From NCBI RefSeq assembly GCF_006861775.1, contig NZ_VDGG01000013.1:47153-90882 (forward strand): a stretch of 43,730 bases of DNA. The letters run 5' to 3'. Of this stretch, positions 1-43,730 are shown in pieces (position 1 is the stretch's first letter; each line of letters opens with the position of its first letter). The position numbers and the translations under genes were made by a program. This DNA is from Psychrobacillus soli (lineage in GTDB: Bacteria; Bacillota; Bacilli; Bacillales_A; Planococcaceae). The notes under the pieces were generated by a model. The model ran no database searches and was not told the DNA's origin. It saw only the letters and a list, made by a program, of their open reading frames with translations.

Positions 1-105
1 CCCTAATCCATTTACTGGATTCACATATTCGAAAAAACTGTATAAAATTTTGTTTTTAGCGAGTCGATGCTGATTAAATAGCAATTTTCTTTGATTTTCG
101 GTGCA

Positions 106-174
106 GGCGGCGGGGATGGCTCATCGCTCACCCGGTGGAAAGCGTCCGATTGTAGCGAAAATAACAGCGGTCAT
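106..174 (-). repeat. Interspersed repeat, left copy (inverted relative to right end)
   Basis: Read on the minus strand, about 54 bases (120-174) match 43540-43593 with only four mismatches, and weaker similarity continues to about 106. The core contains GACGCTTTCCACCGGGTGAG. The rest of the 1-269 stretch downstream of lysC shows no gene; it holds only this repeat and the lysC terminator. It looks like a family of mobile or REP-like intergenic repeats, truncated here compared with the right copy. Confidence 0.7.
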
Positions 175-220
175 CTGATAAAGCTTTGTACAACGCATTA
201 TTCCCATTTTGCCCAACTTA

Positions 221-257
221 AACAAGGGACATAACAGTGTTACGACCCTTGTTTTAA
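221..257 (-). terminator. Hairpin terminator after lysC
   Basis: AACAAGGG (221-228) pairs with CCCTTGTT (246-253), and an inner TAACA/TGTTA stem extends it. It lies 13 bases past the lysC stop. The T-run is better on the plus strand, so it may work in both directions. Confidence 0.6.
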
Positions 258-269
258 TTGCTTGTTCAG

Positions 270-755
270 TTATTGCTTAATTGCCAAGTCAAATTCATCA
301 TGTAATGCATTGGCAGCTGGAATCATGTCAGCTTGAGGGATAACAACCGAGACTTTTATCTCAGATGTACTTACCATTTTCACTGGAATATTTTCTTTAC
401 GTAGTCGATCGAACATTTGTGCAGCAACGCCAGGATTAGAAACCATACCTGAACCAACAATGGAAACTTTCGCTAATCCTACCTCAAAATCCGCAAAAGT
501 AAAACCGAGCGTTTTTTTATGCGTTTCTAAAACCGTAATCGCTTCTGCTAATGATTCTTTTTTTATAGAGAACGAAACAGCAGGTCTTACGCCATCCACA
601 ATGGATTGAACAATAATATCTACATTGATATGGTTGTTTGCTAGAGTTGTAAAAATCGATGCCAATGATCCATTAAACGGCACATCATACTCAATTGTTA
701 ATCGCACTATATCCGATTCAAATGCTACTCCACGTACTACTAAATTATTTTCCAC
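270..755 (-). CDS. lysC: Aspartokinase II beta subunit from internal start
   Basis: In B. subtilis the lysC gene makes two in-frame products; the small beta subunit starts inside the gene and contains only the ACT regulatory region. Here codon 246 is GTG (753-755) and the sequence AAGGAGG lies 8 bases upstream (764-770), ideal spacing in the middle of a coding region. The product would be 161 residues, covering both ACT domains. The position agrees with the B. subtilis internal start as I recall it. That the start is used is an inference from the ribosome binding site. Confidence 0.65.
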   Translation of the reverse strand: MENNLVVRGVAFESDIVRLTIEYDVPFNGSLASIFTTLANNHINVDIIVQSIVDGVRPAVSFSIKKESLAEAITVLETHKKTLGFTFADFEVGLAKVSIVGSGMVSNPGVAAQMFDRLRKENIPVKMVSTSEIKVSVVIPQADMIPAANALHDEFDLAIKQ

Positions 756-1490
756 ATCTACTTCCTCCTTCAAAATCGTTCCTTCATTTTCTACATAACT
801 TGAACGTACTCTAAGTGGGATTTTATAGTTTTTTGCGAACTCTACTGCTCGGGGATGAAGTATTCCAGCTCCCAAATTAGCAAGTTCAAGCATTTCATCG
901 TATTCCAATTGCTCTAGCTTACGAGCGTTTGTTACGTACCTTGGATCTGAGGTAAATACGCCTTCTACATCCGTGTATATATCACAAATATCCGCTTCGA
1001 TTGCTACGGCAATTGCAACAGCAGTCGTATCCGAACCACCTCTACCTAAAGTTGTGATTTCCCCACTGTTTGAAATTCCTTGGAAACCAGCGACTATAAC
1101 GACTTTATCCTCGTTTAATAAATTACTAATGTTTGAACCATCCAATTTCTCCACTCTTGCATTTTTATGTACATTATCTGTCACTAGGCCAGCCTGCCAA
1201 CCCGTAAGAGAAACTGCGTTTAATCCTAATGCATTTAATTGAATGGCTAGTAACGCCATTGTCACTTGTTCTCCGGTTGATAGTAGCATGTCCATTTCAC
1301 GTTTGGATGGATTTTCCGTTATTTCATTTGCCAAATTGACCAATTCATCCGTCGCTTTTCCCATCGCTGAGACGACAACTACGATATCATGTCCTTTTTC
1401 TTTTTCCCTACTGATTCTTTTTGCTACGTTTGCAATTTTTTCGGTAGTCCCTACAGAAGTACCGCCGAACTTCATCACAATTTTACTCAT
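270..1490 (-). CDS. lysC: Aspartokinase II, alpha subunit (lysine-sensitive type)
   Basis: Aspartate kinase phosphorylates L-aspartate with ATP, the first step to lysine, diaminopimelate, threonine and methionine. The 406-residue protein starts with the kinase signature KFGGTSVG (residues 7-14), has the GRGGSDTTA nucleotide/substrate loop at 149-157, and ends in two ACT domains (about 260-400) that bind amino-acid effectors. Length fits the Bacillus LysC alpha subunit. An AAGGGAG ribosome binding site precedes the ATG. The gene is monocistronic: a lysine riboswitch (1523-1765) lies upstream and a hairpin terminator follows. An internal GTG with its own strong ribosome binding site is annotated separately as the beta subunit start. 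Feedback by lysine is inferred from the family and the riboswitch. Confidence 0.97.
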   Translation of the reverse strand: MSKIVMKFGGTSVGTTEKIANVAKRISREKEKGHDIVVVVSAMGKATDELVNLANEITENPSKREMDMLLSTGEQVTMALLAIQLNALGLNAVSLTGWQAGLVTDNVHKNARVEKLDGSNISNLLNEDKVVIVAGFQGISNSGEITTLGRGGSDTTAVAIAVAIEADICDIYTDVEGVFTSDPRYVTNARKLEQLEYDEMLELANLGAGILHPRAVEFAKNYKIPLRVRSSYVENEGTILKEEVDVENNLVVRGVAFESDIVRLTIEYDVPFNGSLASIFTTLANNHINVDIIVQSIVDGVRPAVSFSIKKESLAEAITVLETHKKTLGFTFADFEVGLAKVSIVGSGMVSNPGVAAQMFDRLRKENIPVKMVSTSEIKVSVVIPQADMIPAANALHDEFDLAIKQ

Positions 1491-1522
1491 GCATATCTGC
1501 TCCCTTGTTTGTCTGTTAGGAT

Positions 1523-1765
1523 AAAAAAATGCTTTTCACATATTGTGAAAAGCATTGTCTCATACACGGTCAATAAATGTCCATGTGAGATAGCCCTCCA
1601 GAATACTGAATTCTGACAATCCTACATTTATTCAATGCAGAACCAACCTAGAATAGGAAAAGCTATTCTACGTTTCGGCGAATGACCCTTTCCATTAGCG
1701 ATAATCGGATCTTTTCACCCTGTCGCTAAGTACTCTTGTCAGTTCGCACCTCTATCTTCACTTTG
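1523..1765 (-). promoter_or_regulatory. Lysine riboswitch (L-box) with terminator, lysC leader
   Basis: On the minus strand the leader has the conserved L-box pieces in order: a P1 strand (AGATAG, about 1750-1756), GAGGTGCGAAC, GAGTAC, GGAAAGGG followed by the CGCCGAAAC block (about 1670-1680), and a closing P1 strand CTATCTCAC near 1585. A 13-bp perfect stem (1528-1540 with 1544-1556) followed by seven T residues forms the terminator about 30 bases before the lysC start. Lysine binding should favour termination. This explains the 330-base gap between uvrC and lysC. Confidence 0.93.
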
Positions 1766-1819
1766 TAATAGTGAATATTAAATTGTTATTACCATAACAC
1801 AAGAAGATTCAGAAGACAA

Positions 1820-3595
1820 TTACTTTTTCTGAAAATGGTCCATCATTAAGTCCGCTAACTTACTAGAAAGCCCTGCTTCTATAAATTCTTCCTTCGTCGC
1901 AGCTTGCATTTTCTTAATTGATCCGAAATGCTTTAGTAATAATTTTTTCCGCTTTGGACCGATTCCTTCTACCCCGTCTAAAGAAGAAGCAATCGTATGT
2001 TTACCTCTTTGTTGGCGATGGAATGTAATAGCAAATCGGTGGACTTCATCTTGAATACGCTGCAACAAGTAAAAAGCTTCACTCGTTCGTTTCATCGGAA
2101 TTACTTCGATTGGATTTCCATATAAAAGTTGAGACGTTTGATGCTTCCCATCTTTTGCAAGACCAGCAATCGGTATATCTAAACCTAACTCATCTTCTAA
2201 AATTTCGCGAGCTGCTTCTATCTGTCCTTTTCCTCCATCAATAATGATTAAATCTGGTAAAGGTAGATTTTCTTTTAATGCACGTGTGTACCTTCTGCGG
2301 ACAACTTCCCGCATTGCACCATAATCATCATGTTTGGCAGCAGTTTTCGTTTTATATTTTCGGTAATCTTTTTTAAATGCTTTTCCATCCACAAAAACAA
2401 CCATAGCAGAAACCGCGTCTGTTCCATGGATATGGGAGTTATCAAAAGCTTCCATGCGACTTGGTGTTGCGATGCCCATTAAATTTCCTAATTCTTCAAC
2501 AGCGCCGATTGTACGCTCTTCTTGTCTTTCGATTAAATGGAATTTTTCACTTAGTGCCAGCACTGCATTTTTTTCGGCAAGTTCGACTAAGTTTTTTTTC
2601 AATCCTCTTTGTGGTGTAATTACTTTCATTTCCAATAATTCGGACGCTAACTCGAGGTCTGTATTTGGTGGAACGTACACTTCTTTTGGCTTAATATGTT
2701 CCTGTTTTGCATAAAACTGCCCTAAAAACGTTAAAAACTCTTCTTCAGGATCACGGTATAAAGGAAACAAAGAGACATCTCTTTCGATTAGTTTTCCTTG
2801 TCTGATAAAGAAAACTTGGACACACATCCAACCTTTATCCACGGTATAACCAAATATATCTCGGCTCGTAAAATCATTAATCGTAATTTTTTGTTTTTCC
2901 ATGATCATTTCGATATTCGAAATTTGATCTCGATATTCTTTTGCCCGTTCAAATTCTAGATCCGCTGCGGCCTCTTGCATTTTCTGAGATAAGTCTTTTT
3001 TTACTTGGGCATAACCACCGTTTAAAAAACTTGTAATTTCGTCGGTCATTTTTTTATACGTGGAATCTTCAATTTCCTTTACACAAGGAGCAAGACATTG
3101 CCCTAAATGATAATACAAGCATACGCGATCTGGTAATTTCCCACATTTTCTTAGTGGGTAAATTCGATCTAATAATTTTTTCGTTTCATTCGCTGCATGA
3201 GCATTTGGGTATGGACCAAAATATTTTCCTTTGTCTTTTTTTACTTGTCTTGTAATGATTAACTTTGGATTTTTTTCGGCTGTAATTTTAATGTATGGAT
3301 ACGTTTTATCGTCTTTTAACATGATATTGTATTTGGGGTCATGTTTTTTTATGAGATGCAGCTCCAGAATAAGCGCTTCTATTTCGGACGATGTAACGAT
3401 ATATTCAAAATCAACTATTTCTTGCACTAATCTTTGCGTTTTCCCATCGTGTGATCCTGTAAAATAGGAACGAACACGATTTTTTAATATTTTCGCTTTG
3501 CCAACATAAATAATCGTTCCTTGTCGATCTTTCATCAAATAGCAACCAGGATCCTCTGGTAAGATTGCACACTTTCGCTCTATCAAATCATTCAT
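1820..3595 (-). CDS. uvrC: UvrABC excision nuclease subunit C
   Basis: UvrC makes both incisions around bulky DNA lesions after UvrA and UvrB have loaded. The 591-residue protein has an N-terminal GIY-YIG nuclease domain (about 13-90, with GCYLM and IIYVGKAK), a Cys-containing middle region, a UVR/UvrB-binding motif ([13 protein letters not shown], about 213-225), an RNase H-like endonuclease domain (AFDNSHIHG near 383 and IIIDGGKG near 450), and a C-terminal helix-hairpin-helix ([11 protein letters not shown], about 541-551). The length is normal. It lies downstream of trxA, separated by a hairpin terminator, as in B. subtilis. The ATG start has an AGGTGAT ribosome binding site. Confidence 0.97.
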
Positions 3596-3609
3596 GTTAT
3601 CACCTGTTT

Positions 3610-3642
3610 AAAAAAACCGGGCACCCTAGCGGACCCGGTTTT
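3610..3642 (-). terminator. Terminator between trxA and uvrC
   Basis: AAACCGGG pairs with CCCGGTTT (3614-3621 with 3634-3641) and a T-run follows on the minus strand. It lies directly after the trxA stop codon. Confidence 0.85.
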
Positions 3643-3645
3643 ATA

Positions 3646-3960
3646 TTATGCGTTTTTTTCTACAAATTGTACTAATGCTTCTTTTGGTTGGAAACCAACA
3701 GCTTTGTCTACTGGTTGACCATCCTTAAATAATACTAGCGTTGGGATAGACATAATACCAAATTGACTAGCAGTTGCTTGGTTTTCATCTACATCTACTT
3801 TTACGATTTTTACTTTATCGCTCATTTCAGCGTCCATTTCTTCTAGTACAGGAGCAATCATTTTACAAGGACCACACCATGTTGCCCAAAAATCTACTAA
3901 TACTAATCCTTCCTCAATTTCTTGTGAGAAAGTCTGATCTGTTCCGTGAACTATTGCCAT
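3646..3960 (-). CDS. trxA: Thioredoxin A
   Basis: This is a small cytoplasmic disulfide reductase that is reduced by thioredoxin reductase and serves ribonucleotide reductase, methionine sulfoxide reductases and others. The 104-residue product has the WCGPC active site (about residues 28-32) in the usual [11 protein letters not shown] context and the cis-proline motif SIPTLVLF near 74-81. Length and motif match the Bacillus TrxA. It has a strong AGGAGG-type ribosome binding site, its own extended -10 promoter (3994-3999) and terminators on both sides, so it is probably transcribed alone as well as after etfA. Confidence 0.97.
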
Positions 3961-3993
3961 TAAAAAATTCCTCCTTTGGTTAACTATAACTAG

Positions 3994-4002
3994 ATTATAG
4001 CA
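3994..4002 (-). promoter_or_regulatory. Extended -10 promoter for trxA
   Basis: On the minus strand the sequence TGCTATAAT forms an extended -10 element (TG-N-TATAAT), about 35 bases before the trxA ATG. No good -35 box is visible, which is common for extended -10 promoters. It is probably read by the main sigma factor. Confidence 0.55.
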
Positions 4003-4040
4003 GACTCATAATGCTACATCTACATATTAGCTTACAAGTA

Positions 4041-4071
4041 AAAGCTCGGCTCTAAAAATGAGCCGAGTCCT
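4041..4071 (-). terminator. Terminator after etfA
   Basis: CTCGGCTC pairs with GAGCCGAG (4045-4052 with 4060-4067), followed on the minus strand by a short T-run. It ends the fatty-acid oxidation transcript before trxA. Confidence 0.7.
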
Positions 4072-4073
4072 TG

Positions 4074-5051
4074 TTAGGCATTTACTTTTAGTTGTTTAAA
4101 TTCTTCCGTAAGCAGTGGGATAACTTCAAATAAATCCCCAACGATTCCGTAGTCTGCCACTTTGAAAATATTTGCTTCTGGATCTTTGTTGATCGCTACA
4201 ATAATTTTCGAGTTCGACATACCAGCTAAATGTTGAATCGCTCCGGAAATACCTGCTGCAATATAAAGATCTGGCGTTACAACTTTACCAGTTTGTCCAA
4301 TTTGAAGAGAATAATCACAGTAATCAGCATCACATGCACCACGAGAAGCTCCAACCGCTCCACCTAATACGTCCGCAAGCTCTTTTAAAGGAGCAAAACC
4401 TTCTTCACTTTTCACACCACGACCACCAGCGATAACTACTTTTGCTTCAGATAAATCTACACCTTCAGAAGATTTACGAACTACTTCTTTAATAATTGTG
4501 CGAAGGTTTGTAATATCTACTGATAGTGAAGAGACATCCGCAACTTTACTTGCCTCTTTTGCAAGTGGTGCGATATTGTTTGGGCGAATCGTTATGAATT
4601 CAATACCATCTTTTACTTTCACTTTTTCGAAAGCTTTACCAGAGTAAATTGGGCGGATGTAAACTGCCGCCTCGCCTTCTCCTTCAATAGATGTTACATC
4701 AGATACTAGTCCAATCTGTAATTTACTTGCAATTTTTGGTGAAATATCTTTCCCTAAAGCGGTATGTCCGAATACGATTGCTTCTGGATCCTCTTGTTCA
4801 ATTACAGCAAGCAATGCTTGTCCATAACCGTCGGATGTATATTGTTTTAAATGTGGATGCTCAACCGTAATTACACGATCTGCACCATATTTTCCAAGTT
4901 CCGATGCTAGATCTTTCACTGAATCTCCTAATAGAACGCTAACTACTTCTCCGCCATTTGAAATTTGTTTTCCAGCAGCGATTGCTTCATAAGAGACATT
5001 ACGTAGAGCACCTTCACGCGCCTCCGCAAGTACTAATACTTTTTTAGACAT
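4074..5051 (-). CDS. etfA: Electron transfer flavoprotein alpha subunit
   Basis: EtfA and EtfB form the FAD-containing heterodimer that takes electrons from acyl-CoA dehydrogenases to the respiratory chain. The 325-residue protein has the C-terminal FAD-binding domain with the signature ASRGACDADYC (about 233-243), QIGQTGKVV (about 249-257) and GISGAIQHLAGM (about 266-277), which are typical of EtfA. The N-terminal part is the adenine-nucleotide-alpha-hydrolase-like fold. It is downstream of etfB but separated by about 200 bases that contain a structured interspersed repeat, unusual for this normally tight pair. The ATG has an AGGGGG ribosome binding site. Membership of the FadR-controlled beta-oxidation group is inferred from B. 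subtilis. Confidence 0.96.
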   Translation of the reverse strand: MSKKVLVLAEAREGALRNVSYEAIAAGKQISNGGEVVSVLLGDSVKDLASELGKYGADRVITVEHPHLKQYTSDGYGQALLAVIEQEDPEAIVFGHTALGKDISPKIASKLQIGLVSDVTSIEGEGEAAVYIRPIYSGKAFEKVKVKDGIEFITIRPNNIAPLAKEASKVADVSSLSVDITNLRTIIKEVVRKSSEGVDLSEAKVVIAGGRGVKSEEGFAPLKELADVLGGAVGASRGACDADYCDYSLQIGQTGKVVTPDLYIAAGISGAIQHLAGMSNSKIIVAINKDPEANIFKVADYGIVGDLFEVIPLLTEEFKQLKVNA

Positions 5052-5078
5052 ATTCTTTTCCCCCTAGTTTAAGTTAAT

Positions 5079-5248
5079 ATTCGAATCAATTACGCCTCGG
5101 CGTAATTGCGTCCAGATTTTGAATTGCGCTTGCGCAATTAACTCCCTTCAAAATCTGTGACATCCGCCGGAGGCTTAATTTGAATCAGCGGTTATTATTT
5201 GCGACGAGCTTGCGCAGGTGCAGTGAGTTTGTACTTCCTCTGATTCAA
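5079..5248 (+). repeat. Structured interspersed repeat, copy A (etfB-etfA spacer)
   Basis: The element begins with TTACGCCTCGGCGTAATTGC (a hairpin), then AGATTTT, then the hairpin AATTGCGCTTGCGCAATT, then AAAATCTGTGACATCCGCCG and GGAGGCTTAA, and ends in arms TTGAATCAG and CTGATTCAA that pair with each other. The same layout with different but still pairing stem sequences occurs at 9401-9595, and a shortened version at 14332-14420. It sits inside the transcribed etf operon. It is probably a mobile or structured-RNA repeat. Confidence 0.75.
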
Positions 5249-5249
5249 G

Positions 5250-6023
5250 TTAAACGACTTTTGCTTCCGAATGTAGTAAGTGAACTAACTCTTTCACTTG
5301 ATCAGCTAGCTCGCCTTCTAATACTTTTCCCGCTTCCTTTTTAGGAGGTAAATAAATTTCTAGTGTTTCTATTTTCGCTTCTACATCATCTTCATCTATA
5401 TCTAAATCATCTAGTTCAACTTCATCTAATGGTTTTTTCTTTGCTTTCATAATGCCAGGTAGAGAAGGGTAGCGTGGTTCATTTAACCCTTGTTGTGCTG
5501 TAACTAAAAGTGGTAAAGATGTTTCAAGGATTTCCGTATCCCCTTCCACGTCACGTTTGATCGTTACAGTTGTTCCATCAATTTCAAGATTTGTAATTGT
5601 AGTAACGTAATTAATGCCTAAAGCTTCCGCAACGCGTGGTCCAACTTGTCCAGATCCACCATCAATTGCAACATTACCAGCCAATATTAAATCAGCATTT
5701 TTATCTTTTAAGTATTCCGAAATGATATAAGCAGCTGTAAACTGATCCATTTCCTCTACATCATCTTCTATATTAATAAGTACGGCTTTGTCAGCTCCCA
5801 TTGCAAGTGCTGTACGAAGTTGTTTTTCCGCATCTTCCCCGCCCATTGTAAGAACTGTTACTTCTCCACCTTGTGCGTCGCGAACTTGAATTGCTTCCTC
5901 AATCGCATATTCGTCGTAAGGATTGATGATGAATTCTGCTCCATCTTCTTGGATTTTACCGCCACTTACTACGATTTTTTCTTCTGTATCAAATGTGCGT
6001 TTCACTAAAACATAAATGTTCAT
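5250..6023 (-). CDS. etfB: Electron transfer flavoprotein beta subunit
   Basis: This is the partner of EtfA; it carries the AMP site and the contact surface for acyl-CoA dehydrogenases. The 257-residue product has family motifs including NPYDEYAIEEA (about 34-44), VLTMGGEDAEKQLRTALAMG (about 57-76), GNVAIDGGSGQVGPRVAE (about 116-133) and the recognition-loop region with RYPSLPGIMKAKKKP (about 184-198). Length is normal. It starts 27 bases after the enoyl-CoA hydratase stop, with an AGGGGAGGAT ribosome binding site, so it is co-transcribed with fadR and fadB. The repeat in the spacer before etfA may alter the EtfB:EtfA expression ratio (inference). Confidence 0.96.
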   Translation of the reverse strand: MNIYVLVKRTFDTEEKIVVSGGKIQEDGAEFIINPYDEYAIEEAIQVRDAQGGEVTVLTMGGEDAEKQLRTALAMGADKAVLINIEDDVEEMDQFTAAYIISEYLKDKNADLILAGNVAIDGGSGQVGPRVAEALGINYVTTITNLEIDGTTVTIKRDVEGDTEILETSLPLLVTAQQGLNEPRYPSLPGIMKAKKKPLDEVELDDLDIDEDDVEAKIETLEIYLPPKKEAGKVLEGELADQVKELVHLLHSEAKVV

Positions 6024-6049
6024 TTAGTTATCCTCCCCTAGCTTAATAA

Positions 6050-6823
6050 TTACTTGCCTTTAAAAACAGGTTCTCTTTTTTCTAAAAATGCAGAAATTCC
6101 TTCTTTTGCATCGTCTGAAACAAAAACGCTTCCAAAAATATTTGCTTCTGCTCGAACACCTTCATAATAAGAGGCTGGTTTTATATATTGGAGCATTTCT
6201 AAGGCTGCTTTTACAGCAATCGGGCTTTTCTTTGCAATCTTAACTGCAAGTTCTTGTGCACGACTAAATAACTCTTCTTCCGGATATGCGTGATTGGCTA
6301 GGCCAATTTTAGCTGCTTCTGTTCCACTGATTGGATCGCTCGTTAACAGCAATTCTGCCGCTTTCGCAAATCCAACATACCGCGGAAGTCGCTGAGTTCC
6401 AGCAAAACCAGGTATTAAACCTAATTGTAGTTCTGGAAGCCCCAGTTTAGCATTTTCCGAAACAAGACGTATATGACAGCTCATCGCTAATTCTAGACCG
6501 CCACCAAGTGCAGCTCCATGAATTGCAGCGATAACCGGTTTCGGAAATCGTTCCAGTCTTTCGAAAATCACTTGTCCACTTTCTGCCAATTCAGAAAATT
6601 CTTCCCCTGTAGAAACGGAAGTAAATTCTTTAATATCTGCACCAGCAGAAAAGAATCTTCCTTCTCCTTTAAGTAACAGAACACGAACAGCATCATCATT
6701 TTCAAATGCATCTAAAAGATCATTAATCTCTAAAATTACCCCTCTTGCAAGCGCATTTGCTGGTGGACGATTTAGTGTAACAGTAGCTACACCACCTTCA
6801 ATTTCCCATGACAAAAATCCCAT
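6050..6823 (-). CDS. fadB: Enoyl-CoA hydratase (crotonase family, beta-oxidation)
   Basis: It hydrates trans-2-enoyl-CoA to 3-hydroxyacyl-CoA in beta-oxidation. The 257-residue protein carries the crotonase oxyanion-hole motif AGADIKEF (about 59-66), [12 protein letters not shown] (about 108-119) with the first catalytic Glu, and [16 protein letters not shown] (about 128-143) with the second. Both acidic residues are kept, so hydratase activity is expected rather than one of the other crotonase reactions. It lies 18 bases after fadR and just before etfB, as in the B. subtilis fadR-fadB-etfB-etfA operon. The ATG follows AAAGGGG. The symbol follows B. subtilis usage and does not imply the two-domain E. 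coli FadB. Confidence 0.92.
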
Positions 6824-6841
6824 TCAATCACTTCCCCTTTG

Positions 6842-7423
6842 TTATGCTTTTATAGCATTCAATAATAGACGATGTACTTTTGGGGTCAAGTCTACAAGAT
6901 TATATTTATACTCGTTCATGACCCAAGTAGTTGTCGTCTCATCTATTGTACCAAAAATCATTTGTCTTGCTAAACGAATATCTATTATTTGCTCAAATTC
7001 TCCATTTTCAATACCTTCCCTTAAAATGGAATCTAGTAATATTAAGTAATTTTTTAATATGGTATTAATACGGAGACGTAGGGCCAAATTTGACTGTCTC
7101 AATTCTAACTGAGTAACAGTTGCTAAATGATGGTCACTTGCCAGTACACTAAAATGATTTTCGATCATTTTAAATAATTTCTCAGAAGCGCTAGCATCTA
7201 TTTCAATTATTTGTTGTAAATTTTCTACGAAAACCTCCATTTTTTCTTCAAATACGGAGATTAAAATGTCTTCTTTGTTTTTAAAATACAAATAAATTGT
7301 TCCATCTGCTACGCCAGCCTGTTTCGCAATTTTAGAAACTTGTGACTGATGATAACCATTTTCTGCAATTACAATAATGGCTGCATCTATAATTTGCTTA
7401 TATTTTGGTTTGTCCTTTTTCAA
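6842..7423 (-). CDS. fadR: TetR-family fatty-acid degradation repressor FadR
   Basis: FadR represses beta-oxidation genes and is released by long-chain acyl-CoA. The 193-residue protein has an N-terminal TetR helix-turn-helix (about 20-50, AGVADGTIYLYFKNKEDIL) nearly identical to the B. subtilis FadR sequence as I recall it, and a C-terminal ligand domain. I chose a TTG start at 7421-7423 because GGTGGTG lies 6 bases upstream, and the product then starts MKKDKPKYKQ like B. subtilis FadR; the longest frame would begin at an in-frame TTG at 7438. A perfect FadR operator (7511-7528) lies 88 bases upstream, which indicates autoregulation of the fadR-fadB-etfBA transcript. Confidence 0.93.
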   Translation of the reverse strand: MKKDKPKYKQIIDAAIIVIAENGYHQSQVSKIAKQAGVADGTIYLYFKNKEDILISVFEEKMEVFVENLQQIIEIDASASEKLFKMIENHFSVLASDHHLATVTQLELRQSNLALRLRINTILKNYLILLDSILREGIENGEFEQIIDIRLARQMIFGTIDETTTTWVMNEYKYNLVDLTPKVHRLLLNAIKA

Positions 7424-7510
7424 TGAATTCACCACCAATTAATCAAGTACGCGAAAGGCCCTTACTAATTCAACTTAAGCTTGTAACTATGGTTGAACAA
7501 AGTAAAAATA

Positions 7511-7528
7511 TGAATGACTATTCATTCA
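7511..7528. promoter_or_regulatory. FadR operator upstream of fadR
   Basis: TGAATGACTATTCATTCA agrees at every position with the B. subtilis FadR consensus TGAATGAMTANTCATTCA. It lies between lcfA and fadR, upstream of the fadR-fadB-etfBA genes. This is direct support for FadR autoregulation. Confidence 0.88.
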
Positions 7529-7601
7529 TATTTTTATATTATATTTAATTTTCAGTATTGTCAACATACAAATTAATTCTATCATAACAACACTAGGAAG
7601 T

Positions 7602-9314
7602 TTAACCTTGCGCTACTTTTTTTAGCTTCTCTTTCTCTTTCTCTTTCTCTTTCTCTTCTTCTATTAAAGTTCTTCTTAAAATTTTCCCGACGGCTGTTTT
7701 TGGCAGCTCTTTTCTAAATTCATAAATTCTTGGTACTTTAAAAGCAGCTAAATTTTCACGACAGAACTTGTTTAACTCTTCTTCTGTCACTTCAAATCCC
7801 TCTTTTAATACGATATATGCCTTTACTGTTTCTCCACGATATACATCTGGGACTCCCGCTACGACACATTCTTGAATCGCGGGATGTTCGTAAAGCACTT
7901 CTTCCACATCTCGTGGATAAATATTATACCCACCTGCGATAATCATATCTTTTTTCCGGTCTACAACATAAAAGTAACCGCTTTCATCCATGTATCCTAA
8001 ATCACCTGTAAGTAACCATCCGTCACGCATCGTCATTTCTGTTTCTTCCGGACGATTCCAGTAGCCTTTCATGACTTGAGGACCTTTCACTACTATTTCT
8101 CCAATCTCCCCCGGAGGAAGTGGAGTTGTTGACTCCAAACTAAAAATAGCTGCATCCGTATCTGGCCAAGGAATACCAACAGATCCCTTCACACGGTTGT
8201 CACTATAGATTAAATTTGCAAGCGCTACAGGGGAAGTTTCCGTCAATCCATACCCTTCTACTAATCTACCACCTGTGACTTGTTCAAACTTTTCCTGCAC
8301 TTCTACAGGTAGCGCAGCTGATCCGCTTAAACAAGCTACGATAGAAGACAAATCATATTTTTTTACATCTGGATGATTTAATATGCCAATGTAGATGGTT
8401 GGTGCACCAGGAAATAGTGTTGGCTTTTGCTTATCAATCGTTTTCAGTGCTGTTTCTATATCAAACTTTGGCAATAATATCATTCTATTCCCTAACATGA
8501 CAGCTAGTATTAATACGGTTGTCATCCCATACACATGGAAAAACGGCAAAATCCCGAGTATACTTTCTTCACCTTTTTTACATTTATATAGCCATGCATC
8601 GCACATAGATGCATTCGATATTAAGTTTTTATGCGTGAGCATAACCCCTTTTGGAAATCCTGTAGTTCCGCCTGTATATTGTAAAAGTGCAATATCTTCT
8701 TCAAAATCAAAAGGCATTTCTATCGGATTTGCTTTTGCTACTTTCATAATTTCAGGAAATAAATGATTCATGCCACGATGTTCTACCTTCACACTGAATC
8801 CATATTGTTTCTTTTGGATGAAAGGATACACTAAGTTTTTAGGAAAAGGTAAATAATCTTTAATGCCCGTCAGAATAATATTTTCAAGCTGCGTCTCTTT
8901 TATTACTTTAGAAATACGTGGATATAAAATATCTAATGCTAAAATTACTTTCGCACCAGAATCTTTCATTTGATAAGAGATTTCTCGTTCTGTATATAAT
9001 GGATTTGTTTGCACTACTATTGCCCCAGCATATAAAGCTCCGTAATATCCAATAACTCCTTGTGGACAGTTTGGTAGCATGATCGCCACTCTGTCACCTT
9101 TTTGAACGCCAACCATTTGTAAATAATTAGCGAATTTTAAGGAAGATTCATAGAGTTCTTTGTACGTTACATCTCTTCCCATGAAATGTATGGCTATTTT
9201 TTCTGGGAACTTGTTATATGTTCTTGTTAAATATTCTTGTACTGGAATAGATTCATAGGAAAGCATATGTGGGATTTCAGGTGGATATTGAGAAAGCCAA
9301 ACTTTTTCTGTCAA
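7602..9314 (-). CDS. lcfA: Long-chain fatty-acid-CoA ligase
   Basis: It activates fatty acids to acyl-CoA with ATP, the entry step of beta-oxidation. The 570-residue protein has the AMP-forming motifs in order: YTGGTTGFPKGVMLTH (about 214-229), GYGLTETSPV (about 356-365), TGDLGYMDESGYFYVVDR (about 437-454) and DMIIAGGYNIYP, plus the late KTAVGKILRR lysine motif. It begins at TTG, with GGGGGT 8 bases upstream. The C-terminus ends in an unusual run of alternating Glu and Lys encoded by a hexanucleotide repeat (7627-7656). A degenerate FadR-like site lies upstream at 9375-9392. It sits before fadR in the same orientation, as in B. subtilis. Confidence 0.94.
   Translation of the reverse strand: MTEKVWLSQYPPEIPHMLSYESIPVQEYLTRTYNKFPEKIAIHFMGRDVTYKELYESSLKFANYLQMVGVQKGDRVAIMLPNCPQGVIGYYGALYAGAIVVQTNPLYTEREISYQMKDSGAKVILALDILYPRISKVIKETQLENIILTGIKDYLPFPKNLVYPFIQKKQYGFSVKVEHRGMNHLFPEIMKVAKANPIEMPFDFEEDIALLQYTGGTTGFPKGVMLTHKNLISNASMCDAWLYKCKKGEESILGILPFFHVYGMTTVLILAVMLGNRMILLPKFDIETALKTIDKQKPTLFPGAPTIYIGILNHPDVKKYDLSSIVACLSGSAALPVEVQEKFEQVTGGRLVEGYGLTETSPVALANLIYSDNRVKGSVGIPWPDTDAAIFSLESTTPLPPGEIGEIVVKGPQVMKGYWNRPEETEMTMRDGWLLTGDLGYMDESGYFYVVDRKKDMIIAGGYNIYPRDVEEVLYEHPAIQECVVAGVPDVYRGETVKAYIVLKEGFEVTEEELNKFCRENLAAFKVPRIYEFRKELPKTAVGKILRRTLIEEEKEKEKEKEKLKKVAQG
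7627..7656. repeat. Five tandem 6-bp repeats in lcfA 3' end
   Basis: Five perfect copies of TTCTCT (plus strand), that is AGAGAA on the coding strand, encode a Glu-Lys run near the LcfA C-terminus. Slippage by whole units would lengthen or shorten this tail without a frameshift. Confidence 0.85.
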
Positions 9315-9374
9315 TTTTTTTACCCCCTACCTTCATAATAGTTAGAACATTCACACTTTCATTATAAAGAAAGA

Positions 9375-9392
9375 TGAATGACAATTCAATTT
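9375..9392. promoter_or_regulatory. Possible degenerate FadR site upstream of lcfA
   Basis: TGAATGACAATTCAATTT keeps the left half of the FadR palindrome and the TTCA core but loses several right-half bases. It lies about 60 bases upstream of the lcfA start, where a FadR operator would be expected. Binding is plausible but weaker than at 7511-7528. Confidence 0.45.
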
Positions 9393-9400
9393 ATTTAATC

Positions 9401-9595
9401 TAATGCGCCTTGGCGTATTTGCGCCCGGATTTTTATCGAGTTCGCTCGATAAATTCCTCTAAAAAATCTGTGGCATCCGCCGGAGGCTTAACTTTATTCA
9501 GCAGGGGTTTGTGGACCCCGCTCAATTGTATGCATGCGTGCATTCATCTCACCACTTATAGAAGTGGCAGACTTCTGCTGAATGAAGTTAAATAT
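9401..9595 (+). repeat. Structured interspersed repeat, copy B (upstream of lcfA)
   Basis: Same architecture as 5079-5248: the hairpin GCGCCTTGGCG, then GGATTTTT, the hairpin ATCGAGTTCGCTCGAT, then AAAAATCTGTGGCATCCGCC and GGAGGCTTAAC, ending in paired arms TTCAGCAG and CTGCTGAA. The stems differ from copy A in sequence but still pair. The insert between the last arms has further hairpins (GGGGTTTGTGGACCCC). It accounts for the long gap between lcfA and the DUF350 operon. Confidence 0.75.
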
Positions 9596-9640
9596 AAAAA
9601 AAGAGACTGTTGTGATTTACTTTTTCTCAACAGTCTCTAA
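9594..9640 (-). terminator. Terminator after DUF350/small peptide genes
   Basis: AGAGACTGTTG pairs perfectly with CAACAGTCTCT (9603-9613 with 9629-9639) and seven T residues follow on the minus strand. It lies 23 bases after the small peptide stop codon, so it ends that transcript. Confidence 0.9.
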
Positions 9641-9662
9641 AATGAGCTGTTCACTCATTCTA

Positions 9663-9743
9663 TTAAATCGTAACTATATATATTATTCCGATAAGGACAA
9701 AAAGTATGCCTACAGCAATTAAAACTTTTGACAATTTTTCCAT
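9663..9743 (-). CDS. Small membrane peptide, 26 residues
   Basis: A short open frame starts at ATG (9741-9743) 11 bases after the stop of the DUF350 gene. The sequence TAGGAG, which contains the DUF350 stop codon, lies 8 bases upstream of the ATG and is a good ribosome binding site. The product begins MEKLSKVLIAVGILF and continues as one hydrophobic helix ending IYIVTI: a short charged N-terminus and a single membrane segment. A strong terminator follows 23 bases later, so the frame fills the space between gene and terminator. I know of no function; translation coupled to the DUF350 protein and membrane location are inferences. It is below usual gene-calling size limits. Confidence 0.6.
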   Translation of the reverse strand: MEKLSKVLIAVGILFVLIGIIYIVTI

Positions 9744-9754
9744 TACAATCGCTC

Positions 9755-10168
9755 CTATGAAATACTTGCACCTATAACAAATGATAAGCCCACGGAAATA
9801 ATAAGGGAAATAAATCCGACAGAGCGATTATCTTTTTCTATCTCCTGATCCACATTAAAACTTGGCGTTAAAAATTCAAATAGCCAATACGCTATGATGA
9901 GTAGAGTAAAGCCGAATAATCCCCAACCAATCATTTGGAATAAGGAATTATTATGTTCTATGGAATATTTAAAAATATTACTTACCCCAAAAATCTTTCC
10001 ACCAGTGGCCATAGCAACAGCGACATTGCCTTTTTTAATTTCTTCCCAGTTTTTATACTTCGTGACAAGTTCAAATATAACCATGGAAACAACTAAACAT
10101 AATATAACTACACTAAAATAACCAGCTGACTCCACAAGTGGGTTTGCCCAAAAACTAGAAAGCAACAT
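9755..10168 (-). CDS. DUF350 family membrane protein (YshE-like)
   Basis: This 137-residue protein has about four membrane segments and the DUF350 repeat pattern: KKGNVAVAMATGGKIFGVSNIF near residues 44-65 and a second unit with NRSVGFISLIISVGLSFVIG near 113-132. The molecular function of DUF350 proteins is not established. In B. subtilis yshE occupies the same place between mutS2 and lcfA. The ATG follows AAAGGGG at a suitable distance, 68 bases after mutS2. It is followed immediately by the 26-residue membrane peptide at 9663-9743, then a terminator. It may be transcribed with mutS2 or from its own promoter. Confidence 0.85.
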   Translation of the reverse strand: MLLSSFWANPLVESAGYFSVVILCLVVSMVIFELVTKYKNWEEIKKGNVAVAMATGGKIFGVSNIFKYSIEHNNSLFQMIGWGLFGFTLLIIAYWLFEFLTPSFNVDQEIEKDNRSVGFISLIISVGLSFVIGASIS

Positions 10169-10236
10169 GCTAAAAACCCCTTTAAATTTTTCTTACTATA
10201 CGTGCGACTAGATAAAAAGTTTCAAATTCTTTTTAC

Positions 10237-12600
10237 CTATTTTAGTTCGACAACCGTAACACCGTGACCGCCTTCTCCTGCTTCGCCAAAACGGAAGTTT
10301 TTCACACGAGAATGGTTTTTCAAATACTGCTGAATCGCTTGTCTTAATACGCCTGTTCCTTTTCCGTGAATGATAGAAACGCGTGGATAGTTTGCTAAGA
10401 TAGCGTCGTCTAAATATTTTTCTGTTCGAATTAGCGCATCTTCGTATCGCTCTCCGCGAAGGTCAAGTTCTAGCTTCACATGAGAATCCCTGCCGCGAAC
10501 TGCATTGACCGAAACGGTTTGTTTTTGTTTCTCTGGTTTAATATATTCTAAATCGGCTTCGTCCAATTTCATTTTTAACATACCAATTTGAACCGACCAT
10601 TCAGACTTCGAAAGTTTCTCTAATAATGTCCCTTTTTGTCCAAAACTTAGTACTTTTACTTCGTCCCCAGCTTTCAACTCTTTTGCAAGCTCGTTTAATT
10701 TCTTTTGTTTTTTTAATACAGGATTCGTTGGAAGAGCTGCATCCAAACGTTTTTTAGCATCGATTAGTTCATGGTCTTTTACTAATTTATGTGTATTTGC
10801 TTGCATTTTGCGAAGATCACTAATGATTTCATCTGCTTCCAGTCTAGCGTCTTCAATAATTTTTTTTGCTTTATCTTTTGCTTTTTGTTCTAATTGCTCT
10901 TTCTTTTGTTCCAGTTCTGCAAGTCTTTGTTCGAGATCCACTTTGACTTGTTTCGCTTCTTCTAGTTTTTCTTCCGTTTCTTCCGCATCTTTTTCGGCTT
11001 GTCTTCTACTAGCTTCTAAAGAAGCAATCATTGAATTGACTTCCCCACGATCCGCTCCAGTGTATGTTTGTGCTTGTGAAATAATATACCCTGGTAGACC
11101 AAGGCGCTCGGAAATTTCAAAAGCATTACTACGTCCAGGAACTCCTATAAGCAATTTATAAGTTGGACTTAATGTTTCGACATCGAACTCAACACTTGCA
11201 TTTGCAACACCTGGGCGATTATAGCCATATGCTTTGAGTTCCGGATAATGGGTTGTAGCCATCACTCGTGCGCCGGTTCCATGCACTGCATCCAAAATAG
11301 AAATAGCAAGTGCCGCTCCTTCTTGTGGATCGGTACCAGCGCCAAGCTCATCAAAAATGATTAATGATTTTTCATCATATTTTTTCAAAATATCTACAAT
11401 ATTAACCATATGGGATGAAAAAGTACTCAAGCTTTGCTCAATCGATTGTTCATCTCCAATATCTGCAAATACCGATTCAAATAGTGCTACTTCCGATCCG
11501 TCTAATGCCGGAATCGGAATACCACTTTGCGCCATTAATGTACAAAGTCCCACCGTTTTTAGTGTTACCGTTTTACCACCTGTATTCGGACCTGTAATGA
11601 CGATAGCCGTAATCTCTTTCCCAAATTCGATCGTATTCGTGACCGCAGTGTCTAGCGGGATAAGTGGGTGTCTTGCTTTTACTAGACGAATATACCCGTC
11701 ATTATTAATAATTGGCATCGTACATTTCTCTGCTTGTCCATATTTAGCTTTTGCTAAAATAACGTCAATTTCCCCTAAAATATTAACTAATAGGAAGATG
11801 TCATGCCCGACTAGTTCTACTTCTGCTGTTAATTTGATCAGAATGCGTTCGATTTCTTCTTGTTCTTTTACTTTTAAGCTACGGATTTCATTATTTATTT
11901 GTACGACTGCTGACGGTTCGATAAATAAAGTTTGACCAGAAGACGATTGATCGTGGATAATTCCACCATAATGACTGCGGTATTCTGATTTCACCGGGAT
12001 TACATAACGATCATTCCGAATCGTAATAATGGAATCCGAAAGCATTTTAGATGCATTAGCGCCTCTTGTATAGCTTTCGAGCTTTTCTCGCACACGACTC
12101 ACTTGAATACGCAATTGTTGACGAATGGAACGTAGTGTACTACTTGCACTGTCTAGTACTGCTCCGTTTTCATCGATACAATCATTTATCTCATGTTCAA
12201 GCGCCGTTAATATCGGCATTGCTTCTTTTTTTGCTAGAAAATGAGGAATTGCTACATCTTCTGACTCCGCAACATTTTCTAAAAATTGACGCAAAATTTT
12301 ACTAGCACGAATTGTACTTGCCGTTTCCATTAATTCGATCGGACTTAACATACCACCAATTTGTGCTCGTTTTGCATGGGGGCGAATATCTGTAATGCCA
12401 CCCATTGGTACATTGCCGCGTAAACGAAGGATTGACAACCCCTCATCCATTTCTTCCAAAAGCTTCGTGACTTCTGCAAAATCGACAGAAGGTACTAGTT
12501 TGTCTATATGGCTTTTCCCAACAGAAGAAGTACAATATTTCGCCACTTCTTCTCGTATTTTATAATATTCTAACGTTTTCAGTGCTCTTTCAGCTATCAC
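10237..12600 (-). CDS. mutS2: Endonuclease MutS2
   Basis: MutS2 is a MutS-family ATPase with a nuclease domain, linked to suppression of recombination and to rescue of collided ribosomes. The 787-residue protein has core/clamp helices, Walker [10 protein letters not shown] (336-344), Walker [14 protein letters not shown] (about 411-423), a long charged coiled coil (about 515-625), a KOW-like segment, and a C-terminal Smr domain (about 710-787, with [11 protein letters not shown] and [11 protein letters not shown]). It has no mismatch-recognition domain, as expected. It starts at GTG with GGAGGTG upstream, 15 bases after polX, so the two are co-transcribed. Confidence 0.96.
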
Positions 12601-12615
12601 TGTGGCACCTCCTCA

Positions 12616-14319
12616 TTATTTCTTAACAAACTGTTTAAACTGTTCTAACGTCCACGTGTTTACAACTGACTCTTTGTGCAGCCATGCTTTTTGTGCATAA
12701 CGCACACCGATATCCATATATTTTAGTTGATTGATATGATGGGCATCCGTATTGATTGCAATTGGTACGCCTTTTTCTTGTGCTAGTTTTAAATATTCTG
12801 TTTGCAAATCCAATCTATATGGGTTTGCATTTAATTCAAGCATTTTACCGTATTCTTTTGCCCATTCGATTAATGTTGGCACATCTGGATTATATCCATT
12901 TCGTTGTTCAATAATTCGCCCTGTTGGGTGCGCAATCATATGGACAAATGGATTTTTGACTGCATTATATAATCGTTCCATAATTTTTTCTTGGGGTTGA
13001 CTAAAACTGGAATGGATAGAAGCAATAACAAAATCTATTTCCTTTAATAAGTCATCATCAAAATCGAGCGATCCATCTGGAAGTATATCCATTTCGGTTC
13101 CTGCGAAAATTTCGATATCTGCGTATTGATTATTTAATTCGCGAATTGTCTCGATTTGCTTTAACAAACGTTCTTTTGACAATCCATTCGCTACTTTTAA
13201 ATAGTCAGAGTGATCTGTTATAACGATATGCGAATATCCTTTAGCACGACTAGCTTCCACCATTTCTTCGATAGAATGTGCACCATCCGACCAAGTAGAG
13301 TGCATATGGAAATCGCCTTTTATATCCTCTAGCGTTACGAGTAATGGCAATTGGTCCAATTTCCAAAACTCCGAGCCATCCTCTCGAACAGAAGGCGGAA
13401 TAAATGGTAAGTCGAAATAAGCATAAAATTCCGCTTCAGAGTTAAAATGCTGCATAGACCCATCTTCTAGTTCTACACCGTACTCACTTATTTTCTTTCC
13501 TTGCTCTTTTGCAATTTGTCGCATCTTTATATTATGATCTTTCGAGCCAGTAAAATGATTTAATGCAGATGCATATTGATGTAATTCGACTAAACGGAAA
13601 TCGACGTCAATCTCATGTTCCCCATCAAGTGTAACAGAAACTTTAGTATCTCCTGCAGCAATTACTTTTAACACTGGTAGTTCGTTTAATAGTGCTTCTC
13701 GGACTTCTTGTGGGGACTTTGTAGCGATGATAAAGTCAATATCTTTACTCGCTTCTTTGACTCTTCGATATGATCCAGCAACCGAATATTTTTCAACCGT
13801 TGGAATAGTAGCAAGTTTGCTTTCAATCATATCGACAATTGGTTCCAGCTGCCAAACTGCTGTACGTTCCGGTTTAGATTGTAAATTTTCAATTTCCGCA
13901 AGAATTTTCAGTTCCGTTTTTGCCGCAAATCCCGCTAACGTTTGTATTTGCCCTGCTTCACAAGCTAATTTTAACGCATCTATTGAATCGATTTGTAATT
14001 CTTTGTATAACTTTGCAATTTTTTTGCCGCCTAGACCTGGTATTTTCAACATTGGAAGCAAGCCACTAGGTACTGTATGTTGAAGCTCCACTAGTAGAGA
14101 GGACACTCCCGTATTTAGTAAATCTTCAATAACTGAACCGGTTGCAGCACCGATTCCTTTTAGCGACAATATATTATCCATCTCAGTTAAGCTTCGTGCA
14201 TCCAGTTCTAATACTTGTGCTGCTTTTCGGAAAGCAGACACTTTGAAAGGATTTTCCCCTTGTAATTCCATATACAATGCAATTTTTTCTAATGTGTTAA
14301 TGATTGTTTTTTTATCCAT
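12616..14319 (-). CDS. polX: DNA polymerase X with PHP domain
   Basis: PolX is a family X polymerase with a 3'-5' exonuclease/AP-endonuclease PHP domain, used in base excision repair. The 567-residue protein has N-terminal helix-hairpin-helix motifs (LSLKGIGAATGS, about 47-58; IPGLGGKKIAKLY, about 92-104), the nucleotidyltransferase motif GSYRRVKEASKDIDFI (about 181-196) with the metal-binding Asp pair, and a C-terminal PHP domain starting near FHMHSTWSDGAHS (about 336-348) with further His/Asp clusters (IAHPTGR, INTDAHH). It lies between cvpA and mutS2. The ATG follows AAAAGGAGC. A truncated repeat separates it from cvpA. Confidence 0.95.
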   Translation of the reverse strand: MDKKTIINTLEKIALYMELQGENPFKVSAFRKAAQVLELDARSLTEMDNILSLKGIGAATGSVIEDLLNTGVSSLLVELQHTVPSGLLPMLKIPGLGGKKIAKLYKELQIDSIDALKLACEAGQIQTLAGFAAKTELKILAEIENLQSKPERTAVWQLEPIVDMIESKLATIPTVEKYSVAGSYRRVKEASKDIDFIIATKSPQEVREALLNELPVLKVIAAGDTKVSVTLDGEHEIDVDFRLVELHQYASALNHFTGSKDHNIKMRQIAKEQGKKISEYGVELEDGSMQHFNSEAEFYAYFDLPFIPPSVREDGSEFWKLDQLPLLVTLEDIKGDFHMHSTWSDGAHSIEEMVEASRAKGYSHIVITDHSDYLKVANGLSKERLLKQIETIRELNNQYADIEIFAGTEMDILPDGSLDFDDDLLKEIDFVIASIHSSFSQPQEKIMERLYNAVKNPFVHMIAHPTGRIIEQRNGYNPDVPTLIEWAKEYGKMLELNANPYRLDLQTEYLKLAQEKGVPIAINTDAHHINQLKYMDIGVRYAQKAWLHKESVVNTWTLEQFKQFVKK

Positions 14320-14331
14320 GACAATAGCTCC

Positions 14332-14420
14332 TTTTGAAAATCTGTGATATCCGTCGGAAGTTTTTTATTTCATGTAAAAGAGGTTTATCCCTATACCCGG
14401 GTGAAGTAAAAAACTTCCCT
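14332..14420 (+). repeat. Structured interspersed repeat, truncated copy C (cvpA-polX spacer)
   Basis: GAAAATCTGTGATATCCGTC and GGAAGTTTT match the right half of copies A and B, and the end arms GGAAGTTTTTTA and TAAAAAACTTCC pair, again with different sequence from the other copies. The left hairpins are missing. It occupies nearly all of the spacer between cvpA and polX, in the same orientation as the other two copies. Confidence 0.65.
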
Positions 14421-14433
14421 CTACTGAGAGAAG

Positions 14434-14976
14434 TCACTTTTCTATATAGATATACCACCAATTCTTCACTAGTTCCGATAAAATCGGCGTATGTTCCAAC
14501 ATCCATCCGGTTAAAATGGAATTCGATATTAAATTTTGAATAAAATCGATTGGTAAAAGGGCAAATACGTATAGTAAAACAAATACGATAAAGTAAAATT
14601 CGATAAAACCTAATATGGCACCAACAAGATTACTTACAAAGCCGAGTATAGGCAAATACTTTAAGAAATCAAACATAGATGCGATCAACTGAAGGGCGAA
14701 TTTCACAGCTATAAAAATAAGTACGAAAGCAATCACTCGATAAAAAGTTTGGTCTAATTCCAAATTGTCCACTGCAATTGTTAACTTATAACTAGCAGTT
14801 ACCGCTGGAAATGGAATCCATAGAACAAATTTGTCCGCAAGTGGTTTATAATAAGTGTACGCAACAATAAGCGCGACGATAAAACCAGTCATATGAATAA
14901 GTTGGACAATTAGCCCACGCTTTGCTCCGGTGATCAAACCGGCTACTAATAAGATTAATATAAGAATATCAAACAT
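14434..14976 (-). CDS. CvpA family membrane protein
   Basis: The 180-residue protein has about four membrane helices with a CvpA-type N-terminus (DILILILLVAGLITGAKRGL, 3-22). E. coli CvpA is needed for colicin V export and envelope stress tolerance; the role in Bacillus (YshB) is not known. It starts 4 bases after zapA, so the genes are co-transcribed, as in B. subtilis zapA-yshB. The last residues WWYIYIEK extend close to a repeat insertion at 14332-14420, so the original 3' end may have been altered, though the length is normal. Confidence 0.85.
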   Translation of the reverse strand: MFDILILILLVAGLITGAKRGLIVQLIHMTGFIVALIVAYTYYKPLADKFVLWIPFPAVTASYKLTIAVDNLELDQTFYRVIAFVLIFIAVKFALQLIASMFDFLKYLPILGFVSNLVGAILGFIEFYFIVFVLLYVFALLPIDFIQNLISNSILTGWMLEHTPILSELVKNWWYIYIEK

Positions 14977-14980
14977 TTTT

Positions 14981-15241
14981 TCAGTCCTTTAATTTTTTCA
15001 ATTCTGTTTCTAGTATTTCTAATTGCTCTTTTACTTTTATGTAATCGTTTACGGCATTCACAGCAGTAAGTACCGCAAGTTTTGGAATATCTAGCTGACT
15101 ATTATGTGCATGTATCTCTCGCATTTTGTCATCTACCATGGACGCTACAAGTCGCATATGACCAGTAGTTTCGGAGCCTACCATATTATAAGTTTGCCCA
15201 TATATATCAACAGAAATTCTCGTTTTTTGCTGTTCTGACAA
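14981..15241 (-). CDS. zapA: Cell division protein ZapA
   Basis: ZapA is a small cytosolic protein that bundles FtsZ filaments. The product has the family pattern [12 protein letters not shown] near the N-terminus, DDKMREI in the middle, [19 protein letters not shown], and a C-terminal coiled coil ([13 protein letters not shown]). I chose the TTG at 15239-15241 (86 residues, starting MSEQQKTR like other Bacillus ZapA) because GGAGG lies 8 bases upstream; the ATG at 15247 is only about 2 bases from that site. It is divergent from rnhC and first in the zapA-cvpA pair. Confidence 0.9.
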
Positions 15242-15319
15242 AGCCATACCCTCCCCGCAAAAATCCTAATTACAATAATAACACGAAATAGATTACGATG
15301 TGAAGGAAGGAACAACCGA

Positions 15320-16261
15320 ATGTCAAACGAAGTATTATTGATGAAACCTGATGAAATTGAAAAAGTAAAAGCGCATTATGCTAAATATAAAGTAGATAGA
15401 TCTGCTCCTGGAGTTGTTTTCGCTGCAAAGTTAGCAGATACTGCTGTGACCATCTATAAATCTGGCAAAGTGATGTTTCAAGGAAATGGAGCAGCAAGAG
15501 AAGCTTCACAATGGGGTGGAATATCGAATCAACAAGTGAAAAAAGTGGTCAGTGGAAATACAAAAGGAGATACATTGCCAGAGAACTTTGCTTCTCTTTC
15601 GGTCATTGGTTCGGATGAAACTGGTACTGGGGACTATTTTGGTCCAATTACAGTAGCCGCTTGCTTCGTCCCTCAAGACCAAGTCGAGCTGGTGAGAGAA
15701 CTTGGTGTAAAAGATTCCAAAATGCTGACAGATGATATTATGCGCAAGATGGCTCCCGATTTAATGGCAACCTTGCAACATAATGTACTCGTATTGAAAA
15801 ATGAAAAGTATAATGACATACAAAGTCGCGGATGGTCCCAAGGGAAAATAAAAGCACTTATGCATAATCAGGCGCTTAAACAAGTGTTGAAAAAAATGGC
15901 ACCAGAAAAACCAGCCTATATATTGATTGACCAATTTGCAGAGCGTGGCATTTACTATAATCATATTAAAGCCGAAAAAGAAATTATACGTGAAAATGTG
16001 TTGTTTTCTACAAAAGCCGAGCAGCTACATGTTTCTGTTGCAGCAGCATCCATTATTGCAAGATATGCATTCTTAAAAGAAATGGACCGTCTGACTGAAA
16101 TAGCGGGTACGACGATTCCGAAAGGGGCGAGTAGCAAAGTCGATGAAATTGCTGCTAAAATTTATTTAAAGCATGGAGAAGCATTTTTAAAATCCATTAC
16201 AAAATGGCATTTCGCGAATACTGGGAAAGCGATGAAGCTTGCGAATAAGAGAAGGTCTTAA
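15320..16261 (+). CDS. rnhC: Ribonuclease HIII
   Basis: RNase HIII cuts RNA in RNA-DNA hybrids, acting on R-loops and primers. The 313-residue protein has an N-terminal substrate-binding TBP-like domain (about 1-85) and a catalytic domain starting at SVIGSDETGTGDYFGP (about 93-108), where the Asp-Glu pair is the RNase HIII signature. AAASIIARYAF near 240-250 and a C-terminal HFANT segment are also typical. The ATG has GAAGGAAGG upstream. It reads away from zapA and ends at the edge of the accessory region; in B. subtilis pheT is next to it. Confidence 0.95.
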   Translation: MSNEVLLMKPDEIEKVKAHYAKYKVDRSAPGVVFAAKLADTAVTIYKSGKVMFQGNGAAREASQWGGISNQQVKKVVSGNTKGDTLPENFASLSVIGSDETGTGDYFGPITVAACFVPQDQVELVRELGVKDSKMLTDDIMRKMAPDLMATLQHNVLVLKNEKYNDIQSRGWSQGKIKALMHNQALKQVLKKMAPEKPAYILIDQFAERGIYYNHIKAEKEIIRENVLFSTKAEQLHVSVAAASIIARYAFLKEMDRLTEIAGTTIPKGASSKVDEIAAKIYLKHGEAFLKSITKWHFANTGKAMKLANKRRS

Positions 16262-16295
16262 CTGGTAGAGTCGATATTTTTTTTCAATATATGGT

Positions 16296-16415
16296 TAAGA
16301 GCAACTGAATGTACCACGAGGTCAACCATTTTGGTGATGAAAGCAATTAAATCTTCTTTAAAAGCAACTATTTTAATATTAAAGCAACCAATTCTCCACT
16401 GAGAGCAACCGACTA
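16296..16415 (+). repeat. Degenerate tandem array with 21-bp period
   Basis: The core RAGCAAC recurs with starts of GCAAC (or variants TCAAC, GCAAT) at 16301, 16322, 16343, 16364, 16384 and 16405. Spacings are 21, 21, 21, 20 and 21 bases, or two helical turns. The flanks between cores are AT-rich and not conserved. There is no gene here. The purpose is unknown; it is not a CRISPR array, as the repeats are too short and the spacing too tight. Confidence 0.6.
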
Positions 16416-16416
16416 G

Positions 16417-16456
16417 AAAAACCTAAAGGAAAATGACTAAATTTCCTTTAGGTTTT
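16417..16456. terminator. Bidirectional terminator between rnhC and the nitronate monooxygenase gene
   Basis: AAAACCTAAAGGAAA pairs with TTTCCTTTAGGTTTT around a short loop. T-runs lie on both strands, and the genes converge here. Confidence 0.88.
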
Positions 16457-16466
16457 CAATTACCAT

Positions 16467-17537
16467 TTAAATCGTCCTTCTTTCGGCATGATTTATCACT
16501 CTTTGTATGAGCGCTTCTACTGTTTCATTTTTAGCAAGAGTTGGACTTTGACCTGACCAAAGCGACATGAAGTCTTTATTATTTTGTGAAGATGAAGCTT
16601 TACGAATCGTTTGAGTGAGGCTATTTTGAACCGGGAACATAAGTATTTCTGCTTCATGCTCTTGCATTTCAATAGTAAATTTATTTTGAATTCCCCTCGC
16701 CCATTTACCAGAAAAAGCACGAGTTAACGTGGTATCTTCATCTTTCGCATGTAGAATTGCTTCTTTGTGAACTGGATGTGCTCCACTTTCTACACATGTT
16801 AAAAAAGCAGTACCCATTTGAACAGCTTTTGCTCCTAAAGATATAGAAGCAAGTAACCCTCTTCCGTCCATTATGCCCCCCGCCGCAATTACTGGAATAG
16901 ATACATGGTCCACAACTTGGGGAACTAACGACATTAAACCAATTAAGCTATCCTCATGGTTGCTTATAAAGTTCCCTCTGTGCCCTCCCGCTTCACTTCC
17001 TTGCACAACAACAGCATCCATTCCTAGCTTCTCAATTGCCATTGCCTCTACAACCGTTGTAGCAGTTCCGATTAAAATGATCCCATCTTGCTTTAACTGT
17101 GAAATTATTTCAATAGAAGGTACACCGAAAGTAAAGGAACAAATTGGAACCTTTTCTTCGATAATAACTTGAATTTGCTCATTGTATGCTTGAACAGCTT
17201 TTTCCATACTAGGTAATGTATTATTCTCATTTTCTATTTTTAACGGTGAACGAAATTTATATAATAAGTTGGTTGCTTTTTCAATATCTTCATCATTTAC
17301 TTCAAATTTGCTTGGCACAAATAAATTAACCCCGAAGGTATTTGCTGTGAGTTGCTTTACCTCTCTAATTTGTTCGCGCAATTGGGTAGGACTTAAATAG
17401 CCTGCTCCAATCATCCCAAGCGCACCGTTATTCGAAACAGCAGCTACTAATGCCGAAGTTGTAATCCCTCCAGCCATTGGCGCTTGGATGATTGGGTAAT
17501 CTATTTGTAGTAAGTTCGTCAAATTGTTTGTTAACAT
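16467..17537 (-). CDS. Nitronate monooxygenase family flavoprotein
   Basis: The family contains FMN enzymes with a TIM-barrel fold, including nitronate monooxygenases (detoxification of alkyl nitronates) and the enoyl reductase FabK. The protein has IDYPIIQAPMAGG near the N-terminus, VVQGSEAGGHRG (about 176-187), which contains the catalytic His typical of nitronate monooxygenase, and IPVIAAGGIMDGRGLLASISLGAKAV with the FMN phosphate site. I place the start at the ATG at 17535-17537 (356 residues) because GGAGG lies 5 bases upstream; the longer start at 17549 is inside that ribosome binding site. A FabK-type role is less likely but not excluded. It begins the accessory region next to rnhC. 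Confidence 0.82.
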   Translation of the reverse strand: MLTNNLTNLLQIDYPIIQAPMAGGITTSALVAAVSNNGALGMIGAGYLSPTQLREQIREVKQLTANTFGVNLFVPSKFEVNDEDIEKATNLLYKFRSPLKIENENNTLPSMEKAVQAYNEQIQVIIEEKVPICSFTFGVPSIEIISQLKQDGIILIGTATTVVEAMAIEKLGMDAVVVQGSEAGGHRGNFISNHEDSLIGLMSLVPQVVDHVSIPVIAAGGIMDGRGLLASISLGAKAVQMGTAFLTCVESGAHPVHKEAILHAKDEDTTLTRAFSGKWARGIQNKFTIEMQEHEAEILMFPVQNSLTQTIRKASSSQNNKDFMSLWSGQSPTLAKNETVEALIQRVINHAERRTI

Positions 17538-17664
17538 ATTTACCTCCATTGTTAGTATTGACCTTCAATCTTATAGTTGAGATTCTAACAGTTCTTTATG
17601 AATCTTTGAAAGATGGAGCAGATGAAACTCTTCTGCCTTCCTAAACACTCTTATTCCACACCCC

Positions 17665-17898
17665 CTATTTTCTTCGTTCATTTCCACGTTTAAAGTTCCC
17701 AGTGATTTTCGCTAATATTAATTGCTCTTCTTTTTCGTCTTCTGCTTCTTCTATTCTTTCTAAAAATTTTTCTGCCTCTTTGCCTTTTAAAATTTTCACA
17801 CGTTTTCCGTGAAATTCTATGAAAACTGAACCATCTTTAGTAATTTCATAACTAAAAGGGTTTTCATCCAAACGTTTTCTCTTGTCGATATTACCCAT
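17665..17898 (-). CDS. Conserved-looking small hypothetical protein, 77 residues
   Basis: I do not recognise a named family. The protein is highly charged with no membrane segment: an N-terminal basic part (MGNIDKRKRLDENPFSYEIT), a short strand-rich middle (GSVFIEFHGKRVKILKG), an acidic helix (AEKFLERIEEAEDEKEEQ) and a basic tail (KRGNERRK). The frame has an ATG with GGAGACC-type sequence upstream. It is divergent from the MFS gene and upstream of the nitronate monooxygenase gene. The alternating charge and compact size suggest a small soluble or nucleic-acid-binding protein, but this is a guess. Confidence 0.65.
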   Translation of the reverse strand: MGNIDKRKRLDENPFSYEITKDGSVFIEFHGKRVKILKGKEAEKFLERIEEAEDEKEEQLILAKITGNFKRGNERRK

Positions 17899-18075
17899 CT
17901 GGAGACCTCCATATTTTTTCTTATTATCATTTTTCTCTATAGCGATGGATTTTTCCTCTTATCTATTCTATAAGTTAATCAAATATGTTATTATAACCCT
18001 TCTGAATATTTTATTAACTACCATAGTCAGATACAATTAAAGGAATTATTTTCGTTCTACGTAAGGAGAATTTAT

Positions 18076-19221
18076 TTGAAAGTACAAGTATTATTAAAAG
18101 GGTATAATTTTTTATTTTTCGGTTTACTTGCACTCTTTATTCCTTTTTTACCAGTATATTTAGGAGAACAAGGTTTATCCACTAGTGAAATAGGTCTAAT
18201 TATTGGTACTGGGGGCTTTGTGACACTAATTGCCCAACCATTATGGGGATTAATAAGTGATAAGACGAAAACCATTCGTAAGGTTATGCTATTACTCGTT
18301 TTCTTCACTGCAGTTTCGGGTTACTTTTTATTTAACGTAAATAGCTATGTATTACTCGTTGTTTTTGCATTGTCCGTTTATTTTTTCCTCATGCCACTTG
18401 ACCCGCTTACGGAGAGCTTGAATTTCACGGTTTCGGAAATGGCGCGCATCAGCTATGGTTCCATTCGCACATATGGGGCACTCGGCTATGCAGTTTTATC
18501 ATTAATCGCTGGGTTTGCTATGGATTATTTCGGGATGGGTAGCATCTCTATATTATTTGTTATGTTGGGGCTTATATCATTCGGCATTATTTGGTTTATG
18601 CCAAATGTACAAGCTTCATCAAAACCAATCACCATGGCTGGACTGAAACAAGTATTAAAAAATAAAGAAATGCTTTTATTTTTAGTATTGATTTTTATTA
18701 GTTCAGTGCCAGCACGTATGAATGATACATTTTTAGGGATTCACATGCTAGCACTTGGAGGAGACACTACTTTAGTAGGAATCACCTTTTTCATAGCTGC
18801 CACTAGTGAAATCGTTATTTTTGCATTAAGTTTTTGGTGGCTTCGTAAAGGGAAAGAGCTTGAGATGATAACGATCGCGACGTTTTTCTACTTCATACGC
18901 TTCATAGCATCTGCTTTTGTCACAAGTCCAATTGCGCTGGTCGTAGTTCAACTATTGCAAATGGTTACATTCCCTATTTTCTATACTGCTGCAATCCAAT
19001 ATTTATACCGAATAATGCCGAAAGAATGGAGAGCTACTGGACAAACTGTTCTTGCTCTTTTGTTCTTTGGACTGTCTGGTATTGTCGCATCATATGCCGG
19101 TGGTTATATATACCATGAACTAGGCGGCCATGCGTTTTACTTCATTATTTCGATTATGTCATTTATTGGAGTTTTGTTCGGTATTTTCTTGATTATTCGT
19201 AAACATAAAAAGTTAATATGA
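18076..19221 (+). CDS. MFS transporter (MFS_1-like/LacY-type)
   Basis: The 381-residue protein has about twelve hydrophobic segments in two halves. The loop after helix 2 has PLWGLISDKTKTIRK (about 55-69), matching the MFS signature GxLxDrxGrr. PVYLGEQGLSTSEIG near 26-40 and YGALGYAVLSLIAGF near 134-148 resemble Bacillus YwbF-like transporters of the nucleoside/sugar symporter branch. The substrate is unknown. The start is TTG with AAGGAGA 6 bases upstream. A terminator follows (19230-19266), so it is a single-gene unit. Direction of transport is not clear from the sequence. Confidence 0.85.
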   Translation: MKVQVLLKGYNFLFFGLLALFIPFLPVYLGEQGLSTSEIGLIIGTGGFVTLIAQPLWGLISDKTKTIRKVMLLLVFFTAVSGYFLFNVNSYVLLVVFALSVYFFLMPLDPLTESLNFTVSEMARISYGSIRTYGALGYAVLSLIAGFAMDYFGMGSISILFVMLGLISFGIIWFMPNVQASSKPITMAGLKQVLKNKEMLLFLVLIFISSVPARMNDTFLGIHMLALGGDTTLVGITFFIAATSEIVIFALSFWWLRKGKELEMITIATFFYFIRFIASAFVTSPIALVVVQLLQMVTFPIFYTAAIQYLYRIMPKEWRATGQTVLALLFFGLSGIVASYAGGYIYHELGGHAFYFIISIMSFIGVLFGIFLIIRKHKKLI

Positions 19222-19229
19222 ATATAAAT

Positions 19230-19266
19230 GGAACTCTGCATAAAAAAATTGCCGAGTTCCTTTTTT
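19230..19266 (+). terminator. Terminator after the MFS gene
   Basis: GGAACTC (19230-19236) pairs with GAGTTCC (19254-19260), followed by six T residues. Confidence 0.85.
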
Positions 19267-19347
19267 ATGTCCTTTTACATTATTAAAAGTCATGACTAAC
19301 TATTTAAAATTTTCTTATTTCTAATCGTAAATCAAATTATTTCATAG

Positions 19348-19353
19348 TATAAT
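19348..19353 (+). promoter_or_regulatory. -10 box of rpoN promoter
   Basis: A perfect TATAAT lies 58 bases before the rpoN start, in the AT-rich region after the MFS terminator. The -35 region is weak (TCGTAA at 17-base spacing). The start of transcription would be near 19360. Confidence 0.5.
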
Positions 19354-19367
19354 AGATTAAAGAATAC

Positions 19368-19381
19368 AGAAAACGCTTTCA
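19368..19381 (+). promoter_or_regulatory. Probable CcpA cre site in the rpoN leader
   Basis: AGAAAACGCTTTCA matches the cre consensus TGNAANCGNTNNCA at all fixed positions except the first base. It starts about 8 bases after the predicted transcription start, so CcpA bound here could block elongation. In B. subtilis, sigL is known to be repressed by CcpA through such a roadblock, so the site and position fit. Confidence 0.7.
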
Positions 19382-19410
19382 ATTTTTGTGATTTTATGAG
19401 GAGGATAAAA

Positions 19411-20709
19411 ATGGAACTAGTTCTCAATCAAAGACAGGAACAAAGTTTAACGATGACTTTTCAATTAAGGCAAGCCATTGAATTATTACAATACTCCACT
19501 TATGATCTTTACGAATATATAAAGGAAAAAGAATTAGAAAACCCACTCATTGAACTAGAAGAACATTCAAAAGATATTTCATTTGAAGGAAAGTCCACTG
19601 GAAAAGCAACATCTGCTAGTTCCAATGATCAACTTATAGACTTTGTAAGAAGTCGGGAAATATGTATCAGGGAAAAGTTATTTAAAGAAGCCAAGTTGCT
19701 ATTTAAACTGAAAGAAGATCAGCAACTTCTTCATTATATTATTTATAATTTAGACGACAGTGGCTATTTTCGTTTACAAGATTATGACCATTATGAAGAG
19801 GCAGCTATCGAAAAAGGAATTCATCTTCTACAACAAATTGGACCTGTCGGAATTGGGGCCAGAAGTTTACGAGAATGCTTACTTTTACAAGTAACATATG
19901 AATTTCCAGAAGAAAAATTAGTCAAAATCTTAATCGAAAATCACTTAGATTTATTAGCAAATAGAAAATGGAACGAAATTGCTCGTTGTATGAAAATTTC
20001 AATGGTTGAAATAAAGGAACTAAATGATTTTATTCAAACACTTAACCCGAAACCATTTTTTGGTATTTCCGATGAATCTGTGGAGTATTTAAACCCAGAT
20101 ATCATCGTAGAATATAAAGAAGGTGATCTCTCTTATTATATAAATGACGGATACTTACCTGAAATTCATTTTAATAATGATTATGCGGGATTACTTAAAG
20201 AAAAGGATGAAACATCTAAATACATAAACAATCAGTATACACAGTATAAATGGTTGTTAAGTAGCATTGAGCAGCGACGTTCTACAATATTAAAAATAGT
20301 AAAAGTATTACTAGAAAAACAAAAGGACTTTTTCAAGGAAGGATTTTCAGCTCTTAAACCACTAACCTTAAAAGAAGTGGCCACTGAAATTGATATGCAT
20401 GAATCTACAGTAAGTCGAGCAACGATGCACAAAGTAATCCAAACACCACGAGGCTCATTTGATCTAAGGTTATTGTTTACATCAAAATTGGAAACGTCAG
20501 ACGGAAGTTCCATTTCTCAAACAGAAGTAAAAGAACTTTTAGCCAGTTTTATAAAAAGTGAAAACAAAACGAAACCTTTTTCCGATCAAAAAATAGCTGA
20601 TTATTTTAATACTGAAAAAGGAATTAACATTTCAAGACGAACGATAAGTAAGTATAGAGAAGAACTCAATATACCATCTTCTAGTTTGCGAAAAGAGATA
20701 AGTATTTAA
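19411..20709 (+). CDS. rpoN: RNA polymerase sigma-54 factor
   Basis: Sigma-54 (SigL in Bacillus) directs RNA polymerase to -24/-12 promoters and needs an AAA+ activator. The 432-residue protein has the Gln/Leu-rich activator-interaction region I (LNQRQEQSLTMTFQLRQAIELL), a core-binding region, a helix-turn-helix (LTLKEVATEIDMHESTVSRA) and the RpoN box SRRTISKYREEL near the C-terminus, which reads the -24 element. I place the start at the ATG at 19411, since AGGAGGA is 5 bases upstream and overlaps the more upstream ATG at 19396. It lies beside two sigma-54 activators and two operons with -24/-12 promoters in this window. Confidence 0.96.
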   Translation: MELVLNQRQEQSLTMTFQLRQAIELLQYSTYDLYEYIKEKELENPLIELEEHSKDISFEGKSTGKATSASSNDQLIDFVRSREICIREKLFKEAKLLFKLKEDQQLLHYIIYNLDDSGYFRLQDYDHYEEAAIEKGIHLLQQIGPVGIGARSLRECLLLQVTYEFPEEKLVKILIENHLDLLANRKWNEIARCMKISMVEIKELNDFIQTLNPKPFFGISDESVEYLNPDIIVEYKEGDLSYYINDGYLPEIHFNNDYAGLLKEKDETSKYINNQYTQYKWLLSSIEQRRSTILKIVKVLLEKQKDFFKEGFSALKPLTLKEVATEIDMHESTVSRATMHKVIQTPRGSFDLRLLFTSKLETSDGSSISQTEVKELLASFIKSENKTKPFSDQKIADYFNTEKGINISRRTISKYREELNIPSSSLRKEISI

Positions 20710-20720
20710 GTCTCATAAAG

Positions 20721-20752
20721 AAAGGACAACGGATTTTACTTCGTTGTCCTTT
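20721..20752. terminator. Bidirectional terminator between rpoN and hutH-like gene
   Basis: AAAGGACAACG pairs perfectly with CGTTGTCCTTT around a 10-base loop. T-rich tails on both strands serve the convergent rpoN and hut-like operons. Confidence 0.9.
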
Positions 20753-20785
20753 CTTTTCATTTGTGAACACTTTTTAAATTAGTGT

Positions 20786-22324
20786 TTATTTCAAATCGTC
20801 TGATCGTAAAATATATTGTGCCAGTTCCTCCATCTGATCCGAAATTGCTCGGTCACCTTCTAAAGGAGGGCATATTTTCCTTACTTTTTCCAAATAATCT
20901 CTCGTTGCTGGTGCCAATTGATTTTCAGCCTTTTCCAAGTAGATTGCTTGAGAAGCGCATATTAACTCAATCGCTATTACCCGTGCACTATTATGAATAA
21001 TTTCTCTTGCTTGGCGAGATCCAATCGTTCCCATACTAACATGGTCTTCTTGGTTTGCAGATGTAGGAATTGAGTCTACACTCGCTGGATGCGCAAGTAC
21101 TTTGTTCTCAGAAACAAGTGCAGCTGCTGCATATTGCGCTACCATTAAACCACATTCTAAGCCCGGGTCTACCGCTAAGAAAGGTGATAATCCACTTAAT
21201 TGTGGATTGACAAGTCTTTCCGTTCTACGTTCCGATATATTTGCCCATTCTGCTGCACCTACTTTCAAGAAATCCATTGCTAGAGCAATCGGTTGACCAT
21301 GGAAATGTCCACCAGAAATAATTTCCCCACTTTCTAAAATAATTGGGTTATCTGTCGCCGAGTTAATTTCAATTTTCAGTCTATCTTCAACATAATTAAA
21401 CGCTTGCCAAGAAGCTCCATGTACTTGTGGTATACAACGAATAGAATAGGCATCTTGCATTCGGATTTCTCCTTGGTGTGTAATCCGTTTACTTCCTTCC
21501 AACCAACCTCTCATTCTTGAAGCCACGAATTCCAATTCAGGATGCGGACGCACAGCCAATAGTTCGCTGTCAAAGGCTGAAATAATTCCTTGTAACGCTT
21601 CCATCGTTAAACACGCTGCCATATCAGCAGCTAAGCCAACACGCTCTGCTTCATTTAGCGACACTACCCCAACTGCTGACATTGCCTGTGTTCCGTTGAT
21701 CAAGGCAAGACCTTCTTTTGCTTCTAGTGAAACTGGAGTTAACCCAGCGCGTTTAAGTGCTTCGCCGCCAGAAAGTATCTCACCTTCGTACTCTGCTTTC
21801 CCTTCACCAATTAATACGATGGCAATATGTGATAAAGGTGCTAAATCACCACTCGCACCGACGGATCCTTTACATGGAACAACAGGATGAACTCCTTTAT
21901 TAATCATCTCTACTAATAATTGAAGTGTACCTTCTTTAATACCGGAGAATCCTTTCGCTAGTGCATTGGCACGAAGCACCATCATCGCCCTTACAACCGC
22001 TTTTGGTAAAGGATCACCAACCCCTACAGCATCAGCTCGAAGTAAGTTTAATTGCAACTTGGCAATGTCTTCTTTGTCAATCTCAATATCACTTAATTTT
22101 CCGAACCCAGTATTTACTCCGTAGATGACCTTGCCGTCTCTAAGTTGCTTTTCAATTCGTTCTCTACTTGCACGTACTCTTATTAAATCTGTTTCAGGTA
22201 CTACTACTTTTGCAGTTCCATAAACAACTTGTTCTATTTTATGTCTATCTAACGTATTCCCATCTAATTCTACCAAAGTGGTTACTCCCGGTCTTTCTAG
22301 CTCAATCGTTTTTTCATTTTTCAT
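20786..22324 (-). CDS. hutH: Histidine ammonia-lyase family enzyme with altered substrate-pocket residue
   Basis: HutH removes ammonia from histidine to give urocanate, using an MIO group made from Ala-Ser-Gly. The 512-residue protein has ASG at 157-159 in GSVGASGDLAPLSH, so the cofactor should form. Other pocket residues are kept: YGVNTGFG (Tyr 68), LINGTQ (Asn), QDAYSIR (Gln, Tyr, Arg), GGHFHG (Phe) and SANQEDH (Glu). The canonical NLxLSHAxGVG segment, whose His (P. putida His83) contacts the imidazole, reads NLLRADAVGVG (94-104): Ser-His is replaced by Ala-Asp. The substrate may therefore be a modified histidine. It is the last gene of the sigma-54-dependent hut-like operon and is followed by a strong terminator. 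Confidence 0.88.
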   Translation of the reverse strand: MKNEKTIELERPGVTTLVELDGNTLDRHKIEQVVYGTAKVVVPETDLIRVRASRERIEKQLRDGKVIYGVNTGFGKLSDIEIDKEDIAKLQLNLLRADAVGVGDPLPKAVVRAMMVLRANALAKGFSGIKEGTLQLLVEMINKGVHPVVPCKGSVGASGDLAPLSHIAIVLIGEGKAEYEGEILSGGEALKRAGLTPVSLEAKEGLALINGTQAMSAVGVVSLNEAERVGLAADMAACLTMEALQGIISAFDSELLAVRPHPELEFVASRMRGWLEGSKRITHQGEIRMQDAYSIRCIPQVHGASWQAFNYVEDRLKIEINSATDNPIILESGEIISGGHFHGQPIALAMDFLKVGAAEWANISERRTERLVNPQLSGLSPFLAVDPGLECGLMVAQYAAAALVSENKVLAHPASVDSIPTSANQEDHVSMGTIGSRQAREIIHNSARVIAIELICASQAIYLEKAENQLAPATRDYLEKVRKICPPLEGDRAISDQMEELAQYILRSDDLK

Positions 22325-22346
22325 CTATATTCACTCCTTCTAATCG

Positions 22347-23519
22347 TTAAGCTTGTTTATGAGTTTCATACCATTGTTCAATTAGCGCTACTGTAAGTTT
22401 GCCTGTGTTTATCAAATTTTCTATACTAATACATTCTCTAAACGAATGAATATTTTGGAAACCATTCCCTAATGTTAAACATGTCAAACCATTTTCATTC
22501 AATACATTTGTATCTGCTCCACCAAGAGTTTCTGTAAGGTACGGCTTTACATTTATATTGAGAGAAGCCGATTCAACGGTTTTTGTTAATACATGGTCTT
22601 TCGGAATATCAAATCCACTATATTTCTTTTCAATTCTTATATGAACGGTACCGCCATTATTCTCTGCGGCTTTTTGCATTGCTTCTTCCATATGTTTTAA
22701 CTGTAGTTCCAATTTTTCTTTTGAAAAGCTGCGAACTTCACCAGCTACTGTTACTGAACCAGGTATGATTGATGTTAACTCGCCACCTTCTAAAATCCCT
22801 ATATTTGCGAGTGTCTCTTCATCAATCGTGCCGAGTTTCATGTTCAACAATCCTTCTGCTGCAATAAGAAATGCACTATTCCCTTCTTCTGCATTCAACG
22901 CGATATGTGCTGCTTTTCCTTGAACTTCCATCCAAATTCGACTACTATAAGGGCCTTTTAATATTATTTGCCCTACATCTCCGCTACTATCAAAAATATA
23001 GCCTACTTTACTTTTTGCCTTACTGTAATCCATATACGTAGCTCCAATAAGGCCCGGCTGTTCGTTTACCGTTAATATTAGCTCAATCGGACCATGTGGA
23101 ACACCACTTTCAGTAATTGCACGAACACCTTCTAAATAAGCCGCCAAAGCTGCCCGGTCATCAGCTCCTAATATTGTCGTGCCATCGGAATAAATGACAC
23201 CATCTTTAATAACTGGCTGTAGTTTTTCAGTAGGTAATACCGTATCCATATGAGTGGAGAAAAATAATGGCGGTATCGATGAATCTGTCCCTTCTTTCCA
23301 TGCTATCAAATTACCAACTTCACCATTAAAGTTTTTATGTGCATTATCAAATTCAAGTGTAAAACCAAGTTCAGTTAAAGCCTTTACTAAATAATCAGCT
23401 ACCGGTTGTTCCTTCATACTCGGTCCATTTATTTTCGCGAGATCCAAAAATAGATTTAGTAAACGTTCCTCATTTACTTGTTCCACAGCAGTAGAAGTGG
23501 ACAATTGATTTTTTGACAT
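22347..23519 (-). CDS. M20-family metallohydrolase (peptidase T/YqjE-like) in hut-like operon
   Basis: The M20 family includes di- and tripeptidases and N-acyl or N-carbamoyl amino-acid hydrolases. The 390-residue protein has the metal motif STHMDTV (His 90, Asp 92), GADDRAA (Asp 120), DSSGDVG (Asp 177) and a late metal His (358, in NGFQNIHSF). The central pair, normally Glu-Glu (general base and metal ligand), reads NEQPG: Glu 153 is kept but the second residue is Gln 154. It sits between hutI-like and hutH-like genes where formiminoglutamase HutG would be expected; no HutG is in the operon. It could hydrolyse the N-substituted glutamate made by the HutI-like enzyme, or histidine-containing peptides. 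Function is inferred. Confidence 0.8.
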   Translation of the reverse strand: MSKNQLSTSTAVEQVNEERLLNLFLDLAKINGPSMKEQPVADYLVKALTELGFTLEFDNAHKNFNGEVGNLIAWKEGTDSSIPPLFFSTHMDTVLPTEKLQPVIKDGVIYSDGTTILGADDRAALAAYLEGVRAITESGVPHGPIELILTVNEQPGLIGATYMDYSKAKSKVGYIFDSSGDVGQIILKGPYSSRIWMEVQGKAAHIALNAEEGNSAFLIAAEGLLNMKLGTIDEETLANIGILEGGELTSIIPGSVTVAGEVRSFSKEKLELQLKHMEEAMQKAAENNGGTVHIRIEKKYSGFDIPKDHVLTKTVESASLNINVKPYLTETLGGADTNVLNENGLTCLTLGNGFQNIHSFRECISIENLINTGKLTVALIEQWYETHKQA

Positions 23520-23542
23520 TAGAATTCCTCCTATTTTTGATT

Positions 23543-24796
23543 TTACCTTCTAACTACAACTTTTCCATCTTTAATAACTGTTTCTACTATATTTGTCCCT
23601 AGTTCATATGCAACATGCTTATACGTGGGTATATCCCAAATCTGCAAATCTGCTAGTTTACCAGTTTGAATAACTCCACGATCATCTAAATTAAGGGCAC
23701 GGGCCCCACCGTATGTTGCCGCTTTAATCGCTTCTTCTACTGTGAATTTATACAATCGGCAAGCAAGATTAATAACAAACTGCATAGACTCCGTGTAACA
23801 TGCCGGACAAAGATCTGTTGCGAGTGCTATATTCATACCTAAGTCGAGCATTTTTCTTGCTTCAAAGGGTTGCTTATGTCCAACTGCAAAATCAAGTGCT
23901 GGCATTAATACACCAGTTACTTCCGACTTTGCTAGCTTCTCCATCACATCTTTAGGTGTAAAATTCAGATGATCTACTGAAACCATGTTCATCTCCACCG
24001 CTAGATCAGAACCACCAATATATGAATATGCATCCGCATGTAATTTCGGTTTCATACCATGTTGCAATCCTGCTTGTAAGATTTTCTTAGAGTCTTCTGC
24101 TGTAAAATATCCTTCATCACACCAAGCATCACAAAATTCCGCAAGTTTTAACTCACCAACTTTTGGAATCATTTCATTTATAATGATTTCTAAATACTCA
24201 TTTTTTGTCATACCTTCGGGGATACCATGGGCACCTAAAAATGTATTTAGAACATCCACTGGTGTTTCCTTATTAAGCCTTCTTCCTACTTCAAGGATTT
24301 TAATTTCACTTTCCGTCGTCAAACCATATCCACTTTTACTTTCGATAGTCGTGATTCCATAATCTAACATTGATAACATTCTTTTTTTGGCTTGTTGAAA
24401 TAATTCTTCTTCCGAAGCATGACGTGTTAGCTCAATCGTTCTGTTCGGACCAGTTGTAATTCCGAGTTCTTTTAAGTTTTCGGCAATATCCCCTGCTAGT
24501 TTTGCTGCATATTCTTCCACTCGTGATCCATTAAAAACAAGATGTGTATGACAATCGACAAACCCCGGTGCAACAACTTTTCCAGAAGCATTAATCTTAA
24601 CCGAATTGTCTATGTCAAATTGGTTGTTTATCTCTTCTTCAGATCCAACCCCCACAATTTTGTCTTTTTTAATAGCTATCCAAGCATTTTGAATAACTCC
24701 AATTTCTTGCATACTGTTTCCAGTGCAGGTAATTACTTCCGTTGCGCTACAAATGACTAAATCTACTTTTGTTTTAACTTTCGTTTCTGTGTTCAT
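23543..24796 (-). CDS. hutI: Imidazolonepropionase-like amidohydrolase
   Basis: HutI opens the imidazolone ring of imidazolonepropionate to give N-formimino-L-glutamate. The 417-residue protein keeps the metal ligands of the family: DCHTH (His 83, His 85), LHAD (His 253) and ATDL (Asp 328), and also FLGAH (His 190) and VDHL (His 276). It differs at functional positions: HADE, with a Glu proposed to be catalytic in B. subtilis HutI, reads HADA (Ala 256); the GGGI substrate loop is replaced by ELGITTGPNRT (110-120); and TDFNPGSSP becomes TDLCPACYT. It is probably an imidazolonepropionase relative acting on a modified ring. It lies between the YjiH transporter and M20 genes. Confidence 0.85.
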   Translation of the reverse strand: MNTETKVKTKVDLVICSATEVITCTGNSMQEIGVIQNAWIAIKKDKIVGVGSEEEINNQFDIDNSVKINASGKVVAPGFVDCHTHLVFNGSRVEEYAAKLAGDIAENLKELGITTGPNRTIELTRHASEEELFQQAKKRMLSMLDYGITTIESKSGYGLTTESEIKILEVGRRLNKETPVDVLNTFLGAHGIPEGMTKNEYLEIIINEMIPKVGELKLAEFCDAWCDEGYFTAEDSKKILQAGLQHGMKPKLHADAYSYIGGSDLAVEMNMVSVDHLNFTPKDVMEKLAKSEVTGVLMPALDFAVGHKQPFEARKMLDLGMNIALATDLCPACYTESMQFVINLACRLYKFTVEEAIKAATYGGARALNLDDRGVIQTGKLADLQIWDIPTYKHVAYELGTNIVETVIKDGKVVVRR

Positions 24797-24855
24797 TCAA
24801 ATACCTCCATAAAAAATATTCAGTGACCTATTTGATCAACAGTGCGTATTAACTC

Positions 24856-26205
24856 TCAAAGGAACAAAAATGTAAGTGGTGTAACGATAATTAGTGTCAA
24901 CACCGTTCTTATAAACCAGATTGTCAGTATATGACTCATTTTGATCGGTATTTCCGTAGAAAGAATGCAAGGTATCAACGCTGAAAAGAAGAGTATGGTT
25001 GAAATAGATAGAGAGCCAATAATGAATCTAGTTTCTAAACTTGCTTGCAACACTACTAGCGACGGTAAGAACATATCTATCAAGTTAATAGCCGCAGCTT
25101 TTGCCGCGAGAAATGGTTCCGGAATTTGAAGTACCCATGTTAATGGATAAAAAATATAACCAAGATAATCAAATACTGGTGTCTGATTGGCCAAGATTAA
25201 ACCTAATAACCCAATGGACATAATGGATGGTAAAATACCCATGGCCATCACTAATCCATCTTTAACGTTTACAAATATATTTTCTTTCAACTTTGGTGCA
25301 TTATGAGCCGTAGTCATAGCTTGCTCCCACGCATGCCTTATACGATTTTCCTTAATAATTTCTTCCGGAAATCCTTCTTCAGTATAATAATCATCACTTA
25401 TTTTATTAATCGGCCAGATCCTCACAGTAATAGCTGTCACGACAAAGGTAACTAAAAAAGTAAGCCAAAAATACAAATTCCAAATATGCATTATATCCAG
25501 AGTCTTAGCTACGACAATCATAAATGTCGCTGACACAGTAGAAAATCCTGTTGCAATGATGATTGCTTCTCTTTTCGTATACTTTCCTTCTTTATAAATC
25601 CGGTTTGTGATTAATAAACCTATCGAATAACTACCTACAAAAGAGGCAACTGCATCAATAGCCGATCTTCCTGGAGTTCGCCAAACTGGCCGCATAATCG
25701 GTTGCATGAAAATACCGATAAATTCAAGTAACCCATATCCGACAAGCATTGCTAGAAAAATCGCTCCAATTGGAACTAGAACCCCAATAGGAATAAGTAA
25801 ACTATAGTACCAATAAGGTCCCATATCCTCTGCCATTAACCATGCTGGACCGATTTCAAACAGTACTAAAAATGCTGCAATGGCACCCAATACTTTGAAA
25901 CCAGATAGCACCATCTCAACTTTACTTTTTCGCCAAGTTTTTGTGTAAAATGGGTAAACCGCTCCTAATAGGACAAGAATCATCGCATAGTATGCACTCG
26001 CAGTACTCGACAATGATCGAAGCCACGTAACTAGATGATCTAATGGAATAGAACTTTTGTCGTTTAATTCAATAGGAATAAAAAACATAAAGATACCAAT
26101 TGCACTGAAAAAGAAAAATCTGAAAATATTTCGAAACTGGTAAATACTTCTATCTTCTCTAGCGGCTATTGGAGAATTATCAATTGTATCTTGAAGATTA
26201 TTCAT
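24856..26205 (-). CDS. YjiH family transporter (nucleoside-recognition/Gate domain)
   Basis: The 449-residue protein has about ten to eleven membrane segments. RFFFFSAIGIFMFFIPIELN near residues 29-48 and a conserved block (GRSAIDAVASFVGSYSIGLLITNRIYKEGKYTKREA, about 178-215) are typical of YjiH-type Gate-domain proteins, whose substrate is not established. Its place inside the hut-like operon suggests it moves the pathway substrate or an intermediate such as a urocanate derivative across the membrane. It would be a second transporter besides the ABC importer encoded upstream. The gene starts at ATG and lies 59 bases before hutI-like. Confidence 0.82.
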   Translation of the reverse strand: MNNLQDTIDNSPIAAREDRSIYQFRNIFRFFFFSAIGIFMFFIPIELNDKSSIPLDHLVTWLRSLSSTASAYYAMILVLLGAVYPFYTKTWRKSKVEMVLSGFKVLGAIAAFLVLFEIGPAWLMAEDMGPYWYYSLLIPIGVLVPIGAIFLAMLVGYGLLEFIGIFMQPIMRPVWRTPGRSAIDAVASFVGSYSIGLLITNRIYKEGKYTKREAIIIATGFSTVSATFMIVVAKTLDIMHIWNLYFWLTFLVTFVVTAITVRIWPINKISDDYYTEEGFPEEIIKENRIRHAWEQAMTTAHNAPKLKENIFVNVKDGLVMAMGILPSIMSIGLLGLILANQTPVFDYLGYIFYPLTWVLQIPEPFLAAKAAAINLIDMFLPSLVVLQASLETRFIIGSLSISTILFFSALIPCILSTEIPIKMSHILTIWFIRTVLTLIIVTPLTFLFL

Positions 26206-26285
26206 ATTTTCACCCCATAGATTGTATTAGCTAATTTAGAAAGAGTGTACGCATTTCCTTGTTTTTGAATAGTTAAACTTAAAAT

Positions 26286-27008
26286 CTATAAAACCTTACT
26301 TAAAAAGGATTTTGTTCGATCATGTTGCGGGTTTTCAAAAAGTTGTTTTGGTTCATTTTCTTCCACAATGTAACCCCCGTCCATAAACAAAACACGATCA
26401 CCGACTTCTCGTGCAAAACCCATTTCATGAGTCACAACTACCATCGTCATTCCTTCAAGTGCTAATTGTTTCATAACTTCTAGTACTTCACCAACCATCT
26501 CTGGGTCAAGTGCTGAGGTTGGTTCATCAAAAAGCATAATTTTTGGCTCCATTGCAAGCGCTCTAGCAATTGCAACACGTTGCTTTTGTCCTCCTGATAA
26601 GGAATCTGGGTACGCATCTGCCTTCTCTTTCAATCCCACTTTTCGAAGAAGCTCTAAACCTTTTTCTCTAGCCTCTTCCGCAGATAACTTTCTTACTCTC
26701 ATTGGGGCAAGCATAATATTATCAATCACGGTTTTATGTGGAAATAAATTAAATTGCTGAAAAACCATGCCTACCTCGGTTCTTACTTTATTAATATCTG
26801 TTTTCTTATCTGTAATATCAACACCTTCAATCGTAACGTGACCTGCTGTAATGGATTCAAGTAAATTAAGACATCGTAAGAAAGTAGACTTTCCTGATCC
26901 AGAAGGGCCAATAACTACTACTACTTCTTTTGGATTTATGAATGCGTTAATGTCCTTTAATACTTCGTTACTCCCAAATGATTTTTTCAAATTTTTTACT
27001 TCTATCAT
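26286..27008 (-). CDS. Amino-acid ABC importer, ATP-binding subunit
   Basis: This 240-residue ATPase powers a polar amino-acid importer of the GlnQ/HisP type. It has Walker [10 protein letters not shown] (about 34-42), the Q-loop [12 protein letters not shown], the signature LSGGQKQR (about 136-143), Walker [14 protein letters not shown] and the switch His in VVTHEMGFA. Its start overlaps the permease stop by 4 bases (ATGA), so the two are translationally coupled. The place in the hut-like operon suggests it imports the amino acid that the operon degrades. Confidence 0.93.
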
Positions 27009-27661
27009 TCTGTCGCTAACCTTCTTTCAAGACGATTTAATAAGTAGCTTAAAGAGGTAGTTAACACTAAATAGATAAGTGCAGCTGTGAGATATGGTTC
27101 CCATACTCGGAAATACTGGCTTCCTAATGCCCGCCCATAATACATAAGTTCAGGAGCGGCCACGAGAGATGCCAGTGAAGATTCTTTTATAAGAACGATG
27201 AATTCGTTCCCAAGGGGAGGAATCATCCTTTTAAAGGCCTGAGGCAAAATAACATCTTTCATCGATTGAACATGATTCATACCTAAAGAACGGGCTGCTT
27301 CCATTTGTCCCTTATCAATGGACTGTATGCCAGCCCTAAAAATTTCTGATATATACGCACCAGCAATCAAGGAAAGTGCGATAATGCTTGCAAGTATCCC
27401 ATTTGTATTTCCAGTTAACAAGGGCACTACACCAAAATGAATTAATAGTAATTGCACGTATAGTGGGGTTCCACGAAAAAAAGTAATATAACAACTACAA
27501 AGAAACGCAATCGGCTTATTTCGCGTCATTTTCCCTAAACCAATTAATAATCCTAGTACTGTTCCAATCAAAATCCCAACCAATGATAACCCGATTGTTA
27601 GTAATGTCCCTTTTACAAAGAATGGAATATATTCTACTAAGATATCAAATCTAAAATCCAT
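27005..27661 (-). CDS. Amino-acid ABC importer, permease subunit
   Basis: The 218-residue protein has about five membrane helices and the HisM/GlnP-type EAA loop [20 protein letters not shown] (about 142-161) that docks on the ATPase. [10 protein letters not shown] near 68-77 is also characteristic of polar amino-acid permeases. It follows the solute-binding protein gene after a perfect 10-bp hairpin and overlaps the ATPase gene. It probably forms a homodimer, as no second permease gene is present. The ATG has a GGGGGG-rich ribosome binding site. Confidence 0.93.
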
Positions 27662-27688
27662 TGATTTCCCCCCTTATGTAAACCAAAA

Positions 27689-27718
27689 TTGCGTAACTAC
27701 TTATTAGGAGTTACGCAA
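27689..27718 (-). other. Intercistronic hairpin after the solute-binding protein gene
   Basis: TTGCGTAACT (27689-27698) pairs perfectly with AGTTACGCAA (27709-27718). It has no proper T-run. Hairpins at this place are common after binding-protein genes and stabilise the upstream mRNA, giving more binding protein than permease. Confidence 0.6.
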
Positions 27719-27732
27719 CTTGATTTATTCAC

Positions 27733-28548
27733 TTACTCCTGTTCTGCTAGTATCGTTTCTACATCAGGTTCAGCACCAAACCACTCTTCGTAAATTTTTG
27801 CATAAGTACCATTTTTCAGTACTTCAGTAACAGCTACATCAAAATCCGCTTTAAGAGCGCTACCTTTTGGAAACATTAGCCCATAAAATTCTTTTTCAAA
27901 ACCTTCTTCATCTTTAATTATGGATAATTTTTTATCGGGATTGTTTTTTGCATATTCTTGAACAACTGCATTGTCGGCTACAACAGCATCTGCTCCGCCA
28001 CTCAACATCTCCAAAATAGCTAGATTATTATTATCGAATTTCTTAATATCTTTATGGTTTTTGCCAAGAATACCCTCAACCGCTTCCTGACCTGTAGTAC
28101 CACCTAGTACTGCTACAACTTTGCCCTTTAAATCAGCAGCACTTTTAATATCACTACCTTCTGGTACCAAAATTTCATTTGTTGATAAATAGTATGGAAC
28201 TGAAAAATCATACGTCTGTTTACGTTCGTCATTTATCGTAATTGCACATATACCTAAATCTGAAAGCTTATCTTTCACTTCGACAAATAATGGATCCCAT
28301 CCAACATGTACAAGTTCAATTTCGTAACCCGCTTCTGCTGCAACCGCATTCATAAAGTCGACATCAAAACCTTTCATTTTCCCTTGATCTAAGTAAACAA
28401 ATGGTGCATAGTTTGCTTCTGTCGCGATTTTTAGTTTTTTCTTTTCGTTATTTGCTCCATCGGCTTCAACGCTAGTACCATCTGAACCACAGGCTGCTAG
28501 GATTAGAGAGAAGATCATGACAATGATTAGAAGAGAAAACTTTTTCAT
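27733..28548 (-). CDS. Amino-acid ABC importer, solute-binding lipoprotein
   Basis: The 271-residue protein has a lipoprotein signal peptide with lipobox LAAC (Cys 20) and a type II periplasmic-binding fold (about 36-265). Residues that hold the alpha-carboxylate and alpha-amino groups of amino acids are visible: Arg 109 in INDERKQTYDFSVPY and an Asp in VVADNAVV (192). The ligand is therefore probably an alpha-amino acid; side-chain preference cannot be read. It follows hutU-like but a strong terminator lies between, so it may need read-through or a second promoter; a TATGAT box lies upstream. It is tethered to the outer face of the membrane. Confidence 0.92.
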   Translation of the reverse strand: MKKFSLLIIVMIFSLILAACGSDGTSVEADGANNEKKKLKIATEANYAPFVYLDQGKMKGFDVDFMNAVAAEAGYEIELVHVGWDPLFVEVKDKLSDLGICAITINDERKQTYDFSVPYYLSTNEILVPEGSDIKSAADLKGKVVAVLGGTTGQEAVEGILGKNHKDIKKFDNNNLAILEMLSGGADAVVADNAVVQEYAKNNPDKKLSIIKDEEGFEKEFYGLMFPKGSALKADFDVAVTEVLKNGTYAKIYEEWFGAEPDVETILAEQE

Positions 28549-28603
28549 TCAATTGTCCCCTTATATTTAATAGTTTTCGATCATCATACTGTTTGTGAGC
28601 CAT

Positions 28604-28646
28604 TAAAAAAGGTAGAGAAAATAATATCTGCATGTTCTCTACCTTT
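28604..28646 (-). terminator. Terminator between hutU-like and importer genes
   Basis: AAAGGTAGAGAA (28608-28619) pairs perfectly with TTCTCTACCTTT (28635-28646), followed by T residues on the minus strand. It lies 14 bases after the hutU-like stop, inside what is otherwise a continuous operon. It would lower transcription of the genes that follow unless these have their own promoter. Confidence 0.85.
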
Positions 28647-28659
28647 CCATTTTACCTAC

Positions 28660-30378
28660 TTACGCATTGACTTCTTTCTTCACGTCTTTTGGTCCAAATG
28701 TCGCTTCTGGTTTCCACCATAATGGAATTTTAATACTTTCATTCGTTAATTTCCCTTTACCGTTCGCAACATCTTGTGCAGTTTCGTACCCCGCTTGCGC
28801 ATGACGTACAACCCCAATTCCAGAATCTACTGTCATTGCTACTTCAAGTCTCATATCAGATTCAGCTGTACCATCTGCCACCATCGTCACACCTGTGTGT
28901 ACTGCTTCTCCCATTGAATAGTTTGCTTGAATAGCGATTAAATCACACATACCAACTGCGTTTAGAAGACCATTCAACATTGGCCAATCAGAGATTAAGT
29001 CACTACCATCTTTCATATTCTCTGATTCAAATGTTGGGTTTACGATTGATCCAGAGTCCAAGTTGTCACGAGAGAATGCAACCGGTCCAGATAGTTCTCC
29101 ACGGCGAATCATGTCATTTACTTCTAGTGCAAATGCTTTACGTTGGCCGAATCCCATATAACAAATACGTGCAGGTAATGCTTCAATTGGAATATGCTTT
29201 TTCGCTAATTTGATCCAGCGTGTAACGAGTTTATCATCGCTAAATTTTTCTAAAATCATATCGTCAATTTTACGTAAATCTTCCGCATCTCCAGATAAGC
29301 AAACCCAACGGAACGGTCCGCGTCCTTCACAGAATAGTGGTCGGATATATTCTGCTACGAAACCAGGAAGACGTTTTGCTTCTTTTTCATCCATCCCTGC
29401 ATCAATACATTCTTTACGATGGCTTGTGCCGTACTCAAACGAATGAACACCTAAATCCATGAATTTGATTAATGCCTTTAATTCACGAACCATTGTTTCA
29501 CGCGCTTTTTCCAAGTACAATTCACGATTTGTATCACGAAGCTCTTCTGCTTCTTGCACTGTGTAACCCGCAGGTAAATATGAAATAGGGTCATGACCAG
29601 GTGTCATGGATGTGGAAATGTCAGGTAGCCACCCTTTTTCAAGCACTTCTTCATAAATGTCTGCAGCATTACCTACAACAGCAATACCAAGTGGTTTTCC
29701 AGCTGCCGCATATTCTTTTGCTTTTGCGATTGCTTCATCTAGCGAATTAGCTAACTCATCGATGAATCCTTTTTCAATACGACGTTGAATGATTTCGACA
29801 TTTGAGTCACAAAGAATTGCCACACCGCCGTGCATCGTCATCGCGCGTGTTTGGTTTCCGCCCATTCCCCCTGCACCCGCAGTTAAAAGGATCTTTCCAA
29901 CAAGCGAGTCATTATAATGCAAGCGTGCGATGGCAGAAAGGGTTTCAAAAGTACCTTGAATAACACCTTGCGTTCCAATGTACTCCCATGGAGCAGCAGT
30001 ATAGTTTGCATAAATAGTTAAGTTTTTATCTTGTAAATCATAGAACGTAGGCCAATCTGCTTTCATAATATTCGTTGTCGCCATTACTACTGTTGGCGCA
30101 TATTTATGGGTTTTAAAGATTGCAACTGGCATTCCAGATTGAACTACAAGTGTTTCATCATCCTCTAATTCTTTTAAAGATTTCACAATTGCGTGGTAAG
30201 ATTCCCAGTTACGAGCGGCTTTTCCGATACCACCGTAGATTACAAGCTCTTCCGGTTTCTCGGCATTTTCCATATTGTTCTCTAACATTCGTAAAATCGA
30301 TTCTTGTCTCCAACCTTTACAACGTAACTCTGGTCCTCTTTGTGCTTTTACGGAATATAAAATTTCTGGTGTTGTCAT
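28660..30378 (-). CDS. hutU: Urocanate hydratase family protein with altered active-site loop
   Basis: Urocanase adds water to urocanate with tightly bound NAD+. The 572-residue protein has the family layout: YGGIGKAARNW near 48-58, the dinucleotide motif GAGGMGGNQ (168-176), FVAEYIRPLFCEGRGPFRW near 340-358, and ARIC (Cys 406). It departs from the family in the C-terminal loop: the canonical HHGGGVGMGYS is replaced by a two-residue-shorter IQANYSMGEAV (483-493), and the canonical GGMGGAQPLA becomes GGMGGNQTRA. These changes suggest a urocanate analogue as substrate. It is the first gene after a perfect -24/-12 promoter (30427-30445). The ATG at 30378 gives a leader of about 39 bases. Confidence 0.88.
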   Translation of the reverse strand: MTTPEILYSVKAQRGPELRCKGWRQESILRMLENNMENAEKPEELVIYGGIGKAARNWESYHAIVKSLKELEDDETLVVQSGMPVAIFKTHKYAPTVVMATTNIMKADWPTFYDLQDKNLTIYANYTAAPWEYIGTQGVIQGTFETLSAIARLHYNDSLVGKILLTAGAGGMGGNQTRAMTMHGGVAILCDSNVEIIQRRIEKGFIDELANSLDEAIAKAKEYAAAGKPLGIAVVGNAADIYEEVLEKGWLPDISTSMTPGHDPISYLPAGYTVQEAEELRDTNRELYLEKARETMVRELKALIKFMDLGVHSFEYGTSHRKECIDAGMDEKEAKRLPGFVAEYIRPLFCEGRGPFRWVCLSGDAEDLRKIDDMILEKFSDDKLVTRWIKLAKKHIPIEALPARICYMGFGQRKAFALEVNDMIRRGELSGPVAFSRDNLDSGSIVNPTFESENMKDGSDLISDWPMLNGLLNAVGMCDLIAIQANYSMGEAVHTGVTMVADGTAESDMRLEVAMTVDSGIGVVRHAQAGYETAQDVANGKGKLTNESIKIPLWWKPEATFGPKDVKKEVNA

Positions 30379-30426
30379 CGATAATTCCCCCTAAAATAAT
30401 ATGATTGGTTTTCACACTTTTCTATA

Positions 30427-30445
30427 TTGCAAGTGCCGTGCCAAA
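30427..30445 (-). promoter_or_regulatory. Sigma-54 (-24/-12) promoter of the hut-like operon
   Basis: On the minus strand TTTGGCACGGCACTTGCAA has the -24 GG (plus-strand CC at 30441-30442) and -12 GC (30429-30430) with the required 10 bases between, and agrees with TGGCACG-N4-TTGCA throughout. Transcription should start near 30417, 39 bases before hutU-like. The sigma-54 activator gene at 30730 is divergent. Confidence 0.93.
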
Positions 30446-30491
30446 GTTATTAATTTTAGTAACTAGTTTCTTAATTATCTAGATAACATTG

Positions 30492-30508
30492 TAGAATCAA
30501 TGATTCTA
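30492..30508. promoter_or_regulatory. Perfect palindrome, probable activator site for the hut-like promoter
   Basis: TAGAATCAATGATTCTA is a perfect 8-1-8 inverted repeat, centred about 58 bases upstream of the -24 element. This is the usual place for an upstream activator sequence of a sigma-54 enhancer-binding protein. The likely binder is the product of the divergent gene at 30730. Confidence 0.6.
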
Positions 30509-30571
30509 TTTATTTTTTATCTTCATTAAAAATATCAAACTTGAATTTATAACAATAATTTGCGCAGATAT

Positions 30572-30600
30572 TTTATATGTATTTCTAAAATACATATAAA
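30572..30600. promoter_or_regulatory. Perfect 13-3-13 inverted repeat in the hutU-activator intergenic region
   Basis: The left arm TTTATATGTATTT (30572-30584) and right arm AAATACATATAAA (30588-30600) are exact reverse complements. It lies about 130 bases from the hut-like -24 element and the same distance before the divergent activator start. It could be a second activator site or an operator for the activator gene. The sequence differs from the palindrome at 30492. The rest of this 351-base gap is AT-rich with no other clear signal. Confidence 0.5.
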
Positions 30601-30729
30601 TAAATCCTATATCTCTATTAAACAAAGCTTTCTATATGGGGCAGATAACTTTTGCATGCAGACTATTCTAAATCATCGGAATTATGATACACTATTAATA
30701 ACTTTATAGTTGAAAGGGGTAAAAGTACT

Positions 30730-32442
30730 TTGGCTGTTTCTTCACTTGGTTCGATTATAAGAAGTTTTGTAGATGGGGTCATTGCTTTAAACGAAAATTA
30801 TGAAATTCTGTGGCATGATTTAAAAGATGATATTCCTTTAGAAGTTTCAGTAGGCACTCAAATATCAGATATCATTGCCTGTGATAATAGATTATTGATC
30901 AATAACAAAACATTTCCCCTTGATATTAATGAGAGACATTTTTCGGTAGAAGTGAAAGTTTTTACGGAGGATCATTCTTATATTTTCCTATGCTTAAGAG
31001 ATTTGAGAACTGAAATGATGGATACGGCAGAAAGACTATATTGTTTGGAAAAAATAATCGATTCTCTCGATGAGGGAGTAATGATGAGTAATTCTGAAGG
31101 AGAAATTATTTTATATAATCAAGCGCAGGAAAAAATGGAAGGCTTAACTAGCAAGGATATTATAGGTAAACATTTATGGTCCGTCTACAATTACAATCCA
31201 CAGTATTCAGAGCACAGACATACGTTTAAAACAGGTAAACCAATTTACTCAAGGTATCGGGCCCATTCTACAGTAAACGGGATACCGAAATATGTGAACT
31301 ATAGTACATTTCCAATTCAAAAAGATGGTAAAACTATCTCTGTTTTTTCATTAAGTACCAATGAATCAAAACTAAAAGATCGGCTTCATCAAACAATCGA
31401 GCTAAGAAGGCAGTCAAATGTAACAACTCACGAAAAAGTCAACTCAAAGAACGGAACAATTTTTACCTTTAATGATATCAAGGGAAAAAGTTTGGCACTT
31501 TTAGAGCTCATTAAAGAGGCCCAAAATGTTGCCATACATAATGCGGACACATTAATTGTAGGGGAAACGGGTACAGGAAAAGAGCTATTCGCACAAAGTA
31601 TGCATAATCATAGTCCAAGAGCAAATAAACCATTCGTTGCAATCAACTGTGCTGCAATCCCGGAAAACTTATTGGAAAGTACATTGTTCGGCACTATCAA
31701 AGGCGCTTATACTGGAGCAACAGATCAAATTGGGCTATTCGAGTACGCTCAAGATGGCACCTTGTTCTTGGATGAAATTAACTCCATGCCTATGACATTG
31801 CAGTCAAAACTAATGAGAATATTACAGGAGCGATTCGTACGAAGAGTAGGTTCTAATGAAGTATCTCCTGTAAAGTGTACAGTCATTAGCGCTTGTAACG
31901 AAGATCCAGAAAAACTTATTGCCGAAAATAAAATGCGACTCGACTTGTTTTATCGGATTGCTCACACTAGTCTTTATATCCCACCTCTAAGGGAACGGAC
32001 AGAAGATGTACATTTTTTTATTAACTACTTCCTCATGACTTATCAAACAAAGTTATCCAAAGAAGTTCCACAGCTTTCAGAGACGTTGCAAAAAAGTTTG
32101 CTCAAATATCCTTGGCCCGGCAATATACGTGAACTAGAACATTTAATCGAAAACCTCATTATCCGTGTACCAGAAAATGCAGAAGCTATTAATATGGAGC
32201 ATTTACCATCCTATATGCGCGGTAAAATAATTACAGTGTTTCAAACAACTACATCCGAACAAGGAAACGTAATGCAAAGACCCCTTAAGAAAATCTTCAA
32301 TAACACAGAAAAACAGTTAATAGAAACAACCTTGAAACTTACAAACTGGAATGTTTCACAAGCCGCCCAAAAATTAGGCATCACTCGACAAAGTCTGCAA
32401 TATCATATAAAAAAACATGCCATTGAAAAACCTATAATTTAA
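30730..32442 (+). CDS. Sigma-54-dependent activator, RocR-like
   Basis: The 570-residue enhancer-binding protein has an N-terminal PAS-type sensor region (about 1-210, with LDEGVMMSNSEGEIILYNQA), an AAA+ domain with Walker A GETGTGKE (278-285), the sigma-54 contact loop GAYTGA (325-330), Walker B GTLFLDEI (343-350) and arginine-finger region, and a Fis-type helix-turn-helix at the end (about 540-562, NVSQAAQKLGITRQSLQYHI). The sensor and AAA+ parts resemble B. subtilis RocR, the activator of arginine catabolism. The start is TTG with AAAGGGG upstream. It is divergent from the hut-like operon and is its likely activator, sensing the substrate or an intermediate (inference). Confidence 0.92.
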   Translation: MAVSSLGSIIRSFVDGVIALNENYEILWHDLKDDIPLEVSVGTQISDIIACDNRLLINNKTFPLDINERHFSVEVKVFTEDHSYIFLCLRDLRTEMMDTAERLYCLEKIIDSLDEGVMMSNSEGEIILYNQAQEKMEGLTSKDIIGKHLWSVYNYNPQYSEHRHTFKTGKPIYSRYRAHSTVNGIPKYVNYSTFPIQKDGKTISVFSLSTNESKLKDRLHQTIELRRQSNVTTHEKVNSKNGTIFTFNDIKGKSLALLELIKEAQNVAIHNADTLIVGETGTGKELFAQSMHNHSPRANKPFVAINCAAIPENLLESTLFGTIKGAYTGATDQIGLFEYAQDGTLFLDEINSMPMTLQSKLMRILQERFVRRVGSNEVSPVKCTVISACNEDPEKLIAENKMRLDLFYRIAHTSLYIPPLRERTEDVHFFINYFLMTYQTKLSKEVPQLSETLQKSLLKYPWPGNIRELEHLIENLIIRVPENAEAINMEHLPSYMRGKIITVFQTTTSEQGNVMQRPLKKIFNNTEKQLIETTLKLTNWNVSQAAQKLGITRQSLQYHIKKHAIEKPII

Positions 32443-32455
32443 ATTTTAAAAAGCT

Positions 32456-32520
32456 TCCCTGTGTCAGACGAAATTTAAAAACAATTCAGAACAGCGTCCT
32501 ATTTGCGTCTAACACAGGGA
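32456..32520. other. Long-loop hairpin between convergent genes
   Basis: CCCTGTGTCAGACG (about 32458-32471) and CGTCTAACACAGGG (about 32506-32519) pair with one mismatch around a loop of about 35 bases. It lies between the convergent activator and atuA-like genes. There is no T-run beside the stem, so it is not a classical terminator; it may work as a transcription barrier or be a repeat remnant. Confidence 0.45.
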
Positions 32521-32526
32521 TCGAAT

Positions 32527-32829
32527 TCAATCTAGTTCTAGTTCCAACAAAGCAAAGCTTAACGACTTCCCGTGCGTATCCAGCGTCAAGGAAGTCGTTA
32601 CGCCTGTTGCCAAAGCTTGCGAACAGACAAACTGCAGCGCTTGAATGTTCTGAACGTCATATCGTTTTACTTCTCCTTCTACAATGCCTTTTAAATGATG
32701 CTTTACCACTTCTACAGTCAATCTCTCTTTTAATAATTCATAATCAGATGCTTCATAAGGTATAACGGACAACGTAATAGTATTTCCTTTATCCCCGGTT
32801 CGACAGTGCGCAATATCATAAAGTTTCAT
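32527..32829 (-). CDS. AtuA-like C-terminal (ferredoxin-fold) domain protein
   Basis: The 100-residue protein starts MKLYDIAHCRTGDKGNT and matches the C-terminal domain of full-length AtuA proteins, which in many bacteria is fused to the larger DUF1446 part. Here it is a separate gene whose ATG lies inside the end of the upstream gene: the frames overlap by 14 bases (32816-32829) in different registers, which implies translational coupling and equal amounts of both products. The HCRTGDKGN motif is well kept in the family; its function is unknown. It is the last gene of the operon. Confidence 0.8.
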   Translation of the reverse strand: MKLYDIAHCRTGDKGNTITLSVIPYEASDYELLKERLTVEVVKHHLKGIVEGEVKRYDVQNIQALQFVCSQALATGVTTSLTLDTHGKSLSFALLELELD

Positions 32830-34144
32830 TTGCTACATACTCCTTTAGTTCCGTGTGAAATTGAACGCAATCGCGATCAATAAAGGTGGAAACTACACCG
32901 ATTACTTCATTTACCACTTTTCTCGCACCGCCGCCACCTGCTGGGCCATTTGTATAAAGCGCTTCTACTTCTTCCCCTATTATCGCTGCTTCTGTACTAG
33001 ATTTCGCCTTTCCTGCAACTCTTAAGCGTACTTCATAAGGTTCTATATCTCTAAAACTTTTCCGGTGACAAGCATTCACTCCAATTAGATCTACTCTAAA
33101 CTCGGCATAGAAATGACCGATTCTTTCTTGTATAATGTCGCCCGCAAGTCTTGCTCTTTCACTTGCATTCGGACCTGCATAAGAGATTTCCCCTTCTCCA
33201 ATGAATCCTGCCTCATAGCCGATACTTACTTTTAACTTATGAGGCTTTGGAAGTCCTACTGCTCCATCTACTTTTATCCGCCCATCGGACAATTCTTCGA
33301 ACGTCACTGAAGTGAAATCCGCAATGATATCTGGTGTAATATATTCGTTTGGATTAATAACTTCATACAATAATTGTTCTTTTGCTGTACGGAGCGTAAT
33401 TTTTCCTCCCGTGTTCGCTACTTTACTGAAAGTCGCAGAACCGTCAGCTAATATATCTGCAAATGGAAAACCTAAATGTGCCATGTCCTTTATATCTTTT
33501 TTTCCAGGGTCTGCAAAATACCCCCCTGTTAATTGACCGGCACATTCTAATAAATGTCCAATCACCGTTCCTTTAGCCAATAAATCATCATTGTCTAATG
33601 ACCATTTAAATTCATGAATCATCGGTGCTAAAAATAAAGAAGGATCCGCAATTCGACCTGCAATAATAATTTGAGCATCCGATTGCAAAGCATCTAACAG
33701 AGCGTCTACTCCGATATAAGCATTTGCTGAAACGATTTGACCATGTGTTGATAAAGGTCCCCCTGTTTCCCAAGCCGTATCATCTGGAGAAACTTTCGTC
33801 AAAACGTCATCACCAGTTACAGCAGCAACTTTCATAGAAATATTAAGTTCTTTCGCGATTTCTAAAATTTTATTTGCGCCCGCTATAGGATTCGCCGCAC
33901 CCATATTAGTAATGATCCTTACTTTTTTTCCAACAATCTTTGGAATAAGTGATCTCATTCGCTTTTCCAATAAAAGATCATATCCAGCATGAGCATTTTG
34001 TTTTTTTCTCTTTTGAGCCAAAGCAATTGTTCTTTCTGCTAAGCATTCCAGTACCAAATAATCTAAATTTGCTTGTTCTACTAATATTTCCGCTGGCTCA
34101 ATACGGTCGCCCGCAAAACCAGCACCTGATCCAATTCGTATCAT
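32816..34144 (-). CDS. AtuA family (DUF1446) protein, N-terminal part
   Basis: AtuA is needed for acyclic terpene (citronellol/geraniol) use in Pseudomonas, but its reaction is unknown. The 442-residue product has the family start IRIGSGAGFAGDR, INMGAANP-like segment ITNMGAANPIAGANK (about 79-93), AGRIADPSLF and the Gly-rich end NGPAGGGGARKVV. I use the ATG at 34144 because GAGGTG is 6 bases upstream; an in-frame GTG at 34153 is part of that ribosome binding site. It starts 10 bases after the CitMHS gene. There are no terpene-pathway carboxylase genes nearby, so a role in carboxylate catabolism with the CitMHS transporter is more likely than terpene use (inference). Confidence 0.85.
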   Translation of the reverse strand: MIRIGSGAGFAGDRIEPAEILVEQANLDYLVLECLAERTIALAQKRKKQNAHAGYDLLLEKRMRSLIPKIVGKKVRIITNMGAANPIAGANKILEIAKELNISMKVAAVTGDDVLTKVSPDDTAWETGGPLSTHGQIVSANAYIGVDALLDALQSDAQIIIAGRIADPSLFLAPMIHEFKWSLDNDDLLAKGTVIGHLLECAGQLTGGYFADPGKKDIKDMAHLGFPFADILADGSATFSKVANTGGKITLRTAKEQLLYEVINPNEYITPDIIADFTSVTFEELSDGRIKVDGAVGLPKPHKLKVSIGYEAGFIGEGEISYAGPNASERARLAGDIIQERIGHFYAEFRVDLIGVNACHRKSFRDIEPYEVRLRVAGKAKSSTEAAIIGEEVEALYTNGPAGGGGARKVVNEVIGVVSTFIDRDCVQFHTELKEYVANETL

Positions 34145-34154
34145 CTCATTCACC

Positions 34155-35450
34155 TCAAATTGAAATTGCGCCTGTTAATAATGCAACAACTGTCATGACA
34201 ATCGTTGTACCAAACGCCCATTTAAATATAAATTTCTGATGCTCAAATAAGTCAACCTTCGTCAAACCAATTAAAATAAATGTTGCCGCTGTTAATGGAC
34301 TTAATGGGAAACCAACCGTCATTTGACCGAGAATAGCCGCTCGTCCAATTTCATGCGGGTTAATCCCTAAAGTCGAAGCTGTTTCACTAATAATTGGTAA
34401 CACACCAAAATAGTATGCATCTGGTGTAAACACTAAGCTTAAAGGCATACTTGTAATGGCTACAATAACAGGCAAATAATTTCCTAATGAGTCTGGTATT
34501 AAACGCACAAGTGCTGTTGCCATCTCACCAATCATGCCCGTTCCATTTAAAATTCCTGTAAAAATCCCAGCTGCAAAAATCATCGATGCAACTAATAATA
34601 CATTTCCTGCATGACTTAAAATACGAGCTTGCTGGTCCGCATTATTTGGGTAATTCATCATTAATGCAACAATAAAGCCAACGATGAATACAACAGGCAT
34701 TGGAAGCCAAACAAATAGTAACGCGCATAGCATTAGTAATGTAAGTAATAAGTTAAAGTAAAATAGTTTAGGACGACGAATCTTTTTCGTTTCTTCATCT
34801 AATTCCAAATTAAAATCCAAATTTTCTATATTAATAATTCCTAAACGCTTTCGTTCTTTTCTTCCAATTAAATAACTTGCAAACAATACCCAAGCAATTC
34901 CTGCTATCATTGCTGGTATTACCGGATTAAAAATATCCACTGCTTCCGCATTTAAAGTGGTCATCGCGCGTGCAGTTGGTCCACCCCAAGGGATCATGTT
35001 CATAACCCCTGCTCCAAGCGCAACAACCCCCGCCAAAATAAGACGATTCATCCCCAACTTTTCATAAATAGGTAACATCGCAGTAATAGTAATCATAAAA
35101 GTTGCAGAGCCATTACCATCCAAATGGACAATCATTGCTAAAAAAACTGTACCCATTACTACTTTTAGCGGGTCACCTTTCACTATTTGAATAATTTTTT
35201 TAATCATTGGATCAAATAATCCAACGTCCATCATTAAACCAAAATACATAATTGCAAAAACTAACATGATTCCCGTTGGAGCTACTTGCGTTAACCCATC
35301 AAGCATTAATCCTCCAATTTCAGAACCAAACCCTCCAATTAAGCCAAAAATGATCGGAATAATAACTAAAGAAACGATGACGGATAGCTTTTTTGTAAAA
35401 ATAGCTAGTAAAAATACACCAATAGTTAGAAATCCTAATAAAGCCAACAT
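34155..35450 (-). CDS. CitMHS-family carboxylate transporter
   Basis: CitMHS proteins import metal-citrate complexes or related carboxylates with protons. The 431-residue protein begins MLALLGFLTIGVFLLAIFTKKLS, typical of the family, has eleven to twelve membrane helices, IVHLDGNGSATFMIT near 109-123, and PWGGPTARAMTTL near 151-163. The longest frame begins at 35513, but that point lies inside the -24/-12 promoter, so the start is the ATG at 35448-35450; AAGGGAG lies upstream. It is the first gene of the atuA-like operon. Citrate is not certain; the AtuA partner suggests another di- or tricarboxylate. Confidence 0.88.
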   Translation of the reverse strand: MLALLGFLTIGVFLLAIFTKKLSVIVSLVIIPIIFGLIGGFGSEIGGLMLDGLTQVAPTGIMLVFAIMYFGLMMDVGLFDPMIKKIIQIVKGDPLKVVMGTVFLAMIVHLDGNGSATFMITITAMLPIYEKLGMNRLILAGVVALGAGVMNMIPWGGPTARAMTTLNAEAVDIFNPVIPAMIAGIAWVLFASYLIGRKERKRLGIINIENLDFNLELDEETKKIRRPKLFYFNLLLTLLMLCALLFVWLPMPVVFIVGFIVALMMNYPNNADQQARILSHAGNVLLVASMIFAAGIFTGILNGTGMIGEMATALVRLIPDSLGNYLPVIVAITSMPLSLVFTPDAYYFGVLPIISETASTLGINPHEIGRAAILGQMTVGFPLSPLTAATFILIGLTKVDLFEHQKFIFKWAFGTTIVMTVVALLTGAISI

Positions 35451-35500
35451 ATATTTTATCACTCCCTTGTTATTGCACCCCATCGTGCATTCAAAGTAAT

Positions 35501-35519
35501 ATGCAACTTTCATGCCAAC
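35501..35519 (-). promoter_or_regulatory. Sigma-54 (-24/-12) promoter of the citMHS-atuA-like operon
   Basis: On the minus strand GTTGGCATGAAAGTTGCAT has -24 GG (plus-strand CC at 35515-35516), 10 bases, and -12 GC (35503-35504), fitting TGGCAYG-N4-TTGCA. Transcription should start near 35491, about 41 bases before the ATG chosen at 35450. The promoter rules out the longer transporter start at 35513. Confidence 0.9.
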
Positions 35520-35569
35520 TTAGAAACCCTTTCATATAAACAACTTTTCAATATTTCCTTACTAAAGGA

Positions 35570-35585
35570 TTCTAAATTTTTAGAA
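35570..35585. promoter_or_regulatory. Activator site 1, TTCTA-N6-TAGAA
   Basis: TTCTAAATTTTTAGAA is an inverted repeat; with flanking bases it is a perfect 8-2-8 palindrome (35569-35586). It lies 54 bases upstream of the -24 element of the citMHS promoter. The same repeat occurs at 35661 and 35690. Confidence 0.7.
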
Positions 35586-35615
35586 TAAATAAAATGAAAT
35601 TGTTCTTCTTCAATA

Positions 35616-35649
35616 GAAAAAGCGTGACTTCCCTAAGGAAATTACGCTT
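35616..35649 (-). terminator. Terminator after the second sigma-54 activator gene
   Basis: AAGCGT (35620-35625) pairs with ACGCTT (35644-35649), extended by TTCC/GGAA inside, and a T-run follows on the minus strand. It separates the activator gene from the citMHS operon. Confidence 0.7.
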
Positions 35650-35660
35650 ATTAAAGGGTT

Positions 35661-35676
35661 TTCTAAATTAGTAGAA
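35661..35676. promoter_or_regulatory. Activator site 2, TTCTA-N6-TAGAA
   Basis: TTCTAAATTAGTAGAA repeats the arms of site 1 with the same 6-base spacer. It lies about 145 bases upstream of the citMHS -24 element, just after the activator gene. Confidence 0.65.
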
Positions 35677-35689
35677 TGGATTAGATATA

Positions 35690-35705
35690 TTCTAATTTAT
35701 TAGAA
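35690..35705. promoter_or_regulatory. Activator site 3, TTCTA-N6-TAGAA
   Basis: TTCTAATTTATTAGAA is the third copy, 29 bases from site 2 (centre to centre), between it and the activator stop codon. Three equal arms and spacers strongly suggest binding sites for a dimeric Fis-type regulator. Confidence 0.68.
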
Positions 35706-35712
35706 TGAAGTG

Positions 35713-37050
35713 TCATTCAAGTTTATACTTTCGTATTTTATTATAAAGACTGGCTAACGAAATACCTAAGTTACTTGCCGCTAATCTTCTTCCTTCAATA
35801 TTCTTTTCATATCGTTTCAGCATTTGATTTATATAACGTGCTTCTGCTGATTCTACTACTGATCTTAACGTTCCATCTGTTTGAATAGAATCATCCACGA
35901 TCTGGTTTCTCATGACTTCTGGTAAATGTTCCAATTCAATTACACCGTCATCAGCTAAGCAAGCGGCGTAACTTAACATGTTTTTTAACTCGCGTATATT
36001 GCCTGGCCAATTATAGGATTGTAAAAATTGTAGTACATCGTTATGTAGTTGATAATTGGTAGGTAAAAAACGTTTTACTAATAACGGGATATCCTCCTTC
36101 CGATTGCGTAGAGGGGGAATGGTTATATGGGCTACATTTAATCGATAATATAAATCTTGCCTAAATTTATATTTTTGTGCCATTTGATTTAAGTCTTGAT
36201 GCGTTGCTGCAATTATTCGAACATCTACTTTAACTTCTTTCGTATCCCCTATTCTTCGTATGGTTCCCTCTTGTAGTACTCGCAGTAAATTTGCTTGCAC
36301 ATTATAAGATAAGTCACCAATCTCATCTAAAAATAAGGTGCCGTTATTAGCCATTTCAAATAATCCAACCTTACCGCCTTTTTTGGCACTTGTAAAAGCA
36401 CCTTCGACATATCCAAATAATTCACTTTCAATTAGAGTGTCTGGAATTGTAGCACAATTTACAGCAATAAATGGATGATCTCTTCTATCGCTTGCGTCAT
36501 GAATCGATTGGGAAAACAGCTCTTTTCCTGTACCACTTTCTCCTATTAATAGTACCGGTAGATTCGAGCTTGCTATCTTTTTTGCAATATGCTTATTATC
36601 TAGCATTTCGCTACTTTGTGTAATTATTTGTTCAAACGAGTATTTCACGCTCGAGAGCTTTGTAATCTTTTCTTGTAATTCAATCACTTGCTTTACCTTC
36701 TTATTTAGTTCGTTTGATAAAGCCTTTACTTCATTAATTCCTTTACAAACAGATACAGCACCAATGATTTTACCGTTATCTTCAATAGGCGCCATGTCTA
36801 CAACGTATGCGCAACCATTAATTTCACGATAAATACCTACTCGCGTTTTTCCGTCTTTCAAAGTCTCAGGTAATTGAGCACCTGGTCTAAATCCAGAAAG
36901 TAACTTCCCTATAATTTCTTTTCCTACCCCTGTGATTCTAGAATATTCCGGGTTAATAAATAGCACTTTTTCAAACTCATCTATCACTAATATTCCATCA
37001 TTAATCGATACGATCACTTTTTCCCACCATTTTGTCGAATAGATTCTCAT
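35713..37050 (-). CDS. Sigma-54-dependent activator with PAS domain
   Basis: The 445-residue enhancer-binding protein has an N-terminal PAS domain (about 10-110, INDGILVIDEFEKVLFINPEYSRITG), a short coiled linker, an AAA+ domain with Walker A GESGTGKE (170-177), Walker B GTLFLDEIGD (237-246) and a C-terminal Fis-type helix-turn-helix (RRLAASNLGISLASLYNKIRK). The sigma-54 contact loop reads GAFTSA (217-222) instead of GAFTGA. It lies just upstream of the citMHS-atuA-like operon in the same direction but is separated by a terminator; three inverted repeats in the gap are its likely binding sites. The ATG has GGAGGAG upstream. The ligand is probably small and sensed by the PAS domain. Confidence 0.92.
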   Translation of the reverse strand: MRIYSTKWWEKVIVSINDGILVIDEFEKVLFINPEYSRITGVGKEIIGKLLSGFRPGAQLPETLKDGKTRVGIYREINGCAYVVDMAPIEDNGKIIGAVSVCKGINEVKALSNELNKKVKQVIELQEKITKLSSVKYSFEQIITQSSEMLDNKHIAKKIASSNLPVLLIGESGTGKELFSQSIHDASDRRDHPFIAVNCATIPDTLIESELFGYVEGAFTSAKKGGKVGLFEMANNGTLFLDEIGDLSYNVQANLLRVLQEGTIRRIGDTKEVKVDVRIIAATHQDLNQMAQKYKFRQDLYYRLNVAHITIPPLRNRKEDIPLLVKRFLPTNYQLHNDVLQFLQSYNWPGNIRELKNMLSYAACLADDGVIELEHLPEVMRNQIVDDSIQTDGTLRSVVESAEARYINQMLKRYEKNIEGRRLAASNLGISLASLYNKIRKYKLE

Positions 37051-37078
37051 GTTTCTCCTCCGAACTCAAACTAGATAC

Positions 37079-37107
37079 TGTATACCAATAATATAGCATC
37101 TTTACAA
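37079..37107 (-). promoter_or_regulatory. Possible sigma-A promoter for the second activator gene
   Basis: On the minus strand TTGTAA (37102-37107) and TATACA (37079-37084) are 17 bases apart, about 30 bases before the ATG. Fair match to the housekeeping consensus. Confidence 0.4.
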
Positions 37108-37159
37108 TGTGCCTGTATCACACATAATAGAAAATTAACGATGATGCCACGTATAAAAG

Positions 37160-37206
37160 TAATGAAAATGACCGCCACCTTTGTTAAAGGATGACGGTCA
37201 TTTTCA
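37160..37206 (-). terminator. Terminator after metQ
   Basis: AAAATGACCG (37165-37174) pairs with CGGTCATTTT (37195-37204), with a partly paired inner stem. It ends the metNIQ transcript before the activator gene. The stem begins and ends in A/T runs, so it may act in both directions. Confidence 0.75.
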
Positions 37207-37223
37207 ATAGTTTTGCTGTTTAA

Positions 37224-38045
37224 TTAAAAAGCTGGAATTGCGATATCAGCGAAGTTCTCTTCTAAAAATGCACGAACTTCTGGTCCAGATAAATGTTTCG
37301 CTAGTTTTTGAATCGCTTCCGAATCTGCATTATCAGCACGAGCAACAAGTGAGATAGGGAAATCCGATTCTCCTTCGTCTATTAATGAATCGTTTACCGG
37401 AGTAAGATTAAGTGGTTTTGCATATGCCGGAAGCAACGTTACTAAATCCACATCATCAATTGAACGAGCAAGCATTAATAAATCGACTTCAATGATTTCA
37501 ATGTTTGTCGGATTTTCGATAATATCTTTTTGTGTTGCGTTAATACCTACGCCTTCTTTTAACGTAATAAGGCCGCCTTTTTCAAGTAATTGCAAGGAGC
37601 GAGCAATGTTCGCCGAGTCATTTGGAATTGCCACTTTCGCACCTTCAGGTAATTCTTCCACGCTCTTATATTTTTTTGAATATGCACCTAAAATTGCATG
37701 ATATACCGGTTGAACAGCAACTAAGTCGGAGCCATTTGCTTTGTTGAATTGCTCCATGTACGTTGGATGTTGGAAAAAGTTCGCATCCACTTCTTTAGCA
37801 GCTAATGCACTGTTTGGTTGAACGTTATCTGAAAGTATCACAATATCCAAATCAATGCCTTCTTCTTTAAGTAACGGTTTTACAATTTCTAGCATATCCG
37901 TCATAGGAGGGATTAAAGATGCAACTTTAATTTTTGTTTCTTCTTGTTTACTCGTATTATCTGTTGCATCTGTTTCTTCTTTTCCACAAGCAGATAGTAC
38001 AATTGCAAGAACTAATAGAAGGGAAAATGTTAGTAGTTTTTTCAT
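37224..38045 (-). CDS. metQ: Methionine-type ABC importer, substrate-binding lipoprotein
   Basis: The 273-residue protein is a NlpA/MetQ-family lipoprotein with lipobox LSAC (Cys 20) and a binding domain with VASLIPPMTDMLEIVKPLL, NSALAAKEVDANFFQHPTYMEQFN (about 77-100) and NDSANIARSLQLLEKGGLI (about 146-164), typical of MetQ. It would bind methionine or a close relative outside the membrane and pass it to MetI. It is the last gene of a metN-metI-metQ operon, 15 bases after metI. Methionine is the default ligand for the family; the absence of a visible S-box leaves the substrate open. Confidence 0.9.
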   Translation of the reverse strand: MKKLLTFSLLLVLAIVLSACGKEETDATDNTSKQEETKIKVASLIPPMTDMLEIVKPLLKEEGIDLDIVILSDNVQPNSALAAKEVDANFFQHPTYMEQFNKANGSDLVAVQPVYHAILGAYSKKYKSVEELPEGAKVAIPNDSANIARSLQLLEKGGLITLKEGVGINATQKDIIENPTNIEIIEVDLLMLARSIDDVDLVTLLPAYAKPLNLTPVNDSLIDEGESDFPISLVARADNADSEAIQKLAKHLSGPEVRAFLEENFADIAIPAF

Positions 38046-38060
38046 GATGATTGCTCCTTT

Positions 38061-38723
38061 TTAAGATCGTTTATCTAGTTTCTTTGAAATTGCTGTTCCT
38101 GTAACCTGTATTGCTTGAACGAGTATGATCATCATAATTATCGTGAATGTCATGAGCCCCGTTTCGAATTGTTGGTAGCCGTACCGGATGGCAAAATCCC
38201 CAACTCCTCCACCGCCTACTATCCCCATGACAGTTGAGTAAGATATGAAGCTAATTGTCGCCGTCGTTAATCCGAAAACAAGCCCAGCACGCGCTTCCCT
38301 ATAAAGGAATTTGAAAATGATTTGCATTTTCGTTGCGCCCATTGAAATGGCGGCTTCGATAATTCCTTTCGGGACATCCAATAACGATTGTTCAACCAAC
38401 CTTGCATAATAAGCAATTGATATAATCGCTAAAGGTACTGTGGCAGCCGTCGTACCAATTGCTGTTCCAACGATAAAACGTGTAAATGGAATTAAAAAAA
38501 CAACGAGAAGAAGAAATGGAAATGAACGAATAATATTTACAAATGTATCTAAGAGCAAAAATAGCCCTTTATTTTCATACAAATTTCCGCTACGACTTAA
38601 GTAAAGGAAAGTGCCTAGAGGTAATCCTACAACAATAGCGGCTAATATGGAAAAGCCTACCATTGTAAATGTCTGACCGATTGCAATCCAAATTTCTGAT
38701 TGATAGGAGATAATTTTTTCCAT
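38061..38723 (-). CDS. metI: Methionine-type ABC importer, permease
   Basis: The 220-residue protein has about five membrane helices and the MetI-type motif EAAISMGATKMQIIFKFLYREA (starting near 139), which contacts the ATPase. SFPFLLLVVFLIPFTRFIVGTAIGT near 67-91 and GIVGGGGVGDFAIRYGYQQF (about 168-187) are characteristic of MetI. Its ATG overlaps the metN stop by one base (TAATG), so translation is coupled. It works as a homodimer with MetN and the lipoprotein MetQ. Confidence 0.93.
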   Translation of the reverse strand: MEKIISYQSEIWIAIGQTFTMVGFSILAAIVVGLPLGTFLYLSRSGNLYENKGLFLLLDTFVNIIRSFPFLLLVVFLIPFTRFIVGTAIGTTAATVPLAIISIAYYARLVEQSLLDVPKGIIEAAISMGATKMQIIFKFLYREARAGLVFGLTTATISFISYSTVMGIVGGGGVGDFAIRYGYQQFETGLMTFTIIMMIILVQAIQVTGTAISKKLDKRS

Positions 38724-39460
38724 TATTTCTTCACCACTGCCATTTTTCTCAAGTCTTCTATGTACTGATCTTCATTTACTAGTAATCCTTGAGGCTCTAT
38801 TTGAAAGCTATCAATGAGTTTGCCCTCTCTCATAATTGTAACATGCTCACAAATGCTTTTCACGACATCCATTTCATGGGTAACGATCACAATTGTTACA
38901 CCTAGTGTTTCTTTAATATGACGAAGAACTTGCAACACTTCTATTGTCGTTTTTGGATCCAAAGAAGACGTTGGTTCATCACATAATAAGACGGATGGCT
39001 TGTTTGCCAAAGCACGTGCTATTGCAACTCGCTGCTTTTGACCACCACTCAACTGGGAAGGATAAGCATCTTTTTTATCCGATAGCCCGACAAATTGTAG
39101 ACACTCTTCTACTCTTTTTTTTCGTTCCTTTTTCGATACACCAACTAATTCAAGTGGCATTTCAACATTTCCAGCGACTGTCCGGTTAAGAACTAACTGA
39201 AACTGTTGGAAAATCATACCGATATTTTGCCGTGCTTTACGTAGTTCATGTTCGGATAAATATGTAAGGATTTTTTCTCCAACTTTTACAGTACCTTTAT
39301 CAGGTTTCTCTAAAAGATTCATTATCCGAATTAAAGTCGATTTTCCAGCACCGCTCGTTCCAACAATGCCATGAATCTGTCCCTTCGGAATTGTTAATGA
39401 TAAAGGATAAACGGCCCTTACACCGTCGAAAGTTTTTTCAACTTGAATGAGTTCAATCAT
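38723..39460 (-). CDS. metN: Methionine-type ABC importer, ATP-binding subunit (short form)
   Basis: The 245-residue ATPase has Walker A GTSGAGKST (about 34-42), a Q-loop IFQQFQL, signature LSGGQKQR and Walker B VLLCDEPTSSLDP, and is closest to MetN in its neighbourhood with metI and metQ. It is about 100 residues shorter than usual MetN (about 340) because it ends soon after the ATPase core and lacks the C-terminal NIL domain that binds methionine and inhibits transport. This suggests loss of substrate inhibition or a different substrate. The ATG has AAGGAGG upstream. Confidence 0.9.
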   Translation of the reverse strand: MIELIQVEKTFDGVRAVYPLSLTIPKGQIHGIVGTSGAGKSTLIRIMNLLEKPDKGTVKVGEKILTYLSEHELRKARQNIGMIFQQFQLVLNRTVAGNVEMPLELVGVSKKERKKRVEECLQFVGLSDKKDAYPSQLSGGQKQRVAIARALANKPSVLLCDEPTSSLDPKTTIEVLQVLRHIKETLGVTIVIVTHEMDVVKSICEHVTIMREGKLIDSFQIEPQGLLVNEDQYIEDLRKMAVVKK

Positions 39461-39621
39461 TCTAAAACCTCCTTTTCTCCAACGATTAATATACCATTAA
39501 AAACAACATAGGAAAATGTAATATACTTTTTTGAAAAAAACAAAATAATCTGTCAGTACAACTATCACCTCAAGGTATTGTTAAATTTGAGATGCTTATC
39601 ACTCTCTAGTTTTTCCAATCC

Positions 39622-39660
39622 AAAACAAAGAACAGCTCCATTATAGGCGCTGCTCCTGTT
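39622..39660 (-). terminator. Terminator after pheT
   Basis: On the minus strand AGCAGCGCC pairs with GGAGCTGTT (one mismatch, one wobble) and TTTGTTTT follows. It lies next to the pheT stop and marks the end of the conserved block. Confidence 0.55.
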
Positions 39661-39664
39661 TTTA

Positions 39665-42076
39665 TTATCCTCTTAACTCCGCCCCTGCTTGCTCCGCAAG
39701 TGCTTTTAATACTTTATTATGTGCATTTACTACTTCTTCGTCTGTTAGTGTACGTTCCGGGTCGAAGTATGTTAGAGAGAATGCAACCGATTTTTTGCCG
39801 GCTTCCATTTTTTCTCCTTCATATAAATCGAATAAATGTACACCTTTTAATAGACGTCCACCAGATAATTGGATAATTGCTTGTAGTTCGCCGGTAGCTT
39901 TTTCGCTATCTACTACTAATGCAATATCACGAGTGATTGATGGGAATTTAGAAACTGGCGCATAGTATAATGCTTCTACTTCTTTGTTAATTACTTTAGC
40001 TAAGTTCAATTCCACTACATACGTTTCTTTCAAGTCACGCATCTTTTGTTCAGATGGATGTAATTGACCGATCAGACCAATTTCTTCTCCAGCAAGTTTA
40101 ATAGAAGCTGTGCGCCCCGGATGTAATCCGTCTACTACTGTACGTTCAAAAGTAAGTTCTTTTGAATGACCAAGTAGCTCCATTAATCCTTCGACAATTC
40201 CTTTTAATACGAAGAAATCAACTGCTTTTTTCTCTCCTTGCCAGCTATGGTCTAGCCATTTTCCAGCAATGACTGCTGCTAAATGTTCTTGTTCATGAGG
40301 TAGACCAGATTCTGTTTCGCCTAAGAATACGGACCCTACTTCATAAAGAGCAACTGTATCTGCTTGACGAGCAGTATTATACGTTACTGCATCTAATAAA
40401 TGAGGGATTAAGCTTTGGCGAAGTGTGCTGCGCTCTTCGCTCATTGGCATTAATAGCTCTGTTACTGGCGCAGTTTCTAATGCAAATTTTTGTGACATTT
40501 CTTTGGATGTTAAAGAATACGTAATAGCTTGGTAAAGGCCTGCACCTTCTAAATAAGCGCGAACTTGACGACGTCTTGCTTGGTAAGATGATAGTCCACC
40601 TGGTTTTGATTCTTCCACTGGAAGCGTCATTGGGATTTCATCATACCCATACATACGCGCAATTTCTTCTACAATGTCTTCTGGAATTTTAATATCTTGA
40701 CGACGAGTCGGTGCCTTAATGTATAAATAACCATTTGCCGCTTGGTGGTCAAATTTTAATCTTGTTAAAATAGAAGTCATATCTTCTAAAGAAATTTTCA
40801 TTCCTAAACGATTATTAATAAAATCAGGAGACACAACTACTTCAGCAGGTACTTTGTCTAATTCATCTACGACTACAGAACCAGCTAGTACTTCCCCATC
40901 TGCAAGCTCAGCAAGTAAACTTGCCGCACGCTCTGCCGCTAGAATAACACGATTTGGATCGACACCTTTTTCAAAACGAGCACTTGCATCACTGCGCAAG
41001 TTATGGTCTTTTGACGTTTGACGAACAGATCCACCTGTAAAGTAAGCAGATTCAATAACAACAGTCGTCGTACCATCATGCACTTCCGAATTTGCTCCAC
41101 CCATTACACCTGCAATAGCAACTGGCTCTTTGCCGTTTGTAATGACTAAATGATTCGACTTAAGTGTACGTTCTTGATCATCCAGTGTAACAATTTTTTC
41201 TCCGTCATTTGCAAGACGAATGACAAGTTCTTTTGTTTCTAGGCGGTCATAGTCAAATGCATGAAGTGGTTGGCCGTATTCCATTAATACGTAGTTTGTA
41301 ATATCTACTACGTTATTATGTGGACGAACACCAGCAGCCATTAGACGATGTTGTAACCAAAGTGGCGATTCTTTAATTTGCACATTTTTTACTACTTTTG
41401 CTACGTACATTGGATTTGCTTCGATTGCATCAATACGTAAACTTAAGTAATCTGAAGCTTTTTCGCTACTTTCCGTGTAAGTTGCTTCTGGATATTTCAT
41501 ATCCTCGGATAAAATGGCACCTACTTCATAGGCAACTCCAAGCATGCTTAGCGCATCTGAGCGGTTTGGTGTTAAGCCAAGTTCAAGGAGTGTGTCATCT
41601 AACCCAAGTAGTGGAAGTGCACTTTCACCAGGAGTTGCTGTTTCTGGAAGCACATAAATACCCTCTGCATACGCTTTTGGTACTAGTCTTCCTTCAATAC
41701 CCAACTCTTGAAGCGAACAAATCATTCCGTTCGATTCTTCCCCACGAAGTTTTGCTTTTTTAATTTTTATACCACCAGGAAGTACTGCTCCTGGACGAGC
41801 AACGATTACTTTTTGTCCTGCAGCAACGTTCGGAGCACCACAAATAATCTGTGTTGTTTCTTCTCCTACGTCCACTTGGCAAATATTTAGTTTATCTGCT
41901 TCCGGATGTTTCATGCATTCTTTCACATACCCGACTACTACATTTGTCATTCCATGAGAACGATCTATTACTGCATCGACTTCGATACCGGAACGAGTAA
42001 TTTTCTCACCTAACTCTTTTGGATCAAGTCCGTGTGTATTTACATATTCTGCTAACCATTTCGTAGAAACTAACAT
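39665..42076 (-). CDS. pheT: Phenylalanyl-tRNA synthetase beta subunit
   Basis: PheT forms the alpha2-beta2 enzyme with PheS that charges tRNA-Phe; the beta chain carries tRNA binding and editing. The 803-residue protein has an N-terminal tRNA-binding domain (about 40-150, with CSLQELGIEG), the B3/B4 editing domain (about 200-400), B5 domain, a catalytic-like domain (about 480-690, with TAVTEL... segments) and a C-terminal anticodon-binding FDX-ACB domain (about 708-802, KFPSITRDIALVV). Length is normal. The ATG follows AAGGAGG. It lies 12 bases after pheS in the T-box-controlled operon. A terminator follows, and the accessory region begins. Confidence 0.97.
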   Translation of the reverse strand: MLVSTKWLAEYVNTHGLDPKELGEKITRSGIEVDAVIDRSHGMTNVVVGYVKECMKHPEADKLNICQVDVGEETTQIICGAPNVAAGQKVIVARPGAVLPGGIKIKKAKLRGEESNGMICSLQELGIEGRLVPKAYAEGIYVLPETATPGESALPLLGLDDTLLELGLTPNRSDALSMLGVAYEVGAILSEDMKYPEATYTESSEKASDYLSLRIDAIEANPMYVAKVVKNVQIKESPLWLQHRLMAAGVRPHNNVVDITNYVLMEYGQPLHAFDYDRLETKELVIRLANDGEKIVTLDDQERTLKSNHLVITNGKEPVAIAGVMGGANSEVHDGTTTVVIESAYFTGGSVRQTSKDHNLRSDASARFEKGVDPNRVILAAERAASLLAELADGEVLAGSVVVDELDKVPAEVVVSPDFINNRLGMKISLEDMTSILTRLKFDHQAANGYLYIKAPTRRQDIKIPEDIVEEIARMYGYDEIPMTLPVEESKPGGLSSYQARRRQVRAYLEGAGLYQAITYSLTSKEMSQKFALETAPVTELLMPMSEERSTLRQSLIPHLLDAVTYNTARQADTVALYEVGSVFLGETESGLPHEQEHLAAVIAGKWLDHSWQGEKKAVDFFVLKGIVEGLMELLGHSKELTFERTVVDGLHPGRTASIKLAGEEIGLIGQLHPSEQKMRDLKETYVVELNLAKVINKEVEALYYAPVSKFPSITRDIALVVDSEKATGELQAIIQLSGGRLLKGVHLFDLYEGEKMEAGKKSVAFSLTYFDPERTLTDEEVVNAHNKVLKALAEQAGAELRG

Positions 42077-42088
42077 GATTTTTCCTCC

Positions 42089-43126
42089 TTACACTTCTGT
42101 TCGGTGGAATTGCGATAAGAAACGCACATCATTCGTATAGAAATGACGAATATCTTCCACTCCATATTTCAACATCGCAATACGTTCTGGACCCATACCA
42201 AATGCAAAGCCAGAAAGTTTTTTCGAATCATATCCAGCCATCTCTAATACGTTCGGATGAACCATACCTGCACCTAAAATTTCAATCCAACCAGTTTTCT
42301 TACAAACGTTACAGCCACTGCCGCCACATTTGAAACAAGAAATATCCATTTCAACGGAAGGCTCCGTAAATGGGAAGAAACTTGGACGTAGACGGATTTC
42401 ACGATCTTCTCCGAACATTTTCTTCGCAAATACAGAAAGTGTTCCTTTAAGGTCACTCATGCGAATATTCTCGCCAATAACAAGCCCTTCGATTTGTGTA
42501 AATTGGTGTGAATGTGTCGCATCATCATTATCACGACGATATACTTTACCAGGACAAATAATTTTAATCGGCTTGCCTTCTTTTGCTTCCATCGTACGAG
42601 CTTGAACAGGTGATGTATGTGTACGAAGAAGAATGTCTTCTGAGATGTAGAATGAATCTTGCATATCACGAGCTGGGTGACCTTTTGGTAAGTTCAATGC
42701 TTCGAAATTGTAGTAATCTTTTTCTACTTCTGGACCTTCTGCAATTTCGTAACCCATGCTTATAAACAAGTCTTCGATTTCTTCTACTACACGAGTTAGT
42801 GGATGATGGTTTCCTGTTTTTACCGGACGCCCAGGTAATGTCACATCAATCGATTCTTTTTCCAGTTGTTCTTGAATCGCTTGATCTTGAAGTAGCGTCA
42901 TGCGAGCTTCTAACACTTCTGTTACTTCTTCACGAACTACGTTTACAAGAGCTCCCATTTTCGGACGTTCTTCTGCAGGAAGTTTTCCCATTCCTTTTAG
43001 TAGATCCGTAATCGGTCCCTTTTTCCCTAAATATGCAACACGCACATCGTTTAATTCTTTGACATTCATTGAAGCTTCAATTTTTTGTAATGCTTCTTCT
43101 TTTAACTGTTGAAGTTGTGCTTCCAT
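42089..43126 (-). CDS. pheS: Phenylalanyl-tRNA synthetase alpha subunit
   Basis: PheS is the catalytic class II synthetase chain that activates phenylalanine. The 345-residue protein has an N-terminal coiled coil, the conserved [11 protein letters not shown] (about 33-43), motif 2 region [20 protein letters not shown] (about 196-215) and motif 3 near [14 protein letters not shown] (about 307-320), plus the firmicute CxxC-type insert [18 protein letters not shown] chose the ATG at 43124-43126, whose product starts [13 protein letters not shown] like B. subtilis PheS; the longer frame begins at a TTG (43153) that overlaps the AGGAGAG ribosome binding site. The spacing to this site is a little long (about 11 bases). 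It is first in pheST. Confidence 0.95.
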
Positions 43127-43149
43127 GTTTTGTTGATCTCTCCTTTTTG

Positions 43150-43424
43150 ACAAAATAAAAACCCCGCCCCTATAAAAGGGACGAGGACTAATTTCGCGGT
43201 ACCACCCTGATTATTGCACGACAAAAATGTGCAATCACTCAATTCGACTAACGGCTCTACACCGGCACACCTTTACAGTCAAATTCACGACTGGTCCCGG
43301 TGGCAGCTAGCGGGGTGAACTTCTATATGCATTCTCTATTTACACTTTCAGTCCAGGTGTAAAATTCCTTTTTTCGAATCGTCATATATACTTTTCCCGA
43401 TGACAGCTTTTATATATCAAATTA
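43150..43424 (-). promoter_or_regulatory. T-box leader (phenylalanine) of pheST
   Basis: On the minus strand AGGGTGGTACCGCG (43195-43208) is the invariant T-box that pairs with the uncharged tRNA acceptor end. Downstream, a GC-rich hairpin (about 43161-43187) followed by T residues is the terminator; the T-box and its partner form the antiterminator. A likely specifier codon TTC (Phe) lies at 43317-43319, followed by A as usual. Low charged tRNA-Phe should allow read-through into pheST. Confidence 0.95.
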
Positions 43425-43430
43425 TATTCT

Positions 43431-43459
43431 ATTATACGAAGTTTTAAACATTTCATCAA
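43431..43459 (-). promoter_or_regulatory. Sigma-A promoter of pheST
   Basis: On the minus strand TTGATG (43454-43459) and TATAAT (43431-43436) are exactly 17 bases apart. Transcription would start near 43424, the beginning of the T-box leader. Confidence 0.75.
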
Positions 43460-43539
43460 GTGTGACTTATTTTATGTTGCGCAATTGTACAATAATATTG
43501 CACATAATAGGGATACTGCGCGGTAAAAGCCCTATTAGG

Positions 43540-43676
43540 TGACCGCTGTGATTTTCGCTACAGTCGTACGCTTTCCACCGGGTAAGCGATGAGTCTTCAC
43601 CGCCGCTTAGGCGGACGTTGTGAAGTCTCATTATGCTCACTTATCCGGTAGGAGTCGCCGGCTGCAACGGAATCTA
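43540..43676 (+). repeat. Interspersed repeat, right copy with long hairpin
   Basis: The first 54 bases (43540-43593, starting TGACCGCTGT and containing GCTTTCCACCGGGTAAGCG) match the minus strand of 120-174 with 50 identities. Here the element continues into a long imperfect hairpin: GGGTAAGCGATGAG and CTTCAC on the left pair with GTGAAG, CTCAT and TTATCC on the right, around CCGCTTAGGCGG. It is outside the pheST promoter. No gene is visible in 43460-43730. Confidence 0.7.
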
Positions 43677-43730
43677 TAGTAAAGACTAAATTATCAGAAT
43701 CTAATATTAAAATAAATGGTTGAACGAGAC

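Follow-up and report, generated by a model that had tools for sequence, protein, structure and literature searches.

An operon in a 43,730 nt stretch of Psychrobacillus soli DNA (GCF_006861775.1, NZ_VDGG01000013.1, positions 47,153-90,882, forward strand; hereafter the window) probably encodes a complete second Hut-type pathway, which would degrade an N-methylated histidine and most likely N(tau)-methylhistidine. Directly observed are the gene content of the operon, its coexistence with an ordinary hut set, residue changes that are fixed among relatives, the clade structure of the enzymes and a conserved promoter sequence.

A paralogous hut operon

An earlier note on this DNA had described a hut-like operon at positions 20786-30378, and its eight open reading frames are indeed present there on the minus strand. 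They code for HutU, the three components of an amino-acid ABC importer, a Gate-domain membrane protein which we take to be YjiH-like, HutI, an M20 hydrolase and HutH (Table 1). The hairpin that separates the convergent hutH and rpoN genes is likely to be their shared terminator, judging from a pattern scan which found 9 such sites compared to 6.1 in shuffled sequence.

Table 1. Features of the variant operon and its surroundings in the window
Feature	Position	Strand	Basis
rpoN (sigma-54)	19396..20709	+	only match found in genome
Intergenic hairpin (17 pairs), hutH/rpoN	20717..20756	.	pattern scan
Variant histidine ammonia-lyase (HutH-like)	20786..22324	-	TIGR01225, codons, tree; MIO motif kept
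M20 PepT-like hydrolase, proposed HutG replacement	22347..23519	-	TIGR01883, codons, alignment
Variant imidazolonepropionase (HutI-like), HADA at 253-256	23543..24796	-	TIGR01224, codons, tree
YjiH-like membrane protein, probable second transporter	24856..26205	-	Pfam Gate domain
Amino-acid ABC importer, ATPase	26286..27008	-	ORF and profile matches
Amino-acid ABC importer, permease	27005..27661	-	ORF and profile matches
Amino-acid ABC importer, solute-binding lipoprotein	27733..28548	-	ORF and profile matches
Variant urocanase (HutU-like), proposed N-methylurocanate hydratase	28660..30378	-	TIGR01228, codons, alignment, tree; shortened loop at 28891-28935
-24/-12 promoter TGGCACGGCACTTGCA	30428..30443	-	11/11 scored positions; starts 65 bases upstream of hutU ATG
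Divergent sigma-54 activator (PAS, AAA+, Fis HTH)	30730..32442	+	ORF and domain profiles

The note had proposed looking for a canonical hut operon elsewhere in the genome, and an ordinary hutU-hutI-hutH cluster was found there along with a separate hutG; the variant operon is thus a paralogous pathway and not a decayed one. Decay, which the note had also argued against, is ruled out by frames that are open throughout and by changes that are fixed across relatives. Since the relatives have the same letters, the motif changes are not due to chance or sequencing error.

The pairing of variant and ordinary enzymes extends beyond this genome. In each of the 27 Bacillota genomes to which the loci led, an ordinary HutI (476-506 bits) is found alongside the variant HutI (366-396 bits). 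Of 200 genomes sampled from the window's family, 16 encode a variant HutI (identity of 60% or more), and an ordinary one is present in all 16 as well; this set and the 27 genomes overlap. In one scan, covering the 28 Bacillota loci L014-L041, HutU, HutI, M20 and HutH were found as a set in 27 loci and the YjiH-like gene in 16; the loci were recruited via the window HutI and such neighbour-gene counts are valid for that set only. One four-enzyme operon lies in Siminovitchia terrae (L037; HutI identity 73%), while locus L125 has no HutH within the stretch fetched.

Altered motifs in the four enzymes

All four enzymes score above the cut-offs of the ordinary families: HutH reaches 654 bits against TIGR01225 (cut-off 539), HutU 653 against TIGR01228 (375), HutI 385 against TIGR01224 (298) and the M20 enzyme 316 against the PepT-like TIGR01883 (274). 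NCBIfam scores the variant enzymes as ordinary Hut proteins, from which they can be separated by the labels AD, HADA, ANYSMGE and NEQ. Solved structures exist for close homologues.

The motif changes listed in the earlier note were confirmed at the codon level in all four enzymes. The window HutH has Ala97-Asp98 (codons 22031-22036) in place of the Ser-His of the ordinary HutH of the same genome, a pair that presumably contacts the imidazole ring, and AD is present in all 35 HutH rows recovered for the variant clade. The MIO-forming triad ASG is kept, as the note had stated. Among the positions which we take to be ring-contact or catalytic in HutH (P. putida numbering) the changes are confined to Ser82-His83; Tyr68, Asn210, Gln290, Tyr293, Arg296, Phe341 and Glu426 are all kept. 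In HutI the Glu of HADE is lost (HADA at 253-256, with Ala256 encoded at 24029-24031), and this is the case in all 38 recovered HutI rows of the variant clade. H83, H85, H253, H276 and D328 are present, corresponding to the HxH, His, His and Asp that we assume to be HutI site residues. The M20 hydrolase carries Glu153-Gln154 (23058-23063) where the ordinary PepT-like paralogue of the genome has Glu-Glu; EQ is found in 29 of 29 M20 rows, and the Gln position is presumably a metal-ligand site.

HutU has changed most conspicuously. Residues 482-496 (28891-28935) read AIQANYSMGEAVHTG, two residues shorter than SVHHGGGVGMGYSIHAG, so that the HHGGGVGMGYS loop reported missing by the note is replaced by a short ANYSMGE loop, which all 42 recovered HutU rows of the variant clade share. 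Of the columns conserved within both groups, 100 of 374 differ between variant and ordinary HutU (13 of them gap columns), compared to 31 of 247 for HutH and 37 of 208 for HutI. Trees of the three enzymes, also proposed in the note, place the variants in separate clades: each motif group forms one side of a branch with an SH-aLRT of 99-100 in what are quick trees without bootstrap, with long branches flagged.

Not every one of these changes needs to reflect a modified ring. The nearest sister group of the variant HutI in the tree is that of the Synergistaceae (47-51% identity), of which nine genomes have one HutI each over the cut-off; it is of the HEGG type, unlike the HADA of the variants. 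Of five Synergistaceae HutH sequences read, four have Ser-Asp, with the Asp at the same place as in the variant, and one has Ser-His. Their loci differ in other respects, since a formiminotransferase gene is present in 8 of 10, a relative of the variant-operon M20 in none of the 10, and the urocanase loop is of ordinary length. This pattern suggests that loss of the HutI Glu and the His-to-Asp change in HutH probably also occur in plain histidine degradation. The HutU loop deletion, the HutH Ser-to-Ala change and the M20 swap remain specific to the variant set, as far as these comparisons go. The earlier argument that parallel changes imply a changed substrate is supported as regards a dedicated, non-histidine paralogous pathway and weakened as regards reading every single change as a sign of a changed ring.

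Predicted sigma-54 control

The proposed sigma-54 control was borne out in that the promoter is real as a sequence: a -24/-12 element matching at least 9 of 11 positions was found in all 40 readable Bacillota hutU upstream regions, while only 63 of 8000 two-base-block shuffles reach this score. The hutU promoter faces a dedicated divergent activator. With a -24/-12 promoter sequence, an AAA+ activator and rpoN in the genome, the operon has the predicted features of a sigma-54 operon; rpoN is needed by the promoter and is not necessarily an operon member. A Synergistaceae contig (L173) with a window-type HutU, which is outside the 40, has no such promoter (best 7/11). A shared activator-binding palindrome upstream of hutU was also considered and rejected, as the perfect palindrome of the window, AGAATCATTGATTCT, was absent from the relatives in the same scan.

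Proposed pathway and its alternatives

We infer every reaction, substrate and inducer of the variant operon as follows. Methylhistidine would be taken up by the ABC importer, the YjiH-like protein or both. The HutH-like enzyme would remove ammonia via its MIO group to give N-methylurocanate, which the HutU-like enzyme would hydrate to N-methylimidazolone propionate. Ring opening by the HutI-like enzyme should then yield N-(N'-methylformimidoyl)glutamate, from which the M20 enzyme, in the place of HutG, could release glutamate and N-methylformamide. The PAS/AAA+ activator would drive the operon from the sigma-54 promoter, presumably with the substrate present. Amidine hydrolysis would be unusual for an M20 enzyme. 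The M20 step most likely follows HutI, rather than being that of a dipeptidase at the start, because the gene stays beside HutI in operons without HutH and HutU (L038 and L127). An initial dipeptidase or deacylase is less likely for the same reason and since a different acyl-amidohydrolase is present: its gene occurs at 9 of 37 Bacillota loci (2 in one set of 28, 7 in another of 9), with the L025 protein above the TIGR01891 cut-off and the L125 gene located beyond the activator.

The tau and pi isomers of methylhistidine cannot be told apart as substrates from the sequence, and the substitutions may create space beside either nitrogen of the ring. The same enzymes might convert N(pi)-methylhistidine (from anserine) to N-methylglutamate and formamide, and the acyl-amidohydrolase could free this amino acid where it is N-acylated or peptide-bound. 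We nevertheless consider this isomer an unlikely substrate: no N-methylglutamate-processing gene was recognised among the window operon ORFs, and it is the tau isomer that is named in the title of a published paper on bacterial degradation (Beliaeva, Atac and Seebeck 2022, ACS Chem. Biol. 17:1989). A histidine with some other ring modification (2-oxo, 2-thio, S-methylthio or the like) appears equally improbable. An altered loop, HSGGGGY, does occur in chain 7ned and in those hydratases of the class that score best against NF058531, but the window HutU lies in a different clade of the HutU tree and scores only 615 bits against the thiourocanate hydratase model NF058530 (cut-off 930) and 654 against the S-methylthiourocanate hydratase model NF058531 (cut-off 880), which led us to reject a thiourocanate or S-methylthiourocanate pathway. 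The NF058531 cut-off was exceeded in none of the 250 genomes of the class sample, so the tree is without a certified member of that family. In addition the window HutH keeps the MIO motif, which ergothionase is not known to use.

A second enzyme set for plain histidine under nitrogen or sigma-54 control is likewise improbable. It would agree with scores above every ordinary cut-off, with the Synergistaceae, which appear to use similar residues for histidine, and with one of the 27 Bacillota genomes (G218), whose single HutH is the variant, encoded on the same contig as the variant HutI. Against it stand the ordinary HutI in all 27 genomes, the rebuilding of HutU to a greater extent than HutH and HutI, and the presence of a separate HutG in the window genome while the variant set keeps its M20 enzyme. 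The operon offers a compact and testable example in which a whole catabolic route would have been duplicated and re-specialised as a set, each Hut enzyme being altered and the last one replaced. In animals, the breakdown of actin and myosin leaves N(tau)-methylhistidine as a stable end product, so that bacterial degradation of this compound bears on turnover in soil and gut.

Two operons, one in Bacillus norwichensis (L038) and one in a genome of the window's family (L127), have a two-component flavin monooxygenase (the HpaB/HpaC pair in L038) in place of HutH and HutU, together with its own FAD synthetase, a sodium symporter and the same kind of sigma-54 activator. These sister operons suggest a further route, for methylated imidazole acids, in which the monooxygenase might hydroxylate the ring directly, candidate substrates being methylimidazolepropionate or tele-methylimidazoleacetate (the histamine end product). 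No description of such a route was found among the matches listed in a limited literature search. Two Neobacillus loci (L027, L034) carry additional genes for an aminotransferase, a hydroxyacid dehydrogenase, an acyl-CoA dehydrogenase and a CoA-transferase, which may supply the operon with methylimidazole lactates and propionate. We tentatively suggest, as a possibility short of an even chance, that the HutI-M20 pair acts as a transferable lower module that takes in methylated imidazolones arriving by different routes.

The variant set shares the families of its first three enzymes with the canonical Bacillus hutHUIG, and presumably the order of the chemistry as well. It differs in its clades, in the changed ring-contact residues, in having M20 for HutG, and in its own importers and sigma-54 activator. 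The catabolism of ergothioneine and S-methylergothioneine (NF058530, NF058531), a Hut-derived pathway for ring-modified histidine, likewise involves an altered HutU loop, but it is another loop and clade, with cut-offs that the window HutU does not reach. Degradation of N(tau)-methylhistidine is said to have been studied in an organism called 'Bacillus terra', where Hut homologues reportedly act on N-methylated intermediates with glutamate and N-methylformamide as end products; S. terrae has the same four-enzyme set as the window. The earlier note had mentioned a report of this kind, and passages citing Beliaeva et al. (2022) confirm that a paper on the subject exists. Beyond these passages, the open-licence matches listed gave no account of methylurocanate or of the proposed pathway, PMC12183590 having no bearing on it. 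With the methylhistidine chemistry apparently reported already, the operon appears to be mainly a well-supported further example with its own control system; what is new is the context, namely the sigma-54 regulon, the swappable transporters, the feeder genes and the monooxygenase sister operons.

The operon and the ordinary hut genes

The operon at 20786-30378, which an earlier note had read as genes for HutU, an importer, YjiH, HutI, an M20 enzyme and HutH, was confirmed at those coordinates; YjiH is the name that we assume for its Gate-domain membrane protein. The adjacent rpoN gives the sole sigma-54 DNA-binding-domain match found in the genome. Scanning genome contigs with the window HutI returned 48 loci, 28 of them from Bacillota (L014-L041), the closest being Psychrobacillus (89-96%).

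Coordinates of the features discussed (window unless a locus is named)
Feature	Position	Strand	Remark
HutU-like	28660-30378	-	first gene transcribed
ABC amino-acid importer, three genes	27733-28548, 27005-27661, 26286-27008	-	after HutU-like
YjiH-like membrane protein	24856-26205	-	Pfam Gate
HutI-like	23543-24796	-	
M20 PepT-like hydrolase	22347-23519	-	
HutH-like	20786-22324	-	last gene transcribed
Sigma-54 activator	30730-32442		divergent from operon
17-pair hairpin	20717-20756		between hutH and convergent rpoN
Second module	32816-37050		
-24/-12-like site of second module	35502-35517		10/11; overlaps listed transporter ORF start
HutH fragments, L024	17614-18037		84-85% to window HutH
Feeder genes, L027	5128-9870, 14123-16923		inserted
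Feeder genes, L034	4820-9616, 14140-16980		inserted
Sister operon, L038	4546-11239		B. norwichensis; same contig as window-type locus L039
Sister operon, L127	3201-9741		
Window-type HutU stretch, L173	273-4030		neighbours: cyclodeaminase-domain gene, Na+/H+-antiporter-family gene
Tandem HutU paralogues, L175	6887-12668		
Tandem HutU paralogues, L176	8193-13950		

The motif changes claimed for the four enzymes are all present. Ser-His is replaced by Ala97-Asp98 in HutH, with the MIO triad intact, and HADE by HADA in HutI; the HutU loop AIQANYSMGEAVHTG is 2 residues shorter than the ordinary SVHHGGGVGMGYSIHAG, and the M20 enzyme has Glu153-Gln154 where a paralogue in the same genome has Glu-Glu. 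The catalytic roles of these residues are those that we take them to have.

The second, canonical operon that the note proposed to look for exists as a hutU-hutI-hutH cluster on a different contig (L003), with hutG above its cut-off on a third. The window operon is an addition to the ordinary hut genes, not a replacement. Ordinary HutI (476-506 bits) and variant HutI (366-396 bits) occur together in all 27 genomes behind the Bacillota loci, 26 of which have at least two HutH above cut-off (G218 has one). Variant HutI (at least 60% identity) was found in 16 of 200 sampled genomes of the window's family, and ordinary HutI in all 16 as well (13 in one scan, 3 in another); the two genome sets overlap and are therefore not independent.

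In quick maximum-likelihood trees each variant group is set apart by one branch: 38 HADA-type HutI rows (SH-aLRT 99), 35 Ala-Asp HutH rows (100) and 42 short-loop HutU rows (100). Identity to the window HutU is 72-99% for variant sequences, against 44-51% for ordinary HHGGGVG-type and 46-49% for HSGGGGY-type ones. Of these three enzymes HutU is the most rebuilt: counting columns that are 95% conserved in each group, variant and ordinary sequences differ at 100 of 374 in HutU (13 being gap columns), at 37 of 208 in HutI (3 of them gaps) and at 31 of 247 in HutH.

Gene content and predicted sigma-54 control among relatives

HutU, HutI, M20 and HutH stand together in 27 of the 28 Bacillota loci, the exception being L038, and a relative of the activator lies within the stretch in 27 (absent from L026, cut by the stretch end in L025, 46% in L038). 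Of nine further loci fetched from the window's family, all carry HutI and M20, with HutU present in eight and HutH in seven; one of the nine, L127, is of the monooxygenase type, and HutH was not found in the fetched stretch of L125. Two variant HutU copies per locus were seen in L019, L021, L025, L028, L031 and L130. The HutH fragments downstream of the intact variant HutH in L024 are remains of a duplicate.

A -24/-12 site matching at least 9 of 11 positions precedes hutU in all 40 readable Bacillota regions, 29 of them perfectly (two further regions were too short to read), while 63 of 8000 controls shuffled in two-base blocks reached this level and none was perfect. Such a site also precedes the first gene in L038 (10/11) and L127 (9/11); none was found for the variant-HutU copy of the Synergistaceae locus L173. 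The window holds a second module as well, in which an AtuA-family gene accompanies a CitMHS-type transporter and an AAA+ sigma-54-type activator.

Across loci the transporters vary whereas the enzymes stay constant: the 28 Bacillota loci include a YjiH-like protein in 16, a Na+/H+-antiporter-family protein in 13, an ABC binding protein in 11, an amino-acid permease in 4 and an SSF symporter in 3. Two of these, and 7 of the nine additional family loci, have an acyl-amidohydrolase, an enzyme that would fit an amino acid supplied in N-acyl form. The operons of Neobacillus novalis and N. niacini (L027, L034) have genes inserted between HutU and HutI that code for an aminotransferase, a D-2-hydroxyacid dehydrogenase, an SSF symporter and a second hydroxyacid dehydrogenase, of the Ldh_2 type; behind HutH they continue with genes for an acyl-CoA dehydrogenase and a CoA-transferase. 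In L017 the aminotransferase and D-2-hydroxyacid dehydrogenase come after HutH. We infer that through these feeder genes the corresponding imidazole lactates and propionate enter the pathway.

Residue changes and the substrate

The note had taken four parallel changes as evidence of a changed ring or side chain, and the Synergistaceae bear on this. Nine of their genomes each have a single HutI above cut-off, the ten HutI rows taken from their loci all belong to the HEGG type, and 8 of the 10 loci have a formiminotransferase gene. HutH above cut-off is single in seven of the nine genomes and missing from two; the five HutH that were read, each adjoining HutI, have Ser-Asp (four) or Ser-His (one). 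These organisms look like plain histidine degraders, although most of the genomes are MAGs that may be incomplete. The Asp of HutH and the loss of Glu in HutI alone are thus not enough to demonstrate an altered ring. Still specific to the window family are the deletion in the HutU loop, the Ser-to-Ala change in HutH, the M20 enzyme, dedicated control and coexistence with the ordinary set. One Synergistaceae genome (L143/L173) also has a window-type HutU (73% identity, same short loop). The proposal of a modified-histidine pathway accordingly keeps the coexisting ordinary set, the separate clades and the specific changes in its favour but loses two residues as ring evidence, and the substrate is probably N(tau)-methylhistidine.

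Monooxygenase operons and the known pathway

The sister operons of L038 and L127 comprise a divergent sigma-54 activator, an SSF symporter, an HpaC-type flavin reductase, an HpaB-type monooxygenase, a FAD synthetase, M20 (Glu-Gln) and HutI (HADA); HutU and HutH are absent from both. Direct oxidation of (methyl)imidazole acids is a possible role, in which HpaB/HpaC would hydroxylate the ring to an imidazolone, the type of compound opened by HutI. Retention of M20 and HutI without HutU and HutH argues that M20 acts downstream of HutI.

Of 261 genomes from the window's order, 5 have an HpaB at E below 1e-100, in four of them (L186-L189) among other genes and with no HutI in the fetched stretches. 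There HpaB is 70-71% identical to that of L038, with flavin reductase and FAD synthetase alongside; L186 adds a RidA-type protein, DUF1028, an M20 hydrolase and a fumarase/aspartase-superfamily lyase. This gene set possibly takes an imidazole-type acid to aspartate. Two HutU paralogues in tandem, with identities of about 64% and 54% to ordinary HutU, occur at L175 and L176 (B. norwichensis and S. terrae), adjoined by an acyl-CoA dehydrogenase and a family III CoA-transferase, the latter checked against Pfam in L175 only.

N(tau)-methylhistidine degradation is the subject of a paper (Beliaeva, Atac and Seebeck, 2022, ACS Chem. Biol. 17:1989) that both PMC11591506 and PMC9960084 cite. The window-type operon is present in Siminovitchia terrae (L037). 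This species was formerly classed in Bacillus, and the pathway reportedly described by these authors in 'Bacillus terra' is a short Hut-like one ending in glutamate and N-methylformamide. The window operon is thus a further example of an already known pathway type and possibly belongs to exactly the published family, the most novel lead being the flavin-monooxygenase operons of L038 and L127.
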